IMG/VR virus record: IMGVR_UViG_3300031963_000172
Span: 1-57,897 of that record
Reading direction: 5' to 3' (one strand)
Length of the DNA: 57,897 nt
Source: a virus
Below the pieces are notes generated by a model. It saw nothing but the letters and a program-made list of their open reading frames with translations. It searched no databases and was not told the origin of the DNA. The position numbers were made by a program, and so were the translations under genes. Each line of letters starts with the position of its first letter. Position 1 is the stretch's first letter. Shown here in pieces: positions 1-57,897 of the stretch.

Positions 1-2239
1 TGGTTCCGTTAGTTCCATTACTACCGGAAGAACCGCTACTTCCACTTAAACCACTACTGCCACTTGTACCGTTCGTACCACTGGTCCCGCTTGTACCACT
101 AGTCCCACTTGTACCACTCGTACCACTTGTACCACTCGTACCACTCGTACCGTTTGAACCACTTGTACCATTTGAACCACTTGTACCATTTGAACCGCTT
201 GTACCATTACTGCCACTAGTGCCGCTACTACCACTACTTCCACTGGTACCACTACTACCACTTGTGCCATTAGTACCACTTGTACCACTGGTTCCGCTGG
301 TGCCACTTGTACCGTTTGTTCCATTACTTCCACTAGATCCGCTTGATCCACTACTGCCACTGGTGCCGTTACTACCACTTGTACCACTTGTACCACTAGT
401 TCCACTCGTACCACTAGTTCCACTTGTACCATTTGTACCACTGGTTCCGCTAGTACCATTTGTACCACTGGTACCGTTACTTCCACTTGTACCACTGCTT
501 CCACTACTACCACTAGACCCGCTTAGTCCGCTTGATCCACTTGTACCACTTGTACCGCTAGTACCACTTGTACCACTCGTACCACTTGTTCCGTTTGTTC
601 CATTAGTACCGCTTGTTCCACTACTTCCACTACTTCCACTACTTCCACTACTTCCGCTTGATCCACTAGTACCACTTGTACCACTTGTACCACTAGTGCC
701 ACTTGTTCCACTAGTGCCACTTGTTCCACTAGTGCCGTTTGACCCACTAGTGCCACTTGTTCCATTACTACCACTTGTCCCGTTTGAACCACTACTACCG
801 CTGGTACCACTTGATCCACTTGTTCCACTTGTTCCGCTGGTACCACTTGTTCCACTTGTACCGTTGGTACCATTAGTACCGTTACTTCCACTGCTGCCAC
901 TTAAACCACTTGTACCGCTAGTACCACTTGTGCCGCTACTTCCGCTTAAACCACTACTACCACTTGTACCACTGGATCCACTTGTTCCACTGGATCCACT
1001 TGTCCCACTTGTACCACTTGTCCCACTGGATCCACTTGTTCCGTTGCTACCACTACTACCGCTGCTTCCACTTGAACCACTGGAACCACTACTGCCGCTT
1101 GTACCACTGGTTCCGCTTGTTCCGCTTGTTCCATTTGTTCCACTTGTACCATTTGTACCATTACTTCCACTGCTGCCACTTAAACCACTTGTACCGCTAG
1201 TACCACTTGTTCCGTTGCTACCACTAGTGCCGCTTGTTCCACTTGATCCACTACTTCCACTTGTTCCACTTGATCCACTTGATCCGCTACTTCCACTTGT
1301 TCCATTGGTTCCACTTGTGCCACTTGTTCCACTAGTTCCACTAGTTCCGCTACTTCCACTTGTTCCACTACTTCCACTTGTACCGCTTGTACCGCTTGTA
1401 CCGCTTGTACCGCTTGTACCACTGGTACCGTTAGATCCGCTGCTACCACTTGTACCGGACGATCCACTGCTACCACTCGTACCAGATGATCCACTTGTAC
1501 CTGAAGAACCTGATTTTCCACTTGTGCCACTGGTACCTCCTGTTCCGGTTGTACCACTTGTGGTACTGGTACCACTTGTACCATTTGTTCCTCCTAAAAT
1601 ACCACTACTGCCGTTTGTACCACTGCTTCCGTCTTCACCACTGGTACCACTTGTACCAAATCCACCGCTTTCACCACTACTACCTCCTTCTCCACTAGTT
1701 CCACTGGTACCGTTACTACCACTTGTTCCTGAAGATGTACTTATACCGCTGGTACCACTTGTGGTGCTGGTACCACTTGTTCCAGCTGAACCTTTTTCGC
1801 CGCTACTACCGCTAGTACCACTTGTACCTGTTCCAGATGTACCGCTTGTGCTTACATTACTACCTATAGCAAAAACATAACCACATGCAGGAAATGAAAA
1901 TTTTATTGTGGCTGTATTTTTATTGTTTAAAGTTACACTTTCAGGTATTATTTGATTAAAATTTTGATCATATACAATGAACAATACAAATTCCGAATTT
2001 AAATTATGATTATATACCCATGTATCTGTTTTTTGATTACAGGAAAATTCTTGTATGGACTGTGTATTTTTTTGTAAATTGGCATTACAATTAATGATAA
2101 CACGTAATTCTTCAATTATTTTAAGAAACAGAGGTGTAGTAGGATCTTTAAAAGTCGCTGTTAATTTTTTATAGTCATACAAAGCATTATCCAATTTTAA
2201 TGGAGCAACTTCGCATGGATCTTTTTTCAATGTTGACAT
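1..2239 (-). CDS. Giant collagen-like Gly-Thr-Ser repeat virion protein (C-terminus beyond window)
   Basis: The reading frame is open from an ATG at 2239 to the window edge, at least 746 residues with no stop, so the C-terminus is missing. The first ~125 residues are an ordinary folded domain (start MSTLKKDPCEVAPLKLDNAL, several Cys). After that comes uninterrupted Gly-X-Y repeat dominated by GTS, GSS and GSN, with occasional Glu, Lys or Asp. This is the pattern of collagen-like triple-helical phage fibres. It is the last gene of the gp13-gp14-gp15 neck series, so a fibre or whisker on the neck, tail or capsid is likely; the attachment site is inference. The start lies 5 nt behind TATTTAT. 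The Ser/Thr-rich repeat could be a glycosylation target. Confidence 0.8.
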   Translation of the reverse strand, partial: MSTLKKDPCEVAPLKLDNALYDYKKLTATFKDPTTPLFLKIIEELRVIINCNANLQKNTQSIQEFSCNQKTDTWVYNHNLNSEFVLFIVYDQNFNQIIPESVTLNNKNTATIKFSFPACGYVFAIGSNVSTSGTSGTGTSGTSGSSGEKGSAGTSGTSTTSGTSGISTSSGTSGSNGTSGTSGEGGSSGESGGFGTSGTSGEDGSSGTNGSSGILGGTNGTSGTSTTSGTTGTGGTSGTSGKSGSSGTSGSSGTSGSSGSSGTSGSSGSNGTSGTSGTSGTSGTSGTSGSSGTSGSSGTSGTSGTSGTSGTNGTSGSSGSSGSSGTSGSSGSSGTSGTSGSNGTSGTSGTSGLSGSSGSNGTNGTSGTNGTSGTSGTSGTSGSSGSSGSSGSSGSSGSNGTSGSSGTSGTSGTSGSSGTSGSSGTSGSSGLSGSSGTSGTSGTSGLSGSSGSNGTNGTNGTSGTSGTSGTSGTSGSSGTSGSSGSNGTSGSNGTSGTSGSNGTSGTSGTSGTSGTSGTSGTSGTSGSSGSSGSSGSSGSSGTSGTNGTNGTSGTSGTSGTSGTSGTSGSSGLSGSSGSSGSSGTSGSNGTSGTNGTSGTSGTNGTSGTSGTSGTSGTSGTSGSNGTSGSSGSSGSSGSNGTNGTSGTSGTSGTSGTNGTSGSSGTSGSSGSSGTSGSNGTSGSNGTSGSNGTSGSNGTSGTSGTSGTSGTSGTSGTSGTSGTNGTSGSSGLSGSSGSSGSNGTNGT
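2..1850 (-). repeat. 9-bp-period Gly-X-Y coding repeat
   Basis: About 1.85 kb of a 9-nt motif (plus strand roughly ccacttgta/ccactagtt/ccgcttgtt) encoding Gly-Thr/Ser-Ser. Synonymous positions vary a great deal between units while the amino-acid pattern holds, so the repeat appears old and kept at protein level rather than a fresh slippage expansion. Confidence 0.9.
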
Positions 2240-2244
2240 TTCTT

Positions 2245-2251
2245 ATAAATA
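2245..2251 (-). promoter_or_regulatory. TATTTAT start-proximal element (collagen-like gene)
   Basis: TATTTAT occupies -12 to -6 relative to the ATG at 2239, with the spacer AAGAA. It is the same arrangement as before several other genes here and could be a -10 element giving a leaderless mRNA. Confidence 0.45.
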
Positions 2252-2311
2252 TAACAAAAACAACTAAGTAGCGTCTACATAGTGTTAAAAAAATATAAAT
2301 ATTAACTATAT

Positions 2312-3700
2312 TTAGTTAAATAGAGAAATTGGTATTCGTCTCCATTGACCTGTACTATAAATATAAAAATAATTACCGTCGTAGCTTACCCAGCCATCTT
2401 CTCCATAGTCACTTGATTGATAAGGTACTTGATGATAGAATTTATCAGGAAATCTTTGAAATATTCTAAAAGCTGTATTTATAGGTCTTCTATTAGCTGT
2501 AGTGTATATGGGATTACCATTACAGTCATAACCACTTATATAAGTTTGACTACTATAATCATAATCAAATGTAGATATTTCTCTTTTTAACCACCCCGAT
2601 GGATATTGATATACATAAATATATTTACTATCATAAGCTAACCAACCATTTTCTCCATAATCAGTGATGGATTTAGGAGCTGGGTGAAATGGAGTATTAA
2701 TTGTATTTTGATAATTTGATGGTATTTTATTATAACCATCCAAATTGGTTACTTCATTTGGCTTTAGTGCCATTGTACCTTGACCTGTTACATCTGTGTA
2801 ATCCAATGGACTATCTTTTAGATTACTACTGTTTTTAATAACATTATGTTCAATTGCACTCATTTCTCCAGCACTAGCTACAGCATTTTCTTGCAACATT
2901 ACTTTTCTTACAGTAAATAGCTTTTGAGTGGTATTTTTTACCCCGTTTAAATTTGTTATATAATTATCATTTAGCAAGTAAGCGTTGACATTTATATCGA
3001 ATGATGTTTTGATATTACGATCTTCACCGTCGTTAACTTCTTGTTCGATGCTATAACTATCTATTCTAGCTCTAAATTTAAATCTCTCTGCATCACCCCA
3101 GTAGTCTTTAGCTGCGTAGTTTATTTGTTCCAATAGTTTATTATTTTGATCTACATAATCGGTCCAAATGATGCATTCGTATGTTATATTTACTTGAACT
3201 GGCAAACTCACACTATAAATCTGTTTGGTTGGCTTACTTGGAAATACGCCTTTATTCATTAAATCGAACCGGTCATACTTATTCTTCTCGCTATAATTCA
3301 TTATAGTTTCATAATTTAAATAACGATTAAATGTTGCAAGATCTTTGTTATTCTCAACACTTTTTCTACGAATCATTATGGCTGGCAACAATATTTTGCC
3401 TTGGTTATCTCTAATATTGCCAAACTTTTTCATAGCAAACCATCTTTCTGGATTGCCGTATATAACTGGCACTTTTACAACTTCACCATTATCATTAACT
3501 TGAAGTCTGAGTGTATTGTTTAAAGTATTAATAATAGCTGTATCAACGTCTAATAAAGTGACTGTGAAATTCTTCTCTTTATCAGTGTCACGGCGAGTTG
3601 CGTTGGCTCTATTATAAAGCTTTTTAACATCTGATTGAGCCGATGCGTTTTCAATCGGATTTGGCGGCGGATTTACATTATTATTTGGACCCCAAGCCAT
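2312..3700 (-). CDS. 15: gp15-like proximal tail sheath stabilization protein, with C-terminal repeat extension
   Basis: 462 residues, against about 270 for T4 gp15. The N-terminal two thirds show the family pattern: a strand with VPVIYGNPERWF, then an ILLPAIMIRR strand, then VSLPVQVNITYECIIWTDYVDQ, an amphipathic helix around QINYAAKDYWG, and the SFDINVNAYLLND strand. gp15 caps the tail and joins it to the neck. The extension carries two copies of a short motif, DYGENGWLAYDSKYIYVY and DYGEDGWVSYDGNYFYIY, each followed by W-(L/R)-(K/R)-R; such modules may bind glycans or protein surfaces. The gene follows gp13 and gp14 in the usual neck order with 3 nt between it and gp14. Confidence 0.75.
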   Translation of the reverse strand: MAWGPNNNVNPPPNPIENASAQSDVKKLYNRANATRRDTDKEKNFTVTLLDVDTAIINTLNNTLRLQVNDNGEVVKVPVIYGNPERWFAMKKFGNIRDNQGKILLPAIMIRRKSVENNKDLATFNRYLNYETIMNYSEKNKYDRFDLMNKGVFPSKPTKQIYSVSLPVQVNITYECIIWTDYVDQNNKLLEQINYAAKDYWGDAERFKFRARIDSYSIEQEVNDGEDRNIKTSFDINVNAYLLNDNYITNLNGVKNTTQKLFTVRKVMLQENAVASAGEMSAIEHNVIKNSSNLKDSPLDYTDVTGQGTMALKPNEVTNLDGYNKIPSNYQNTINTPFHPAPKSITDYGENGWLAYDSKYIYVYQYPSGWLKREISTFDYDYSSQTYISGYDCNGNPIYTTANRRPINTAFRIFQRFPDKFYHQVPYQSSDYGEDGWVSYDGNYFYIYSTGQWRRIPISLFN

Positions 3701-3703
3701 AAA

Positions 3704-4276
3704 TTATGTTTGTCTTTCTACGAGGTTAAGTTTACTTAGTCTTGTGTAATGTGTATTAACAATCAAACTCCAAGACTTATCTGGATGTCCACCCAAGAAT
3801 TGCTCTTGAACAACATTATCAATTTCGTAATAACGTTCATTATACAGAACCAAATCTCCAATTTCTGGAAAATAATTGGTGGTAATACAATCACGTTCTC
3901 TAAATCTATAAACGATATCTTGTTTTCTATCAGGACCATAACCCTGAGATCCATCGGCAGTTATGTCTTCACGTTGCACAAGACAACTTAAATCAATGCC
4001 TGAATAGAAAATTTTACCTTTATCACTGCTACTTTCGCCATAAATATTGGTATTGGTTTCATAAGCAGCAATCTTAAATACTTGAACAACACATTCGATT
4101 ATATCACCTATTAATTCCGAGTTTACACTACCCAAGAAGTTTATGTCTCTTGGAGAAAAATATCTTCCAGGCGAATAATTGTTATTGTAAATGCCAACAT
4201 CTTTACGAGTTGATGTCCAATATTGTTTAAATTTTGGATCGGTTTTTGGATACTGTGGAGATACAGGTGCTGCCAT
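3704..4276 (-). CDS. 14: gp14-like neck protein
   Basis: 190 residues. The C-terminal half contains PEIGDLVLYNERYYEIDNVV, which matches the gp14 pattern of PKEGDLIYFPMDNSLFEI, followed by a strand-rich end. gp14 forms the neck with gp13 below the portal, where the finished tail docks. It is shorter than T4 gp14 (256 residues). An AGGA Shine-Dalgarno-like sequence within the end of the gp13 gene (ATAGGATAA) precedes the ATG. Its position between gp13 and gp15 supports the call. Confidence 0.7.
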   Translation of the reverse strand: MAAPVSPQYPKTDPKFKQYWTSTRKDVGIYNNNYSPGRYFSPRDINFLGSVNSELIGDIIECVVQVFKIAAYETNTNIYGESSSDKGKIFYSGIDLSCLVQREDITADGSQGYGPDRKQDIVYRFRERDCITTNYFPEIGDLVLYNERYYEIDNVVQEQFLGGHPDKSWSLIVNTHYTRLSKLNLVERQT

Positions 4277-4281
4277 ATGTT

Positions 4282-5511
4282 TTATCCTATATAAATATGT
4301 AAAGGTACACGGGACAACATCTTATTCATTTCTTCACTTTCTTTTCCTTTATTTTCCAATTGATTAACACGAAGCGTCTTTTCCAACATATCTCTTAGTT
4401 TTTCAAGCAATGAATCTTTTTCTTCTTTAGCTTCAGAACGAAGTTCAGCACCATCAAGAGTTACTTCGCCGCCAGGAATTGGTACGGTACTATATTTTTG
4501 AAGAATACGACCCAATGTTTCCTTACACAACGCTAAGAAATATTTTTTAATCCACTGTTTACCAGGCTGATTTACCTTACAGTATGTACAGTATTCATAT
4601 GGAATATCACTTGGATCGCTTATATATTCATAACGAGATCCGCTATAAAAGTTAGTAATATCACGTTCACTTTCAACGATGTAATCTATATACACTCTGA
4701 AATTATCAGTTGGAATTGGAAATATTCTCAACTTGTTGTTGCCTAGAATTTCAAAGCTGTAAGCACTTTTACGAACCATATCATTGAATTCGATAGCTTG
4801 TACACGTTCCAAATCTTCGAATATAGGAGTCATCAAGAATTGTGTAGCTGGACTATATGCGCTGAATCCCATTTCACTGAGTACGTTGCTGTAACTCATA
4901 CCTGTCATACTAAATGGATCATAAATACGTGCAATAGCTGGGGGTCGATGATGAAATACTCTTTTTACTTCTATACGAGAACCAGTTAAATGTTCAATGT
5001 CTCGGCCAATTAGTATGTTTAAGTCATACACCTGATTGGTAGCAGATGGATTGATACTTCCACTAATAGTTACATAATTACGTTTAACTTCAACTTCGCC
5101 ACCAACAAGTGCTTCTGCTCCGTATTGCTTACTCAATTGAATTGTAAAAGGTAAACCTGTACTTTTTACACCTAGTCCTGTTAAATTGCTGTATTTAGCT
5201 TGAGGTAAACCTTGTAAATTAACCATATTATTAACGATATTAAATTCATTAACAACGCGGTTATACTCCAATACAGATTCTTCAAAACAAGCGTAAAAAT
5301 TAACATCGATCATTTCTATATCGATGATTGGATACCCCAAACGTTTCGCTGCCCACATAGCGCTGCTACTACAATCGTTTTCAAATGTAGTTTCGCCAGA
5401 TCCTGTGTTGCAACTTTCGCTTAAGTAATAACCAAATGGCACAGTGTCTTGGGTAACACTGCTACCACTTCCAGGCCATCTTACCCTATCGGAGTCAAGA
5501 TTAGCACTCAT
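4282..5511 (-). CDS. 13: gp13-like neck protein
   Basis: 409 residues, longer than T4 gp13 (309). The segment LGYPIIDIEMIDVNFYACFE, followed by ESVLEYNRVVNEF, is typical of gp13 homologues in T4-like cyanophages and their relatives, as is the long middle region with RIYDPFSMTGMSYSNVLSEM. The C-terminus is a charged helix (KEEKDSLLEKLRDMLEKTL). The first four residues (MSAN) are also the first four of the upstream homing endonuclease, and the ATG overlaps that gene's stop codon as ATGA, suggesting translational coupling after an insertion. Confidence 0.8.
   Translation of the reverse strand: MSANLDSDRVRWPGSGSSVTQDTVPFGYYLSESCNTGSGETTFENDCSSSAMWAAKRLGYPIIDIEMIDVNFYACFEESVLEYNRVVNEFNIVNNMVNLQGLPQAKYSNLTGLGVKSTGLPFTIQLSKQYGAEALVGGEVEVKRNYVTISGSINPSATNQVYDLNILIGRDIEHLTGSRIEVKRVFHHRPPAIARIYDPFSMTGMSYSNVLSEMGFSAYSPATQFLMTPIFEDLERVQAIEFNDMVRKSAYSFEILGNNKLRIFPIPTDNFRVYIDYIVESERDITNFYSGSRYEYISDPSDIPYEYCTYCKVNQPGKQWIKKYFLALCKETLGRILQKYSTVPIPGGEVTLDGAELRSEAKEEKDSLLEKLRDMLEKTLRVNQLENKGKESEEMNKMLSRVPLHIYIG
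5500..5511 (-). repeat. 12-bp direct repeat, copy at the gp13 start
   Basis: ATGAGTGCTAAT at the first four codons of gp13; identical to 6264-6275 at the start of the endonuclease gene. Confidence 0.85.
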
Positions 5512-6275
5512 ATCTTAGTCCACCCTTTCACGTTTTTTACAACTCTGTCTTTTTTTAAGAAATAACCAATGTCTCCATTTGTTAATATATTAATAGATGG
5601 ATTGTTACTATTTAATTTTTTCATTTGTTCAATTAAATCAAATCGTGTACCATTAATAATATCTCCATTAAATTTATTTTTGAGTGTATAAATATTTTTA
5701 TCTGCAGCTGGATTATTTAATCCTAATTTTGATTGTCTTATCTTTTCTTTTACTTCAGGTCTACTATTAACTTCAATTGCAATCAATCTTTGTTTTTCTT
5801 TATTTTCCGGTTTATTTTTTGTCAAAATCATCTTTTCTAAAGCAATCTTATTTCTACGCATTACATTATTATCTCCACGATTTGCAATACTTATTTTTTC
5901 TTTTGTTTCTTCGGTGTGTTTCTTTCCAAAAAAAGTTCCTTTATCACCAGAATAAATATCTATTTTAGTTCCGGGTTTACCCGTTTCAATGATTAAATTT
6001 GCCCAATCGCCACTTTTAACTATATCAAATTTGTTACTATAATCTATACACAACTTACTAAATTCTTCAATTCTATCTAAATCATATTTAGCAATTATTT
6101 CTGTATTTATATGTTTTCCGTGGACTTTTAAATGGTTATTCCATCTTGTTCCGGAACCTTTATATGAAATAGCTTTGGAATCACTAGTAGTAACTCTCTT
6201 ACAAAGATATCTCATTCCAGTTACAGAATGGGTTTTAACCAATAGATACAAATATTTCTTGACATTAGCACTCAT
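5508..6275 (-). CDS. Putative homing endonuclease with NUMOD-type modules
   Basis: 255 residues. The N-terminal KKYLYLLVKTHSVTGMRYLC, followed by SYKGSGTRWNNHLKVHG, matches a class of phage free-standing endonucleases with a divergent GIY-YIG-like fold. A NUMOD3-like DNA-binding segment follows (FFGKKHTEETKEKISIANRG) and then a basic C-terminal region (EVKEKIRQSKLGLNNPA) ending in a helix-turn-helix-like part. Such genes copy themselves into a cleaved target. It sits exactly upstream of gp13 and shares its first four codons, which marks it as an insertion. No role in the phage cycle need be assumed. The exact nuclease family is uncertain. Confidence 0.75.
   Translation of the reverse strand: MSANVKKYLYLLVKTHSVTGMRYLCKRVTTSDSKAISYKGSGTRWNNHLKVHGKHINTEIIAKYDLDRIEEFSKLCIDYSNKFDIVKSGDWANLIIETGKPGTKIDIYSGDKGTFFGKKHTEETKEKISIANRGDNNVMRRNKIALEKMILTKNKPENKEKQRLIAIEVNSRPEVKEKIRQSKLGLNNPAADKNIYTLKNKFNGDIINGTRFDLIEQMKKLNSNNPSINILTNGDIGYFLKKDRVVKNVKGWTKI
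6264..6275 (-). repeat. 12-bp direct repeat, copy at the endonuclease start
   Basis: ATGAGTGCTAAT, the same as 5500-5511; the two copies bracket the endonuclease coding sequence. Confidence 0.85.
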
Positions 6276-6280
6276 TAATT

Positions 6281-6287
6281 ATAAATA
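6281..6287 (-). promoter_or_regulatory. TATTTAT start-proximal element (endonuclease/gp13)
   Basis: TATTTAT at -12 to -6 of the endonuclease ATG, spacer AATTA. Before the insertion it probably served gp13 directly. Confidence 0.45.
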
Positions 6288-6332
6288 TCTAAACAACAAA
6301 AATAGACAGTTTATAATTTGTTAATTCACATA

Positions 6333-7652
6333 TCATATTTTTTCACCCGTTTTATCAGCGGTACCTTTCAATTTACTTGATATTTTATTTAAATAACTCT
6401 TGATTTTATCTTTATAGATCTGTTTAGCAGTAATATTGTTTGGCTCTGTTGGCGCACGATCACCCCAATAAATTTTTTGTGTAAAATACTTATCTCCAAA
6501 TCTTTCCCTCAATTCCTTGGTTCTTATTACGAATGTATCTTCTGGTCCCTTATTTTGTATTATACCCAATGTAAATGCGTCTTTTAATCTAAATCCCTTC
6601 ATCTTTAATCCGGCGATTACACCTACGGGTTTACCTGTATCCGGATCAATAGGTCGATCAACATCGTCTAAAAATCTCAAATCGGTTCTATCTGCATCAA
6701 TTACTTTATAACCACGATAATATTCTGGTAATTCATCAAATATTGCAGAAATATTACCGCCAGCCTTCAAATATTTTTCACATTCTATATTGTTTTGTAA
6801 AGTTTCTTTTCTTGAAAAAGTCATATGTGGTTTTGAAGGATCTTCAAGACTTTGCATTGCCCATTTAAACACGGCTGTATAGTCATAAAATTTAACATCT
6901 GGATTTGCAGATTTCCAACTTTCCAATTTTTTATGAAAATCAAGATCGCTCGTACCGTTTAATCTAACCGATAACTTTAAATTGTATTTATTAGCCACTT
7001 TTTTCAAAAACTCCATTTCAATTTGTAATCTTTCAATGAAGTCTTCAGGACGCATTGGATTCAATATTCTACCACGTTTACCTTCGGGTCCGGGTCTACC
7101 TTTGCCATAAAATCTATCTATAATTTTTGGATCTATAGGAATATTTTTCATCTCATCAGATGTCAATTTGTCACCAAACAACCAACGAGTTTTTCTAGTT
7201 CTTGCTGCTAATTTTGCTTTTAGATATGCGGGGTTACCAGCAAAATTCAAACAACCAGCGTTACATTCTGGACTTTTCTTTGGACACACTTCATGACCTG
7301 ATGAATCAGAAGGAGCCAAATATAAAATTGCAGTCAAATATCCTTTGTCATCTAAGAAAGACTTCAGTGTTTTTGGATCGTTTAATACACTCAACAGTTT
7401 TAATCTTCCTTGAGTGTCTCGGGCAATATTCTTCATTAATTCAGCCAACTCAAAACTAATAGGCTCCTTTTTGTTCGCTTCGGTCAAACATATCTTCAAA
7501 TTGTTATCGGTGTCATTTATAGCTTCATATAGAGATTGATTTACGCAATGTTTACATTTACATACAAATTGATCTATTGGGATAATACTGTCAGCAGGTA
7601 GACCCATTCCTTCGTACATTTTAACTTCAATTAGCAAATCGATTAATTTCAT
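6333..7652 (-). CDS. Gp88-like (DUF7227-type) protein with a predicted capsid-targeting leader
   Basis: 439 residues. The core YLAPSDSSGHEVCPKKSPEC, followed by NAGCLNFAG and RTRKTRWLFGD, and later LSVRLNGTSDLDFHKKL and FYDYTAVFKWA, match the phage 'gene product 88' family, whose biochemical function is unknown to me. The conserved Cys cluster (C-x6-C-x3-C) suggests metal or Fe-S binding. An extra N-terminal CKCKHC cluster lies near residue 32. The start MKLIDLLIE^V fits the [L/I]-x-E leader of proteins that gp21 cleaves, so it may be packaged into the head. Its ATG overlaps the stop of the upstream small gene by 4 nt. Confidence 0.65.
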   Translation of the reverse strand: MKLIDLLIEVKMYEGMGLPADSIIPIDQFVCKCKHCVNQSLYEAINDTDNNLKICLTEANKKEPISFELAELMKNIARDTQGRLKLLSVLNDPKTLKSFLDDKGYLTAILYLAPSDSSGHEVCPKKSPECNAGCLNFAGNPAYLKAKLAARTRKTRWLFGDKLTSDEMKNIPIDPKIIDRFYGKGRPGPEGKRGRILNPMRPEDFIERLQIEMEFLKKVANKYNLKLSVRLNGTSDLDFHKKLESWKSANPDVKFYDYTAVFKWAMQSLEDPSKPHMTFSRKETLQNNIECEKYLKAGGNISAIFDELPEYYRGYKVIDADRTDLRFLDDVDRPIDPDTGKPVGVIAGLKMKGFRLKDAFTLGIIQNKGPEDTFVIRTKELRERFGDKYFTQKIYWGDRAPTEPNNITAKQIYKDKIKSYLNKISSKLKGTADKTGEKI

Positions 7653-7915
7653 ATATGTTTTGTTATTCTTACTTTTAAATTGCCCTCACCTTTTATTACA
7701 CGGTGATATGTTTCTTTAGGTATAAATATTGTTTCTTTAAGTAATTGTGGTAAATTATTATCTAATTGAACTTGCCAATTTACGTTTTCTATAACTTCAA
7801 TTGTTCTATCTTCACGATCTATATGCCATTCCAGTTCGTGAGTGTCTACATCAGAACTAAATTCTCTTATATACTGATTGTTACCCACGGACTTTTCTGT
7901 GAACGGAAAATTCAT
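7649..7915 (-). CDS. Small cupin-like conserved phage protein
   Basis: About 88 residues from the ATG at 7915; an upstream TTG would add 12 residues that overlap the previous gene and look unlike a protein start. The sequence YIREFSSDVDTHELEWHIDR, later FIPKETYHRVIKGEGNLKVRI, has the spacing of a small single-domain cupin (E-x-H-x-D...P-x-x-x-x-H-R). Similar short proteins are common in T4-like cyanophages. Metal binding and function are inference. It overlaps the Gp88-like gene (ATGA), so the two are probably translated together. Confidence 0.5.
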   Translation of the reverse strand: MNFPFTEKSVGNNQYIREFSSDVDTHELEWHIDREDRTIEVIENVNWQVQLDNNLPQLLKETIFIPKETYHRVIKGEGNLKVRITKHI

Positions 7916-7922
7916 AGTAAAA

Positions 7923-8861
7923 TTAAGGAGGTGGAGGAGTGGTATTATCAAATGTTTTAATTTTTACAGGAATATTCAAACTGGTAAATACAAATTCTCT
8001 ATTGAATAACCCAAGTGAATTAATTATTACTCCATCATAAGCATCAATAAACAAATAATCACATGCACTATTACTCAAACTACCATCACTTGTAAGAGAA
8101 CATCCAATTCCTAAATTGCTTTGAGTTAACCAATAAGCATCGTTCTTAGATTTCTTAGCTGCTTCATAATACCAAGTATTATAATATGCGGGGTTAACAC
8201 TATAAAATCCAGTGGCATTATTTTCCATGTCTTGTTCAGTGTAATGAGAGGTTGGATATTCAGTAGAAGGTTGATATTGAGTAATAACAAATCTTGGAAG
8301 CAATACTGACCAAATAGATTGATCCAATGCATATGTAGCCGATGTCAATAACTGATTAAACATTGGATCATCTTGACTTGGAAATAAGTTTGGTACAGCT
8401 AAATCGGAAACAGAAGCAGAAATTGTTGTGGTACCAAATGGAGTAATTAATTGACCGCTATAAATATTGTTCCAAGATCCTGATGTATTTACATATAATT
8501 CTTGTAAGTCACTGCCACATTGTAATGATGTTTGTTCAAATCTACTAATTAAATCAGCAAATTCCCCAGCTAAACAAGGAGGAGTTTTAGTAGCATATTG
8601 AGCAACCATAGAAGCAGCAAAATTACCAGCTAATGCACCTGCAAATCCAGCACAACCACCCAAAGCAGCCATTGCACTAGTAAGTAGATTCAAACCTATT
8701 TGTAAACCCAAGTCTTGATTGTCAGTTTGACTCAGAAGAGCATACGCATTTAGAATCTTTGAGTTACCATATGAGTAAAATTGCGTATTAAACGCAATCA
8801 TATTATTTAGATTAGTCTGTGCATTTGATATATCAGTTGGGGTAGGGGGAGTATTTGTCAT
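7923..8861 (-). CDS. Unknown protein with a Gly/Ala-rich hydrophobic core segment
   Basis: 312 residues; I do not recognise a family. Residues ~50-95 are hydrophobic and rich in Gly and Ala (LTSAMAALGGCAGFAGALAG), which could be a membrane or glycine-zipper helix pair. The rest is Asn/Ser/Tyr-rich and looks like a folded exported or virion protein, with six scattered Cys. It ends in a PPPP tail. The ATG overlaps the stop of a tiny upstream frame (ATGA). It lies at the left edge of the plus-strand island and is transcribed away from it. Confidence 0.55.
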   Translation of the reverse strand: MTNTPPTPTDISNAQTNLNNMIAFNTQFYSYGNSKILNAYALLSQTDNQDLGLQIGLNLLTSAMAALGGCAGFAGALAGNFAASMVAQYATKTPPCLAGEFADLISRFEQTSLQCGSDLQELYVNTSGSWNNIYSGQLITPFGTTTISASVSDLAVPNLFPSQDDPMFNQLLTSATYALDQSIWSVLLPRFVITQYQPSTEYPTSHYTEQDMENNATGFYSVNPAYYNTWYYEAAKKSKNDAYWLTQSNLGIGCSLTSDGSLSNSACDYLFIDAYDGVIINSLGLFNREFVFTSLNIPVKIKTFDNTTPPPP

Positions 8862-8947
8862 ATATTATTTGTGCTTATAACCACGTTTTGGATAAGAGCC
8901 ATACCACATAGCTCTTGATTGTCCATCAAATCACCTAATTTAATCAT
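8858..8947 (-). pseudogene. Tiny ORF(s) with an apparent frameshift
   Basis: An ATG at 8947 opens a 29-codon frame (MIKLGDLMDNQEL...) whose TGA overlaps the next gene's ATG. From about 8927 a second frame reads FDGQSRAMWYGSYPKRGYKH and one more K before a TAA at 8865-8867. The second frame is far more protein-like and the two look like one small gene split by a one-base shift. It may be a decayed gene, a sequencing or assembly error, or a programmed shift. Confidence that it is functional is low. Confidence 0.3.
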
Positions 8948-8980
8948 ATTCATAAATATCAATTTAATTATAAAAAGTAA

Positions 8981-8987
8981 TATTTAT
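8981..8987 (+). promoter_or_regulatory. TATTTAT start-proximal element (lipoprotein operon)
   Basis: TATTTAT, then ATTAT, then the ATG at 8993. This is the plus-strand example of the motif seen before minus-strand genes and would start the lipoprotein/MscS-like/cyclase transcript without a leader. Confidence 0.45.
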
Positions 8988-8992
8988 ATTAT

Positions 8993-9958
8993 ATGAGCAT
9001 TAAAAAACAACTGTTTTATACTATTGTAATTTTGATATTAACCGGATGTATTTCGTCAGAGGTTAAATCCGCAAAGCAAGTTACTGTGGCACAAGATGCC
9101 GTTGCGAAACAAGAAGCCAAAGTAGACAATACAATGGTGGAGTTGGAAAAGGTAGAAAAGGGTAAACGAGTACAAACTTCTTCTTTATCAATTGGTATTC
9201 AACATTCGTTAAGTCAAGTAACCAATGCGCCTGTACAAGTTGACACTGCTAAAGCACTAAATGAACGTGTCATTTCTATAGTTGGGTCACCTCATATAGA
9301 TGAAATCAAACGTATTAAAGCTACCGTTGATCTATTGAATAGTCAAGTTGCTGAAGAAAGAAAGAAAGGTGATCAGTTATTGTCACAACGTGACGAAATC
9401 ATCAACAAACTACAAAAAGAAAAGTCTGCTTTGAAAGAAAAGTATGACGATGAATTGTGGCAAATGACTGATAAAGCAAAAGAAATTGCAAAAGAAGCTG
9501 ATCAAAGTAAGGCTACTCTTGATGCTATGAGTGGTATGTTTGGATTAAATGCGGTATTTTGGGGTTTAAAGAAGTTCTTTATCAGTGCATTGACCGCTAT
9601 TATCGTATTCGTTATAGTATTTGTTATACTTAGAATATTAGCAACAGTACATCCAGCAGCCGGCGCAGCATTTAGTATATTCAATATGATCGGATCCGGA
9701 CTATTAAGTTTAGTAAAAGTATTAACTCCACATGCATTTGAATTGGCCAATTTTGCATCAAAAAACAAAGTAGATGAATTCAAGTCTCCTCTTGTCAAAA
9801 TAGTCGATGTAATCCAAGAACTTAAAGAAAAGCAAAAAGAATCTCCTGATAGAGTATATCCATTAACCGAAGTGTTAAAGAGATTTGATAAAGAAATGGA
9901 TAGCACTGAAAAAGATTTAATCGACGATATTTTAAAAGAACAAAAGTGGATTAAATAA
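8993..9958 (+). CDS. Lipoprotein with long coiled coil and internal transmembrane segment
   Basis: 321 residues. A signal peptide with lipobox LILTGC places the lipidated Cys at residue 19. Residues ~30-185 are charged and helical (coiled coil: EERKKGDQLLSQRDEIINKL). A strong membrane helix follows around 195-217 (FFISALTAIIVFVIVFVILR) with a weaker hydrophobic stretch at ~225-245. The C-terminal ~75 residues are soluble and charged. Lipid anchor, periplasmic coiled coil and a later membrane helix resemble a unimolecular spanin, but the C-terminal domain is too long for a typical one. Alternatively it is an envelope sensor or exclusion protein acting with the MscS-like and cyclase genes downstream. 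The start is the ATG 5 nt behind TATTTAT. Confidence 0.6.
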   Translation: MSIKKQLFYTIVILILTGCISSEVKSAKQVTVAQDAVAKQEAKVDNTMVELEKVEKGKRVQTSSLSIGIQHSLSQVTNAPVQVDTAKALNERVISIVGSPHIDEIKRIKATVDLLNSQVAEERKKGDQLLSQRDEIINKLQKEKSALKEKYDDELWQMTDKAKEIAKEADQSKATLDAMSGMFGLNAVFWGLKKFFISALTAIIVFVIVFVILRILATVHPAAGAAFSIFNMIGSGLLSLVKVLTPHAFELANFASKNKVDEFKSPLVKIVDVIQELKEKQKESPDRVYPLTEVLKRFDKEMDSTEKDLIDDILKEQKWIK

Positions 9959-10033
9959 ATTATTAAATATATTTATTATATAATTGTTTTAGATTGTTAA
10001 CTAACGTTGTGTGTTAATAAACTAAATACGATT

Positions 10034-10411
10034 ATGGATACAAATACAGCACACGTAATATCTCAAGAAGTATTGGAATCAACTGCACAAGATATGACAG
10101 GCAAATATGTCTGGATGTTCTTAGCAGGCTTGATAATTTTAATGTTTAAATCGAGCATAGAAAAACTTGCAGCTGCGCTGTTTATGTTTATTGGCTCCGA
10201 TTATAAAGAAGATGACGTTGTATACGTCGATGGTAAACCAGGCAGAATTATTCGTGTAGGACTTACCAAAACTGTATTCTTTATCTATGATATTGTCGAT
10301 GGTAAGGTTGTTAGTGGCAACAAATTAGTGGTTCAAAATGAAAGATTGTCAAGTCTAAATATAGAAAAACCACTGCCCAATTTGGATTTAAGTCGTTTTA
10401 AAAAAGACTAA
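10034..10411 (+). CDS. Minimal MscS-like membrane protein (one TM helix plus beta domain)
   Basis: 125 residues from the ATG at 10034; an in-frame TTG upstream is less likely. A membrane segment (YVWMFLAGLIILMF) is followed by an amphipathic TM3-like helix (SSIEKLAAALFMFIGSDY) and then a beta domain, EDDVVYVDGKPGRIIRVGLT and GNKLVVQNERLSSLNIEKP, resembling the small-barrel domain of mechanosensitive channel MscS. TM1, TM2 and the large C-terminal cage are absent. It could oligomerise into a pore or serve as a membrane anchor. It lies between a lipoprotein and a nucleotide cyclase, so a membrane effector role is possible but unproven. Confidence 0.55.
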   Translation: MDTNTAHVISQEVLESTAQDMTGKYVWMFLAGLIILMFKSSIEKLAAALFMFIGSDYKEDDVVYVDGKPGRIIRVGLTKTVFFIYDIVDGKVVSGNKLVVQNERLSSLNIEKPLPNLDLSRFKKD

Positions 10412-10428
10412 TTTAACACTACAAACAT

Positions 10429-12207
10429 ATGGCTATCAATATTTTTACCCATATTAGAAGGGGTCTATACGATAACGTTTACAATTGTATAGAAAAAGAA
10501 AAAGTTGACGTTAATCAAAGAGACGACGACACAGGTAATCCGCCTCTGGTTGTCGCTGTAGAAGAAAATCAAATAGAAATAGTCAGATTACTACTAAATC
10601 ACGGTGCAGATGCTAATTGTAAAGATTGGACTAGCAAAAATACTGCACTAGATGTAGCTGAACAAAAAGGTTTTAAACCTATTGTAGAAGTATTACAACA
10701 AAGAGGTGCCAAATATAGTAGTGGTAGTAGTTTCCACTTAGCTGCAAAGAATGGTGATATTGTTTCTATTGAAGAAATGTTAGACAGGGGATATGATATC
10801 AATGAAGTTGACGCGGGTAAAGGTTGGACTGCACTACATTATGCTGTAAATTATGGACAAAAACACTTGGTTGAATATCTAATCATTAAAGGTGCAGATG
10901 TCAACAAGAAAGATTTCTTGGGTAAAAACAACCCAATTGATGTACTATCCAACACAAATAGAGGTGAAATTGTTAAAATACTAAACAATTACGGTGCTAA
11001 ATCTGCCGGTGGTATAAGCATTCATTTCTGCGCAGAAACAGGTGATTTTGAAGGTGTACAAGGATTCTTTGATAAAGATGGTAGAATCAATGGTAGAGAC
11101 GAAAAGAACGGTTGGATGCCATTACATTATGCCGTTAACGCTAACGATGTTGATATGGTTGAATTTTTGGTACATTTGGGAGCAAACGTTAATGGTGCGG
11201 ATTTTAAGGGTGAAATTGCTCCATTAGATATCGCATTCAAGACTGGAAATGTAGAAATGCAAAGTTATTTACAATCCAAAGGTGCTCAAAGAAAGAAGAA
11301 ACACGATACAGGTGGTGGCGGTAAAGATGTGACCATTTATATTACAGATGAAGTCAAAAAACAAATAGCTTTGTTTATTGAAAAACGTGAAAGAGAAGAA
11401 GCTGCTATTAAAAAGATAGAAGAAGAACAAGCAGCAAAAGAACCAAAAAAGAAAGATGCTCCTGTAAAGAAGATTAACTGGAAGGACTTCTTGAAGTTAA
11501 AGAATATGCCGGTTGTAGAAAAGAAAGAAGAACAAAAGAAGGTTGAAGTTCCAAAGCCTGTAAAATCCATTGTCAAGAAGGTCGAAAAGGTTGATGTGGA
11601 AGTGAAATCAGGTAGATTACAATTGGATACAGAACAAGAAGGTTATATATTCTTTATGGATATTGTAGCTTATAGTAAAAAGACTACCGATGAACAAAAG
11701 AAAGCTTGTAAAGATTTGGGTACTTTGATTAAAGGTACAATGCAATACAAGACAGCTAATGCTCTTGAAAAGTTAATCATATTACCTACTGGCGATGGTA
11801 TGGTAATGGGTTTCTTTACATATTTAGAAGACGCAATGAATTGTGCGGTTGCTATAGCTAAAGCAGTAAAAGATAGACCAGACTTACAAATGAGAATGGG
11901 TGTACATTGTGGATCTGTAATCCCAATGGAAGATATCAATGGCAATTTAAATATAAGTGGCGACGGCATCAATTATGCTCAAAGAGTAATGGATGCGGGT
12001 GAAAGTAATCATTTATTGGTTAGTTCCGCTGTAATGTTAAAATATGATAGACCCACATATGTATTAGTGAATGATTTAGGCGATGTAGTTGTAAAACACG
12101 GTGTGGTGATGCACTTGTATAGTTTACACGGTAGTGACTTTGGCAACAAATCATTTCCATCAAGCAGAGTAACAAAAGCAGAACCAACAATAAATAAACC
12201 AGTATGA
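10429..12207 (+). CDS. Ankyrin-repeat / class III nucleotide cyclase fusion protein
   Basis: 592 residues. Residues ~1-290 hold about seven ankyrin repeats (e.g. NPPLVVAVEENQIEIVRLLL, GWTALHYAVNYGQKHLVEYL). A charged Lys/Glu linker (~300-395) follows. Residues ~404-570 are a class III nucleotidyl cyclase domain. The metal-binding Asp residues are D411 (FFMDIVAYSKK) and D456 (ILPTGDGMVMGF), and the transition-state Asn and Arg are N515 and R519 (GDGINYAQRVMDAGESNHLL). The two usual base-selecting positions appear changed: Lys to Leu452 and Asp to about Asn508, so the cyclic nucleotide made cannot be named. Class III enzymes are normally dimers. Third gene of the plus-strand island, 18 nt after the MscS-like gene. 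Confidence 0.85.
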   Translation: MAINIFTHIRRGLYDNVYNCIEKEKVDVNQRDDDTGNPPLVVAVEENQIEIVRLLLNHGADANCKDWTSKNTALDVAEQKGFKPIVEVLQQRGAKYSSGSSFHLAAKNGDIVSIEEMLDRGYDINEVDAGKGWTALHYAVNYGQKHLVEYLIIKGADVNKKDFLGKNNPIDVLSNTNRGEIVKILNNYGAKSAGGISIHFCAETGDFEGVQGFFDKDGRINGRDEKNGWMPLHYAVNANDVDMVEFLVHLGANVNGADFKGEIAPLDIAFKTGNVEMQSYLQSKGAQRKKKHDTGGGGKDVTIYITDEVKKQIALFIEKREREEAAIKKIEEEQAAKEPKKKDAPVKKINWKDFLKLKNMPVVEKKEEQKKVEVPKPVKSIVKKVEKVDVEVKSGRLQLDTEQEGYIFFMDIVAYSKKTTDEQKKACKDLGTLIKGTMQYKTANALEKLIILPTGDGMVMGFFTYLEDAMNCAVAIAKAVKDRPDLQMRMGVHCGSVIPMEDINGNLNISGDGINYAQRVMDAGESNHLLVSSAVMLKYDRPTYVLVNDLGDVVVKHGVVMHLYSLHGSDFGNKSFPSSRVTKAEPTINKPV

Positions 12208-12416
12208 GAGTAATGCCTTTGGTAAGACAATATCATCCAAGTATTGTTAACACAGATTTGGATGTATATAAGATAAAAGATAGAGTAATGGCCGCGCCTA
12301 TAAATAATCATCCAGATCCATATCAGGTAATTGATAGACTTGGTATAAATCAAATTAACCCAACTAAGATAAAAACAGTGGTTTATAATTCCAAGGGTCT
12401 TTTTTACATAATATAA
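12204..12416 (+). CDS. Small unknown protein coupled to the cyclase gene
   Basis: 70 residues, start MRVMPLVRQYHPSIVNTDL. Its ATG overlaps the cyclase stop codon (ATGA), the usual sign of translational coupling. It is basic, has no membrane segment and matches no family I know. The coding sequence ends just before the promoter of the Mom-like gene. Confidence 0.45.
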   Translation: MRVMPLVRQYHPSIVNTDLDVYKIKDRVMAAPINNHPDPYQVIDRLGINQINPTKIKTVVYNSKGLFYII

Positions 12417-12419
12417 ATC

Positions 12420-12447
12420 TTGACAGGTAGAGTTATATTGTTATAAT
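12420..12447 (+). promoter_or_regulatory. Consensus sigma70 promoter of the Mom-like gene
   Basis: TTGACA at 12420-12425 and TATAAT at 12442-12447 with a 16-bp spacer, both boxes perfect. The expected start of transcription (+1, seven bases after the end of the -10 box) falls on the A of the ATG at 12454, so the transcript would be leaderless. This is the strongest host-type promoter seen in the window. Confidence 0.8.
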
Positions 12448-12453
12448 GAAATA

Positions 12454-13227
12454 ATGTCGGAGTATTTTAACCCCTCATTAATTTACCTCAAAAGCATCAA
12501 TAAGAATGTTGCAAAAACTCTTATTGAAAAGAACCACTATACTCACAAGTGGTCACTTTGTACTGTAGCTTATGGAGTTTATTACAAAGAGTATGTCGAA
12601 AGTACTTTCTTTGGGGGTTTTAACGAACGCCTGATAGGTGTATTAGTATATGGAAATGCCGTGGGTAGAAATGCAAGTACCAGCATATCTTGTCTACTTA
12701 CTAACAATAATGTGTTGGAATTAACACGGTTGTGGATTGCAGATGGTTATGGTAAAAATATAGAGAGTTATTGCATAGCTGAAAGTTTTAGACTATTAAA
12801 CAGAGAATACCCACACATTAAATGTATTCTCAGTTATGCAGATAGTGAAGCTGGACACGCTGGAACAATATATCAAGCAACTGGATTTCTATATCAAGGA
12901 GACAACTATGTGGATATAGCAATAATGCCTAACTATAGTGTTAGTTTAATTGGTCCGAATCAATATGAGTGGATACATAGTAGAAGTGTATATGCTAGAT
13001 GGAAAACACACAGTGTAGATAAATTAAAAGAACGTATTGGTAGAACATTTTGGCGTAAACGTGAAAGTGGTAAACATCGTTACGTCAAGTTTATTAGCAA
13101 CAAGATAGAAAATAAGAAACTAGTTAAATCTCTAAAACATAAAGTTCTACCTTACCCCAAAGATACTTCGTTCAAAGAAGAAGTGCAAGAAATCATTGTA
13201 ACATCTACCAACGAATTTTTCGAATAA
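12454..13227 (+). CDS. Mom-like DNA modification protein (GNAT fold)
   Basis: 257 residues. Diagnostic stretches are IEKNHYTHKWSL at 24-35, VLELTRLWIADGYGKNIESY at 87-106 and SYADSEAGHAGTIYQATGFL near residue 130, followed by YQGD. These match the Mu Mom family, a GNAT-like group that converts adenine in phage DNA to a carbamoylmethyl derivative and so protects it from restriction. The C-terminal ~100 residues are basic and suit DNA binding. The gene has its own consensus promoter, which implies early expression by host RNA polymerase. It stops one base before the convergent endonuclease gene's stop codon. The exact modified base here is inference. Confidence 0.75.
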   Translation: MSEYFNPSLIYLKSINKNVAKTLIEKNHYTHKWSLCTVAYGVYYKEYVESTFFGGFNERLIGVLVYGNAVGRNASTSISCLLTNNNVLELTRLWIADGYGKNIESYCIAESFRLLNREYPHIKCILSYADSEAGHAGTIYQATGFLYQGDNYVDIAIMPNYSVSLIGPNQYEWIHSRSVYARWKTHSVDKLKERIGRTFWRKRESGKHRYVKFISNKIENKKLVKSLKHKVLPYPKDTSFKEEVQEIIVTSTNEFFE

Positions 13228-13971
13228 TTAATATTTTCTTTTATGTAATTTAATCGTGGTTAATGATACTCCATACTTCTCACTCAATTCGTTGTTGCTA
13301 AAACTACCACTCTTTAAATCATCAATAAATTCATTCTTTCTAAGCGCAAAATTTCTCTTTTGTTCACTAATCTTACGTTTCATATCATCACTCATAGCAC
13401 CACGCTTTTTGCCTTTTAATCCATTGTCATAACTGTAATTAATATTACGATTAGCCAACTTGTCATTTCTCTCCTTATACTTAAGTGTGCCACTCTCAAC
13501 GCCATACTTGTCAACAAACCACTCCAAAGTATAACGTCCTACAGCACGTTCACGTTGCCTTTCTTTAGCCTCATCACTATGCTTTTTACCGTGCATAGGA
13601 TTTTTAGCTCCTAAATTAATATCAGACAATAATTGACGAGTTTCTTCTTTATCAGGATTATGTGTAAAATTATCGCCTCCACTTGTTGTTGGAGTAATAT
13701 TATAACCTATATCACGCATATAGGGTTTAAACATATCTAAATAAAATTGTTCTCGTTTAAACAATTCACATTCTATTACATTTTCTAATATAATAAATTC
13801 AAAACTGTTTTCCCCGTAAAAATCCCAAGCGTGTTGTAATTTAGGATTTTTATGTTTATTCTTTTTTAAATCATTTTTATGTTCCCACCAACGACGATCA
13901 ATATCTTTAGCAGAACCAATATAAAACTTGCCATTCTTAACATTTGTAATTTTGTATATACCACTTTTCAT
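13228..13971 (-). CDS. GIY-YIG homing endonuclease
   Basis: 247 residues. The N-terminal GIY-YIG domain is clear: SGIYKITNVKNGKFYIGSAK, then DRRWWEHKNDL (catalytic Arg region), FYGENSFEF and the Glu-containing helix ELFKREQFYLD. NUMOD3-like NPMHGKKHSDEAKERQRE follows, then further basic repeats (KRGAMSDDMKRKISEQKR), and a C-terminal helix-turn-helix (NNELSEKYGVSLTTIKLHKR). It is a self-spreading gene wedged between the Mom-like gene and the major capsid gene and has its own sigma70-type promoter. Its stop abuts that of the Mom-like gene. Confidence 0.9.
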   Translation of the reverse strand: MKSGIYKITNVKNGKFYIGSAKDIDRRWWEHKNDLKKNKHKNPKLQHAWDFYGENSFEFIILENVIECELFKREQFYLDMFKPYMRDIGYNITPTTSGGDNFTHNPDKEETRQLLSDINLGAKNPMHGKKHSDEAKERQRERAVGRYTLEWFVDKYGVESGTLKYKERNDKLANRNINYSYDNGLKGKKRGAMSDDMKRKISEQKRNFALRKNEFIDDLKSGSFSNNELSEKYGVSLTTIKLHKRKY

Positions 13972-13979
13972 ATAATATA

Positions 13980-14008
13980 AGTATATACAAGTTCTATGGT
14001 AATGTCAA
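13980..14008 (-). promoter_or_regulatory. Sigma70-type promoter of the GIY-YIG endonuclease
   Basis: On the minus strand, TTGACA (14008-14003), a 17-bp spacer and TATACT (13985-13980). The predicted +1 is about 13973, two bases before the ATG at 13971, so the message is almost leaderless. Confidence 0.7.
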
Positions 14009-14028
14009 TTATTTTTTATTAGTGCAAG

Positions 14029-14058
14029 AAAAAACCCCAACTTTCGTTGGGGTTTTTG
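14029..14058 (-). terminator. Intrinsic terminator after the major capsid gene
   Basis: AACCCCAAC, loop TTTC, then GTTGGGGTT, with A-runs on one side and T-runs on the other, so it can stop transcription in both directions. It lies about 25 nt past the stop of the capsid gene. Confidence 0.9.
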
Positions 14059-14081
14059 AATTATTTTATTTCTACTAAGTA

Positions 14082-15908
14082 TTATACGGTATCGAGATCG
14101 CCGATAATAACTTTTCCATAGAACTCTGGGCGCACTACCTTCTTAGCGTAGCGGGTCATTACACCTCTACGTGGAGTGAAGTTCACTGGATCATAGACCA
14201 ATGGAGTTTGGATTAGTGGGATATATGGAGCATATACAGCACCGGTTTCTAGGAAGTTGTTTCCACGGAAACCAACCAATACAACGTTATCGGTCATATA
14301 TGGGTTCTTGTAAACTTGGAAGCGAGAAGCAAAGCTACCAACGCGGCTTACGCCCATTGCGAACTTAGCTTGATCACCATCAGTGTTTACTACATATCCT
14401 GGAATTGATTCCAAGATGGTTGCTACGTCTGGACTTACGACCAAGAAGTTAGCACCACCACGTAGGGTCAATTTTTGGATTGTGTTAGATACCTTTTGAA
14501 TCTTGTTACCAAGAGTTTGGAACCAAGTGCTCTTTACGTAAGCAGTACGGTTTGGTGAGCTGTTTGCGTTACGTGTGAAGACTGCTTCACCAGTAGTTGC
14601 ATTCAATCCCTTGCTGAATTCAACACCGATTTGGGCGGACCAAGCTTCGGTAGTTACGCCTTCAACGGCTTCGTTCAACATTTCTAGGATTTCTAGATCG
14701 ATTTCCATAGATACATATTCACTCAATAGAGCAGTCAATTCTGCTTCTGCGTCGATAGAGTGATATGCGTTCAAGTCTTGAGCAAGTTCTGGGGTCCATA
14801 CTGCTTTCAACTTACGTGTCTTAGCAACGATTGGTTCGCTGTTTAGTACCAAGTTAACTTCTGGGATACTGATATCGGTATCAATGCTTTGTGTAGCAAC
14901 GTTACCTGAAGTACCAGAACCTTCACCTGCGGTCTTACCAGCTTCGAAGTCACCACGTAGGTTATCGGTAGGTTGTAGGCTATAGATCAACTTAACTTTG
15001 GTTGATGGTCCAGCGAATGCACTGTTAGATGCAGATACGATGTATACAGATTGATAGAATGGATTACTCAAACTACCAGTGTTAATTGCTTTGGCATAGG
15101 TGTTCAATACTAAACCGCTGCTTCTTAGAGAAGTTGGTACGGTTGAACCTGATATCAAGTTGAATGAACGTACTGCATTCAAGTCAACATTGTACATATA
15201 TCCTTGACCAGCCACAGGAGTAGTATTGTCATCGTGATTCAAGATAACCTTGAATAATTTCTTAGCTACTACAGAAGCACTCAATTCAGCAGCAAATTGT
15301 ACATCATTCCAAGAAGCTGTTTGAATTGTGTTACCATTATTGGTGGCACCAGCGGTTAATGTAAGAGCAATAGCAGAGCTACTTACTGGACGGATTGAAT
15401 ATGCATAAGCACCTTGTCCGTATAGACCACGTACAGCGTCATCGGTAGAACCCAACTTCTTGCCTGTGCCACCGAACAAACTATCGTTCAATTGCTTACC
15501 AGCACGGGTAGTTACAGAACTACCGTTGTTCAAGTTACGCAAATCTTGGCCTGGAGCGGTTGTACCATACTTGAAGTCTAGATAGAAAATTAGACCTGAT
15601 GGTAGGTTCATTGGTTGAACGCTTACGAATTCCTTCGCAGCGATTTCAGCAAACACACGACGAACCAATGGAAGAGCTACGCCAGCCCATTGTTCGGAAC
15701 TGGTGGAGGTACCAGTTGTGGTTGCTTCGTCAAGCAATTGCTTTGCTTGGTTTTCCAATAGGATTGACATATGTGCCTTTTCGACACCAGCGCAACCTTC
15801 AAGAAGGCCTGTCTTTTCCCATTTTGATTGTAATCCACGTGTTTCAGCCATCAATTTGGCTTGTGGATTCATATTGTTTGTCAATAGACTTTTTACATCC
15901 ATACTCAT
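14082..15908 (-). CDS. 23: Major capsid protein gp23
   Basis: 608 residues, longer than T4 gp23 (521). The N-terminus (MSMDVKSLLTNNMNPQAKLM) and the block WAGVALPLVRRVFAEIAAKE, followed by FVSVQPMNLPSGLIFYLDF, are typical of gp23. LLDE^A at residues 58-62 matches the [L/I]-x-E cleavage rule of gp21 at nearly the same place as in T4 (after residue 65), so the mature protein probably begins at Ala62. The C-terminal part (FRGNNFLETGAVYAPYIPLI, MTRYAKKVVRPEFYGKV) is also conserved. A purine-rich AGAAAG lies upstream of the start and a strong terminator downstream. Confidence 0.95.
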   Translation of the reverse strand: MSMDVKSLLTNNMNPQAKLMAETRGLQSKWEKTGLLEGCAGVEKAHMSILLENQAKQLLDEATTTGTSTSSEQWAGVALPLVRRVFAEIAAKEFVSVQPMNLPSGLIFYLDFKYGTTAPGQDLRNLNNGSSVTTRAGKQLNDSLFGGTGKKLGSTDDAVRGLYGQGAYAYSIRPVSSSAIALTLTAGATNNGNTIQTASWNDVQFAAELSASVVAKKLFKVILNHDDNTTPVAGQGYMYNVDLNAVRSFNLISGSTVPTSLRSSGLVLNTYAKAINTGSLSNPFYQSVYIVSASNSAFAGPSTKVKLIYSLQPTDNLRGDFEAGKTAGEGSGTSGNVATQSIDTDISIPEVNLVLNSEPIVAKTRKLKAVWTPELAQDLNAYHSIDAEAELTALLSEYVSMEIDLEILEMLNEAVEGVTTEAWSAQIGVEFSKGLNATTGEAVFTRNANSSPNRTAYVKSTWFQTLGNKIQKVSNTIQKLTLRGGANFLVVSPDVATILESIPGYVVNTDGDQAKFAMGVSRVGSFASRFQVYKNPYMTDNVVLVGFRGNNFLETGAVYAPYIPLIQTPLVYDPVNFTPRRGVMTRYAKKVVRPEFYGKVIIGDLDTV

Positions 15909-15961
15909 ATTTTTATCTTTCTATATTTAATTACTGTTAGGTTTTTACTCGCAAACTAATT

Positions 15962-17035
15962 TTACTTCTTGATTCCCGCGAGTTTTTGGAATCTTGAAGC
16001 CATCTCGTCAGCTTGAGGTTCTACAATGGTAGACACAGGCTTCGTTGATGATACTTGTTTGCTTGCCAAACCTTCGGTGATAGCTTGAGCAGTTGTATTT
16101 GTCTTTTTCTTGACAACTGATGCACCGGAATTAAATGATTCGGCTAAAACTGTATATGCCAACTTGACTTCACGAATGTTCTTGGTCAAGTCGAAAGTGT
16201 TAATGATCTTAAGTTTTTGATCTTCGGTCAAACTCTTACCCTTGAACAACTTATTGGTATAAAGCAACTTAGCATTCAATAGGTTGGTTTCAGATAGAAC
16301 GCCCTTCATAAACTTAACTGTACTTAGAGCTTCTGATAGTTGTTTCTTAAGAGATTCGTTTTCTTCATTGATAGCAACCAAAGCTTCTGCCATTTCGTCA
16401 GGAGTAACTTCTCCTTCAGATGGAGATGGAACTTGTGCTGGAGCAGCTGGATCAACTGGTGCTGGAGCAGGTGCTGGAGCAGCTGCTGGATCAGCTGAAT
16501 GAACTGGTGCTGGAGCTGGCATAGCGGGATCTTCGGCTTCTAATTCTGCAAGAAGTTCGTCTAAATTAATAGATTCCTCAACGTCGTCACCTTTTTCAGA
16601 AGAAGCTTCTGAAGAAGCTTCTGTTTCTTCATCCATTTCAGTTTCCAATTCGGCTAGAATTTCATCTAGTTCTTCGCTTGTTACTTCAGTACCATCTTCA
16701 ACTGCGGTTTCTTCTTCAAGTTTTACGTCGAATTCTTGCTTTCCAGCAGGAGTTGTATTTTTATTAGCAGCAGGAGATGGTTTAGTTGGATGTTGCTTAG
16801 AAGCAATGTTACTATCATCTTTACCGATATTAGAAGATGCAAGCTTTTCTTCAATCTTACCTTCTTTATCGTCGTCATCGTGTGTTTCCTCTGCCATTTC
16901 TTCTTTGAGTTTGTCAGCAAACATTTCTTTCATGCTGTTTGCAAAACTTTCTTCAAGGAAGGTTTTTGCATTTGCCAATGCTGTTTCACGAACAGCCTTT
17001 GCATCCGCAATACTTTCTTTTAATAGATCGCTCAT
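15962..17035 (-). CDS. 22: Prohead scaffold core protein gp22
   Basis: 357 residues. The position directly before gp23, the highly acidic Glu/Asp-rich helical composition and the C-terminal MASRFQKLAGIKK are typical of gp22 scaffold proteins. The middle holds an Ala-Pro stretch (DPAAAPAPAPAPVDPAAPA). gp22 forms the prohead core and is degraded by gp21; several [L/I]-x-E sites occur. GAAAGG lies 10-15 nt before the ATG as a Shine-Dalgarno sequence. T4 gp22 is shorter (269 residues). Confidence 0.85.
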   Translation of the reverse strand: MSDLLKESIADAKAVRETALANAKTFLEESFANSMKEMFADKLKEEMAEETHDDDDKEGKIEEKLASSNIGKDDSNIASKQHPTKPSPAANKNTTPAGKQEFDVKLEEETAVEDGTEVTSEELDEILAELETEMDEETEASSEASSEKGDDVEESINLDELLAELEAEDPAMPAPAPVHSADPAAAPAPAPAPVDPAAPAQVPSPSEGEVTPDEMAEALVAINEENESLKKQLSEALSTVKFMKGVLSETNLLNAKLLYTNKLFKGKSLTEDQKLKIINTFDLTKNIREVKLAYTVLAESFNSGASVVKKKTNTTAQAITEGLASKQVSSTKPVSTIVEPQADEMASRFQKLAGIKK

Positions 17036-17190
17036 AATTATATTTCTGCCTTTCTTATTGTTATTTGTTTATGAAGCTATTGAAGAACTCCAAAGAAGAT
17101 AAATCACTGTCACATCAAAGAATGATGTATTTGAATAATAAATATAATTAAAAATGTAAACATATCAAAATATTTTATATTTATTGATAT
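17036..17190. promoter_or_regulatory. Divergent intergenic region between scaffold and DUF3008-like genes
   Basis: 155 bp, very AT-rich, with TATTTAT-like elements on both strands and GAAAGG for gp22. It must hold promoters in both directions. A 26-codon plus-strand frame (17071-17151) is present but not convincing. Confidence 0.5.
17178..17184 (+). promoter_or_regulatory. TATTTAT start-proximal element (DUF3008-like gene)
   Basis: TATTTAT, then 6 nt (TGATAT), then the ATG at 17191. Confidence 0.4.
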
Positions 17191-17784
17191 ATGCCAGCAC
17201 AAAGCGAAAAGCAAGCAAGACTATTTAGATTGGTAAGAGCCTTACAAAAAGGTGGAATTAAATCAAAAGAAGTATCTCCACAGGTTCGTAAAATGGCACG
17301 TACTATAAAACCAAGTAGTGTTAAACATTTTACCAAATTGAAAGAAATATTAAAAAGTCTAAAAGAAGCTGAATACTCACTGAGTGATTTTGATATTATT
17401 AAAGGAAAATCTTTTAATCAAGTATTGAAAGAAAACGAAGGAGTTCCATTTGTTAAAAAAGAAATGTTAATATTTCAAAATAAACAAAATGGATTCAGTG
17501 GATTTGGAAAAACCAATTTTATTCCAAATGCACCAGAAAACACACAAATGCAAACTGAAATATTCAGTAATGGCAGTACAAAAAAGTATGTGTTTAAAAA
17601 ATTAATAGATCAAAAAAACGAAAATTTAATTGTTTATGCCTGTTTTGTACAAAGAACTTATCCTGATCGTCCTGAAAAAGAAATATTTAGTATGTTAAGT
17701 ACTAGTATAGACAGAAACAAAGATTACGAACAAACAAAAGCCTTAGCAGACTTTATAGATAGAATTAACTCTTATGGCCTATAA
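17191..17784 (+). CDS. DUF3008-like protein
   Basis: 197 residues. The N-terminal ~55 residues, SEKQARLFRLVRALQKGG then SKEVSPQVRKMARTIKPSS and VKHFTKLKEIL, resemble DUF3008, a short basic helical domain found in bacterial and phage proteins. The remaining ~140 residues match nothing I know. It is one of only two plus-strand genes inside the prohead block, overlapping the next gene by 11 nt. The basic N-terminus suggests nucleic acid binding; no function is established. Confidence 0.5.
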   Translation: MPAQSEKQARLFRLVRALQKGGIKSKEVSPQVRKMARTIKPSSVKHFTKLKEILKSLKEAEYSLSDFDIIKGKSFNQVLKENEGVPFVKKEMLIFQNKQNGFSGFGKTNFIPNAPENTQMQTEIFSNGSTKKYVFKKLIDQKNENLIVYACFVQRTYPDRPEKEIFSMLSTSIDRNKDYEQTKALADFIDRINSYGL

Positions 17785-18232
17785 TTTTAATCCCAATTTT
17801 TCTAAACATATGAATTCTACCAAAGATAATTATAAGTTCATAAAACGAACTGGCGATGAAAATGCTTATTCAAATCCAGATGTACGTGAAATGAATAATA
17901 GTTATAACAAGTACAAGTCTCCAAAGTTAGTTAACTTTATCAATAATGATAATTTTGAAGAAGAAAAAATGTATAAACTTGAAGATATAGATAACCCAAA
18001 TGGCTGGAATTTTACAGAAATAGATCTATTGGGTGAAATGGACTTTCGTATAGATGACGAGTACAGAATGTTCTCAGAAATAGAAATTCCTTCTTTGGAT
18101 ATGATCAACGAAAAGAGAAAAACCTTCGTCTATAAAACAGACGAAGGTTATGTACTAGAAGCAAATAGAAAATATGTTTTTGAATCGTTTGATGAAATGA
18201 TCAAATTTATTGATTCTGTGCCGATGGATTGA
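17774..18232 (+). CDS. Unknown acidic protein
   Basis: 152 residues, start MAYNFNPNFSKHMNSTKDNY, acidic in the second half (DNFEEEKMYKLEDIDNPNGW). No family recognised. It overlaps the DUF3008-like gene by 11 nt and so is likely co-expressed. Its 3' end overlaps the convergent helical core gene by 26 nt, and an intrinsic terminator for that opposite strand lies inside its coding sequence. Confidence 0.55.
   Translation: MAYNFNPNFSKHMNSTKDNYKFIKRTGDENAYSNPDVREMNNSYNKYKSPKLVNFINNDNFEEEKMYKLEDIDNPNGWNFTEIDLLGEMDFRIDDEYRMFSEIEIPSLDMINEKRKTFVYKTDEGYVLEANRKYVFESFDEMIKFIDSVPMD
18113..18149 (-). terminator. Intrinsic terminator embedded in the opposite-strand gene
   Basis: An 11-bp perfect stem (AACCTTCGTCT at 18121-18131 with its complement at 18139-18149) and a 7-nt loop. 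Read on the minus strand it is followed by TTTTTCTCTTTTC. It would end the prohead-gene transcript about 60 nt past the stop at 18207. Confidence 0.7.
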
Positions 18233-18644
18233 TAGTAACGTTACTTGTTTGTGACCGTGGAGCTTCAGTCATTGAGTCCGCAATTTCAAAATAACGTTCC
18301 AATCTCATACCAACTTGTTCGTATAACATTTCAAGTTGTTTTTCAATTTCTTTCATCTTTTGAGCTTCTTCGTACATTTTAGAAGCATCTCTCTTGATTT
18401 CCTTCATATCACGTTCAACCATTTTGGCTTGCATCCAATCGCCACATTCTTTGATGGCATATCGTTCTGCTAAATTAACAGCCTCCATAATTTTTTGTGC
18501 GGTTTCATATACGCAATCAGCTTTTAATCCTTTGCGATATTCGTTGTAAGATTTAATAGCCCCAACCATTTTTGATTTTTCTTCTTTGGTAAGAGAGCTA
18601 TAAGCTACTTCAGTAGAGTTTTCTAGTAAATGTTTTAATTTCAT
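18207..18644 (-). CDS. Helical prohead core-type protein with predicted capsid-targeting leader
   Basis: 145 residues, mostly charged helix (VERDMKEIKRDASKMYEEAQ, then KMKEIEKQLEMLYEQ), with a disordered tail. The start MKLKHLLE^N satisfies the gp21 rule (L6-L7-E8). It follows the protease gene and precedes the scaffold, where small core proteins (such as T4 gp67, gp68) are encoded. A role in the prohead core is therefore likely. It could also be a packaged internal protein. Its ATG is 5 nt behind TATTTAT. Confidence 0.55.
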   Translation of the reverse strand: MKLKHLLENSTEVAYSSLTKEEKSKMVGAIKSYNEYRKGLKADCVYETAQKIMEAVNLAERYAIKECGDWMQAKMVERDMKEIKRDASKMYEEAQKMKEIEKQLEMLYEQVGMRLERYFEIADSMTEAPRSQTSNVTINPSAQNQ

Positions 18645-18649
18645 ACTTT

Positions 18650-18656
18650 ATAAATA
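18650..18656 (-). promoter_or_regulatory. TATTTAT start-proximal element (helical core gene)
   Basis: TATTTAT at -12 to -6 of the ATG at 18644, spacer AAAGT. Confidence 0.45.
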
Positions 18657-19262
18657 TTATAGTTCTGATAGAATGTTGTGGATAATTCTTTCAACATTAT
18701 TATATGGGTTAATAATTGTTCTGTGTTGATCAACGCCTTCGTTGATTTTACCTTGTGGATACATAAAAGCACCTTGGGTACTTGGATTGCTTACAAAATC
18801 AAACGCGATTAGATCAAAGTCATCTTGTACAACATCTGCTCCTTCTCTCATATCTTTCTTTACACTACCCAATCCACGACTACTGATGCCCAAAAGAATG
18901 CCTGATTGCAACAAATCTTTTAATATGTTACCACTTGGTGTAGGTAGAATTTCGACTGTACCAACCAAATCTTTATTTTCCCATCCCATATCTACGATGT
19001 TGTGACTTACATTTTTTAAATTAACAACAGACGATTCTGGGTGATCCAATTCACCCATAGCACGACGTTGTTTAACGAAATTTTGCATATACGCTTCAGC
19101 TTCTCTCTTTAGTACATCTTCTGGATATACACGGCCGTTTTGGTTTTTTGCATCAGCACGTTGTAATACGCCGGTTACGTATAATTTTCCATCTTTAAGA
19201 GATTCATTTAAAGATGTTTTTTTGAATTCAAATGGAAGAATATCTATCAGTACTTGTTTCAT
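18657..19262 (-). CDS. 21: Prohead core protease gp21
   Basis: 201 residues, close to T4 gp21 (212). Signature stretches are NQNGRVYPEDVLKREAEAYM, the catalytic His block MGELDHPESS (H74) and the catalytic Ser block GILLGISSRGLGSV (S127/S128), followed by FDLIAFDFVSNPSTQGA. gp21 matures the prohead by cutting after [L/I]-x-E. This is the enzyme expected to process gp23 and the leader-bearing proteins in this window. Confidence 0.92.
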   Translation of the reverse strand: MKQVLIDILPFEFKKTSLNESLKDGKLYVTGVLQRADAKNQNGRVYPEDVLKREAEAYMQNFVKQRRAMGELDHPESSVVNLKNVSHNIVDMGWENKDLVGTVEILPTPSGNILKDLLQSGILLGISSRGLGSVKKDMREGADVVQDDFDLIAFDFVSNPSTQGAFMYPQGKINEGVDQHRTIINPYNNVERIIHNILSEL

Positions 19263-19267
19263 ATATG

Positions 19268-20296
19268 TTAAGCTTTAGGTTGTGTTGTTCCTGGTTGTGT
19301 ATTTTGAGCCTGATCGGGAGTAGTTACATCCTCCTTATCAGCGGTTATTTTGTTTGATGGAACAACATTTTGTTGACTTTCTGGTTCAACTAATGCTTTT
19401 GATTTAGCAACTTGATATTGATCCTTTGGCTTCAAATTATCAGCATTACCTAAAATTTTAAGTTTAAATCCTGGTTTAATGAAGAATTTAGCTACCTTTT
19501 GTTTATTTTCTTCACGACCAATAATTATGATGACGTATCTATCATAATAATAATCAATTGCAACACCTGTTACATTGATTGTATAATCTGTTTCAGGCTG
19601 TTTATATCCTTTGCTGGCTCTAACCACAATTTTCTTACCCAAGATTTTGTCTTGGATCGACTTTTGTAGATTGTTCTTCAATGCTTCAGTTGAACCTTTT
19701 AGTTTTGTATCAAATGCAGTGAAGTCAGGAAGAACGTCGTAGGTTTTTAAATCTACAGAAGCGGGTTGCTTAGGTTGAGTTGGTTGTGCAGCTTGTGCAG
19801 CTTGTGCAGCTTGTGCAGCTTGTGCAGCTTGTGCAACTTGTGGTTGAGGAGCAACAGGTTTAGTTTCTTGTTCGTATTTAAGACCATTAAACCCCTCGGT
19901 CACAGGCAAAGAACCTTGTTTATACCCAATTAAATTGGGATCCATATCAGGATCATTGTGTTGAACCAAACCATTTTCATCAGTATACGTATTGCCTAAT
20001 TCAATTGATTGTGCGGGTGTTGCGTAAGCTGGACCACTATACATTTGATTTTCCAACTTATAACCAGTACTTCTTTTGATAGGTTTAGCTAACGTATAAC
20101 CTAATTGTGTTGCAGCTCTAACGTTTCCTGGTCCACGGCGACTAAATGCAAATGGTGTTCTAGCAGCATCACCGCCAACAGCAACAGGACCAGATGCAAC
20201 TGGACCTGTGCCTGTTGTGCTAGCTTCATTTTTAGTCTTTAATTTGGCTAAAATTGATTTAATCTTTTCTTTAAGATTTTGTTTCATTTTTGACAT
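19268..20296 (-). CDS. Prohead-associated protein with Ala-Gln repeat
   Basis: About 342 residues from the ATG at 20296; a second ATG nine bases later is also possible. A basic N-terminal helix (KMKQNLKEKIKSILAKLKTK) is followed by a Gly/Ala/Pro-rich disordered part, a tandem AQA run, and a folded beta-rich domain at ~185-290 (KKIVVRASKGY, YYYDRYVIIIIGREENKQKV). I do not recognise it. Its place between the core protein gene and gp21 suggests a prohead core or structural component. It overlaps the upstream gene by about 26 nt. Confidence 0.5.
   Translation of the reverse strand: MSKMKQNLKEKIKSILAKLKTKNEASTTGTGPVASGPVAVGGDAARTPFAFSRRGPGNVRAATQLGYTLAKPIKRSTGYKLENQMYSGPAYATPAQSIELGNTYTDENGLVQHNDPDMDPNLIGYKQGSLPVTEGFNGLKYEQETKPVAPQPQVAQAAQAAQAAQAAQAAQPTQPKQPASVDLKTYDVLPDFTAFDTKLKGSTEALKNNLQKSIQDKILGKKIVVRASKGYKQPETDYTINVTGVAIDYYYDRYVIIIIGREENKQKVAKFFIKPGFKLKILGNADNLKPKDQYQVAKSKALVEPESQQNVVPSNKITADKEDVTTPDQAQNTQPGTTQPKA
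19791..19835 (-). repeat. Five perfect 9-bp tandem units encoding Ala-Gln-Ala
   Basis: gcttgtgca repeated five times without change on the plus strand, flanked by degenerate copies. Perfect identity suggests recent slippage, unlike the diverged collagen-like repeat. Confidence 0.9.
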
Positions 20297-21149
20297 CAAT
20301 CTTTTTAATTTCTTCTACCAACTCATATGCATTCAATAAAGAAGTCAATTGATTTTCTTTAATTACACCAATACAAGACTTGGTAGAAAATTGACTAATA
20401 ACTTCGTTTATTTTAATCTTAACCACTTCGGATGTAACATTTTTAACTTGATCCTTCAATACTCCACTGATTCTTTTGTATTCTTCATTGACATACTTAG
20501 TAAATTTACTGGAATTAGAAACATTAGTAATATATTCCTTCAATAGTTTCTTTTGATCAGGCAATAGATTGTTGTATTTGGTATTGAAGTTCTCAATTAA
20601 AAACTTATATGCTAACAATCTTACTTCTGCACTTTGATTTCCATAAACATCCATTGATTCTTGATCTGATTTCTTTTCTTTTGTCAAATTTTCTATGATA
20701 TACTCTCTTGATTCTAATAACTCAGAAACTTCAAACTTAGACTCACTTTTATCTTGATCTTCAAATAGTTTATAAATAGATGCGTATAACTTATAATTTG
20801 GAATCTTGTTCTTTAAAAATTCATCAATATTATACTTTTCTTTAATCTCTTTGATGATATTATACTTCTGTTTATTCAATTCACGTTCATCGATCTTGGA
20901 TCGTGTTTGCAACACAACATTCAAAAGTCTTTCACCTGATGATACGTCTTTACTTTTTTGTTGTAAAATAAAATTATAAAGCTGCACTTCTTTTCCAAGT
21001 TCTTTACTTTCGTGAAAGTACTTGAACATTAAATTTTTAGTAAATGATTCATCTCTTCCCGCTAGAATGTCGGCTGTTATTTGTCGAGTGAGTAGTTCAA
21101 ACAATATTCCAGCATTCTTGAATTTCGAATGTTTTGCTTTCTTGTGCAT
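20271..21149 (-). CDS. Conserved T4-like prohead-block protein
   Basis: 292 residues. The N-terminus HSKFKNAGILFELLTRQIT and the block KQKYNIIKEIKEKYNIDEFL, later YKLYASIYKLFED, resemble a protein found between portal and protease genes in T4-like cyanophages and relatives. It is almost all helical and charged. T4 encodes core proteins gp67 and gp68 at this place, so a prohead core role is inferred. TATTTAT occurs upstream, 17 nt before the ATG. Confidence 0.55.
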   Translation of the reverse strand: MHKKAKHSKFKNAGILFELLTRQITADILAGRDESFTKNLMFKYFHESKELGKEVQLYNFILQQKSKDVSSGERLLNVVLQTRSKIDERELNKQKYNIIKEIKEKYNIDEFLKNKIPNYKLYASIYKLFEDQDKSESKFEVSELLESREYIIENLTKEKKSDQESMDVYGNQSAEVRLLAYKFLIENFNTKYNNLLPDQKKLLKEYITNVSNSSKFTKYVNEEYKRISGVLKDQVKNVTSEVVKIKINEVISQFSTKSCIGVIKENQLTSLLNAYELVEEIKKIDVKNETKS

Positions 21150-21205
21150 ATTATTTATTATTATTTATAAATATAATCAATGTGGTTAAATATATAGGAA
21201 TTATA

Positions 21206-23110
21206 CTATTCTTTTATATTTTGTTCATCCATAAAAGATTTTTCGTTTCCTTCTCTTAAAATTTCTTTTTCTTGATCCAATGTTTTCAACAAATCGGTCA
21301 ATCCTTTAATAGACTCCAATGACAACGGAGATCCATTCTTATATTTGTGTGATACTGATAAATCACTACGTCTATTGTTTTCCAATGTGCCGAACGGATC
21401 TTCCCCAAATGGATATTTACTAGCATCTTTTCTGCCTGTTTGATCACGTTTTTCTGCTAATTTTGGCGGAGTTGATTTTTCAGCACCAGCTTTAGTTTCT
21501 GTATCACCCGCACCACCAGCTTCAGCTCCACTTTCTGGAGCAGAATTTGCTCCAGATTCAGCTCCTGGACCTGGCTCAGATCCACCACCTGCACCTTGGT
21601 CGCCTTTATCGTCCTTATTTAAAAATGACAAAGCTGGATCGTTACCTTCTTCTTCAATTTGTTTAAATCTATAATTTCCTTTAGCGTCGTCAATTAGTTG
21701 CTTTTGCAAGGATATCATATCTTGATCTGACAAACCGAAAATATTTTCATAAATCCACTTTTTAGAAAATACTTTTTGTTCTTGCATATCTTTGCAAAGT
21801 TCAACTTTACTCTTGTATACATCTATTTTTTCTTTTTCAAAGATAGTGGATGGATTAGTCAACTCAAGAGTAAAATCTACCAGCGACTCATCTCTATATC
21901 CTTGACTATACAAATGAATAACTGCAATTTTATTCAATTCGCTAACCATAATACGTTGTATACGTTGTACTGTTCTAGCAAATCTTATGTCTTCAGCTGC
22001 CAATGTAGCTTTACCACTCAAGGATTCGTCGTACCCCAAAAATGCTTTGGGTATCTTAAGTGCTGCCATCATTTTATTACGAAGGTACTCAATATCATCT
22101 GTACCTGTCCACTCCAATCCAGATAAATTTTCAATACTAGTGCCACTATCACTACCACGAACTGGTAAGAAAAAGTCCTCTACCATATTTTGTAGATTGA
22201 ACCTTAAATTATAATCTCCAGTTTGTTGATCCAAATATGGAACCTTTTTCATTTGGTCCATAATGCGTTGCATATGATTATCAACTTCATTTGGTGGAAT
22301 ATTACCAATATCAACTTTAAAAATACGTTTTTCAGGAGCACGCATAATACGATGAATTAACATTGCGTCTTCCATCAAACTCAATTGTTTCCATACACGA
22401 CGAGCGCCTTCTAAAGTACTTTTTCCATATGGTAGAAAGTTACTGTCACTCAATAATCTAAAATGTGCAATTTGATAGTTTTCCAAATCTTCTAATTTGT
22501 TTCCGTATGGCAAATTGACTTGAAATTTAACAAAGTTTTTATTGGTTAAATGTGCATTTTCTACGCGGGTTACATAATATGTACTCAATGGTTCTACCAA
22601 ATAAACACCATATTCAGGACTAATATGAAGACGCAGGTAAAAATCACCATATTTAACCATACAACGTGCCCAACTCCACAGGTTAAATTCGATATTTAGA
22701 ATATCATAGAACAAATTGTGTAGAATATTCTTAATTTCGTCGTTGGAAGATTTGATATGAATTACTTCACCCATTTCATTTCGGGTTGTACATTCATCCG
22801 CATAAATATCCAATGCAGATGCAAGAATTGGGTCCATATCCATCGTATCATAATCACGAAATAATTCGACACGGCTACTTTGATATGATAAATTGAAATC
22901 TCTGGTATATTGATTATACGAAGTTGTACGTAATCTATTAAAACGGTCTCTTAAACTATTACGATCTGTAGCATACTGAATTTCATCAGTGTCGATAACT
23001 TTTAATTTTTTACCACCAACGTTACGAACAATCACATCATTTGAAAACAAACGTTTCAAACGAGCAAACAAAGATCGACTTCTTAATTCTTGAAAAGATT
23101 TATCTGACAT
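21206..23110 (-). CDS. 20: Portal protein gp20
   Basis: 634 residues; T4 gp20 has 524. The core blocks are conserved: DYDTMDMDPILASALDIYAD, the WSWARCMVKYGDFYLRLHI segment, KSTLEGARRVWKQLSLMEDA with MLIHRIMRAPEKRIF, and KIPKAFLGYDESLSGKATLA. The C-terminal ~130 residues are an added Gly/Ala/Glu-rich low-complexity tail. gp20 forms the dodecameric ring at the head vertex through which DNA passes. It follows gp17 with 26 nt between. Confidence 0.95.
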   Translation of the reverse strand: MSDKSFQELRSRSLFARLKRLFSNDVIVRNVGGKKLKVIDTDEIQYATDRNSLRDRFNRLRTTSYNQYTRDFNLSYQSSRVELFRDYDTMDMDPILASALDIYADECTTRNEMGEVIHIKSSNDEIKNILHNLFYDILNIEFNLWSWARCMVKYGDFYLRLHISPEYGVYLVEPLSTYYVTRVENAHLTNKNFVKFQVNLPYGNKLEDLENYQIAHFRLLSDSNFLPYGKSTLEGARRVWKQLSLMEDAMLIHRIMRAPEKRIFKVDIGNIPPNEVDNHMQRIMDQMKKVPYLDQQTGDYNLRFNLQNMVEDFFLPVRGSDSGTSIENLSGLEWTGTDDIEYLRNKMMAALKIPKAFLGYDESLSGKATLAAEDIRFARTVQRIQRIMVSELNKIAVIHLYSQGYRDESLVDFTLELTNPSTIFEKEKIDVYKSKVELCKDMQEQKVFSKKWIYENIFGLSDQDMISLQKQLIDDAKGNYRFKQIEEEGNDPALSFLNKDDKGDQGAGGGSEPGPGAESGANSAPESGAEAGGAGDTETKAGAEKSTPPKLAEKRDQTGRKDASKYPFGEDPFGTLENNRRSDLSVSHKYKNGSPLSLESIKGLTDLLKTLDQEKEILREGNEKSFMDEQNIKE

Positions 23111-23136
23111 ATTATTTATCTATAGTATATAAGTAT

Positions 23137-24726
23137 TTACAACAACCAAGTTAAACTTTCTTTTTTGTCATTAACGGTGAAATCCATAGTTTTGTGGTGA
23201 TCAGGTACAGCACTCACTTGTTTTGGAATTGAAATTTGACTTGTTACTTTTGATATTTTTGAAACAATAGCCTTATTATAAGCTATTTGTTCGTTTCTAA
23301 GTTTCAAAGCAGTTTCACGTACCCACAAACCAATTCCAATTGCCATAACCAAATCGTCATTGTATCCCTTCATAGCTTCTGCTTTTGGTCCGTTCCAAAT
23401 GAATACATTCAGTTCCTCATATAGTCTTTTGGATTTCATTATAACTTGTTTTTGTCTAAAAAATAATTCCAAGTTACTTATAATTAAAGGTCTATTTTTA
23501 CTGGTTGTAGCAAATCCAGGAATTAACTTTTTATCAGCTGTATTTAATTTATTGGAATATGTTTTTTCTACGTCAACCACGGTCAAATCTGACGCACTAT
23601 AAAACGTATTTTGATAATCCCTATCAATAATTTGTTGTAATGAAGCCCATCCTATATTGTTATTTTCCACCACCAACAAAGCATTGTTGTATTCTGTAGC
23701 AACACTGACCAATAAATTGCCATAATCTTTTGTAGTTAATTGGCCTTTATATTCAGCCACTTGTTCCATTGTTTCTATATCTATAACGTGAAATGCACTA
23801 AAATCTCCACCATCTCCTCTAGCGCAGTCAGCGGTCAATATATAATTTTTACTATAATTGGGATAATCCCAAATCCATAGGTCTTGATTATTACCACGTT
23901 TTTCAACAGGATCTTTTAGATAGGTTTGTTTGTAAAACTCAAGAACATCTACACTTACAACTTGATTGCCAGATGTACTAAAGTCACAATCACATTCTTG
24001 TGCTGCCCCTTTTACTCCTGATAATTCTGTCTGTTTATCTCTCCAAGATTGATCACGTTCTGGGTGTAGATGCCACGGCAATCTAATTGTCTTAAAATTA
24101 TTCTTACCTTCCTCTGCTTCAAGCCACGTTTTATGGAAAAAGTTACCAACGCCATTCGGGGTACTCAATATAATAGCTCGACCACCCGTAGACAGTGTAT
24201 ATTGAGAAGATAGCCAGATTTCCTCAATACCATCAATAAATGCAGCTTCGTCAATGATTAGTAATGATAGTGCAGATGAACGGCCAGCGGTACCCGCAGA
24301 TGATACTGCTTTGATTTGAGAACCATTCTTTAAACGTAATGATAATCTATTATCTTCTACACACGGAACTTTCAACCAACTCGGTAAATTGTCATTAGCA
24401 AATCTTACCTTAGTAACAATTTCCTTTGCTGTTTCTTGTGTAATACTAATACAAAGAATATTCTTGTCGTTGTGAAATGTCATTAACCACAAACTATAAG
24501 CAGCTGTAAGAGTACTAATACCCATCTGACGACTTTTAAGAACAATGTTTAATTGATTATCAACAAAGTTTTGTAAAGCTTCTTCTTGGAATGGATAAAG
24601 TTCAAATCCAACAGTACCTCTAATAGGATGTTGTATCTTAACATACTTCTTCATGAAGTATATAGGATCCTCAATACACTTCTTATACTCCTGCTTTATT
24701 ATTTCTCTTAAATTTAGCTGACTCAT
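23137..24726 (-). CDS. 17: Terminase large subunit gp17
   Basis: 529 residues (T4: 610). The ATPase half has YPFQEEAL (adenine-binding Q), the P-loop region VLKSRQMGIST (62-72) and Walker B LLIIDEAAFID. The nuclease half has YILTADCARGDGGDFSAFHV with its metal-binding Asp, and the later acidic block YNDDLVMAIGIGLW. Compared with T4 SRQLGKTT the P-loop Lys is replaced by Ile, as in other GIS-type terminases, where a Lys before SRQ may serve. It pumps DNA into the prohead. Overlaps the upstream gene by 44 nt. Confidence 0.95.
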   Translation of the reverse strand: MSQLNLREIIKQEYKKCIEDPIYFMKKYVKIQHPIRGTVGFELYPFQEEALQNFVDNQLNIVLKSRQMGISTLTAAYSLWLMTFHNDKNILCISITQETAKEIVTKVRFANDNLPSWLKVPCVEDNRLSLRLKNGSQIKAVSSAGTAGRSSALSLLIIDEAAFIDGIEEIWLSSQYTLSTGGRAIILSTPNGVGNFFHKTWLEAEEGKNNFKTIRLPWHLHPERDQSWRDKQTELSGVKGAAQECDCDFSTSGNQVVSVDVLEFYKQTYLKDPVEKRGNNQDLWIWDYPNYSKNYILTADCARGDGGDFSAFHVIDIETMEQVAEYKGQLTTKDYGNLLVSVATEYNNALLVVENNNIGWASLQQIIDRDYQNTFYSASDLTVVDVEKTYSNKLNTADKKLIPGFATTSKNRPLIISNLELFFRQKQVIMKSKRLYEELNVFIWNGPKAEAMKGYNDDLVMAIGIGLWVRETALKLRNEQIAYNKAIVSKISKVTSQISIPKQVSAVPDHHKTMDFTVNDKKESLTWLL

Positions 24727-25330
24727 ATTTCTCTTCGTACTCTTTTATTTTAAGATTCAATTCTTCCAATCGAACGTCAATGACACCTATATCCTTTGTC
24801 AAATCTTCAAATATTTTATTGTAATCTATATTACCATCCCACTTTTCAAACGATCCATCTTCCTCAAGAAATGTAACATCTTTATCTTTATTTTCTTCGC
24901 AGAACTTTTTACTTTCTTCAAACTTTTTCTTGTAATCTTCTAAAATACTACGTTCGTTTTTAAGATCCTGTAGTTCGTTGTAAACTTCAAACATTCCCAT
25001 CATTTTTAGTTCAGTTTGAAAATTGATAAAACAATCATAACAATATCCTGTTTTTGGCCATACTCGATCATCCAAATAGTTACCCCAACGAACATCCATA
25101 TTACAACATTTACAACGCTGTTCATTAATAATAGTAGCACGTTTTGGTACTCTTCGTTTGCTTCCATTTTTCCAAACCCATTTACGACCTTGACTATCCT
25201 CCCATTCGTCACCTTCTTTGCGTTTATTGTTCTCCAAATTGGCATCATAGCCAACTTGTACGAATGGACGTTCGCCCGATAAATAATCTTTTACAATTGA
25301 TAAATTGCTTTTACCTGATGCTTTCTTCAT
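24683..25330 (-). CDS. Zinc-finger/coiled-coil protein before the terminase; candidate small terminase
   Basis: 215 residues. The middle holds a treble-clef-like Cys pair set: CKCCNMDVRWGNY, then TGYCYDCFINFQ. A preceding basic patch (RKWVWKNGSKRRVPKRA) and a following long coiled coil (~115-210) complete the protein. A similar protein stands before gp17 in other T4-like phages. Position suggests gp16, the small terminase, whose T4 form is also coiled-coil and oligomeric, but T4 gp16 lacks this zinc finger, so the assignment is uncertain. Its 3' end overlaps gp17 by 44 nt, so the two are likely translated together. Confidence 0.45.
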   Translation of the reverse strand: MKKASGKSNLSIVKDYLSGERPFVQVGYDANLENNKRKEGDEWEDSQGRKWVWKNGSKRRVPKRATIINEQRCKCCNMDVRWGNYLDDRVWPKTGYCYDCFINFQTELKMMGMFEVYNELQDLKNERSILEDYKKKFEESKKFCEENKDKDVTFLEEDGSFEKWDGNIDYNKIFEDLTKDIGVIDVRLEELNLKIKEYEEKYESAKFKRNNKAGV

Positions 25331-25348
25331 AACAAATACGTATTTATT

Positions 25349-26386
25349 TTATTTCTTAAACTTACTGTCGAGACCGTTTATAATAAAACTTCCTGTAATT
25401 TTAAATGGATCTTTACTAATACTACTATCTCTTACAACTATACCTTCGTGTTTATCTAGATCTCCGATTTTACTGGTAGCATTTTTTAATATTTCATCTC
25501 CCAATTTAATTGTGGTTAAATAAACAATAGTATCATTAACTATTTTATTTACATCTTGATCTGGAAAATCTGGAAAATCTTGACTGATATTTTTACTATC
25601 TACCGCTTTCAAAAATTGTTTACGTGTAATAAGAGGAGTAGTAAACTTTAATTCTTTTAACCAATCCGTCAAAGACTGGGTTACAGCTTTACCCATAGGA
25701 TACAATGTAACTTGTTGCGTCAAAACACTTGCTAGGTTTGGTTCCGATTTGAAAGTAGTGTCAATACTACCCAACACCTTAAAACCACTCTTCATAGCAA
25801 CCTTATTTAATTTGTTTATATAAGACTGCATTGCAGTTTTATCATATGGTATTTCAACAGCTACTCTGGATTTAACACTTCCATCTTTACCAAAAGTCTT
25901 TGGCTTAATTTCTTTTAATCCGTGAATAGCTAAAAAGTTCCATTTATATCCAACTACATTCGTTTGACCCTCTACATATTCAATATTGAATAGTATATTA
26001 GGATTATCTAATAATCCAAGTGTTTTCAATTCGGATCTTGTGGATGGAATTGCAGCATCAAAAATATTAATTACCTTTGTACCAATACCAATAAATCCGT
26101 GGCCTGGTTCAAATCTACTTGACAAATCTTCAGGTCTCATTCCTTTAATATCAAGTGGTTTTGCTGATCCACGATCCATTACGAACTGACCGTTTACCAT
26201 ACGAATACTAGCGTTTACGCCGTCAATTTTAACACTACCACCACCTTGTTTTAAAGATTTAACCGATTTTGCAAATACATCTACCAATTTAGCTCCTGTA
26301 TTTGCAAAATCAAATGGATGTGCCATATGACCTCCGGCACCACCTTCACTAATTACTTCGTTCAAAATGTTATTTAGTCTTATCAT
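25349..26386 (-). CDS. ATP-dependent nucleic acid ligase-like nucleotidyltransferase with capsid-targeting leader
   Basis: 345 residues. Ligase-superfamily motifs appear in order: motif I SVKIDGVNASIRM (Lys at residue 53), a motif III-like ILFNIEYVEG (~131-140), motif IV HEGIVVRD (313-320) and motif V-like PFKITGSF (Lys 329). This predicts a covalent Lys-AMP step. Whether it seals RNA or DNA is not clear. No OB-fold domain follows motif V, so it may be a minimal or divergent enzyme. The leader MIRLNNILNE^V obeys the gp21 rule, so it may be packaged in the head. It overlaps the upstream reductase-like gene by 17 nt. Confidence 0.65.
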   Translation of the reverse strand: MIRLNNILNEVISEGGAGGHMAHPFDFANTGAKLVDVFAKSVKSLKQGGGSVKIDGVNASIRMVNGQFVMDRGSAKPLDIKGMRPEDLSSRFEPGHGFIGIGTKVINIFDAAIPSTRSELKTLGLLDNPNILFNIEYVEGQTNVVGYKWNFLAIHGLKEIKPKTFGKDGSVKSRVAVEIPYDKTAMQSYINKLNKVAMKSGFKVLGSIDTTFKSEPNLASVLTQQVTLYPMGKAVTQSLTDWLKELKFTTPLITRKQFLKAVDSKNISQDFPDFPDQDVNKIVNDTIVYLTTIKLGDEILKNATSKIGDLDKHEGIVVRDSSISKDPFKITGSFIINGLDSKFKK

Positions 26387-27143
26387 ATGGTTTTAAAAAT
26401 GTTTTATCAAATACAGGAATTGCTTTTTTGTAAGAACTCTTAGTTTCGTCTAAACTATTATCAGTAAATTGCCAGTTCCAAAATAATTGGTCTGGTGTTT
26501 TGAATCCAAAAAACTGAAGTACTTCTTTTTGTGTTTGGGTAACATCTTTTCCATTCCAATTTTGACCAGTAGCAATAAATCCTGAATCTATATCTTTTAC
26601 TATATTACTTTCACCCAAAGTAGAATGTCTGTTCTCAATCCAAGTCAATCTTTCAATCAATTTTTGATAAAAACCGTTGGCTTGTCCCCATCTCACACTA
26701 GCAAAAAAGACTACACAGTCACTTTCAAATAATTCTTTACTTATTTTCCATAATTCGTCGTTCTTATTATTAATACTAGCCCAACAACGATGTTCTCCTG
26801 TTGGGTTTTTTTCTTTATCTTTTAAAACTGAATCTTTTGTACCACAATGATTTCCCCATTTTGACGATACATTGCCCTCACACGGAACTATATTTAATTT
26901 GGTAGTATCTATCAATGATACTTTTTCTTTACCTAATAGTTCTTGTATTTTAATTGCTAATTGTGTACTCTTAGCAATATCGTCTTTGTGACCACTCCAT
27001 CTATTACTGGTAGTTAACAATAGTACTTTGTTCTTGGTACGTAAATAATCTATAGTCTTCTTGTATTTGCGGGCATAAAGATCCATATCTTGCTCGCTTT
27101 GAGGAAGTTTGGCTTCTAATAATAAATCGTTTAAACTGATCAT
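26370..27143 (-). CDS. NAD(P)H-dependent FMN reductase-like flavoprotein with capsid-targeting leader
   Basis: 257 residues from the ATG at 27143; a longer frame exists upstream but that part overlaps the previous gene and lacks the leader pattern. A flavodoxin-like fold is indicated by KVLLLTTSNRWSGHKDDIAK, which should hold the FMN phosphate loop, and by the helix-strand ELFESDCVVFFASVRWGQAN, then KLIERLTWIENRHSTLGE. Such enzymes reduce flavin or quinones with NAD(P)H. Relatives occur in cyanophages. The leader MISLNDLLLE^A fits gp21 cleavage. The 25 nt around its start are 24/25 identical to the start of the next gene upstream. Confidence 0.65.
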   Translation of the reverse strand: MISLNDLLLEAKLPQSEQDMDLYARKYKKTIDYLRTKNKVLLLTTSNRWSGHKDDIAKSTQLAIKIQELLGKEKVSLIDTTKLNIVPCEGNVSSKWGNHCGTKDSVLKDKEKNPTGEHRCWASINNKNDELWKISKELFESDCVVFFASVRWGQANGFYQKLIERLTWIENRHSTLGESNIVKDIDSGFIATGQNWNGKDVTQTQKEVLQFFGFKTPDQLFWNWQFTDNSLDETKSSYKKAIPVFDKTFLKPYDKTK

Positions 27144-27153
27144 TTTGATAATT
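27129..27153 (-). repeat. Leader-cassette repeat, copy at the reductase-like start
   Basis: AATTATCAAAATGATCAG followed by TTTAAAC covers 10 nt before and 15 nt after the ATG. It differs at one base from 27670-27694. Confidence 0.85.
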
Positions 27154-27162
27154 GGTCTAAAA

Positions 27163-27684
27163 TTATTTGTTTGTTTTTTTAACGCAGTTGGGATATTTGT
27201 TACCAAACATTGTCTTCATACCTTTTTGTGTATATCCCTTCCAACATTTTTCCTCTATATTATTTTCAGCTACCCCATATCCAGATCCATATGGAGACGA
27301 TTTACCAGATTCTGGATCAGATGTTTCTTTATTTAGTCTTATTGTTTTTGCTTTAGATGCTTCTTTACGATTTATAGCATAATCCAAAGCGCTTTTCAAC
27401 CTACTTTTAACATTTGGATCTTTTGCATTTTGATAAGCTGCTCTAACTCTCTGATGTATAAGATTTATAATTTGAGATTGTCTCTTGTGACTTTTTGATT
27501 TAAAACCACTGCTAGCTAGTGTATCTTTAATGTCTTGTGCGGTTCTAAATTTTACCCGAACTGTATCCTTTGGATTTTCATCGGTATATAATCTTCTATC
27601 AGATCCTTTTGGCTTTTTACCAGTTCCAACTTTTGGATCAGCCTCAGATAAAACTTCATTTAAAATGTTGTTTAAACTAATCAT
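27163..27684 (-). CDS. Small basic DNA-binding-like internal protein with capsid-targeting leader
   Basis: 173 residues, Lys/Arg-rich. The leader MISLNNILNE^V, with a second L-S-E site four residues later, resembles T4 internal proteins. The middle (KRQSQIINLIHQRVRAAYQN, then SALDYAINRKEASKAK) is helical and basic. The end has ENNIEEKCWKGYTQKGMKTM followed by FGNKYPNCVK, a short Cys motif that recurs at the C-terminus of many phage proteins. Packaging with the DNA is inferred from the leader and charge. No enzyme motif is visible. Confidence 0.6.
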   Translation of the reverse strand: MISLNNILNEVLSEADPKVGTGKKPKGSDRRLYTDENPKDTVRVKFRTAQDIKDTLASSGFKSKSHKRQSQIINLIHQRVRAAYQNAKDPNVKSRLKSALDYAINRKEASKAKTIRLNKETSDPESGKSSPYGSGYGVAENNIEEKCWKGYTQKGMKTMFGNKYPNCVKKTNK

Positions 27685-27694
27685 TTTGATAATT
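27670..27694 (-). repeat. Leader-cassette repeat, copy at the basic-protein start
   Basis: 24 of 25 bases identical to 27129-27153, including 10 bases before the ATG. Suggests duplication of the start and leader as a unit. Confidence 0.85.
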
Positions 27695-27845
27695 CGTCTA
27701 ATTTACTTTGCATTGTCATACCACGAATTACTTCAGGCGTACCACCATTGTCTCTATTAAAATATAATTTTAATAAAGATGGGTCAACTGCTTCTTTAAC
27801 CTGTGGTTTGGTTAAATCTTCAATAATTTGAGTCAAACGTATCAT
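27681..27845 (-). CDS. 54-residue peptide with capsid-targeting leader
   Basis: Starts MIRLTQIIE^D, again ending in I-x-E, then a hydrophilic remainder with EVIRGMTMQSKLDELSK at the end. Its TGA overlaps the next gene's ATG (ATGA), and its own ATG is 5 nt behind TATTTAT, which makes it the first gene of the leader-bearing cluster. After cleavage about 45 residues would remain in the capsid. No family recognised. Confidence 0.6.
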   Translation of the reverse strand: MIRLTQIIEDLTKPQVKEAVDPSLLKLYFNRDNGGTPEVIRGMTMQSKLDELSK

Positions 27846-27850
27846 AATAT

Positions 27851-27857
27851 ATAAATA
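27851..27857 (-). promoter_or_regulatory. TATTTAT start-proximal element (leader-bearing cluster)
   Basis: TATTTAT at -12 to -6 of the ATG at 27845, spacer ATATT. It stands between the sheath terminator and the cluster and so is the likely promoter of all four genes. Confidence 0.5.
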
Positions 27858-27869
27858 TATCCAATAAAT

Positions 27870-27904
27870 AAAAAACCCCGCTTATTTCTAAGCGGGGTTT
27901 TTTA
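27870..27904 (-). terminator. Intrinsic terminator after the tail sheath gene
   Basis: AAAACCCCGCTTA, loop TTTC, TAAGCGGGGTTTT with flanking A and T runs; 17 nt past the sheath stop, usable in both directions. Confidence 0.92.
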
Positions 27905-27920
27905 TTGCGTTTAACTCAAC

Positions 27921-30900
27921 TTATACGTTAAAAGCTGCGCCCGTTGGGAGTATGTTGAAATCGAGGATAATGAATTCAGCAGTACGGGTTGGTTGGATAA
28001 AGATCTGACCATATAGAATATTTCTATCAATCAAGTCAGGAGTATTGTTTGTATCATCCATCTTGACTTGGAATGCGTAGATACCGTTACGTTGTTGTAC
28101 TGATTCCAAATATGGAGTTACAATACTCAAGAAACGATTTCTTGTAGAAGCAACGTTTTGTTCGAATACCAAGTAGTTGCTTGAACTTGCGATAAACTTC
28201 TTCAAGTTGATCAACAAACGACGTACATTGATACGATCCAAAGCACTTGGGGCGATTTGTAGAGTCTTTTGACCCCATACACAAATACCTTGACCAGGGA
28301 ACGCTGCGATTGGATTTACACGACCTTCATACAAGGTATCACGTTCACTGTGAGTTACACGATCAAGTACTTGTACTGCGGTTGGAATACCACCACGGTT
28401 TAGACCGGCTGGAGCGTACCATTCAGCAGCGGAGTTATCGTTAGCAGCGTAAACTGCTGGCAATACTACTGAAGGAGGAACACTAATAATCTTGTTGGTA
28501 TTAGTATCTAGAATCTTAACCCAAGGATAATAAGTACCTACATAGTTACTATCAATTGTAGCAACAGTATTAATTGCTGCATCAATCAATCCTACAGTTT
28601 GATTGCTTGCTGGGAACACTACGTTATCCATAATGTAGAAACAATCTTGACGAGTTTCACACATATCAATTACCAATTCGGTAACATAACTGTGTTGTTC
28701 ACGGAAGATACCTGGAGTTACAATCAAGTTAATATCAAATTCATCAGGATTACCGATTGCAGCAATTGCTTGCTTATAAGCGATACTACCTGGGCTATTG
28801 ATATTTGTACAATCTAAACCTTGTGTATTACCAGCTGTAATATTACCACCTACATTGATTGGAATTGCTGGCCATTGACCTTCAAATCCACCTTGGAATC
28901 CAAGTACAAACTTACGTAGTTTGACATATGTAGATTCATTTACAGCGTCGTAAACACTTGGAATACTACCACTCAATGTTGGAGATAGTAGTGATCCAGT
29001 ACTCACGTATGTGCCTTGAGCATAGAATTTACTATTTGTTGTACCCCATACCTTATCTTCTAAATCGAAGTCGATATTAGTACCATTGCTATCAGATGCA
29101 CCGTAGTATGGTAGTGGTTTGAAGTATTGTTTGGTGTTATTGTCTACACCTACGCCAAATGAAGATGTTGGGTATAGAGCTTGAATTTCACTGTCAGTGC
29201 CTGGAACACTTCCAAATACTGTACCAGATGGATACTTACCAGGACCTAGACCATAGATACTTGCCTTACTGTATTGTATAGCAGGTACATAGTTACTTGC
29301 AGTACTATCAATTGGGGTACTATATGATTCGAATCCGTATGGTACGCAACTTACTGGGTAAGAAACGTCACTGGCTTCAATTCTGATATATTTGCTCAAT
29401 GTGGTGAAATCACCAAATTGAATCAATTTACCAGCATAAGTGATATATGCATATCTGTTACCAATTCTACGAGCAACATAATTTGCAGACTCTGGATCCA
29501 AATTCAAGTTTTGGTAGATTTCCAAATACTTTGGCTTCTTATCAGTATCACTATAAGCACGTACTGCTAGTGTGAAACTACCCCAGTCACTGCCTGGAAC
29601 AGTACCAGCCAACTTAACGTTGCTAATTTCAATCTTAAACTTAGTGTTACTTAGTGTACCATCGCTCAAGGTGTGAACTTTGAACAACTTGAACTTAGTT
29701 GGTTGAGCGGCTACATCAGCACTACCTTTGAATGGAGCAATCTTTTGACTGTAGATCCAAGGGGTAGAAGCATTAGTAATGCTGAATTGACTATCGCCGT
29801 TATTCAAATCAGTACTATATTGATCAACGAACTTTAGAGGTTCACCGACAATAGAACTTCCTGATAGATTACTTGTACCTACTTGTAGTCTCCATCCATA
29901 AGCACTTGTCTTTTCAGCTACGAACTTCTTGATACTATCTTCGAATAGAACGTAGTTATAAGCAGCTTCAACTTTTTGACCAGCAACTTGTTTGTTAGGA
30001 TTACCAACGGTTGGATCTACACCGAATACTTCTTTGATATAGTTATTATCATTTTCATTCAAGCTAAAGTCATAGTAACCATATGTACCGGCACTGGTAC
30101 CGCCAGCTGGATTTGTATAGCTATACTTCAATGCCAAGTTGTAAACATTTTCATTAGGATTAATTACACCCTTATATGGGAATGTGCTACTTGTTAGTTG
30201 GCTTAATGTTGAGGTATTGAAACCAAATACTTGATAATCACTGGTGAATTGTGATGAAGCATTTTGAGTATTTGCTAATACTGACAAGATCAACTTTTGA
30301 CGACCTGTTAGTACTGGATTACATTGATCTGCACTTGCATTATCTTGACTTGTAAATCCACCGGTATATTTACCGAAATCACCACTTACTACACCTCTTA
30401 CTTGTAGACCAGCTACACAAGTTCCAACACCACGTAGTGAATGGAAACTACCACTTTGAAGTGTTAGTGTTGTAGCTGCTTCCACATTGAAGTTTGTTAG
30501 ATTGTAAGCGATATTACCATTGAAGTAAGATGAACTTACTAGATCAACAGTTGTTGTGCTTTCATCGAAAGCGGTAGCAATTGCTGTTTCGGCATCAATA
30601 TTTGAACCTTGTAGACTTGAAGTTAACAAGAAGAATTTAGTACCGACTGGTTTTGCATTACCATTGGCAAGAGTTGCAGTACTGAATTTACGTACCAATA
30701 ATCCAGAAGAAACTGAACCGATATCAACTGTTTTATTGGCGTACAAGATACTACCACTCAACTTACCTACACCATCAACGTCATCTGCGGTTACGCCACT
30801 TGTTAAAGTTGCGGATCCAAATTTAACATTCAATGACCCACTGATTGTCATTGTTGAAATATCAATACGTTGTGTCAACTGAATAGAAGAACTTAATCCT

Positions 30901-31850
30901 CCGCCAATGAAATCTTGGTTATTCAAACTTGCAGTTGCAAACGATGTATTTTGATTTGCGGCTTTAGCAAATACTAATCCGAATGTATTTGGAGCATTAA
31001 AAGAAGATGTCAAATAACTATTGGAAGTACTGGTATCAAATGTTAATTTTAGCTTATTTGATGATGCGCCGCCAACTGTAACACTACCATTTATATTTGA
31101 TTTTTCAAAATCAAATGCGGCCAATGAGTGGTCGATGGAACTACCTAGTTTTGCTACTTTACCACCTCTAGCTACTACTGAACTGCTAAACAATTCATAA
31201 TGTCTTGTAGAAACTACTTTAAATACTTTACCCAAACTGGATGAAGTTGACAAAGAAGCTGAAAGTGAATTAATTCCAACAACACTTCCAACTGTAGCTA
31301 AGAAAGAAGCAATTTCAGCGGTTGTTGCTCTTGTAAATGTAGCAGATCCTGTTATACCACTACCAACTGAACCTTTAATTGCAGCTGAACCGGTAATACT
31401 AATAGGAGTACTAGTTTGTTGATATATTACATTTGATGTATAATCTGTAGTATCAATATACATAAATGAAGCGGTTGTGATAGCTCCTTTATCAGCGTCT
31501 CTGTCCCAGATACCTGGTTGAGCATATACAATCAATGGATTCTTTTGCCAGTAACCAGTTAGACCACCTACACGAACAACGGTAACGATACCTTGTTGTA
31601 GTAGATATTCTTTGGCTGTGTATGGTCCATAATACACACCATCAGCGACACCGAATCTTGTTTCTAATTCAGCTACGTCGGTTATTGTATTTGGAAAAAA
31701 CGCTGGTCCATCAGCGAATGGAGCTATAATTGCTCCTCCAATGTTTGCTACTCCTTGAGCCAGACCGGAGAGGTCATTTTCACGTGTGAATACACCTGGG
31801 CTTACTATATTTTGTGTTGGGGCGAATCTACCGCCTTCTGTTATTGGCAT
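27921..31850 (-). CDS. 18: Tail sheath protein gp18, greatly enlarged
   Basis: 1309 residues, about twice T4 gp18 (659). The N-terminus is typical: NIVSPGVFTRENDLSGL, then ANIGGAIIAPFADGPAFFPN, ELETRFGVADGVYYGPYTAK and VTVVRVGGLTGYWQKNPLIV. The C-terminal ~230 residues are also typical (APAGLNRGGIPTAVQVLDRV, LYEGRVNPIAAFPGQGICVW, NVRRLLINLKKFIASSSNYL). Between ~170 and ~1000 lie Ser/Thr/Gly-rich beta domains with no clear relatives, which probably decorate the outside of the sheath. A Shine-Dalgarno AAAGGA lies 10 nt before the ATG and a TATTTAT about 35 nt upstream. Confidence 0.92.
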   Translation of the reverse strand: MPITEGGRFAPTQNIVSPGVFTRENDLSGLAQGVANIGGAIIAPFADGPAFFPNTITDVAELETRFGVADGVYYGPYTAKEYLLQQGIVTVVRVGGLTGYWQKNPLIVYAQPGIWDRDADKGAITTASFMYIDTTDYTSNVIYQQTSTPISITGSAAIKGSVGSGITGSATFTRATTAEIASFLATVGSVVGINSLSASLSTSSSLGKVFKVVSTRHYELFSSSVVARGGKVAKLGSSIDHSLAAFDFEKSNINGSVTVGGASSNKLKLTFDTSTSNSYLTSSFNAPNTFGLVFAKAANQNTSFATASLNNQDFIGGGLSSSIQLTQRIDISTMTISGSLNVKFGSATLTSGVTADDVDGVGKLSGSILYANKTVDIGSVSSGLLVRKFSTATLANGNAKPVGTKFFLLTSSLQGSNIDAETAIATAFDESTTTVDLVSSSYFNGNIAYNLTNFNVEAATTLTLQSGSFHSLRGVGTCVAGLQVRGVVSGDFGKYTGGFTSQDNASADQCNPVLTGRQKLILSVLANTQNASSQFTSDYQVFGFNTSTLSQLTSSTFPYKGVINPNENVYNLALKYSYTNPAGGTSAGTYGYYDFSLNENDNNYIKEVFGVDPTVGNPNKQVAGQKVEAAYNYVLFEDSIKKFVAEKTSAYGWRLQVGTSNLSGSSIVGEPLKFVDQYSTDLNNGDSQFSITNASTPWIYSQKIAPFKGSADVAAQPTKFKLFKVHTLSDGTLSNTKFKIEISNVKLAGTVPGSDWGSFTLAVRAYSDTDKKPKYLEIYQNLNLDPESANYVARRIGNRYAYITYAGKLIQFGDFTTLSKYIRIEASDVSYPVSCVPYGFESYSTPIDSTASNYVPAIQYSKASIYGLGPGKYPSGTVFGSVPGTDSEIQALYPTSSFGVGVDNNTKQYFKPLPYYGASDSNGTNIDFDLEDKVWGTTNSKFYAQGTYVSTGSLLSPTLSGSIPSVYDAVNESTYVKLRKFVLGFQGGFEGQWPAIPINVGGNITAGNTQGLDCTNINSPGSIAYKQAIAAIGNPDEFDINLIVTPGIFREQHSYVTELVIDMCETRQDCFYIMDNVVFPASNQTVGLIDAAINTVATIDSNYVGTYYPWVKILDTNTNKIISVPPSVVLPAVYAANDNSAAEWYAPAGLNRGGIPTAVQVLDRVTHSERDTLYEGRVNPIAAFPGQGICVWGQKTLQIAPSALDRINVRRLLINLKKFIASSSNYLVFEQNVASTRNRFLSIVTPYLESVQQRNGIYAFQVKMDDTNNTPDLIDRNILYGQIFIQPTRTAEFIILDFNILPTGAAFNV

Positions 31851-31860
31851 AATATTAATA

Positions 31861-31891
31861 TCCTTTCAAAGTTATATTTAAATTATAAATA
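31861..31891 (-). promoter_or_regulatory. Promoter-like TATTTAT and Shine-Dalgarno of the tail sheath gene
   Basis: On the minus strand, TATTTAT (31891-31885), then a leader with AAAGGA (31866-31861) placed 10 nt before the ATG. A leadered contrast to the genes whose TATTTAT abuts the start. Confidence 0.5.
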
Positions 31892-31930
31892 TAACTGAAA
31901 AAATCCAAGAACCAACTATTTATTATATCT

Positions 31931-34075
31931 TTAAATATTTTGTTCTATTAATAATTGATCAATAACGTCAATAACCATTTTTGGAGTTATTTGTTTGGTA
32001 CACTCAAATTCTTCTCTTTTATCTGATTTTGGACACCACTTCCAATTTCCCTTGTCAAATAACGAATCATTCCAACATCCTGTGCATACTGAATGATTTT
32101 GTACTCGATACGGAGTCTCAAACTCGGTATATGGATAAGAAAACCCACTAATTAATACCACTGGCTTTTTAACTGCCCAAGCTAACCAAGATAAACCAGA
32201 TGGCAGTCCAATAAAAAATTCACTGTGGTGTATTTGATTCATACGATCTTCAAGAGGTTTATCTCCTGTATAATCCAAAGCATTTGATGGCATATTGTTG
32301 ACATAATCGTTTCCATTGCCAAATACTTTATGTTTATCAATACAAATTACTTCAAAGTCTTTCGACTTGAGATACTCTACTACTTTTTCCCACCCACCTT
32401 TATTGTTCCAATACTTTGCTTGACATGTACTTTGCGTTGCAATAGTAACATATCGTTTCTTTAGTGGACGTTCTTTTATTTTAAAGTCAATTAGAGGTAA
32501 CTCTGGTTCGTATGGTAGTCCCAAATAATCGCTTGCTATTTTTTGCAGTGGTTGTTTTCTAGGATCAGATTTACATCTATCATTATTTGTTCCATTTTCA
32601 TCAACATAATATCCCAGTTTGTAAGTAGCAAAAGCATCTGATACATATTTGTTGTGGTTAACAAACTTAATTTCAGGATATTTGCTTTCAAAAATATTTT
32701 TTAAAGGCAACTTTACATAAAGATCACATTCGTGTTTCTTTCTGAATTGTTCAATGATAGGCATCCAAGCCAATTGATCCCCCAAAGAAAAACTTTCATA
32801 TTCAACTAATACCTTCTTATTCTTCAAATTGAATTTATAAGTTTCTACCAATTCATTTGTCTTATTATCCTTGATATGAACTTCGTAAGGAATGTAATAC
32901 GTAAAATTACAACTTCCCCACCAATTGTGTTTTAAATCTGTTTCGTATTTAATAGTATTATCATCACTATTATAGAATGTAACGTGAAAACTTTGTTCTG
33001 TGTCAATTGGGTTATCAACTTCTATTTTTGCATTATCATTAAAAGAATACTTAAATACAGCATTTGTTTTAATACTCTTGTTATTCTTTTTTATATTTTC
33101 ATAAACATTAATGTGTCGAATAGCAAATAATCTTTCAGTATACTGATCGTATAAATCGATTAGTTGATCTACACGATTAAAATAAGAATTTGCATTAGCA
33201 GTTTGAAGTGCTTTATTTTTATATGTGTCGTAGTCACTGACTATATTTTGTATAGCGGATTTTATTTGTTCTACATTACGTTCGACAACAATCATACCAT
33301 CATATGACTTTTCTTCAAATGTTCCTACTACAGGCAAACCACAACTCATTGCTTCTAATAAAGTTAAATTGGGATGACCAGCTTCTAATTCAGATGGATG
33401 TAAGAATATAGAATGTTCGTTATATAAATTGATTAATTGTTCTTCTGTCAAATCAAATAACTTTGTTAATTTATCATATTGATTCAATTCAGAATCTAAA
33501 CTATCAAAGAATTTTTTATTGTTTGATGGCCCAGCGATTGTAATTGGATATCCCAATTCTTTAGCAGCTTTAATTGCATATACGAATCCCTTTCTATCAT
33601 ATGACTGATTGTTCGCATAACCATTATTTGCAACGCACAACAATTTATTCACATCGTTTTTGTTATTCGTACATTTGAAAACGTTTGTATTAACAGCGTG
33701 AGAAAAATATCGTAATTTTTTACTGCCAAAATAATCAACTAAATATTTGGCTGGACAGGTTGATATTACACTGTTTTCAATAGCTTGTAGATTTTCCTTA
33801 TATACAAATGAATCTTTGCCATACAAATAAGCGTGATGATCGTGTAAACTAAAGATATATGGTATACCACGTTTATGACATTCATTTGCAAGATTTGCTA
33901 CGTGAACGTGTACGATTATATCATCCGCATACTGAATTTCATTTAGATATTTTATTTGACATTCCAATCCTTTAGAATTTAAGAGTTGATAATAATCCCA
34001 AATAATTTTTTCAACAGCCCCCCATCCATTAGGCGGAATTGGCAATAAACCCAGATTAACTTGTATAATTTTCAT
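31931..34075 (-). CDS. Two-domain glycosyltransferase: GT4 plus TibC-like protein heptosyltransferase
   Basis: 714 residues. Residues 1-~310 are a GT-B transferase of family GT4: LGLLPIPPNGWGAVEKIIWD at the start and PSELEAGHPNLTLLEAMSC with the conserved Glu pair. The second half (~405-714) matches the autotransporter O-heptosyltransferase group (TibC; GT9-like): VEYESFSLGDQLAWMPIIEQ, SEFFIGLPSGLSWLAWAVKK, then four Cys in CTGCWND...WCPK...ECTK, as in the metal-binding motif of TibC. TibC attaches heptose to Ser of surface proteins. Here the Ser/Thr-rich virion proteins are conceivable acceptors (inference). ATGA overlap with the upstream transferase. Confidence 0.8.
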   Translation of the reverse strand: MKIIQVNLGLLPIPPNGWGAVEKIIWDYYQLLNSKGLECQIKYLNEIQYADDIIVHVHVANLANECHKRGIPYIFSLHDHHAYLYGKDSFVYKENLQAIENSVISTCPAKYLVDYFGSKKLRYFSHAVNTNVFKCTNNKNDVNKLLCVANNGYANNQSYDRKGFVYAIKAAKELGYPITIAGPSNNKKFFDSLDSELNQYDKLTKLFDLTEEQLINLYNEHSIFLHPSELEAGHPNLTLLEAMSCGLPVVGTFEEKSYDGMIVVERNVEQIKSAIQNIVSDYDTYKNKALQTANANSYFNRVDQLIDLYDQYTERLFAIRHINVYENIKKNNKSIKTNAVFKYSFNDNAKIEVDNPIDTEQSFHVTFYNSDDNTIKYETDLKHNWWGSCNFTYYIPYEVHIKDNKTNELVETYKFNLKNKKVLVEYESFSLGDQLAWMPIIEQFRKKHECDLYVKLPLKNIFESKYPEIKFVNHNKYVSDAFATYKLGYYVDENGTNNDRCKSDPRKQPLQKIASDYLGLPYEPELPLIDFKIKERPLKKRYVTIATQSTCQAKYWNNKGGWEKVVEYLKSKDFEVICIDKHKVFGNGNDYVNNMPSNALDYTGDKPLEDRMNQIHHSEFFIGLPSGLSWLAWAVKKPVVLISGFSYPYTEFETPYRVQNHSVCTGCWNDSLFDKGNWKWCPKSDKREEFECTKQITPKMVIDVIDQLLIEQNI

Positions 34076-36084
34076 TGTGTAACTTCAATAGAACCGTTAA
34101 TATCTATGTCTTCTAATCGTCTGAAAGACTTTTTATAACTCCTCAACAAAATTTTATTTTGATCATATAGATTGTTTTCAATTTCGTAAAAGTTATCGTT
34201 TTCAAAATCATTTGCTAAATAAAAACAAACTTTGTCTGATACATCGTATGTATAGTTATTAACAATCACACCATTCTTTTTTATTATAATTTCATTTATT
34301 CTATCATCTACTTTATTATTAATATAAGTCAATACGCCAAACTTATTTATATTTTTCATTCTCAATACAGATAGATATTCTACCATAGAGAATAAATTAT
34401 TCTTACTATTACTTAAATACGTTTCTTCGTTATTTGTATAATCTATGTACAAATCATTTTTATAACCGATCAGTTTGTTATAATAAAATTGTTCCAGTCC
34501 GTTTGAAATATTCTTTTGGGTAACAAAATCCATATACTCTGTAGACGTATAATACTTAAACTTTTCTAAAAAGAATTGAGTGTTAATACCGTGGAATACA
34601 GTCTTAAATGTATCTCCTTCTGATGCTTTATCATAAAAAAAGAATGCTTTTTTATTAATCAATATTTCATCAACATCGTACAATTTTGTAAAATCAGAAT
34701 CTGAAATAACCATGTCATAGTTAAAACAAATTGCATTTTTATATCCAATTTTATTGGCTAAGGATATACCATTATAATAATTTATTAATACAGCGAGACC
34801 GTGATAATTGTCACAATCAGATGGTGGAAAATATAAATTAATTTTGGTATTATTTGAATCATATGTCCATCTATTATAGAAATTATGTTTTAGAATAGGA
34901 TTGTTTGCGTCGTATACATAATGGTCAACTGCTTGTTGTAAGGTTACACTAGCTGGATAGTGTGATGTCAATAAAACTTTATAACCAGCTTTTTTAGCTT
35001 GGTTAATTGATTCTAATGTTGTATCTTCTATAGCTTTAAAATTTGGATGTGTTGATATAACAACCACTGTATCTTTACTTGCAGTTTTATTTGAAACCAA
35101 ATTGACAACCTCCAAATCAGAGATTATTCCTAATTGATTTTTTATAAGTTTTACATTACGATTAAAATTGGTTTCGTCCAAATACTTGATAGTCTCAAAT
35201 ACCTTATATCGATTAAGATAAACAGGTAAGTTATATAATAAAGATGGTATATTATAAGATATAGCTTCTTTAATTACGATTGGAGCTGTTTCTTTATCGG
35301 TAGCGTGTCCTCTACTGGTGAATAGAAACAGATCCATACAACTATAGAAGTTTTCTACATCTTTTCTTTCACCCCAAACTTTTACATTCTTTGGCAAATT
35401 TTCTAATAATGGTTGCCAATAGGTTTTAAAGTTATCAGCCATATTACCCAAACAATGAAATTGAACATTTTCTTTTTCCATTGCCCGAGCATATTCTATA
35501 AATTCTTTTTGATTTTTGCGTGGAGTAAATAATCCAACATGCAATACGTGTTTTTTGTTTTCATCCAATCCCAAAAACCTTAGTCCTTCAGTTCTATTTT
35601 TTCTACATTTAACCGCAATTGGATACTCAATAACATCCGTACTTACATTAAGAGATTCCAGATTTTGTTTTTGATAATTACTGACAAAGGTAAATTGGTC
35701 TGGAAAAACTCTTTTTCTTTTGGGATCAAAACTACTATCGTGGGATGTCTCTACAATTAGATATTCTCTGTCTTTATTATAGAGTTTGGTTGCTAAATTA
35801 ACATCCATAAAATACTCAGGCATTTCTTCAAGATGAATAATGTCTGGCTTTATGTCATCGATTAGTTTGAATAACTCAAACTTATTTGATGATAATGTAT
35901 AAAATCTTTTACCGCAGATTTTTTGAAGTTGTTTTCTTTGTACAACTAAAACTCCTCCTGTAATATCATCATATTCTACACAATATATTTCATAGTCACT
36001 TATTAATGACTGTATCTTCTTTAGTAGAAATTGAGGTAGTCCACCTGTAGAAAGATGTGGTGCTATAAACAATATTTTTTTCAT
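34072..36084 (-). CDS. Two-domain glycosyltransferase (GT4-like N-terminus, GT-A-like C-terminus)
   Basis: 670 residues. The N-terminal part starts KILFIAPHLSTGGLPQFLLK and has HVGLFTPRKNQKEFIEYARA and the acceptor/donor block DLFLFTSRGHATDKETAPIV (with IKEAI), typical of GT-B family 4. From ~355 a second domain begins VVVISTHPNFKAIEDTTLES and contains YHGLAVLINYYNGISLANKI and AICFNYDMVISDSD, which looks like a GT-A fold with a D-x-D-like site, though the family is not clear. Substrates are unknown. It is coupled by overlap to the downstream transferase and follows the FkbM gene by 3 nt. Confidence 0.7.
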   Translation of the reverse strand: MKKILFIAPHLSTGGLPQFLLKKIQSLISDYEIYCVEYDDITGGVLVVQRKQLQKICGKRFYTLSSNKFELFKLIDDIKPDIIHLEEMPEYFMDVNLATKLYNKDREYLIVETSHDSSFDPKRKRVFPDQFTFVSNYQKQNLESLNVSTDVIEYPIAVKCRKNRTEGLRFLGLDENKKHVLHVGLFTPRKNQKEFIEYARAMEKENVQFHCLGNMADNFKTYWQPLLENLPKNVKVWGERKDVENFYSCMDLFLFTSRGHATDKETAPIVIKEAISYNIPSLLYNLPVYLNRYKVFETIKYLDETNFNRNVKLIKNQLGIISDLEVVNLVSNKTASKDTVVVISTHPNFKAIEDTTLESINQAKKAGYKVLLTSHYPASVTLQQAVDHYVYDANNPILKHNFYNRWTYDSNNTKINLYFPPSDCDNYHGLAVLINYYNGISLANKIGYKNAICFNYDMVISDSDFTKLYDVDEILINKKAFFFYDKASEGDTFKTVFHGINTQFFLEKFKYYTSTEYMDFVTQKNISNGLEQFYYNKLIGYKNDLYIDYTNNEETYLSNSKNNLFSMVEYLSVLRMKNINKFGVLTYINNKVDDRINEIIIKKNGVIVNNYTYDVSDKVCFYLANDFENDNFYEIENNLYDQNKILLRSYKKSFRRLEDIDINGSIEVTQ

Positions 36085-36087
36085 AAT

Positions 36088-37047
36088 TTACTTATTGAGA
36101 TAGATAGTATTCATATGGTCTATATTATGATCTAATGCATTTTCTTTGCAGCTTAATTTATATCCCATTTTTTCAAATCTATTGATTATCTTTAAAAGAT
36201 TTGAACCATCATTACAGTGAAATTCAAAAAATATACTATGAACATTTTTAAAAAAATCATCACTGGTGTTTTCAAAAAAATCGTATTCGGATCCTTCAAT
36301 GTCAATTTTGAGATAAGTTGGCAACTCCAAATTATTATCATATACAAACTTTTCTAAATTAATAGTATCAACTTCGAACGTCCCATTGACACTAATATTA
36401 GATGAAACTGTAGATTCTTTTGTGCCGAATTTTACTTTTGAAAATGTTCCAGCAATTGCATTATTAAATGTGGTTGCATTTTTTCCATACTTGTCCAAGT
36501 TATAATTCAGATATCCAAATATTTCTGGATGTGGCTCAAATGCATATATTTTTTTAACATTATAATTAGAGCATACAATTGAAAATGCGCCTATGTTTGC
36601 TCCTAAATCATAAACAACATCGTCATCTTTTATTTTAAAATTATCTAAGAAATAATCATCGTAAAAAAACGTATGATACGACGGGTATGTAATATCACCT
36701 TTCTTAGATTTTAAATCTAAACATCTAAACCTTTTAACACCGTGATAATTTTTATTAAATAAAAGATTATTGTTTACATCGTGAATTTCAATAGAAAAAC
36801 CAGGATGAGTTTTATTAAAAACTTCTTTTATAAAAGATAAACGATGATTATACGTCCACAAATCGTATCCAATTGTGCAGTGATGATACATCACATTTGA
36901 AATTAGATTGGAATCTAAACTTCTTAGTGTTATTAAGAATTCACAATTAATAGAACTGTCATTTATAGTTTGAAATAATCCGTCGTCGGAAATATTGATA
37001 GTTAATTTGCCAAATTTTTCTAAATAAATTGTATCTGTTAAAGACAT
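36088..37047 (-). CDS. FkbM-family methyltransferase
   Basis: 319 residues. The C-terminal ~200 residues have the SAM-binding motif VVYDLGANIGAFSIV, then IYAFEPHPEIFGYLNYNLDK and the typical YLKIDIEGSEYDFFE. The N-terminal ~110 residues form a beta-rich domain (e.g. YDLWTYNHRLSFIKEVFNKT) of a type seen near glycosyltransferases. FkbM enzymes often O-methylate sugars, so it may finish glycans made by the two downstream transferases. It lies 1 nt after the recombination nuclease gene. Confidence 0.85.
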   Translation of the reverse strand: MSLTDTIYLEKFGKLTINISDDGLFQTINDSSINCEFLITLRSLDSNLISNVMYHHCTIGYDLWTYNHRLSFIKEVFNKTHPGFSIEIHDVNNNLLFNKNYHGVKRFRCLDLKSKKGDITYPSYHTFFYDDYFLDNFKIKDDDVVYDLGANIGAFSIVCSNYNVKKIYAFEPHPEIFGYLNYNLDKYGKNATTFNNAIAGTFSKVKFGTKESTVSSNISVNGTFEVDTINLEKFVYDNNLELPTYLKIDIEGSEYDFFENTSDDFFKNVHSIFFEFHCNDGSNLLKIINRFEKMGYKLSCKENALDHNIDHMNTIYLNK

Positions 37048-37048
37048 A

Positions 37049-40000
37049 TTAAATATATACTACCTTACTAAATCCATTTTCTTTTTTTATTTCGATTTGT
37101 TCATCTACCATATCTCGCATTTGATCCAAATGACTAATCACCCAAATAAAATCAAATTGATGTTTTAAATAACTAAATAAAGCTCCCATTTGTCCCAAAT
37201 GATCACTATCAGCACAACCAAATCCTTCATCAATACAAATAATATTTGGTCTTGGTAAATTGCTAATATTAATTAATGATACTCTGATAGCCAAACCACT
37301 GACAAACTTCTCCATACCACTAGCCATTTCTAATGGCCAACGTTTATCATCGTAAACAATGTTAGTCATAATGTTCTTGCCGTCTGTCTGAAGAGTGATT
37401 GTAAATTCAACAAGTTGTTGTAGAATATTATTTACCTCTTTTTCAATTTCAGGCAATGTTTTGGTGATGATTTCATATGGAATACCGTCTCGACTAATAA
37501 TATTAGTATACAACTTATAAGCCTCGTATGAAGCTTCAAGTTCTTTAACTTTATTTAGTTGTTCTGTAGTATTTTTATATTGTAATTCCAACTTGCCCTT
37601 TTCAGTGGAAGAGTTAAACAATTTATTATTGACCGATTTAATCTCCGATTCAATATTTTTAACAATAGTTTTCACTTCATTAACACTAACGAGTAGTTTG
37701 GAATTGTTTTCAATAATATCCTTGTTCTTATAAAAAGTTTCAATATTTTGAATTACCCCATTCAAATCATTTTGTAATCGGATCTTGAAATTTTCATCAC
37801 GTAATATTGCCGTAGATAAAACTTCCTTGGTCTTTTCTAATTTAACTTTTTCGGCATCTACACGTTGACATTCCTTATAACGAGATTCAATATCTCCAAA
37901 TGAATCCAACTTAGATTTGATGACATTAAATTCTTCTACTAAGATTTTGCCCTTGTTTTTATCAAGTTCAAGTTCTTCCTTAGTTTTAATAGCATCTTTT
38001 ACGAATACGTTATTTACGCAGTACGTGCAATTAGGATCATACTTGTGTTCCTCTAACTTTTTCAACTTATCAATTTTATTCTTAACTACTACCTTAAGTT
38101 TTTCTATTTCAGAAGACTTTTTAGACTCGTTATCTTTACAGATTTTATATTGATCATAATCACTTTCTATATTTTCACAACTCTTCAAAGAAGAAGATAA
38201 ATCTGAAAGTTGAGTTTCAATTGATGAAAACTTAGTTTTTTTCTGGTTTATATCAGTTTCAAATGTATTGATCTTAGATTCTAACTGGGTCTTTTCAGAT
38301 TCTAATTTGGTTATATCAAAATCAAAATTAGCTGTTTTAATAATATTATTAGACAACTCCAAAAGTTTATTATTTTGATCTTCTTTCTTGACCTCTAGAT
38401 CTTTTATATCACAATTATACTGTGATATATTTTTATTATTTAGATCAATGCTACCAGAAACATTTTGTAAATCCTCAATTAAACTATCTTTGCTGATGTT
38501 CTTAAGTAGTGTATTAGTCTCCTTAAACTTATCATTTGCAATAGTGTATAACTGATCAAATACGGTTAGACCCATAAATTGACACAATAAGTCTTTACGT
38601 TCGGTCTGACCCAAATCAATAAATGATCCAGTTTTACTATTTTGAATGCTTAATACTGTAAGAATAAAGTCTTCATATGTACCAACATAATCTCTGATAA
38701 TATCGTTGGTACTACGACGAGCTTCACCATTCAATGGTACTTCATTGCCATTTTCAATTTTATAAAACTTGACATCTACTTTGACATTTCCTTTTTTATC
38801 AGCCTTGCCGTCTCGTTCAATGAAATAATCGACTCCATTTACTTCAAAGTTGAACTTACAACGAAAACTCATTTTCTGAGTATTCAATACGTGTACAGCT
38901 TTGTATCCTTTGCTAAACTTATCGAATACACAAAATGCCAATGCGTCCATAATACTAGACTTACCACTAGCATTAGGTGCAAATAGTCCAATTGTACCTT
39001 TCAATTTGGTAAAGTCAATTAAGTTTCCTTCGCCATAACTAAACATATTATCAAATTCAAAAATCTTTGGCTTCCAACGAATATTCTTTGGAGCTTTATC
39101 TTTTGGTATTTCCAAATTAATAGTTTTATTCAACTCTTTGACTTTATAAATCAAATCAGTTGAAACACTCTTTGATAAAAGATTTTCTTCAATCAGTTTA
39201 TTTTGATAGTCTACATCAAAGATATTATGGATATCAAATATTTGACCGGATTTTAAAGTCAAATCTGTTGTGGGTTCATCAATTCGATTAAATGTGGTCT
39301 CAATGATATCACACTTATTCTTAACTTCATTGATGATTTCTTTTACCTGAGATGGAATAGATTCACAACAAAGTGTACGAATGCGAACTTTTGATGGAAT
39401 ATTGCTGATGTCCGTGACTAATTTACCTTTATTGATTTCAATTGTATAAAAACCATAATCATTCTTTAGTTCATAATGTTTATAAACTTTTCTCTTTAGA
39501 TCCCACATCAAAAATCCGTGTCCTTTAAGATCTTCGCCGTGGTTCTGTTGAATCATAGATCCAGCGTATACAATTACAGGCTTACTTTCAGTTTCATCAT
39601 ATTCTTGTAGAATTTGATGTTTATGAATATCGCCCAACATTGCAATGTGATGACCATCAAATAGTTCATTTGTAATAGCACGATTACTTACAGTATATCC
39701 AACATCCGTAACAGCGTGATTTACTGGACCGTGGAATAATGCAATATGATGATCTGTTTCTACACGATGTTTAGATGGAATATCCTTATATCGAATATAC
39801 TTATCAGGATCATCAAATACACTGAAATTATTAAATAAGATGTTTTGATAACGATATACTTCGGTATCTTTTAGATAATAAAGGTTTGGATGATTTAATG
39901 CCTGTACAATTGGAGTTAAACAATCCAATCTTGACTTGTTTGCTAACGTAGCATCGTGGTTACCAGCTGTTAAAATTACGGGTACACGATCAGCACAACT

Positions 40001-40234
40001 TTTTAGAAAGTCGCTTCCAATTTTAACACACTCGGGACTTAAATCTGATTTGTTGTGAAAAACATCGCCAGCAATAACTAAGATTGCATTTAATGATTTA
40101 GCTTTATCTAAAGCATTATAAAAACGATCAAATACAGATGTATATTCGTCGTGTCGTTTTGTTAGACGAATGTGAATATCTGCAACATGCATCACGCAGT
40201 TGATTTTATCGTCGGTATTTTTTAGTATAATCAT
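37049..40234 (-). CDS. Single-chain Mre11-Rad50 (gp47-gp46) recombination nuclease/ATPase fusion
   Basis: 1061 residues. The N-terminal ~330 are an Mre11/SbcD phosphoesterase: VADIHIR (D18, H20), AGDVFH (D56, H59), TAGNHD (N91-D93), ALFHGP and MLGDIHKHQ. From ~385 a Rad50/SbcC ATPase begins: MFSYGEGNLIDF, Walker A LFAPNASGKSS (~416-426), then a long coiled coil with a zinc hook DPNCTYC (C735, C738). The far end has the signature region SGMEKFVSGLAIRV, Walker B NIICIDEGFG (~997-1006) and the switch His VISHLDQ. In T4 gp47 and gp46 are separate proteins that resect DNA ends for recombination-dependent replication. Here they are one chain. 4-nt overlap with the primase gene. Confidence 0.92.
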   Translation of the reverse strand: MIILKNTDDKINCVMHVADIHIRLTKRHDEYTSVFDRFYNALDKAKSLNAILVIAGDVFHNKSDLSPECVKIGSDFLKSCADRVPVILTAGNHDATLANKSRLDCLTPIVQALNHPNLYYLKDTEVYRYQNILFNNFSVFDDPDKYIRYKDIPSKHRVETDHHIALFHGPVNHAVTDVGYTVSNRAITNELFDGHHIAMLGDIHKHQILQEYDETESKPVIVYAGSMIQQNHGEDLKGHGFLMWDLKRKVYKHYELKNDYGFYTIEINKGKLVTDISNIPSKVRIRTLCCESIPSQVKEIINEVKNKCDIIETTFNRIDEPTTDLTLKSGQIFDIHNIFDVDYQNKLIEENLLSKSVSTDLIYKVKELNKTINLEIPKDKAPKNIRWKPKIFEFDNMFSYGEGNLIDFTKLKGTIGLFAPNASGKSSIMDALAFCVFDKFSKGYKAVHVLNTQKMSFRCKFNFEVNGVDYFIERDGKADKKGNVKVDVKFYKIENGNEVPLNGEARRSTNDIIRDYVGTYEDFILTVLSIQNSKTGSFIDLGQTERKDLLCQFMGLTVFDQLYTIANDKFKETNTLLKNISKDSLIEDLQNVSGSIDLNNKNISQYNCDIKDLEVKKEDQNNKLLELSNNIIKTANFDFDITKLESEKTQLESKINTFETDINQKKTKFSSIETQLSDLSSSLKSCENIESDYDQYKICKDNESKKSSEIEKLKVVVKNKIDKLKKLEEHKYDPNCTYCVNNVFVKDAIKTKEELELDKNKGKILVEEFNVIKSKLDSFGDIESRYKECQRVDAEKVKLEKTKEVLSTAILRDENFKIRLQNDLNGVIQNIETFYKNKDIIENNSKLLVSVNEVKTIVKNIESEIKSVNNKLFNSSTEKGKLELQYKNTTEQLNKVKELEASYEAYKLYTNIISRDGIPYEIITKTLPEIEKEVNNILQQLVEFTITLQTDGKNIMTNIVYDDKRWPLEMASGMEKFVSGLAIRVSLINISNLPRPNIICIDEGFGCADSDHLGQMGALFSYLKHQFDFIWVISHLDQMRDMVDEQIEIKKENGFSKVVYI

Positions 40235-41142
40235 AATTTAACCGTTAATTTAAACTTGTACAGTAGACTCTCATTCATTCTAACACTGTTGTGTATGGTT
40301 TGCCAAGTCTTTTCGTGACCCAATTCATTTGGATCTTTACCATCAAGTCGTACCAAATAAGTTTCTATATTGTTGGCAAGTAAAAAATCACAAATTTTCA
40401 GACTTGATGATAATGCATCGTTATCCAAAAGCACATTTACTCTAGGTGGTTTATTATCCATCAACTTCATTCTGAGTGTTTTGGATAAGGTTTTCCCAAA
40501 AAGAGGTATTGCGTTATATTTCACAGACATAGCATCAAATACACCTTCAACCAAAGTAATCGGTTGATTAAAATCTGTAAACAACTCAAACCCTACGATG
40601 TCCTTGCTACCATCACACAATCTATATTTGAGATATCCATCATAAAATGATCTACCACAATAAAAGTTAAGTTTTCCTGTGGAGTCATATGATGGCACAA
40701 TTACTCTATTTATAAATGCACCACTATTGCAATAACCAATATTGTATCTAACTATATCAATCGTAGTTATATTTCTATTTAAACAATAACTCAAAGCACG
40801 TTTATATTCAATATCACTATTTGGTTTACACAACGGTTTAAACTCCTCAGGCAAACTTAATATCTTTTTTTCTTCTTTTACTTCGACGTTATTTCGTTTT
40901 GGTACATCTTTACATAAAACGTCATAATATTCTTTGGGCGCTTTTACTTTTTTAAGAAGACTATGAAAACTTTTTCCGCTAAAGTTACACACCCAACATT
41001 GGTAAAAACCAGTTTTGGTGTTTATGTTTAACTTTCGTTTATGATGTTTGCAATTGGGACAAAAAACAAGAATTTCTTCACCGCCTTTTTGGATGTGAAC
41101 CTTTTGTTTAAATAATCTTGATAGAATGTCAACCACAGTCAT
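40231..41142 (-). CDS. DNA primase (gp61-like, zinc ribbon plus TOPRIM)
   Basis: 303 residues. The zinc-binding domain has CPNC (28-31) and CWVC (49-52). The TOPRIM region shows ITLVEGVFDAMSVKY with the catalytic Glu, then NVLLDNDALSSSLK with the Asp pair. An RNA polymerase-core-like part (NRVIVPSYDSTGKLNFYCGR) precedes it. It resembles the DnaG-type primase of T4-like phages, which makes primers for the lagging strand. First gene of the primase/recombination/glycosyltransferase series. It has a sigma70-like promoter with +1 one base before the ATG. Confidence 0.85.
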   Translation of the reverse strand: MTVVDILSRLFKQKVHIQKGGEEILVFCPNCKHHKRKLNINTKTGFYQCWVCNFSGKSFHSLLKKVKAPKEYYDVLCKDVPKRNNVEVKEEKKILSLPEEFKPLCKPNSDIEYKRALSYCLNRNITTIDIVRYNIGYCNSGAFINRVIVPSYDSTGKLNFYCGRSFYDGYLKYRLCDGSKDIVGFELFTDFNQPITLVEGVFDAMSVKYNAIPLFGKTLSKTLRMKLMDNKPPRVNVLLDNDALSSSLKICDFLLANNIETYLVRLDGKDPNELGHEKTWQTIHNSVRMNESLLYKFKLTVKL

Positions 41143-41149
41143 TTTAAAC

Positions 41150-41177
41150 AGTATAACACAAATTTTGTAGTTTACAA
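41150..41177 (-). promoter_or_regulatory. Sigma70-like promoter of the primase operon
   Basis: On the minus strand, TTGTAA (41177-41172), a 16-bp spacer and TATACT (41155-41150). Predicted +1 at 41143, one base before the ATG at 41142. The -35 box overlaps the stop codon of the RuvC-like gene. Confidence 0.6.
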
Positions 41178-41684
41178 CTTTTTATATAGAGAACAGACTA
41201 TTCCATCGTACATATCGCCGTTTCGTTCATCCCAATTGCCTTTTTTATTTAATACTGTGAACTTGGTGACTTCGGGTAATATCTTTTCAAGTTCAATTCT
41301 CACAAAGTCTTTTGATTTAACACCTTTAATTCTACACTTACCAAACAACTGTTTGCGCATAGTATTAACTGATAATAGATTTACCTTGACTTTAAAATGT
41401 TCTTCAATAATATAAGCAAATACCGCATTGTGTCTGGCTAATGTGATTATAACTTGTTGTGATGTGAATCCGCCAGCAAATCCACTAAGAGCAGCTTCTA
41501 AATTGATGACTGTAACATCTTTAATTAACGGATTCTTTTCCAATTCAGATATAACAAAATAAGTTTTTTCTTTTGTTGTTTCAAACTTTTTTGTATCAAT
41601 ATAACCGGCATCCAAGACCTTTCCGTCTTTACTAAATGCCCAACCTGTAACTGATGTGGATGAATCCAAACCTAATATAACCAT
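41172..41684 (-). CDS. RuvC-like Holliday junction resolvase
   Basis: 170 residues, matching the size of RuvC. The RNase H-fold catalytic set is visible: D7 in MVILGLDSSTSVTGWAF, E63 in VINLEAALSGF, and D157/D160 in NGDMYDGIVCSLY. T4 itself uses endonuclease VII (gp49) for this task; RuvC-like enzymes replace it in many other phages. It would resolve branches before packaging. It stands between tail genes and the primase operon. Confidence 0.85.
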   Translation of the reverse strand: MVILGLDSSTSVTGWAFSKDGKVLDAGYIDTKKFETTKEKTYFVISELEKNPLIKDVTVINLEAALSGFAGGFTSQQVIITLARHNAVFAYIIEEHFKVKVNLLSVNTMRKQLFGKCRIKGVKSKDFVRIELEKILPEVTKFTVLNKKGNWDERNGDMYDGIVCSLYKKL

Positions 41685-41696
41685 TTAAAATACATA

Positions 41697-42005
41697 TCAA
41701 CGAAAATATCGTTTCGTATTAAATCCAGGCTGAGAGTCGATATAATTCAACGCTTTTTCATTGAAATTATCTTGTTGAGTATCGATGGATGTAGTAAATC
41801 CTGGCTCAATTGTATATTCACGAGATTTTTGTGAATATCCCATGTCTCCTTGTAATCCATCCAACATAGTACCGCCGGGTATAAATCTGGTAGCTTTATA
41901 TGCATTAAACGCACCGCCGGCTTTTTGTTTGGCTAGAAATCTAGCTTCCAAACTGGTCTTTAATGATTCACGGTCAATTACTTTTGCGTCTGGTGATGTT
42001 GCCAT
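41697..42005 (-). CDS. Small unknown protein
   Basis: 102 residues (MATSPDAKVIDRESLKTSLE...). Hydrophilic, Gly/Asn-rich in the middle (GGAFNAYKATRFIPGGTM), without Cys or membrane segment. I recognise no family. It lies between the FG-GAP-like tail protein and the resolvase and is read in the same direction, 12 nt before the resolvase start. A small virion or assembly protein is possible. TATTTAT lies 19 nt before its ATG. Confidence 0.45.
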   Translation of the reverse strand: MATSPDAKVIDRESLKTSLEARFLAKQKAGGAFNAYKATRFIPGGTMLDGLQGDMGYSQKSREYTIEPGFTTSIDTQQDNFNEKALNYIDSQPGFNTKRYFR

Positions 42006-42034
42006 ATATTTGTTTTATTATATAATAAATATAA

Positions 42035-44611
42035 TTAAGTGTCCCATTTAACAGAAATATTTATTGGAATTTCGCCCGTATTTTTTATTGGCTGTGCTAA
42101 TTTAGCCACCGCAACCAAGTCACATCCACTATACAATCCAACAGTAGTTATATAAGGCGCTAAATAAGATCCAGTTGGATCAATTGATGAACTATATTGA
42201 TAATTGAAAAATGGTTGTTTGACGTAATTCTTAATTGATTTACCCGTTTGGTTATCCAAGAATCTAATAATGTCATCGTAGTTATTTCGATTGCTTAAAG
42301 TATTCAAATAAGATTTATAATTGGTGAAGTTTAATTTTTCAATAAAATACTTCCACATCATTTTACCGTCGTAAATATCTACTTTACCATCGTTATCCAC
42401 ATCCAAATTCTTTTCTGCCAATATATTTTTCAAATCAGGTGTTAGTAAATTGGTGTTATAGTCCAAATAAGATGAGGTGTAGAATCCAAAGATGTTTTGT
42501 TCTACGTCATTGGATATCATATTCAAATACCATTTTTCAGAACCAGGAACAACGTTCTTATAATTTATATATCTTAAAATGATATCTAAATTTTCAAAGT
42601 TAAATGTGCTTTTGTTAAATACACAATAATTTATGAGCGACGAAGTTACAGCTGTTGGATTGGTTGATATATTAAACTCTCCGGGCATTATGGTGCAAAT
42701 ATACTGTTTTTCATAAGTTGTTATGTTCGTTTTATAATCCATATACAACGATGGTTGATCAGGATTTACAGGATCTCTTGTCAACAAATTCAGTACACTA
42801 CCTGTGTTATTCAAAACCAAACTATTGTTGTTATAAAAAATATTACCAACTGGATAATTTGTTTTTAAATCCAAGTTGTCATAAATATAAGCTTTACCAA
42901 CTATATCAGTGTATGTCTCCGACTCCATTTGTAACGCAATTTTTGATTCAACGCTGCCACTTCCATAAACAGTATCTTCTATTTGAAAATATACTACATC
43001 AGCAGACTCAGTGCAGTTTTCAGGATTAAACGATGAGGTTTTTACATAATTAGGGTCACTGTAACTGCCTGATTCTGTTATAAGTGGTATACTCAAGTAC
43101 AAATCGTCGTTTAATGGAATAGGAGACCCAACAACCAAATTTGGTTCAGATAAAGCTACTGAATATCCAAAAGCACTAAATGGTTTATTATACTCTTTTC
43201 TTTTAGCAATAGGATCTGTAGTAATCTGTGTTACAATTGACTTACTAACATTATAGTATAAACACTGACCACAGTAACTTGATTCACCGTAATCATTTAC
43301 GTCGTAAAATTTATCGTAGTATTTAACTGAACTGGAAATGTAAAGTGAGCTAAATGGAAAATATGGTTTGGGTGACCCGATTAGTACTTTATTATTATAA
43401 GTCGAAACCGAATATCCCATCATATTATCTTTAAAAGTTATATCATCACCATAAAGTTTTTTGATAAACAAATATTGATTGGATCCTGTGGGACACAATC
43501 CATTTTCATAAATATAAGTCGCGCCTCTTTGTCTCAAAACGTTTGAACCTGAATATTCATAATACAAAAGATCATTGGGCGAACCTATTGCTAGAACGTT
43601 TTTATGTAAAGACACAGAATAACCAAATCTATTATTTCTTTGAGCAGCTGATAAACTACCTGATGGATACAAATCAAATTCAAAACCCTCCAATTTCAAA
43701 TATTCAGATCCAGTTATATTTTGGAATCTCTGAGACAGTCTCCATCCACCTGAACCAGATGTAAATAAAAACACTTTGCTAGCGGACACTTGGTTACATC
43801 CGACCACCAACTTATTTTCAGAATATTTGTCTATACAAACACTGAATCCGAATGAGGATTGATATGGATCTAAAGTAACACTGCTACTTAATTTTTGTAC
43901 AAAATTGTAGTTATTGTTTACATTCTTAAAAACATAAACACACCCTCGACCATTATTAAAACCAGGAGCACCCACCGCTAAATAATTGTTTGAAATGCTA
44001 ACAGCTTTACCAAATTGGGAATTTATTGACGATGTTAAATAAGCAATAGGAGTCGAACTTATTTGATAAGTACTTACAGTTTCCTTGGTAAAATCAGTGG
44101 ATTTAGCTCTGATACTTCCACTTTCATATACGTAATTTGGATCAATTTCATATATGTTTACTTGATTTTGTGTGAAGAAGTTTCTATTATCGACACTTTG
44201 AGTTAGTGAAATGTCGCTGGCTACGAGGAAATAATCACTAACGTCCAATGATTCTCCATACTTGCTCTGATAAACAAATTTGGTGTAATTTTCAATTGTT
44301 AAATAACTACATGACGCATTTACATTTGGTAAACTGCCACTATTAGCAATTAAAGAACTTGTGTTTACCATACTACTACTTTGTTCTGTATAATATGGAG
44401 TTAACAAGTTTTCATTTTCATTCAATAAAGTTTTAATCACTTCATAATTTGATCCAAATTGATTTTTACGAACTAAAAATATTTGACCTTTACGAGAAAA
44501 TCCTTCTGAATAATCCCAATTTTTGGTTGGTGGATTTCCTATTGCTATTATATTACCATTAGTAGCAACGGCGGTACCATATCGTTCGTTATATATGTTA
44601 ATTAAACTCAT
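42035..44611 (-). CDS. FG-GAP-type beta-propeller tail protein with Ca-binding loop
   Basis: 858 residues. At least five FG-GAP-like blades recur: FGKAVSISNNYLAVGAPGFN, FGFSVCIDKYSENKLVVG, FGYSVSLHKNVLAIGSP, MGYSVSTYNNKVLIGSP and FGYSVALSEPNLVVGSP. Near residue 740 the loop DVDNDGKVDIYDG has the spacing of a dockerin/EF-hand calcium site. The C-terminal ~55 residues (YITTVGLYSGCDLVAVAKLA) are related to the end of the protein encoded at 45348-46466. It is probably a tail or baseplate appendage that may bind the host surface. The blade repeat is seen; the receptor role is inference. Confidence 0.65.
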   Translation of the reverse strand: MSLINIYNERYGTAVATNGNIIAIGNPPTKNWDYSEGFSRKGQIFLVRKNQFGSNYEVIKTLLNENENLLTPYYTEQSSSMVNTSSLIANSGSLPNVNASCSYLTIENYTKFVYQSKYGESLDVSDYFLVASDISLTQSVDNRNFFTQNQVNIYEIDPNYVYESGSIRAKSTDFTKETVSTYQISSTPIAYLTSSINSQFGKAVSISNNYLAVGAPGFNNGRGCVYVFKNVNNNYNFVQKLSSSVTLDPYQSSFGFSVCIDKYSENKLVVGCNQVSASKVFLFTSGSGGWRLSQRFQNITGSEYLKLEGFEFDLYPSGSLSAAQRNNRFGYSVSLHKNVLAIGSPNDLLYYEYSGSNVLRQRGATYIYENGLCPTGSNQYLFIKKLYGDDITFKDNMMGYSVSTYNNKVLIGSPKPYFPFSSLYISSSVKYYDKFYDVNDYGESSYCGQCLYYNVSKSIVTQITTDPIAKRKEYNKPFSAFGYSVALSEPNLVVGSPIPLNDDLYLSIPLITESGSYSDPNYVKTSSFNPENCTESADVVYFQIEDTVYGSGSVESKIALQMESETYTDIVGKAYIYDNLDLKTNYPVGNIFYNNNSLVLNNTGSVLNLLTRDPVNPDQPSLYMDYKTNITTYEKQYICTIMPGEFNISTNPTAVTSSLINYCVFNKSTFNFENLDIILRYINYKNVVPGSEKWYLNMISNDVEQNIFGFYTSSYLDYNTNLLTPDLKNILAEKNLDVDNDGKVDIYDGKMMWKYFIEKLNFTNYKSYLNTLSNRNNYDDIIRFLDNQTGKSIKNYVKQPFFNYQYSSSIDPTGSYLAPYITTVGLYSGCDLVAVAKLAQPIKNTGEIPINISVKWDT

Positions 44612-44612
44612 A

Positions 44613-45311
44613 CTATGTATTCAATAAATAATAACCCAGACCATAAGTACCACGGTTTTCTACAGTATCTTTACTTCCAGTTGTAAATTCGTAACTATTA
44701 ATGAAATAAGTTCCACCCAATATCAAGTTGTGATTACCATCATCTTCTATATTAGAAACAATATCTCCTGATTGATTATATATTACTACGGAATTCCTTT
44801 TGATTCCATCTCCAGTCTGACCAACGGATAATCGATACAAAGAAAAATCATTGGTAAGATCCAGTTTAGTTCGTTGATTATCATAATCATCAAAGCCAAA
44901 TATGTTGTAACTATTATTGTAGTTATTATAATACATTTTATTTATGGTATTATAAATTTGACCTTTATATGTTCCGTCTATGTTTACCGGATTAACTGTT
45001 GGATTCCATTTAACACTCGACGATGGATAAAAAATAGAACTAGAATTTACATATTTACCCACAGAAAAATCAATTTGAGACAATTGTTCAAATTGAGTTA
45101 TTGCTAAATATGACCCATCAAAAGTAACTCCTTCGCAACTTCCAGATTTATTATTATCGCAAGAAATATAAGATAATTGTATCGGAAATGTACTATCATC
45201 AGTTCCATCTGTGCCAACGAGAAGATTATTTAAAACGTTATTAAACGTCTTTTCTTTGGAAACAGTAAATCTGGTAACCAGTACGTCTTGTGTTTTAAAA
45301 AATTTGATCAT
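44613..45311 (-). CDS. Baseplate/tail-associated protein of unknown fold
   Basis: 232 residues, start MIKFFKTQDVLVTRFTVSKE. Asn/Tyr/Ser-rich and apparently all-beta (e.g. GDIVSNIEDDGNHNLILGGT). It matches nothing I know but lies inside the tail block with 1 nt to the next gene, so it is very likely a virion protein. TATTTAT lies 6 nt before its ATG. Confidence 0.5.
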   Translation of the reverse strand: MIKFFKTQDVLVTRFTVSKEKTFNNVLNNLLVGTDGTDDSTFPIQLSYISCDNNKSGSCEGVTFDGSYLAITQFEQLSQIDFSVGKYVNSSSIFYPSSSVKWNPTVNPVNIDGTYKGQIYNTINKMYYNNYNNSYNIFGFDDYDNQRTKLDLTNDFSLYRLSVGQTGDGIKRNSVVIYNQSGDIVSNIEDDGNHNLILGGTYFINSYEFTTGSKDTVENRGTYGLGYYLLNT

Positions 45312-45317
45312 TCTATT

Positions 45318-45324
45318 ATAAATA
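45318..45324 (-). promoter_or_regulatory. TATTTAT start-proximal element
   Basis: TATTTAT, then AATAGA (6 nt), then the ATG at 45311. Confidence 0.4.
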
Positions 45325-45347
45325 GAATAAAAACAAACTATTCTATA

Positions 45348-46466
45348 TTAGAAATCAATCCGTACCTTAATCAATAATTCGTTATCAAAAGATTTCATTG
45401 TAGGTTGACTAATTTTACCAATTGCCAATAGTTCGTTATTATCATTATATAAACCAACCGAGGTAATATAGGTTCTTGGATTATTAATCAAATCTTGATA
45501 AATAATAGTTCCTTTAGTCAAACCATCATTTCCATCAGAAACAAAAGTTGGATTGTTGCTATAGTTAAATTCTTTATTTTTAACACGGACGAAGTAATTT
45601 GTAGAAGGTACAAATTCAGACTTTCTAACACCCATAGTTGATTTGGATCTTCTTAAAGAATTGTAAAAATCTCTTGTCCAAACTTTCCAGTATCCACTTC
45701 GATTTGTGGTAGTTACACTATTAGAATAATTTTTTCGATTTAAAATTTGTTGACCGGCTGTAATTCCTACGAATTTATCTAAATTTATAGCATTAAATAC
45801 AATAACGCCGTTTGATGGGTATACCAATCCTATACCTGCATAAACTGGAGATCCATTTTTCAAATAAGGTGTGGCAATTCCATTTACAATAGAACCTGAA
45901 ATTAAGTTATATGAATTTTGTTGTTTATTTACAACTTGTGAATCATCGATAAATGTAAACTTTTTTGGTGCGACAGATCCGCTAAAAGAAATTTGTATTT
46001 GTCCAGCATCTATCTGATCCTTAAATTTATCGGCTGCGTAGTTAATTACATAAATAGCTTCACTCTCAACAGTAGCGTCTACGCTTCCAGATGCAAAACT
46101 AAATAAAGTATCGCCTGGTTGTAAGAGCGTATTTTTGTATTGAGAATAAATGACTTTCGTTTCATTTGTTAATACTGGAGTTGTATAAGTAGTGACATCA
46201 AAAAGTGAACTACCACTATTTGCATAATCGCCATATGCTACATCAAAATATAAGTCCCCACCAGAGTAAATATCAATATAATATTGACCGTTTCTTACAT
46301 CGTATGGACTGGATCCAGTAAGTTGATTAGCTTGACCAGTAACACCCGATTGTGTTATAAACGTAGATTGACTGACAAATAAACTACCAGTTCCAAATAA
46401 ACCGGATGATACTTGATTTATTCTACCAACTACGATGTCGTCATTATTAAATTTACTAAATATCAT
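45348..46466 (-). CDS. Baseplate/tail structural protein with shared C-terminal module
   Basis: 372 residues, beta-rich. The C-terminal ~55 residues (TYITSVGLYNDNNELLAIGK, then ISQPTMKSFDNELLIKVRID) form a module common in structural proteins of T4-like cyanophages and also present, diverged, at the end of the protein encoded at 42035-44611. It probably provides an attachment surface to the same baseplate component. The first ~300 residues are not recognised. The gene is 2 nt downstream of its neighbour. Confidence 0.55.
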   Translation of the reverse strand: MIFSKFNNDDIVVGRINQVSSGLFGTGSLFVSQSTFITQSGVTGQANQLTGSSPYDVRNGQYYIDIYSGGDLYFDVAYGDYANSGSSLFDVTTYTTPVLTNETKVIYSQYKNTLLQPGDTLFSFASGSVDATVESEAIYVINYAADKFKDQIDAGQIQISFSGSVAPKKFTFIDDSQVVNKQQNSYNLISGSIVNGIATPYLKNGSPVYAGIGLVYPSNGVIVFNAINLDKFVGITAGQQILNRKNYSNSVTTTNRSGYWKVWTRDFYNSLRRSKSTMGVRKSEFVPSTNYFVRVKNKEFNYSNNPTFVSDGNDGLTKGTIIYQDLINNPRTYITSVGLYNDNNELLAIGKISQPTMKSFDNELLIKVRIDF

Positions 46467-46468
46467 AA

Positions 46469-47113
46469 TTATGTTGTTGTTGGAACTTTAACTGTCACTG
46501 TAATGGATGTATTACCGCCACTTTCATTACCAATAATTGTAATATTAGTGGTTGTTGTTTTAGACAAGCCAGCATTTGGTACGAATCTGAATTTATTACC
46601 AACTACCACTTGCGAGGTTTGTGAAGTTAAATCTCCCGAGAAAGTAGGAATCGTAGCACTTGTTGAATTTAAACTGTTTGTTTCGGTCACAACCAATGTA
46701 CCAACATTTTTATTTGCCAAAATTGCTGTGTATCCAAGAGTAACGTTGTAAGTAGGATTTGTACTAGGACTAATTAAAATTTCTCCGGTATAATCTCTAT
46801 CAAAAGGACCAAGTTCACTTTGTGCTACACTTATAGTTGGTACAGAAGTTACTCCGTCATTTAGTGTTACTAATTTATACTTCATTGACTGTGATTCATC
46901 TGTAATCGGCTCCATAATAGGAGTATTACGAATAGCTATGTCGTAATATGCACTACCTAGTGGATGATTTGGATTAAACTGTGTATAATCAATTTCATCG
47001 TCAGCCAATGCAAAGGCTGTAATGTTTAATCCACCCGTTTTTGCAAGGATTTCTCTTCCCTTTTTAGTCAATACAGCATTCACTGTAAGAATGTTGTTAT
47101 TTAAATATGCCAT
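46469..47113 (-). CDS. Conserved baseplate-type structural protein
   Basis: 214 residues. The N-terminal ~85 residues, NNILTVNAVLTKKGREILAK, then FALADDEIDYTQFNPNHPLG and SAYYDIAIRNTP, belong to a group of structural proteins common in T4-like phages from aquatic samples. The C-terminal ~90 residues look like an Ig-like beta domain (ending SITVTVKVPTTT). Its place among baseplate genes supports a virion role. The exact T4 counterpart is unknown to me. Confidence 0.6.
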   Translation of the reverse strand: MAYLNNNILTVNAVLTKKGREILAKTGGLNITAFALADDEIDYTQFNPNHPLGSAYYDIAIRNTPIMEPITDESQSMKYKLVTLNDGVTSVPTISVAQSELGPFDRDYTGEILISPSTNPTYNVTLGYTAILANKNVGTLVVTETNSLNSTSATIPTFSGDLTSQTSQVVVGNKFRFVPNAGLSKTTTTNITIIGNESGGNTSITVTVKVPTTT

Positions 47114-47159
47114 ATATAATAATTATTGATAAGTTTTAATTTCTACTCAAAAATGTGAA

Positions 47160-50100
47160 TTATAAATTCATTATGTATCTTTCTAAACTTGCACTGGTTA
47201 GTAAAGAAGCGGTTAATGGTAATTGTATGAATAGTGAATCTGGATTGCCAATTGATCCAGTTGTATCGCCATATATAGGAGCATTATTAGTTTCGATATT
47301 CAAACTTAAAAATCCAGGTATAGTAATAACAGGCGCACTTCCATTTGTAACACCATCTCTATTTACAGTACTATTTTGATCATTTTTACCCTTGATATAA
47401 GTATAATATGTAATATCACCTTTTGAACGCAATTTCAATCCGTTCACAAGTTGTGTTTTAGAACCACTTATTGCTTGATATTTTGCTCTACTTCCAACAA
47501 ATGAAAACTTACTTAAATGTCTATTAGAATATCCTGTATTAAACACACCTTTATAGTAGTTTTTCAAATACTTACTTCCAGTAACTTGTACATTGAATCC
47601 TATATAGTTTGACGTACCAGAAGTGCCTGATGTGCCAGATGAACCTGCAGTTCCAGATGTGCCAGATGAACCTGCTGTACCTGCTGTACCAGATGTGCTC
47701 AATGAATATCCCGATCCAGAACCAATAACTTGAACTTCGTCAAATGAAGAAGTAAATGTTACCACAATCCCATTGTTGTTAACAGATTGATAATAATCGT
47801 TTCTGGCCACATTAACGGTATCTCGTACATTGTATCCATTTGGATCGACGTATACATATTTACCATACTTTGCATAAATAAAATCACGATCATCGATTGT
47901 ATCTTTAATTTCGAGACGAGAATAGTTGTATGTATTTTCATCCTTTGTAATATTATTAATATACGAACTGGTTATTATAGTAAAGCTTGAAGTATTGTTT
48001 GTATTTATTAATGATGACGTAAATGTAACTTTATTATTAAAATATAAATTAAATTCATTATTGGTTACAAACTCCACATCTCTGTAATTAAACTTTTTAC
48101 GTTCAAACAAGCTTGGTTCTAATAAAATTCCGGTCAATAAATTAGATCTAGCGGGTTTTAAATTTTGTACAACGTCGAATATAGAAAAATCAATATAGAA
48201 TTTATAAGTGCTGTAAAATTCTTGTGGATATACATATTTTTCATTTATTTTGCCAAAATCACGTTGTAAAGTAGTTAACCCTGCATAATTTTGCTTATTT
48301 AGATTTTCAGGTTCACCAATAATATCTGCTATACCATCTAAACCTATAAAATTCTCTATTTTATGATTCAAATAGTTATATGGACTTATAAAAAATCCAG
48401 ATAAAATGGAATCATCACCCAAACTATCCTGAATGCGAGTTGAATAATCATACGGTGTTAAATTGGACAACGCGGTTTCTGTTATTTTGTTTATCTTACT
48501 ATTAATCTTATAATTTGGCCCAAAATTATTTGTGTTTATAGTTTGTTTTACATTGATTTTATCAAATTGATATGGAAATTGATTTATCAATACATTGGAA
48601 CAAGTTGGATAGCTAAAATATTTTTCTTTTTGGCCGAAATTATAAGCAAAGAATTGTGTTTGATAATAGATATTTTGATTGTCTACAGTTGTACTAATAG
48701 ATGTAGGTGAATACAAATCTACAGGCGTATCAAAACTCCATAAATAAAACAAATTGGAATAAACATCTTCTTTATTTGGTATTGATATTGAATCTAAATT
48801 ATAAGAATGTTCATCGAAATATTCATTATCAAGTGGTTCTTTTAATATTTTAATTTTGTCTAAATTTCCTATAAATGATACGGAAGATGAATAATTGCCT
48901 ATATAATAACTACCAGAGGAAAAGTTTTTATTTACGGTATTATTTATAATTTTACGTTTAGTGGATGAAAAGTTTTTAACGCTTCCATCGTATTGATTAA
49001 TAGATAAACTATAAACATATGGAATATACTCTTTTGCTGAATTGAGGTAGTTGGACGATGTTAAAGTAGTTTTTTGAGACGCTAGTGTTACAAAATCACT
49101 GTCGTCTTCAATTATGAAATCTCCGTCATCTTCTATGATAAATGGTGTAATTTGGTTTGTGACTTTACTTGAACTTATATTAAATTTTTCAAAATTGCCA
49201 GCGACAGGTTCACGTTTTAACATCACTGTGAAAATGTTTCCATTTAACAAAGGCATTTCATCCAGTACTAAACTAGACGTTGTGTTGCCCAATTCATATG
49301 GATGAATTTCAAATATTAACTGACCTGACTCAGACTGTTTTGATTTTTTAACAAATAAATTCCAATCGGATTTTTCATTTCTATGTTTTGACAATAATTG
49401 TATTTTATCACCAAAGTTATAATTCGTAGATTTAAATCTTAAAGAAAATTCTATTGTAGATATACCATTAAATCGAGAAGAATACTCGGTACTACTAGTG
49501 AATGTGTTAATGTTAGATCCAGATGCATAATAACTACTAGTAGTATAAATGAAATCGCTACTAGTGTGTTCAAAATTCAAGAAATTATTTTCCTTGAAAT
49601 CTGTCATATAAATGATATCATCGTATACAAAGTAATTATCACGGTTAGAAAACGAATCTGCACTTCCATATTCTCTAGTAGATATTATCCCAGCTGGGAT
49701 ACCAAACATAGTACGTATCATTTCAAATGAACTGACTGTACCTTTGGATTTATATACTGATGAAATATTATTCGCAAATCTATTTAAAATTGATTTTGTA
49801 TAATCGAAATAAGACGCGGAATTATAACCCGCAATTTCTTGATTATTGAAATATAACTGATTTAAATCGCTCTGAGAAAATTTATCAATATCAATATTCC
49901 AGCTAAAGCTATTCAATAATTCATCTATATAATTCTTTGGATAATAGTTTGAATCATCGTTGGAAATAGGATATGCTTTTGGAAATTTCTTGATGAAGAC
50001 TAGTATGTTATCAAAAAAATGACCAACCATTGCTGTAAATTTTATATAATCAGCTGAATCGGAATCATCCTTTACATATTCTGGAAGTTGATACACCAAA

Positions 50101-51797
50101 CTATTATAGTTATTCGAATCATATGTAATGGCTTCGTCAATTTTGTCGTCTATACTGGACGAATTAAAAAACAAATAAGATTCATATTCATCGAATGTAT
50201 CCAACAACGTAATTTGCTGAACTGTTTTTTGATTTACTAATTGACTGTACGAAGATGAAATTAAATCGTTTGTATTCAACGAAGATGTAATCGTTGATTT
50301 TTTAACTGATTCAAGTTGATTATAGTCTTTTATCTTATTCTTAGCAATTTTAGTACGCAATTCAGCTGATGAATAATTAATAAAATTGTTAAAATCTGTA
50401 TAATCAATATACAGATCATTGTACTTTTCCTTCAATCTTATTTTTGATTCATCCAATGTAAATACATCGTTACTATCGAACTTCTGCGTCGATGGATTTA
50501 CCGTATTAACTTGAACATCAAAGTTTATATCATTCAAAAATACTTTTCTTGATATTTTTGATGTAAACAAGTTAGCTTTGAAATAAATTGGCGCAATTGA
50601 TATATTTGATATCCAACAAGTTGTTTTTACATTATACTGCAAAGGTAACGGTGCATCTAATTTTACTTGGATATTAAAAGTATCATCCGTTGGATTCAAA
50701 TAGTTTGTATGATCCAGAATTTTTATCAAATTTCCATTGTCAAAATTTAAAGCATTCTTGTAATAACCGTAATATTTTGTTTTATAATTTTCAAGTAAAT
50801 TAGTTACCTGTGGTAATATCCAATCGGTATAAATTGTTTGTTCAAATAACCCCAATATATTTTGTAGATCAATGTCATTTACAGAGCTTTTTTGCAACAC
50901 TCTATCTTGAGACACCTTTAGTGTGATTATTCTAAAAGACTCCAATATGTCTTCACTAGTAAATTCTACATTGTTGTATGTGTAAATGAAATTATTAATT
51001 TGTTCTTGTATACCTGAAAATTTACTTGTCTGTAGAATCGTATTATCCGTATCATTATTTAATTTTATAATTGTATTATACCCAACGTAAGTTGATGTTA
51101 TAAACTCTTGCAATTCGGCTTCGCTTTTAAGTCCCAACTTTAAACAAATGTCCACATAATTATACTTGTCTTTATTTAATAAAAAGTCTTGTTCAATTGG
51201 ATTATTTTTAATAATAGCGATTAAATCTTGATAGATTCTTAATAGCAAATATTTTTTATCCGCGAAAGATGTTATCTTAACAGTATCTAATCTAGATGAT
51301 TCATTTTTAGTTGTGTCAAATGCGTAAGATAATCGTATTTCAGTTCTACTAGGAGAAATCTCTTTTATAACTAATCTGTTCGTTGGATTACCAGCTATAT
51401 TTCTAACTGGGTTATACAACAAATAATATAAACCAGGACCCACTCCACTTGCATTTAAATCAAATTGTGGATGTAATAAAATATCATTCTTATAAGATAC
51501 AATATTTGTAAATGGGTTTGCAAATCTGTATGATCGCAATACGTTATTAATATCTCTATAGCTTCCTTGTAATACAGAATACGTAACTGAAGGAACTACT
51601 CTGTTAAAACTTACTAGTTGTTGATTGTTATTATAAAGAGTAAACTCAAACAAGTCATCGTCAGATTCTCCATAAAATATATCCTCATTGACCAATTTTT
51701 GTTCGTATAAAGACTGTAAATTAGCATTCAAATAAGATGCACTTGTAATGCCCTTATTTAAATCATTATCGTTTATTGTCAAATAGTCGTAAGGCAT
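47160..51797 (-). CDS. Very large baseplate/tail-tip protein with LamG-like domain and collagen-like neck
   Basis: 1545 residues. The N-terminal half is unrecognised and Asn/Tyr/Ser-rich. About residues 790-890 look like a concanavalin/LamG-type domain (SRFNGISTIEFSLRF, KIQLLSKHRNEKSDWNLFVK), followed by a tandem FIIEDDGD/FIIEDDSD element. Near ~1395-1430 a Gly-Thr-Ala/Gly-Thr-Ser collagen-like run precedes a C-terminal beta domain of ~110 residues. A carbohydrate-binding role at the tail tip fits this order. It may combine functions of T4 wedge proteins gp7 or gp10, but I could not align it. Preceded by the coiled-coil gene with 1 nt between. Confidence 0.6.
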   Translation of the reverse strand: MPYDYLTINDNDLNKGITSASYLNANLQSLYEQKLVNEDIFYGESDDDLFEFTLYNNNQQLVSFNRVVPSVTYSVLQGSYRDINNVLRSYRFANPFTNIVSYKNDILLHPQFDLNASGVGPGLYYLLYNPVRNIAGNPTNRLVIKEISPSRTEIRLSYAFDTTKNESSRLDTVKITSFADKKYLLLRIYQDLIAIIKNNPIEQDFLLNKDKYNYVDICLKLGLKSEAELQEFITSTYVGYNTIIKLNNDTDNTILQTSKFSGIQEQINNFIYTYNNVEFTSEDILESFRIITLKVSQDRVLQKSSVNDIDLQNILGLFEQTIYTDWILPQVTNLLENYKTKYYGYYKNALNFDNGNLIKILDHTNYLNPTDDTFNIQVKLDAPLPLQYNVKTTCWISNISIAPIYFKANLFTSKISRKVFLNDINFDVQVNTVNPSTQKFDSNDVFTLDESKIRLKEKYNDLYIDYTDFNNFINYSSAELRTKIAKNKIKDYNQLESVKKSTITSSLNTNDLISSSYSQLVNQKTVQQITLLDTFDEYESYLFFNSSSIDDKIDEAITYDSNNYNSLVYQLPEYVKDDSDSADYIKFTAMVGHFFDNILVFIKKFPKAYPISNDDSNYYPKNYIDELLNSFSWNIDIDKFSQSDLNQLYFNNQEIAGYNSASYFDYTKSILNRFANNISSVYKSKGTVSSFEMIRTMFGIPAGIISTREYGSADSFSNRDNYFVYDDIIYMTDFKENNFLNFEHTSSDFIYTTSSYYASGSNINTFTSSTEYSSRFNGISTIEFSLRFKSTNYNFGDKIQLLSKHRNEKSDWNLFVKKSKQSESGQLIFEIHPYELGNTTSSLVLDEMPLLNGNIFTVMLKREPVAGNFEKFNISSSKVTNQITPFIIEDDGDFIIEDDSDFVTLASQKTTLTSSNYLNSAKEYIPYVYSLSINQYDGSVKNFSSTKRKIINNTVNKNFSSGSYYIGNYSSSVSFIGNLDKIKILKEPLDNEYFDEHSYNLDSISIPNKEDVYSNLFYLWSFDTPVDLYSPTSISTTVDNQNIYYQTQFFAYNFGQKEKYFSYPTCSNVLINQFPYQFDKINVKQTINTNNFGPNYKINSKINKITETALSNLTPYDYSTRIQDSLGDDSILSGFFISPYNYLNHKIENFIGLDGIADIIGEPENLNKQNYAGLTTLQRDFGKINEKYVYPQEFYSTYKFYIDFSIFDVVQNLKPARSNLLTGILLEPSLFERKKFNYRDVEFVTNNEFNLYFNNKVTFTSSLINTNNTSSFTIITSSYINNITKDENTYNYSRLEIKDTIDDRDFIYAKYGKYVYVDPNGYNVRDTVNVARNDYYQSVNNNGIVVTFTSSFDEVQVIGSGSGYSLSTSGTAGTAGSSGTSGTAGSSGTSGTSGTSNYIGFNVQVTGSKYLKNYYKGVFNTGYSNRHLSKFSFVGSRAKYQAISGSKTQLVNGLKLRSKGDITYYTYIKGKNDQNSTVNRDGVTNGSAPVITIPGFLSLNIETNNAPIYGDTTGSIGNPDSLFIQLPLTASLLTSASLERYIMNL
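47612..47700 (-). repeat. Collagen-like GTS/GTA/GSS coding repeat
   Basis: About ten Gly-X-Y triplets (GTAGTAGSSGTSGTAGSSG and onward) within the large tail protein; the same kind of repeat as in the giant protein at the left end. Confidence 0.85.
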
Positions 51798-51798
51798 A

Positions 51799-52275
51799 TT
51801 AAGAAGTTAATGGTAAAAATGGATAGTCGTCACCAAAATCCGAAGGAACTTTTCCTTGACCTAGTTTGATTCGCAAACCAATAATTTCGTTTTTCATAGC
51901 GGCGATAACTTGTTTGTCATCGTTGTTTTCATATTTCTCCACCAAGCTATTTACTGTTTGATTTAAGATTCTATTTTCCTCAATCAAATTATTATACTGA
52001 ATTATAACATCTGTCAAATTTCTTTTTTCTTCAACCGCAGACGTTTGTAATTCGGTGAATTCTACAGTAGATGTATCAGCAATTTTGTTTTCGTTATATA
52101 AAAAACTTTTAATTGGTAATTTAATATAATTGAATTTGCCATCAAATGATTGTGATATATTGTAAACCAATTGGTCATTTCCAAAATCATCAAAGTTATT
52201 TTGAAATGTACCAAAGTCTTTAAATGTTTGTATATCACTTAATGATACGTTATATACTAATGGTATATTTGCCAT
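51799..52275 (-). CDS. Small tail protein with coiled coil
   Basis: 158 residues. The first ~70 are beta-like (PLVYNVSLSDIQTFKDFGTF). A long helix with heptad character follows (NLTDVIIQYNNLIEENRILN, then QTVNSLVEKYENN) and a short tail FGDDYPFLPLTS. Probably a trimeric connector or fibre base in the baseplate. Tightly packed between two large tail genes (1 nt on each side). Confidence 0.55.
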   Translation of the reverse strand: MANIPLVYNVSLSDIQTFKDFGTFQNNFDDFGNDQLVYNISQSFDGKFNYIKLPIKSFLYNENKIADTSTVEFTELQTSAVEEKRNLTDVIIQYNNLIEENRILNQTVNSLVEKYENNDDKQVIAAMKNEIIGLRIKLGQGKVPSDFGDDYPFLPLTS

Positions 52276-52276
52276 A

Positions 52277-54169
52277 CTAACGAGTTATTTTAAATATTTT
52301 TCCAGTATCAACGATGTCAATTGTACCATCCTTGTACTCTACCTTAATAAATACTGTCAAATAACGTTCTTGAGGTAATCCATTAGTATTTAATTTAAAA
52401 TAATTACCATACAAAGCATCACAACTTAACTTAGTATATTCGTCGAAGTTAACCAAGACCTCCTCAGACTCAGCATCTTTTACCATATAATAAGAAGAAG
52501 TTGGCAAATACTTAGGAGTGACCATTGCTGGTTGTTGATATGCTTTATTAAATGTCTTTAGAGGATATTTGTCTCTCGCAAAAACAAATATTTTAGCAAC
52601 ACTGCCAGCTTTATATGCACTATTTAATGACTGTAAAGTAATTAGATTTTGTATAGAAGATGACACAGGCTTTAAACTACCTGTACTAAATACAGTGTCA
52701 TTCCACCCTACATCAATATATGGACTATAAATGGTATTGGTATCTTTACTAAAAAACTGTAACAATCCATTGGTTGGTTGAAGAGGAGGTGTACTTATTT
52801 CAAATGAACTCAATAACATAAGTCCTTGATTTGGAATACATCCACATAACCAAGAACGGACAATTTGCGTGATGTCCATTGATATGTCACTTTGTTTACC
52901 ATAAGTAAATGACTGACTGCAAATTAATCCACTGTTGACTAATGATGGAAACGGAGTGGAGTTGCAAATCCATTTTGGCTTGTTTGTATAAGAAGCTGGA
53001 ACTTTATAATACCAAGTACCGCCTTGATTTTGAAAACTAGCGCTTGAATATGAAGCTGTTAATAAATAATTTACTTGTTGATAACTATTTGTGATTTTAT
53101 TACCATACCACAAATTACTACCCGAATAACTTCTATTGTTCCAAGTAGCTCCTAATTGAGAACCATCATCTGCATATCTACCATTTCCATTTTCCCAACT
53201 TTGACTTATTGGATAAGCATATATGGAATAATTGAGAGGAAGATTTCTCATACCGCATGCTTTTAAATTTAGTGTAAATTTTAATTTTGAACTACTAATT
53301 TCGTTCTTGGAAATAGACTGACTCAATGTGGTTAAATCAAACTTAATTAATGTTCTACTAAACTCAGGTTTAACTAAATAATTAGCTGTTGATGGTTGTG
53401 TAAATGAACCTGTATATTTTCCTTTAAAATACCCAGTAAAATTAATTACATCAGTAAAATATAATTTACTAGATGTTAGTGTTTCTATATATAACCTAGA
53501 GTTTGAACCACTAAAACTTCCCGTAAATGATCCTGAATTAAAAGCTCTTACTGGAGAATAAAAACTGGAGCTACACGGTATGCCGGTATTTGATTTACCC
53601 AGTATTCGTCCTCTTAAATTTTTAAAGCTTCCTGTGCCTGTCAAAGATGACGTTAATGGACTAGTTGTGTATGTACGTTTGTTTACTTTTAAATTTGTGA
53701 AAAAACTACCAACTCTTACAGAACCAGAAAAACTACCTGTACTCCAACTTCCCGTAAAAAATGAATAACTGGTTACATTCATACTACCTGAAAACGATCC
53801 TGATGCATAATTAGCAGATCCAGAAATATAAAGTGGTCGTTTTGGATTAGTAGTTACATTGGACAATCTACCTGTAAAATTAGCAATAAATGATGTATTT
53901 GGTATTACAGAAGATGTAAGATTAAAAGCATACCACTTACTGCCAGAATAAATGAACAATGAAGAGGTGGTGTATGCCAACCATCCATTATTACCGTATG
54001 AAGAGGCGGTAAGAGGTGGAGTGTGCCAATTTGGATCTGTATAAACAGTTTTTTTGCCTACGTTTGACGCATATATTTCTAATATTTCGTCTATTCCAAA
54101 ATTTTTGTTTTGGAATTTGTCGGAATTGTTAATATAAGTGTCTTGAGATGGATAAATGAAAATATGCAT
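52277..54169 (-). CDS. DNRLRE-like baseplate/tail protein with Gly-Ser-Phe repeats
   Basis: 630 residues. The start MHIFIYPSQDTYINNSD, with the later RTLIKFDLTTL, YSIYAYPISQSWENGNGRYA and SMDITQIVRSWLCG, is characteristic of the DNRLRE/CBM96-like beta-sandwich, often carbohydrate-binding. A GSFSGSF-rich low-complexity insert occupies ~110-235. Residues ~57-80 carry SYGNNGWLAYTTSSLFIY, the same short motif found twice in the gp15-like extension. A surface or receptor-contact role is inferred. Confidence 0.6.
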   Translation of the reverse strand: MHIFIYPSQDTYINNSDKFQNKNFGIDEILEIYASNVGKKTVYTDPNWHTPPLTASSYGNNGWLAYTTSSLFIYSGSKWYAFNLTSSVIPNTSFIANFTGRLSNVTTNPKRPLYISGSANYASGSFSGSMNVTSYSFFTGSWSTGSFSGSVRVGSFFTNLKVNKRTYTTSPLTSSLTGTGSFKNLRGRILGKSNTGIPCSSSFYSPVRAFNSGSFTGSFSGSNSRLYIETLTSSKLYFTDVINFTGYFKGKYTGSFTQPSTANYLVKPEFSRTLIKFDLTTLSQSISKNEISSSKLKFTLNLKACGMRNLPLNYSIYAYPISQSWENGNGRYADDGSQLGATWNNRSYSGSNLWYGNKITNSYQQVNYLLTASYSSASFQNQGGTWYYKVPASYTNKPKWICNSTPFPSLVNSGLICSQSFTYGKQSDISMDITQIVRSWLCGCIPNQGLMLLSSFEISTPPLQPTNGLLQFFSKDTNTIYSPYIDVGWNDTVFSTGSLKPVSSSIQNLITLQSLNSAYKAGSVAKIFVFARDKYPLKTFNKAYQQPAMVTPKYLPTSSYYMVKDAESEEVLVNFDEYTKLSCDALYGNYFKLNTNGLPQERYLTVFIKVEYKDGTIDIVDTGKIFKITR

Positions 54170-54170
54170 A

Positions 54171-56156
54171 TTATACTACCAATCCTTTTATATCGTTATC
54201 AGGATATTTAATTTCAAATACTGATGGGTCTTTTGATGGATAGAGAATATTATTTTGTGTAGCAATACTTACGTTATATGCTATAGGTGAATAATCCCCA
54301 TCATCAATTGTCAAATTCTTAATCTTCAACTCAATTACAGATTGAACTCCTTCGTTTTTCATTATTTCGAAATTGAGCTGACTGAGATTTATTGGTTGGT
54401 TAAAACTCATATTATCAATATTCAAATAGTTTTTTACAGACTGAATACAGTTGTTTAATACGTCTCGTTTATTGAAGCCGGTAAATACTGTAATTTTAAA
54501 GTCCAATCCTAAATTAATAATATAACCATCAATGATATTGATCTTATCTGTGAGTATCTTGAAGTTATTAAGATAACTTATTAAATTTTGTAATGTGGCA
54601 GGATTCAACTTTGTTAAATTTTTATTGACATCGTACCCCAACAAATAAAGATTGTTAGTAAATGGATTACTTGCTTCCAAAAACTTTCTTCTATCCAATG
54701 GATTTAATGGATTTAGATCCAAAGCTTCATTGCCACCTTCAGTTACCACACCTTGTATTAATTGGTTGTATTGAATGCGTCTATTAGAATTACTTTCAAC
54801 ATATGCCTTTGAAATGTTACCCAAGTAAGTTGGTAATGAGTATACTCTTAGTAGAATATCTTCGGAAGTAACCATTCTGTTTTGAGCAGAAAAGTTTAAT
54901 ATAGCATTTTGACGAATTTCTTCATCTGTTTCCGCATCATTGCCACCAGTTGATGAAAGTGGATTGTTTACTCTTAGTGAATTTTTAATGTTGTTTAATA
55001 AAATAACTTCACTGTCAGTTAAACTGGTTACGTCATTTAAATAATCGGTACTAGCAATCTTATTTATTTCTTCAGAATTTACATTCGAATCCAAACCACC
55101 GCCAACAACATAATTAACGGTCAATGTTGTATTTGATGGAGATACACCATATGAATTGGCTTTCAATACGTTTGTACCATCCAAAGATATATTTAAATTC
55201 TTTAGATTGGATAATGCAACGCCAACATTAGTTGGATTTGGTATAATAACAGTGTTTTCATAGTTTTCCGTATTTGCACCAAATTGAATATAAGTGAAAT
55301 TATTTTGATCTACTGTTGTGATGAATCTGCGTTCAGTTCGTAGATACTTTAAAATCTTAGGAGTTTCATTTCTATATGGTGATAATGTTTGATTATTAAG
55401 AGGTACATTATCGATTAATAGTGGAATTGTATCTTGTGCTAGATACTGAGTTTCATAGTAATTATTACCATTAGAATCTACCACACTGATTATCTTAACT
55501 ACATCGGTTTCATCTAACTTTATTTTTAAAAATGCTTGTGGGTCGCCAACACTAAATGTTTTTGAAGTTATTCGACCAGAGTAACATTGTGCAGTTTTCT
55601 TCACCAAGTAAAATAAAGGAGCACCTGTGTTGTCACGATTATAAACACTTATTTGTCTTGGGGAGAATAAGGTATCTTGACTAAAATCTACACTTTCTTC
55701 AACTATAAATGATACACCTGATACACTGGATAGTTGTGTATATGGTTTTAAAATCAAACAATATCTTTCATCTGGTATATATTCACCATTAACACCCGAA
55801 GTACGAGTTGCGGGCAACAATTGAAACAACTCTACATATGTGGATGATACTGAAGATACCTTTGGCTTATATCCCAAAAACTGAGCTTGGTTTATAATAT
55901 TTTTACGTTCACCTGCAAATTGAATAAAACTTTCTTTGAATTGATAATCAGTATAGTATGATAATACATCCCCAACGAAAGAAGCTTGTTCAATAAAGAT
56001 TTGGCCTGGTGAACTTTCACTAAAATCTTTATAACTTTGTGGATAATACTGTTTGGTAAAATCAATGAGTTGTTGTTTTAAAGAAGTGAAATCACGATTT
56101 AAATACAAAACGTCTTTTGTATTAGCTTTAAATGTTTTGTTAATTAATTGTTGCAT
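54171..56156 (-). CDS. 6: Baseplate wedge protein gp6
   Basis: 661 residues, the same as T4 gp6 (660). The N-terminus has KDVLYLNRDFTSLKQQLIDF, SESSPGQIFIEQASFVGDVL and IINQAQFLGYKP, and the middle has RNAILNFSAQNRMVTSEDIL-like sequence (RQNAILNFSAQNRMVTSEDI), all typical of the gp6/baseplate J group. gp6 forms the continuous inner ring of the baseplate. It overlaps gp25 by one base, the common gp25-gp6 pairing. Confidence 0.92.
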   Translation of the reverse strand: MQQLINKTFKANTKDVLYLNRDFTSLKQQLIDFTKQYYPQSYKDFSESSPGQIFIEQASFVGDVLSYYTDYQFKESFIQFAGERKNIINQAQFLGYKPKVSSVSSTYVELFQLLPATRTSGVNGEYIPDERYCLILKPYTQLSSVSGVSFIVEESVDFSQDTLFSPRQISVYNRDNTGAPLFYLVKKTAQCYSGRITSKTFSVGDPQAFLKIKLDETDVVKIISVVDSNGNNYYETQYLAQDTIPLLIDNVPLNNQTLSPYRNETPKILKYLRTERRFITTVDQNNFTYIQFGANTENYENTVIIPNPTNVGVALSNLKNLNISLDGTNVLKANSYGVSPSNTTLTVNYVVGGGLDSNVNSEEINKIASTDYLNDVTSLTDSEVILLNNIKNSLRVNNPLSSTGGNDAETDEEIRQNAILNFSAQNRMVTSEDILLRVYSLPTYLGNISKAYVESNSNRRIQYNQLIQGVVTEGGNEALDLNPLNPLDRRKFLEASNPFTNNLYLLGYDVNKNLTKLNPATLQNLISYLNNFKILTDKINIIDGYIINLGLDFKITVFTGFNKRDVLNNCIQSVKNYLNIDNMSFNQPINLSQLNFEIMKNEGVQSVIELKIKNLTIDDGDYSPIAYNVSIATQNNILYPSKDPSVFEIKYPDNDIKGLVV

Positions 56157-56557
56157 TATATATTGTTGTTTGTGATAATCACTTCAGTGGTTGACTTTAA
56201 TTCTTTGTAACTAAAGGCTACTTTTATAAATATTTTATTATAATCATTATTTACAACATCATTTTCCAATAATTGAACTTTAACATCTTCAACTATTACA
56301 CCGTTCATAAATCTATTTACATCATTTTGAATGAGATTTACTAACATAGGTAACATTTCACCCAATTCATTTTGATCGAACAAAACTTTATATAATGAAG
56401 AACCAAACGCATTATTAAATCTGCGTTCTCCTGGTTTAGTTAATAAAAGATTCTTTATATTACTAGAAACTTGTGAAATAGTATCAACGTTTGTTTCAAA
56501 ATAACCATCTTGACCCAATCTAAACGGTATTTTAAGTCCTAGTACTTTTTTAGCCAT
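56156..56557 (-). CDS. 25: Baseplate wedge protein gp25
   Basis: 133 residues (T4: 132). The conserved block LLTKPGERRFNNAFGSSLYK and the helix LVNLIQNDVNRF, followed by strands, define the gp25-like family. gp25 sits at the inner baseplate and starts sheath assembly. The gene directly precedes gp6, as in most contractile-tail phages. Confidence 0.93.
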   Translation of the reverse strand: MAKKVLGLKIPFRLGQDGYFETNVDTISQVSSNIKNLLLTKPGERRFNNAFGSSLYKVLFDQNELGEMLPMLVNLIQNDVNRFMNGVIVEDVKVQLLENDVVNNDYNKIFIKVAFSYKELKSTTEVIITNNNI

Positions 56558-56559
56558 AA

Positions 56560-57027
56560 TTAAACTTTGGATTTTTTACTATCTACTGCTTTCATTAAAG
56601 ATCTATAATCTCTGTTCATTGCTGAATACACAGATTTTACCGGTGCAGGAGCATTTTCTGGAACTTTGGTCTCATTTATTGTAGTTTGAGTTGCACCACC
56701 AAATCCACCCATCATATTAACCATACCGCCTTCTTGTGGTATTCCACCGGTAGTTTGATTCAAAATATCATTTAACATTGGGTTACTTGTATATTTGACA
56801 AACTTCTTTACGGGTTTAACTGGCTCTTCAACAACAGATTCATTCATAGTTTCCAATTCTTTTAGAATCTGTTGTTCCAAATCAGAATCAGATGATTTTT
56901 TCTTGGCTTGAAGAACTTCTTTAGAAAATATTTCTGCCAATTGAAGCTTAAGTTCAGCTTGTACTACACTTCGTACCTCTTGTTGTACTGTTTTCTTGAT
57001 AAATTCTTTTAATACGTCTATTTTCAT
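56560..57027 (-). CDS. Small structural-type protein with N-terminal helix
   Basis: 155 residues. An amphipathic helical N-terminal ~65 (VLKEFIKKTVQQEVRSVVQA) is followed by a Met/Gly-rich part (MVNMMGGFGGATQ) and a short C-terminal motif (YSAMNRDYRSLMKAVDSKK). The end resembles proteins next to gp25 in other T4-like phages, but I know no function. 2 nt before gp25, so probably a tail or baseplate component. Confidence 0.5.
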   Translation of the reverse strand: MKIDVLKEFIKKTVQQEVRSVVQAELKLQLAEIFSKEVLQAKKKSSDSDLEQQILKELETMNESVVEEPVKPVKKFVKYTSNPMLNDILNQTTGGIPQEGGMVNMMGGFGGATQTTINETKVPENAPAPVKSVYSAMNRDYRSLMKAVDSKKSKV

Positions 57028-57044
57028 ATTATTATATATAATTA

Positions 57045-57897
57045 TTAACCCAAACGAGATTTAGGTAAATTTAATAATGCTTGTGCTCCTTTTGTGTCAG
57101 ATGGTCTTGGTATCTTGACTGTCTTAATACGAGGTGTACTAGGTGGTTTGGGTATATTTGGTTTAGGCATATCCTTCTGTATACTGGCTAATTTAGCCGC
57201 AGCTGCACCAATTGCACCTCCAGAAACAGCACCAATTACAGCTCCTTTTCCACCCCCAACTATTCCACCTATACCAGCACCCAACCCACCTCCAGCCAAG
57301 GCTCCGCCTGTTACTCCGCCAACAGATAAACCAGCGCCGAGTGCAGTACCGCTTAAACCACCTATTAAAGCTCCTTTTCCTCCCCCAGCCAATGCGCCTA
57401 CTCCAGCACCTAGAGCGCCACCTAATACTCCACCTTTTAATCCAGCTGCTAATTTAGATGTTGAACTAATTGCGCCAGTTTTTGCATTAACAATCGTATC
57501 ATTTCCAGCTATAGATTCAGGACTAAACTTATCAGGCGACCAATCCTTACCCAAACCATCTGGTGTTATACCTTTTGGATTGAATTTATCAAATACCTTA
57601 CCGGCTACACCACCTGCTACCAATCCAGCACCAGCACCAATCAATGCGCCTTTTCCTCCACCTGCCAATGCTCCAATACCAGCCCCTAAAGCGCCTCCGC
57701 CAATTGCACCTTTAACTCCAGATGAAAGATTACTAAGTATTCCACCTGCAGATTCTTGAGCACCACCAATTGCACCTTGTGCTTGTCCAGCAGCTCCTTG
57801 AACTTGATCTGTAGCTCCTTGTAATGCACCTTGTGCCTGTCCAGCAGCTCCTTGAACCTGTGATGTTAATCCTCCAGTTACACTTTTAACTTGAGAT
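57045..57897 (-). CDS. Gly-rich glycine-zipper protein (N-terminus beyond window)
   Basis: The frame is open from the stop at 57045 to the window end, at least 283 residues; no start is in view (a TTG at 57668 is internal). Sequence begins with Gln/Gly/Ala repeats (QVQGAAGQAQGA, twice), then three blocks of the type GALGAGIGALAGGGKGALIG separated by a 60-residue hydrophilic part. The end is Pro/Lys-rich (KPNIPKPPSTPRIKTVKIPR). Glycine zippers of this type often insert in or cross membranes. In the tail block this suggests a tape-measure- or tip-associated protein for DNA passage (inference). Confidence 0.6.
   Translation of the reverse strand, partial: SQVKSVTGGLTSQVQGAAGQAQGALQGATDQVQGAAGQAQGAIGGAQESAGGILSNLSSGVKGAIGGGALGAGIGALAGGGKGALIGAGAGLVAGGVAGKVFDKFNPKGITPDGLGKDWSPDKFSPESIAGNDTIVNAKTGAISSTSKLAAGLKGGVLGGALGAGVGALAGGGKGALIGGLSGTALGAGLSVGGVTGGALAGGGLGAGIGGIVGGGKGAVIGAVSGGAIGAAAAKLASIQKDMPKPNIPKPPSTPRIKTVKIPRPSDTKGAQALLNLPKSRLG

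Follow-up and report, generated by a model that had tools for sequence, protein, structure and literature searches.

Alt of bacteriophage T4 is an ADP-ribosyltransferase which bears the short N-terminal sequence MELITELFDE and is both packaged and ejected. Within the ten-residue leader of the T4 internal protein IPIII, residues 4 and 7 serve targeting and residues 8 and 10 processing, the protease gp21 cutting after L/I-x-E (PMC9026906). It has been proposed that leaders of this type enable T4-like phages to take diverse proteins into the head (PMC9026906, PMC3012670). In phage P1, an N-terminal signal of DarB suffices to place a foreign protein in the head (PMC9024508), and in phages phiKZ and SPN3US a gp21-related protease cuts head proteins after Glu, with redundant sites in some propeptides of the ejection proteins (PMC5694885, PMC9026906). 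In the open literature, which was covered in part, no capsid-targeting sequences were found for cyanophages or environmental T4 relatives, nor any report of such leaders beyond T4 and its close relatives, phage P1 and the giant phages.

The stretch of DNA analysed here (the window) is the IMG/VR virus record IMGVR_UViG_3300031963_000172 at its full length of 57,897 nt; head and tail proteins of T4 type are encoded on its minus strand. Its source is an uncultured freshwater relative of T4 from a distant freshwater clade; the terminase is 55.7 and 51.6% identical to those of the nearest cultured phages, Microcystis phage Mel-JY01 and Flavobacterium phage immuto, respectively. A preliminary description of this DNA reported four adjacent genes with T4-style leaders, and these ORFs (P1 to P4, Table 1) do lie on the minus strand where it placed them. 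All four belong to the set, but the set is larger, as a scan of all window ORFs picked up two more leader genes, at 6333–7652 and 18207–18644. The reading preferred here, with a probability of about 0.86, is that the products of P1 to P4 and of these two genes carry T4-type capsid-targeting sequences which would direct their docking, cutting and packaging inside the head.

Table 1. Leader genes, head genes and flanking genes of the window (window coordinates; ^ marks a predicted cut).
Feature	Position	Strand	Length	N-terminus	Leader or propeptide	Basis or remark
P1	27681..27845	minus	54 aa	MIRLTQIIE^DL	~27819-27845	ORF
P2	27163..27684	minus	173 aa	MISLNNILNE^VLSE^AD	~27643-27684	ORF
P3	26370..27143	minus	257 aa	MISLNDLLLE^AK	~27114-27143	ORF; mechanical ORF opens at upstream TTG, ATG at 27143
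P4	25349..26386	minus	345 aa	MIRLNNILNE^VISE^GG	~26345-26386	ORF
GP88-family protein	6333..7652	minus	439 aa	MKLIDLLIE^V	~7626-7652	PF17338 GP88 4.9e-24
145-aa protein	18207..18644	minus	145 aa	MKLKHLLE^N	~18621-18644	Between protease and scaffold
Tail sheath	27921-31850	minus				Borders P1-P4 interval
Large terminase	23137-24726	minus				Other border of P1-P4 interval
gp21-like prohead protease (Peptidase S77)	18657..19262	minus				PF03420 2.4e-28; PHROG head maturation protease 5e-53
gp23-like major capsid protein	14082..15908	minus			~15726-15908	PF07068 2.1e-73
Putative gp22-like scaffold	15962..17035	minus				[LI]xE site density and position

The register of T4 IPIII, M-x2-phi-x2-phi-[LI]-x-E (positions 4 and 7 hydrophobic, L or I in position 8, E in position 10), was taken as an outside definition of the strict motif. 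Of the 51 genes called in the window three follow it exactly, P2, P3 and P4, where shuffling the N-termini gives 0.06 on average and reached three in none of 2000 shuffles. The [LI]xE ends at residue 9 in P1 and in the GP88-family protein and at residue 8 in the 145-aa protein; a relaxed register is present in seven window genes, where shuffles give 0.64. Calibrated on T4, the motif recovers IPII, IPIII, Alt and gp24, the strict form occurring 4 times (0.36 expected). The same form is found four times in Mel-JY01 (0.35 expected) and three times in immuto (0.33 expected), each of which has candidate leaders of its own (at 60276-60926, 62056-62718 and 96164-96964 in Mel-JY01, and at 103366-103806, 112261-112575 and 24569-24994 in immuto, a phage of Flavobacterium sp. 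LMO8). Among the related loci, 162 of 1119 distinct proteins show the relaxed motif against a shuffle mean of 12.8; since many of these matches are orthologs counted separately, counts by family and by genome are a fairer measure, and each related genome or fragment holds 2–9 matches where 0.1–1.4 are expected. Matches seen in a single genome (e.g., 16804 in G001) may be false, as so short a motif arises by chance in about one gene per genome. A looser pattern, [LI]xE anywhere within the first 17 residues, hardly exceeds background in several genomes, and for this reason the analysis was kept to the register-based pattern.

The machinery that such leaders would depend on is encoded in the window. 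A gp21 gene had been announced at the position given in Table 1, and profile matches together with the motifs GELDHP and GISSRG, which align with the His and Ser motifs of T4 gp21 (GELNHP and GVSSRG), bear this out. The capsid protein has a site, QLLDE61^A, that aligns with SFLTE65^A of T4 gp23, and every relative in the alignment has this Glu, immuto (IVSE) and Mel-JY01 (LISE) among them. The specificity of the protease in the window phage is assumed from this homology and from the capsid-protein site. The putative scaffold matches no family above the cut-off in Pfam and PHROG profile searches; it contains 4.8 [LI]xE per 100 aa, compared with 5.9 in T4 gp22, 0.8 in the terminase and 1.3 in the portal. 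From its place in the head gene cluster and its conserved [LI]xE, the product of 18207–18644 is likely a prohead core protein.

The leaders had been described as about ten residues ending in [L/I]-x-E. This holds for P3, whose only early site is E10^A, but in P1 the site falls at residue 9 (E9^D), and P2 and P4 each have a second one at residue 14 (E10^V and E14^A in P2, E10^V and E14^G in P4). Several features favor E14 in the latter two. In two relatives P2 has K10 instead of E10 while E14 is kept; in P4, E14 and GG15–16 are nearly invariant or invariant in the alignment of relatives; and a different protein, the 427-aa nucleotidyltransferase that replaces P4 in two related loci (L122 and L124), shares with P4 the block [LI]xE-GGAxGHxAHP[FY] (hhalign E=0.0003, probability 40%, 56% identity over 16 residues) and has the [LI]xE of this block as its only early site. 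The P1' residues at the E10 and E9 sites, V and D, differ from the A/S of the clade's capsid-protein site, and the V at E10 adds to the preference for E14. The predicted cut in P2 and P4 is thus as likely at E14 as at E10, or likelier. Sites in propeptides of gp21-type proteases can be redundant (PMC9026906), and by analogy both may be used.

Comparison with relatives suggests that the leader is a detachable and portable element. P3 has seven homologs in bacteria and archaea, 56–65% identical to it over the body, and the leader was seen in none of them, one being cut by a contig end; where their start is readable, they begin at or after the point at which the phage leader ends. In the phages, leaders occur on unrelated bodies: on a DnaJ-domain protein (PF00226) inserted between P3 and P4 in L018, on a Mom-family protein (PF25680) in G001, which also has a leaderless Mom paralog, on a 155-aa family ("VYRGV") and 200-aa basic proteins of relatives, and on a DUF6267 protein which replaces P4 in L130 and L138 and whose Pfam domain starts directly after the leader. 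The search of related phages that had been proposed, for a portable leader on otherwise unrelated proteins, was therefore positive. Leaders also move. In G001 (70560–71159) the P1 leader is joined directly to the P2 body, and between the window locus at 6333 and its counterparts in six related phages only residues 1–31/32 match (59–81% identity) while the remaining ORF differs, both differing bodies being distant GP88-family members where tested. In a single case (L252) an HNH-type gene took the original leader of P4, and the P4 body gained a new N-terminus, MIKISKLLVSLFE, with an [LI]xE. An intron at this insertion was considered and gave no Rfam match; as a GGAGGH segment lies on both sides, a free-standing insertion is more likely, and the example is supporting only.

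The cleavage motif is maintained through these changes. Among body-matched homologs, an [LI]xE by residue 18 is kept in 45/45 relatives of P4 and in 11/11 of P2; the site is also kept in 8/8 GP88 homologs, in 52/52 P3 homologs once start overcalls are allowed for, and at residues 6–9 in 34/34 relatives of the 145-aa protein. P3 of L125 reads LLLQE, so that the [LI]xE survives an indel. For P1, 20/22 relatives have it at residue 9 and one more is a start overcall (giving 21/22); the one true exception, L246, keeps the hydrophobic pattern with the [LI]xE absent. Leaderless P3 homologs, unrelated bodies, moving leaders and sites kept through shifts are four independent lines that argue for a detachable leader. 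In the predicted models, both built on shallow alignments and of low overall confidence, pLDDT is below 50 at leader residues 1–17 of P3 and 1–24 of P4.

The interval between tail sheath and terminase holds P1, P2, P3, P4 and a leaderless 215-aa gene in the window. Across the phages compared the arrangements are P1 P3 P4, P1 P2 P3 P4, P1 P3 DnaJ P4, P3 with a 990-aa or a 427-aa protein, and P3 alone. From these gene orders, the interval behaves as a cargo cassette in which leader-tagged bodies are exchanged and the leader is kept. Homing-type genes are present in the interval of some phages.

The proteins so tagged are diverse. P1, given before as a 54-residue peptide, does have this length, but its relatives measure 96 aa, and 42 internal codons are missing in frame from the gene in the window, which thus encodes an internally deleted form of the 96-aa protein. 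P2 had been called basic, and correctly so: its mature form would have a pI of ~10 and a net charge of +20, although this is weak support for packaging because 12 of the 47 window proteins longer than 100 aa exceed pI 9. Its C-terminal motif CWxGY...PNCV also occurs in cyanophage proteins. P3 itself has no Pfam match; one of its cellular homologs matches PF03358 below the family cut-off (E=0.0037, 17.3 bits against 24), and the best PDB matches in Foldseek are flavin reductases, azoreductases and NQO1 (E ~5e-4, with a model of mean pLDDT 58 and TM-scores of 0.3–0.5). Judging by the sub-threshold match of the homolog and by the fold of a low-confidence model, a flavodoxin-like FMN reductase is the probable identity of P3. 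In P4, K53-x-D55-G56, E136, E314-G315 and K329 are invariant in 21 sequences and were assigned by eye to the nucleotidyltransferase motifs KxDG, III, IV and V. The RNA ligase family PF09414 is hit in 13 of these 21 members at sub-threshold level only (best E=0.043; 12.5 bits for window P4, cut-off 27), and the best Foldseek match, T4 Rnl1, is not significant (E=0.011). The earlier label "ligase-like enzyme" is refined by these predicted motifs to a KxDG nucleotidyltransferase whose similarity to RNA ligases is weak, and P4 is here termed RNA-ligase-like and not an RNA ligase. No named phage with P3 or P4 was found by tblastn, and no P4 homologs were found in the seven genomes with the cellular P3 homologs, a negative that is uninformative. 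An ADP-ribosyltransferase identity was considered for the "VYRGV" proteins and for a Mel-JY01 leader protein ("RVWHLTT"); neither has a family match, the likeness being by eye only.

Other explanations of the N-termini deserve consideration. The leaders might bring their proteins to the prohead core to act in assembly or as part of the core itself, the proteins being degraded or gone before maturation and never delivered. The 145-aa protein fits such a role, since its gene sits within the head gene cluster beside protease and scaffold and its product has several [LI]xE sites, like a core protein. The bodies of P2 and P4, with 1.7 and 1.2 internal [LI]xE per 100 aa against the 4.8 of the scaffold, should in contrast survive the protease; moreover, the tagged bodies are enzyme-like, with homologs in cells in the case of P3, and can be exchanged from phage to phage, which sets them apart from essential core proteins. 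As an account of the whole set this explanation is unlikely. Less probable again is that the N-termini form a common docking helix which stays uncut and serves, for instance, a complex in the infected cell. Targeting and cutting are indeed separable in T4, where IPIII with D10 is targeted yet unprocessed (PMC9026906), but the Glu of [LI]xE is retained here despite indels and a substitution, which an uncut helix would not need, and the genome encodes a gp21-type protease with a matching site in its capsid protein.

Finally, since the genome is AT-rich, ordinary N-termini with many Met-Ile/Lys residues could resemble leaders by chance. Residues of this type are common in the window genome and shuffling does expect about one match per genome; the counts per genome, the pooled count and the strict count given above, together with conservation among orthologs and absence from the cellular homologs, exclude chance for practical purposes. 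Packaging through capsid-targeting leaders, which the preliminary description had put forward, is thus the reading on which register, protease, capsid-protein site, unrelated bodies, leaderless homologs, swapping and upkeep of the site all converge, as far as sequences can tell.

Under this packaging reading, the N-terminal 8–14 residues, with their hydrophobic positions 4 and 7 and terminal [LI]xE, would dock each protein on the prohead core during assembly. The phage's own gp21-type S77 protease would then cut after Glu (E9 in P1, E10 in P3, E10 and/or E14 in P2 and P4), and the mature protein would be freed within the head prior to DNA filling. The cassette between sheath and terminase would allow a small protein, a basic protein, a flavodoxin-like reductase, DnaJ and KxDG nucleotidyltransferases to be gained, lost or exchanged with the leader kept. 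Ejection of the tagged proteins into the host along with the DNA is reasonably probable, at a lower level of confidence than packaging. Any specific function of the cargo in the host is doubtful at best. One speculative picture is that of a pre-made kit, immediately active on entry, made of an RNA-repairing nucleotidyltransferase (acting, e.g., on tRNAs that anticodon nucleases of the host have cut) together with a redox enzyme and accessory proteins, its composition being swapped at one locus. No virion proteomics for the window phage or its close relatives, including immuto and Mel-JY01, was found in the open literature, to which the search was confined.

These results suggest that the head cargo of uncultured phages may be readable from sequence, with the ten-residue leader marking capsid-bound proteins. 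As enzymes and a chaperone-like protein are among those marked in this clade, the idea that enzymatic functions are delivered immediate-early can be put to a direct test, and the natural leaders and cut sites of the clade can be compared to study the T4 targeting code.

The mechanism is that of the known T4 capsid-targeting system; the clade, its cargo and the evidence for exchange are new. The window clade has the leader consensus M[IK]xLxx[IL]LxE, to be compared with MKTYQEFIAE in T4 IPIII. As in IPII and IPIII (IPI being more divergent), a ten-residue leader in the same register precedes unrelated mature bodies, and a gp21-family protease is encoded. Unlike the T4 internal proteins, which are only small basic proteins, the cargo here includes a flavodoxin-like reductase, a KxDG nucleotidyltransferase, DnaJ, the Mom family and GP88; some leaders of the window clade hold two tandem sites, and the freshwater clade is distant. 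Alt is likewise an enzyme with a short leader of this type, whereas no recognised ADP-ribosyltransferase is found among the window cargo. DarB of phage P1, from another phage group, shares an N-terminal packaging signal with the window proteins, but in the accessible part of the source it is described without a cleavage-site leader of such pattern. The propeptides of phiKZ and SPN3US differ in their motif (S/A-x-E or A-x-E) and are in most cases far longer than the leaders of the window.

The locus of P4, the RNA-ligase-like nucleotidyltransferase with a predicted capsid-targeting leader, is rearranged or occupied differently in related phages. In relative L252 (10188-11042 and 11026-12078) an HNH-type open reading frame is inserted into the P4 gene just past residue 20; P4's leader now heads this frame, the body of P4 starts with a new N-terminus that resembles a leader, and GGAGGH is found on either side of the insertion. 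Two other relatives carry a different nucleotidyltransferase-like protein in P4's place (see table), which has only the block E-GGAxGHxAHP[FY] in common with P4. The 990-aa protein of L130 contains a later LLITE^GG site (^, predicted cut) followed by a second nucleotidyltransferase-like domain, and is possibly a polyprotein.

Leader-bearing and other proteins in the window and related phages
Feature	Genome	Position	Strand	Match
Small leader protein, VYRGVNP or RVWHLTT after leader	L249	1531-1998		
Same	L249	10348-10818		
Same	L254	6519-6989		
Same	L294	3276-3926		
Same	L294	5056-5718		
Mom-family DNA-modification acyltransferase, leaderless	Window	12454-13227	+	PF25680, 4.2e-44
KTDG nucleotidyltransferase-like, 427 aa, in P4's place	L122	7217-8500		
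Same	L124	6504-7787		
990-aa protein, leader and DUF6267 domain	L130	10767-13739		

The VYRGVNP and RVWHLTT proteins appear by eye to resemble ADP-ribosyltransferases; a family match was sought for them and none was found. Relative G001 encodes both a leaderless Mom-family protein and a second, leader-bearing one (12018-12767).

Near the end of the basic protein P2 (window 27163-27684, residues 145-171) lies the motif CWxxYxxxGMKxxxGxxxPNCV, which recurs in cyanophage proteins and, in relative L254 (5877-6356), immediately follows a leader. In one near-identical contig (L003 744-2000) one continuous reading frame of 418 aa covers both P2 and the probably flavodoxin-like P3, representing either a real fusion or an assembly error.

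No clear Shine-Dalgarno sequence precedes the window start codons that were examined. A few bases 5' of several minus-strand start codons (window 27850, 18649, 6280, 31884, 21166 and 45317) the coding strand carries TATTTATA, possibly a late promoter or a Bacteroidota-type start signal; TATAAATA, counted in both orientations, occurs 23 times against 13 expected.

In T4 itself, the product of gene 61.1 (NC_000866 18966-19130), annotated only as hypothetical, begins with MKTFKEFIKE^D, a good capsid-targeting match.
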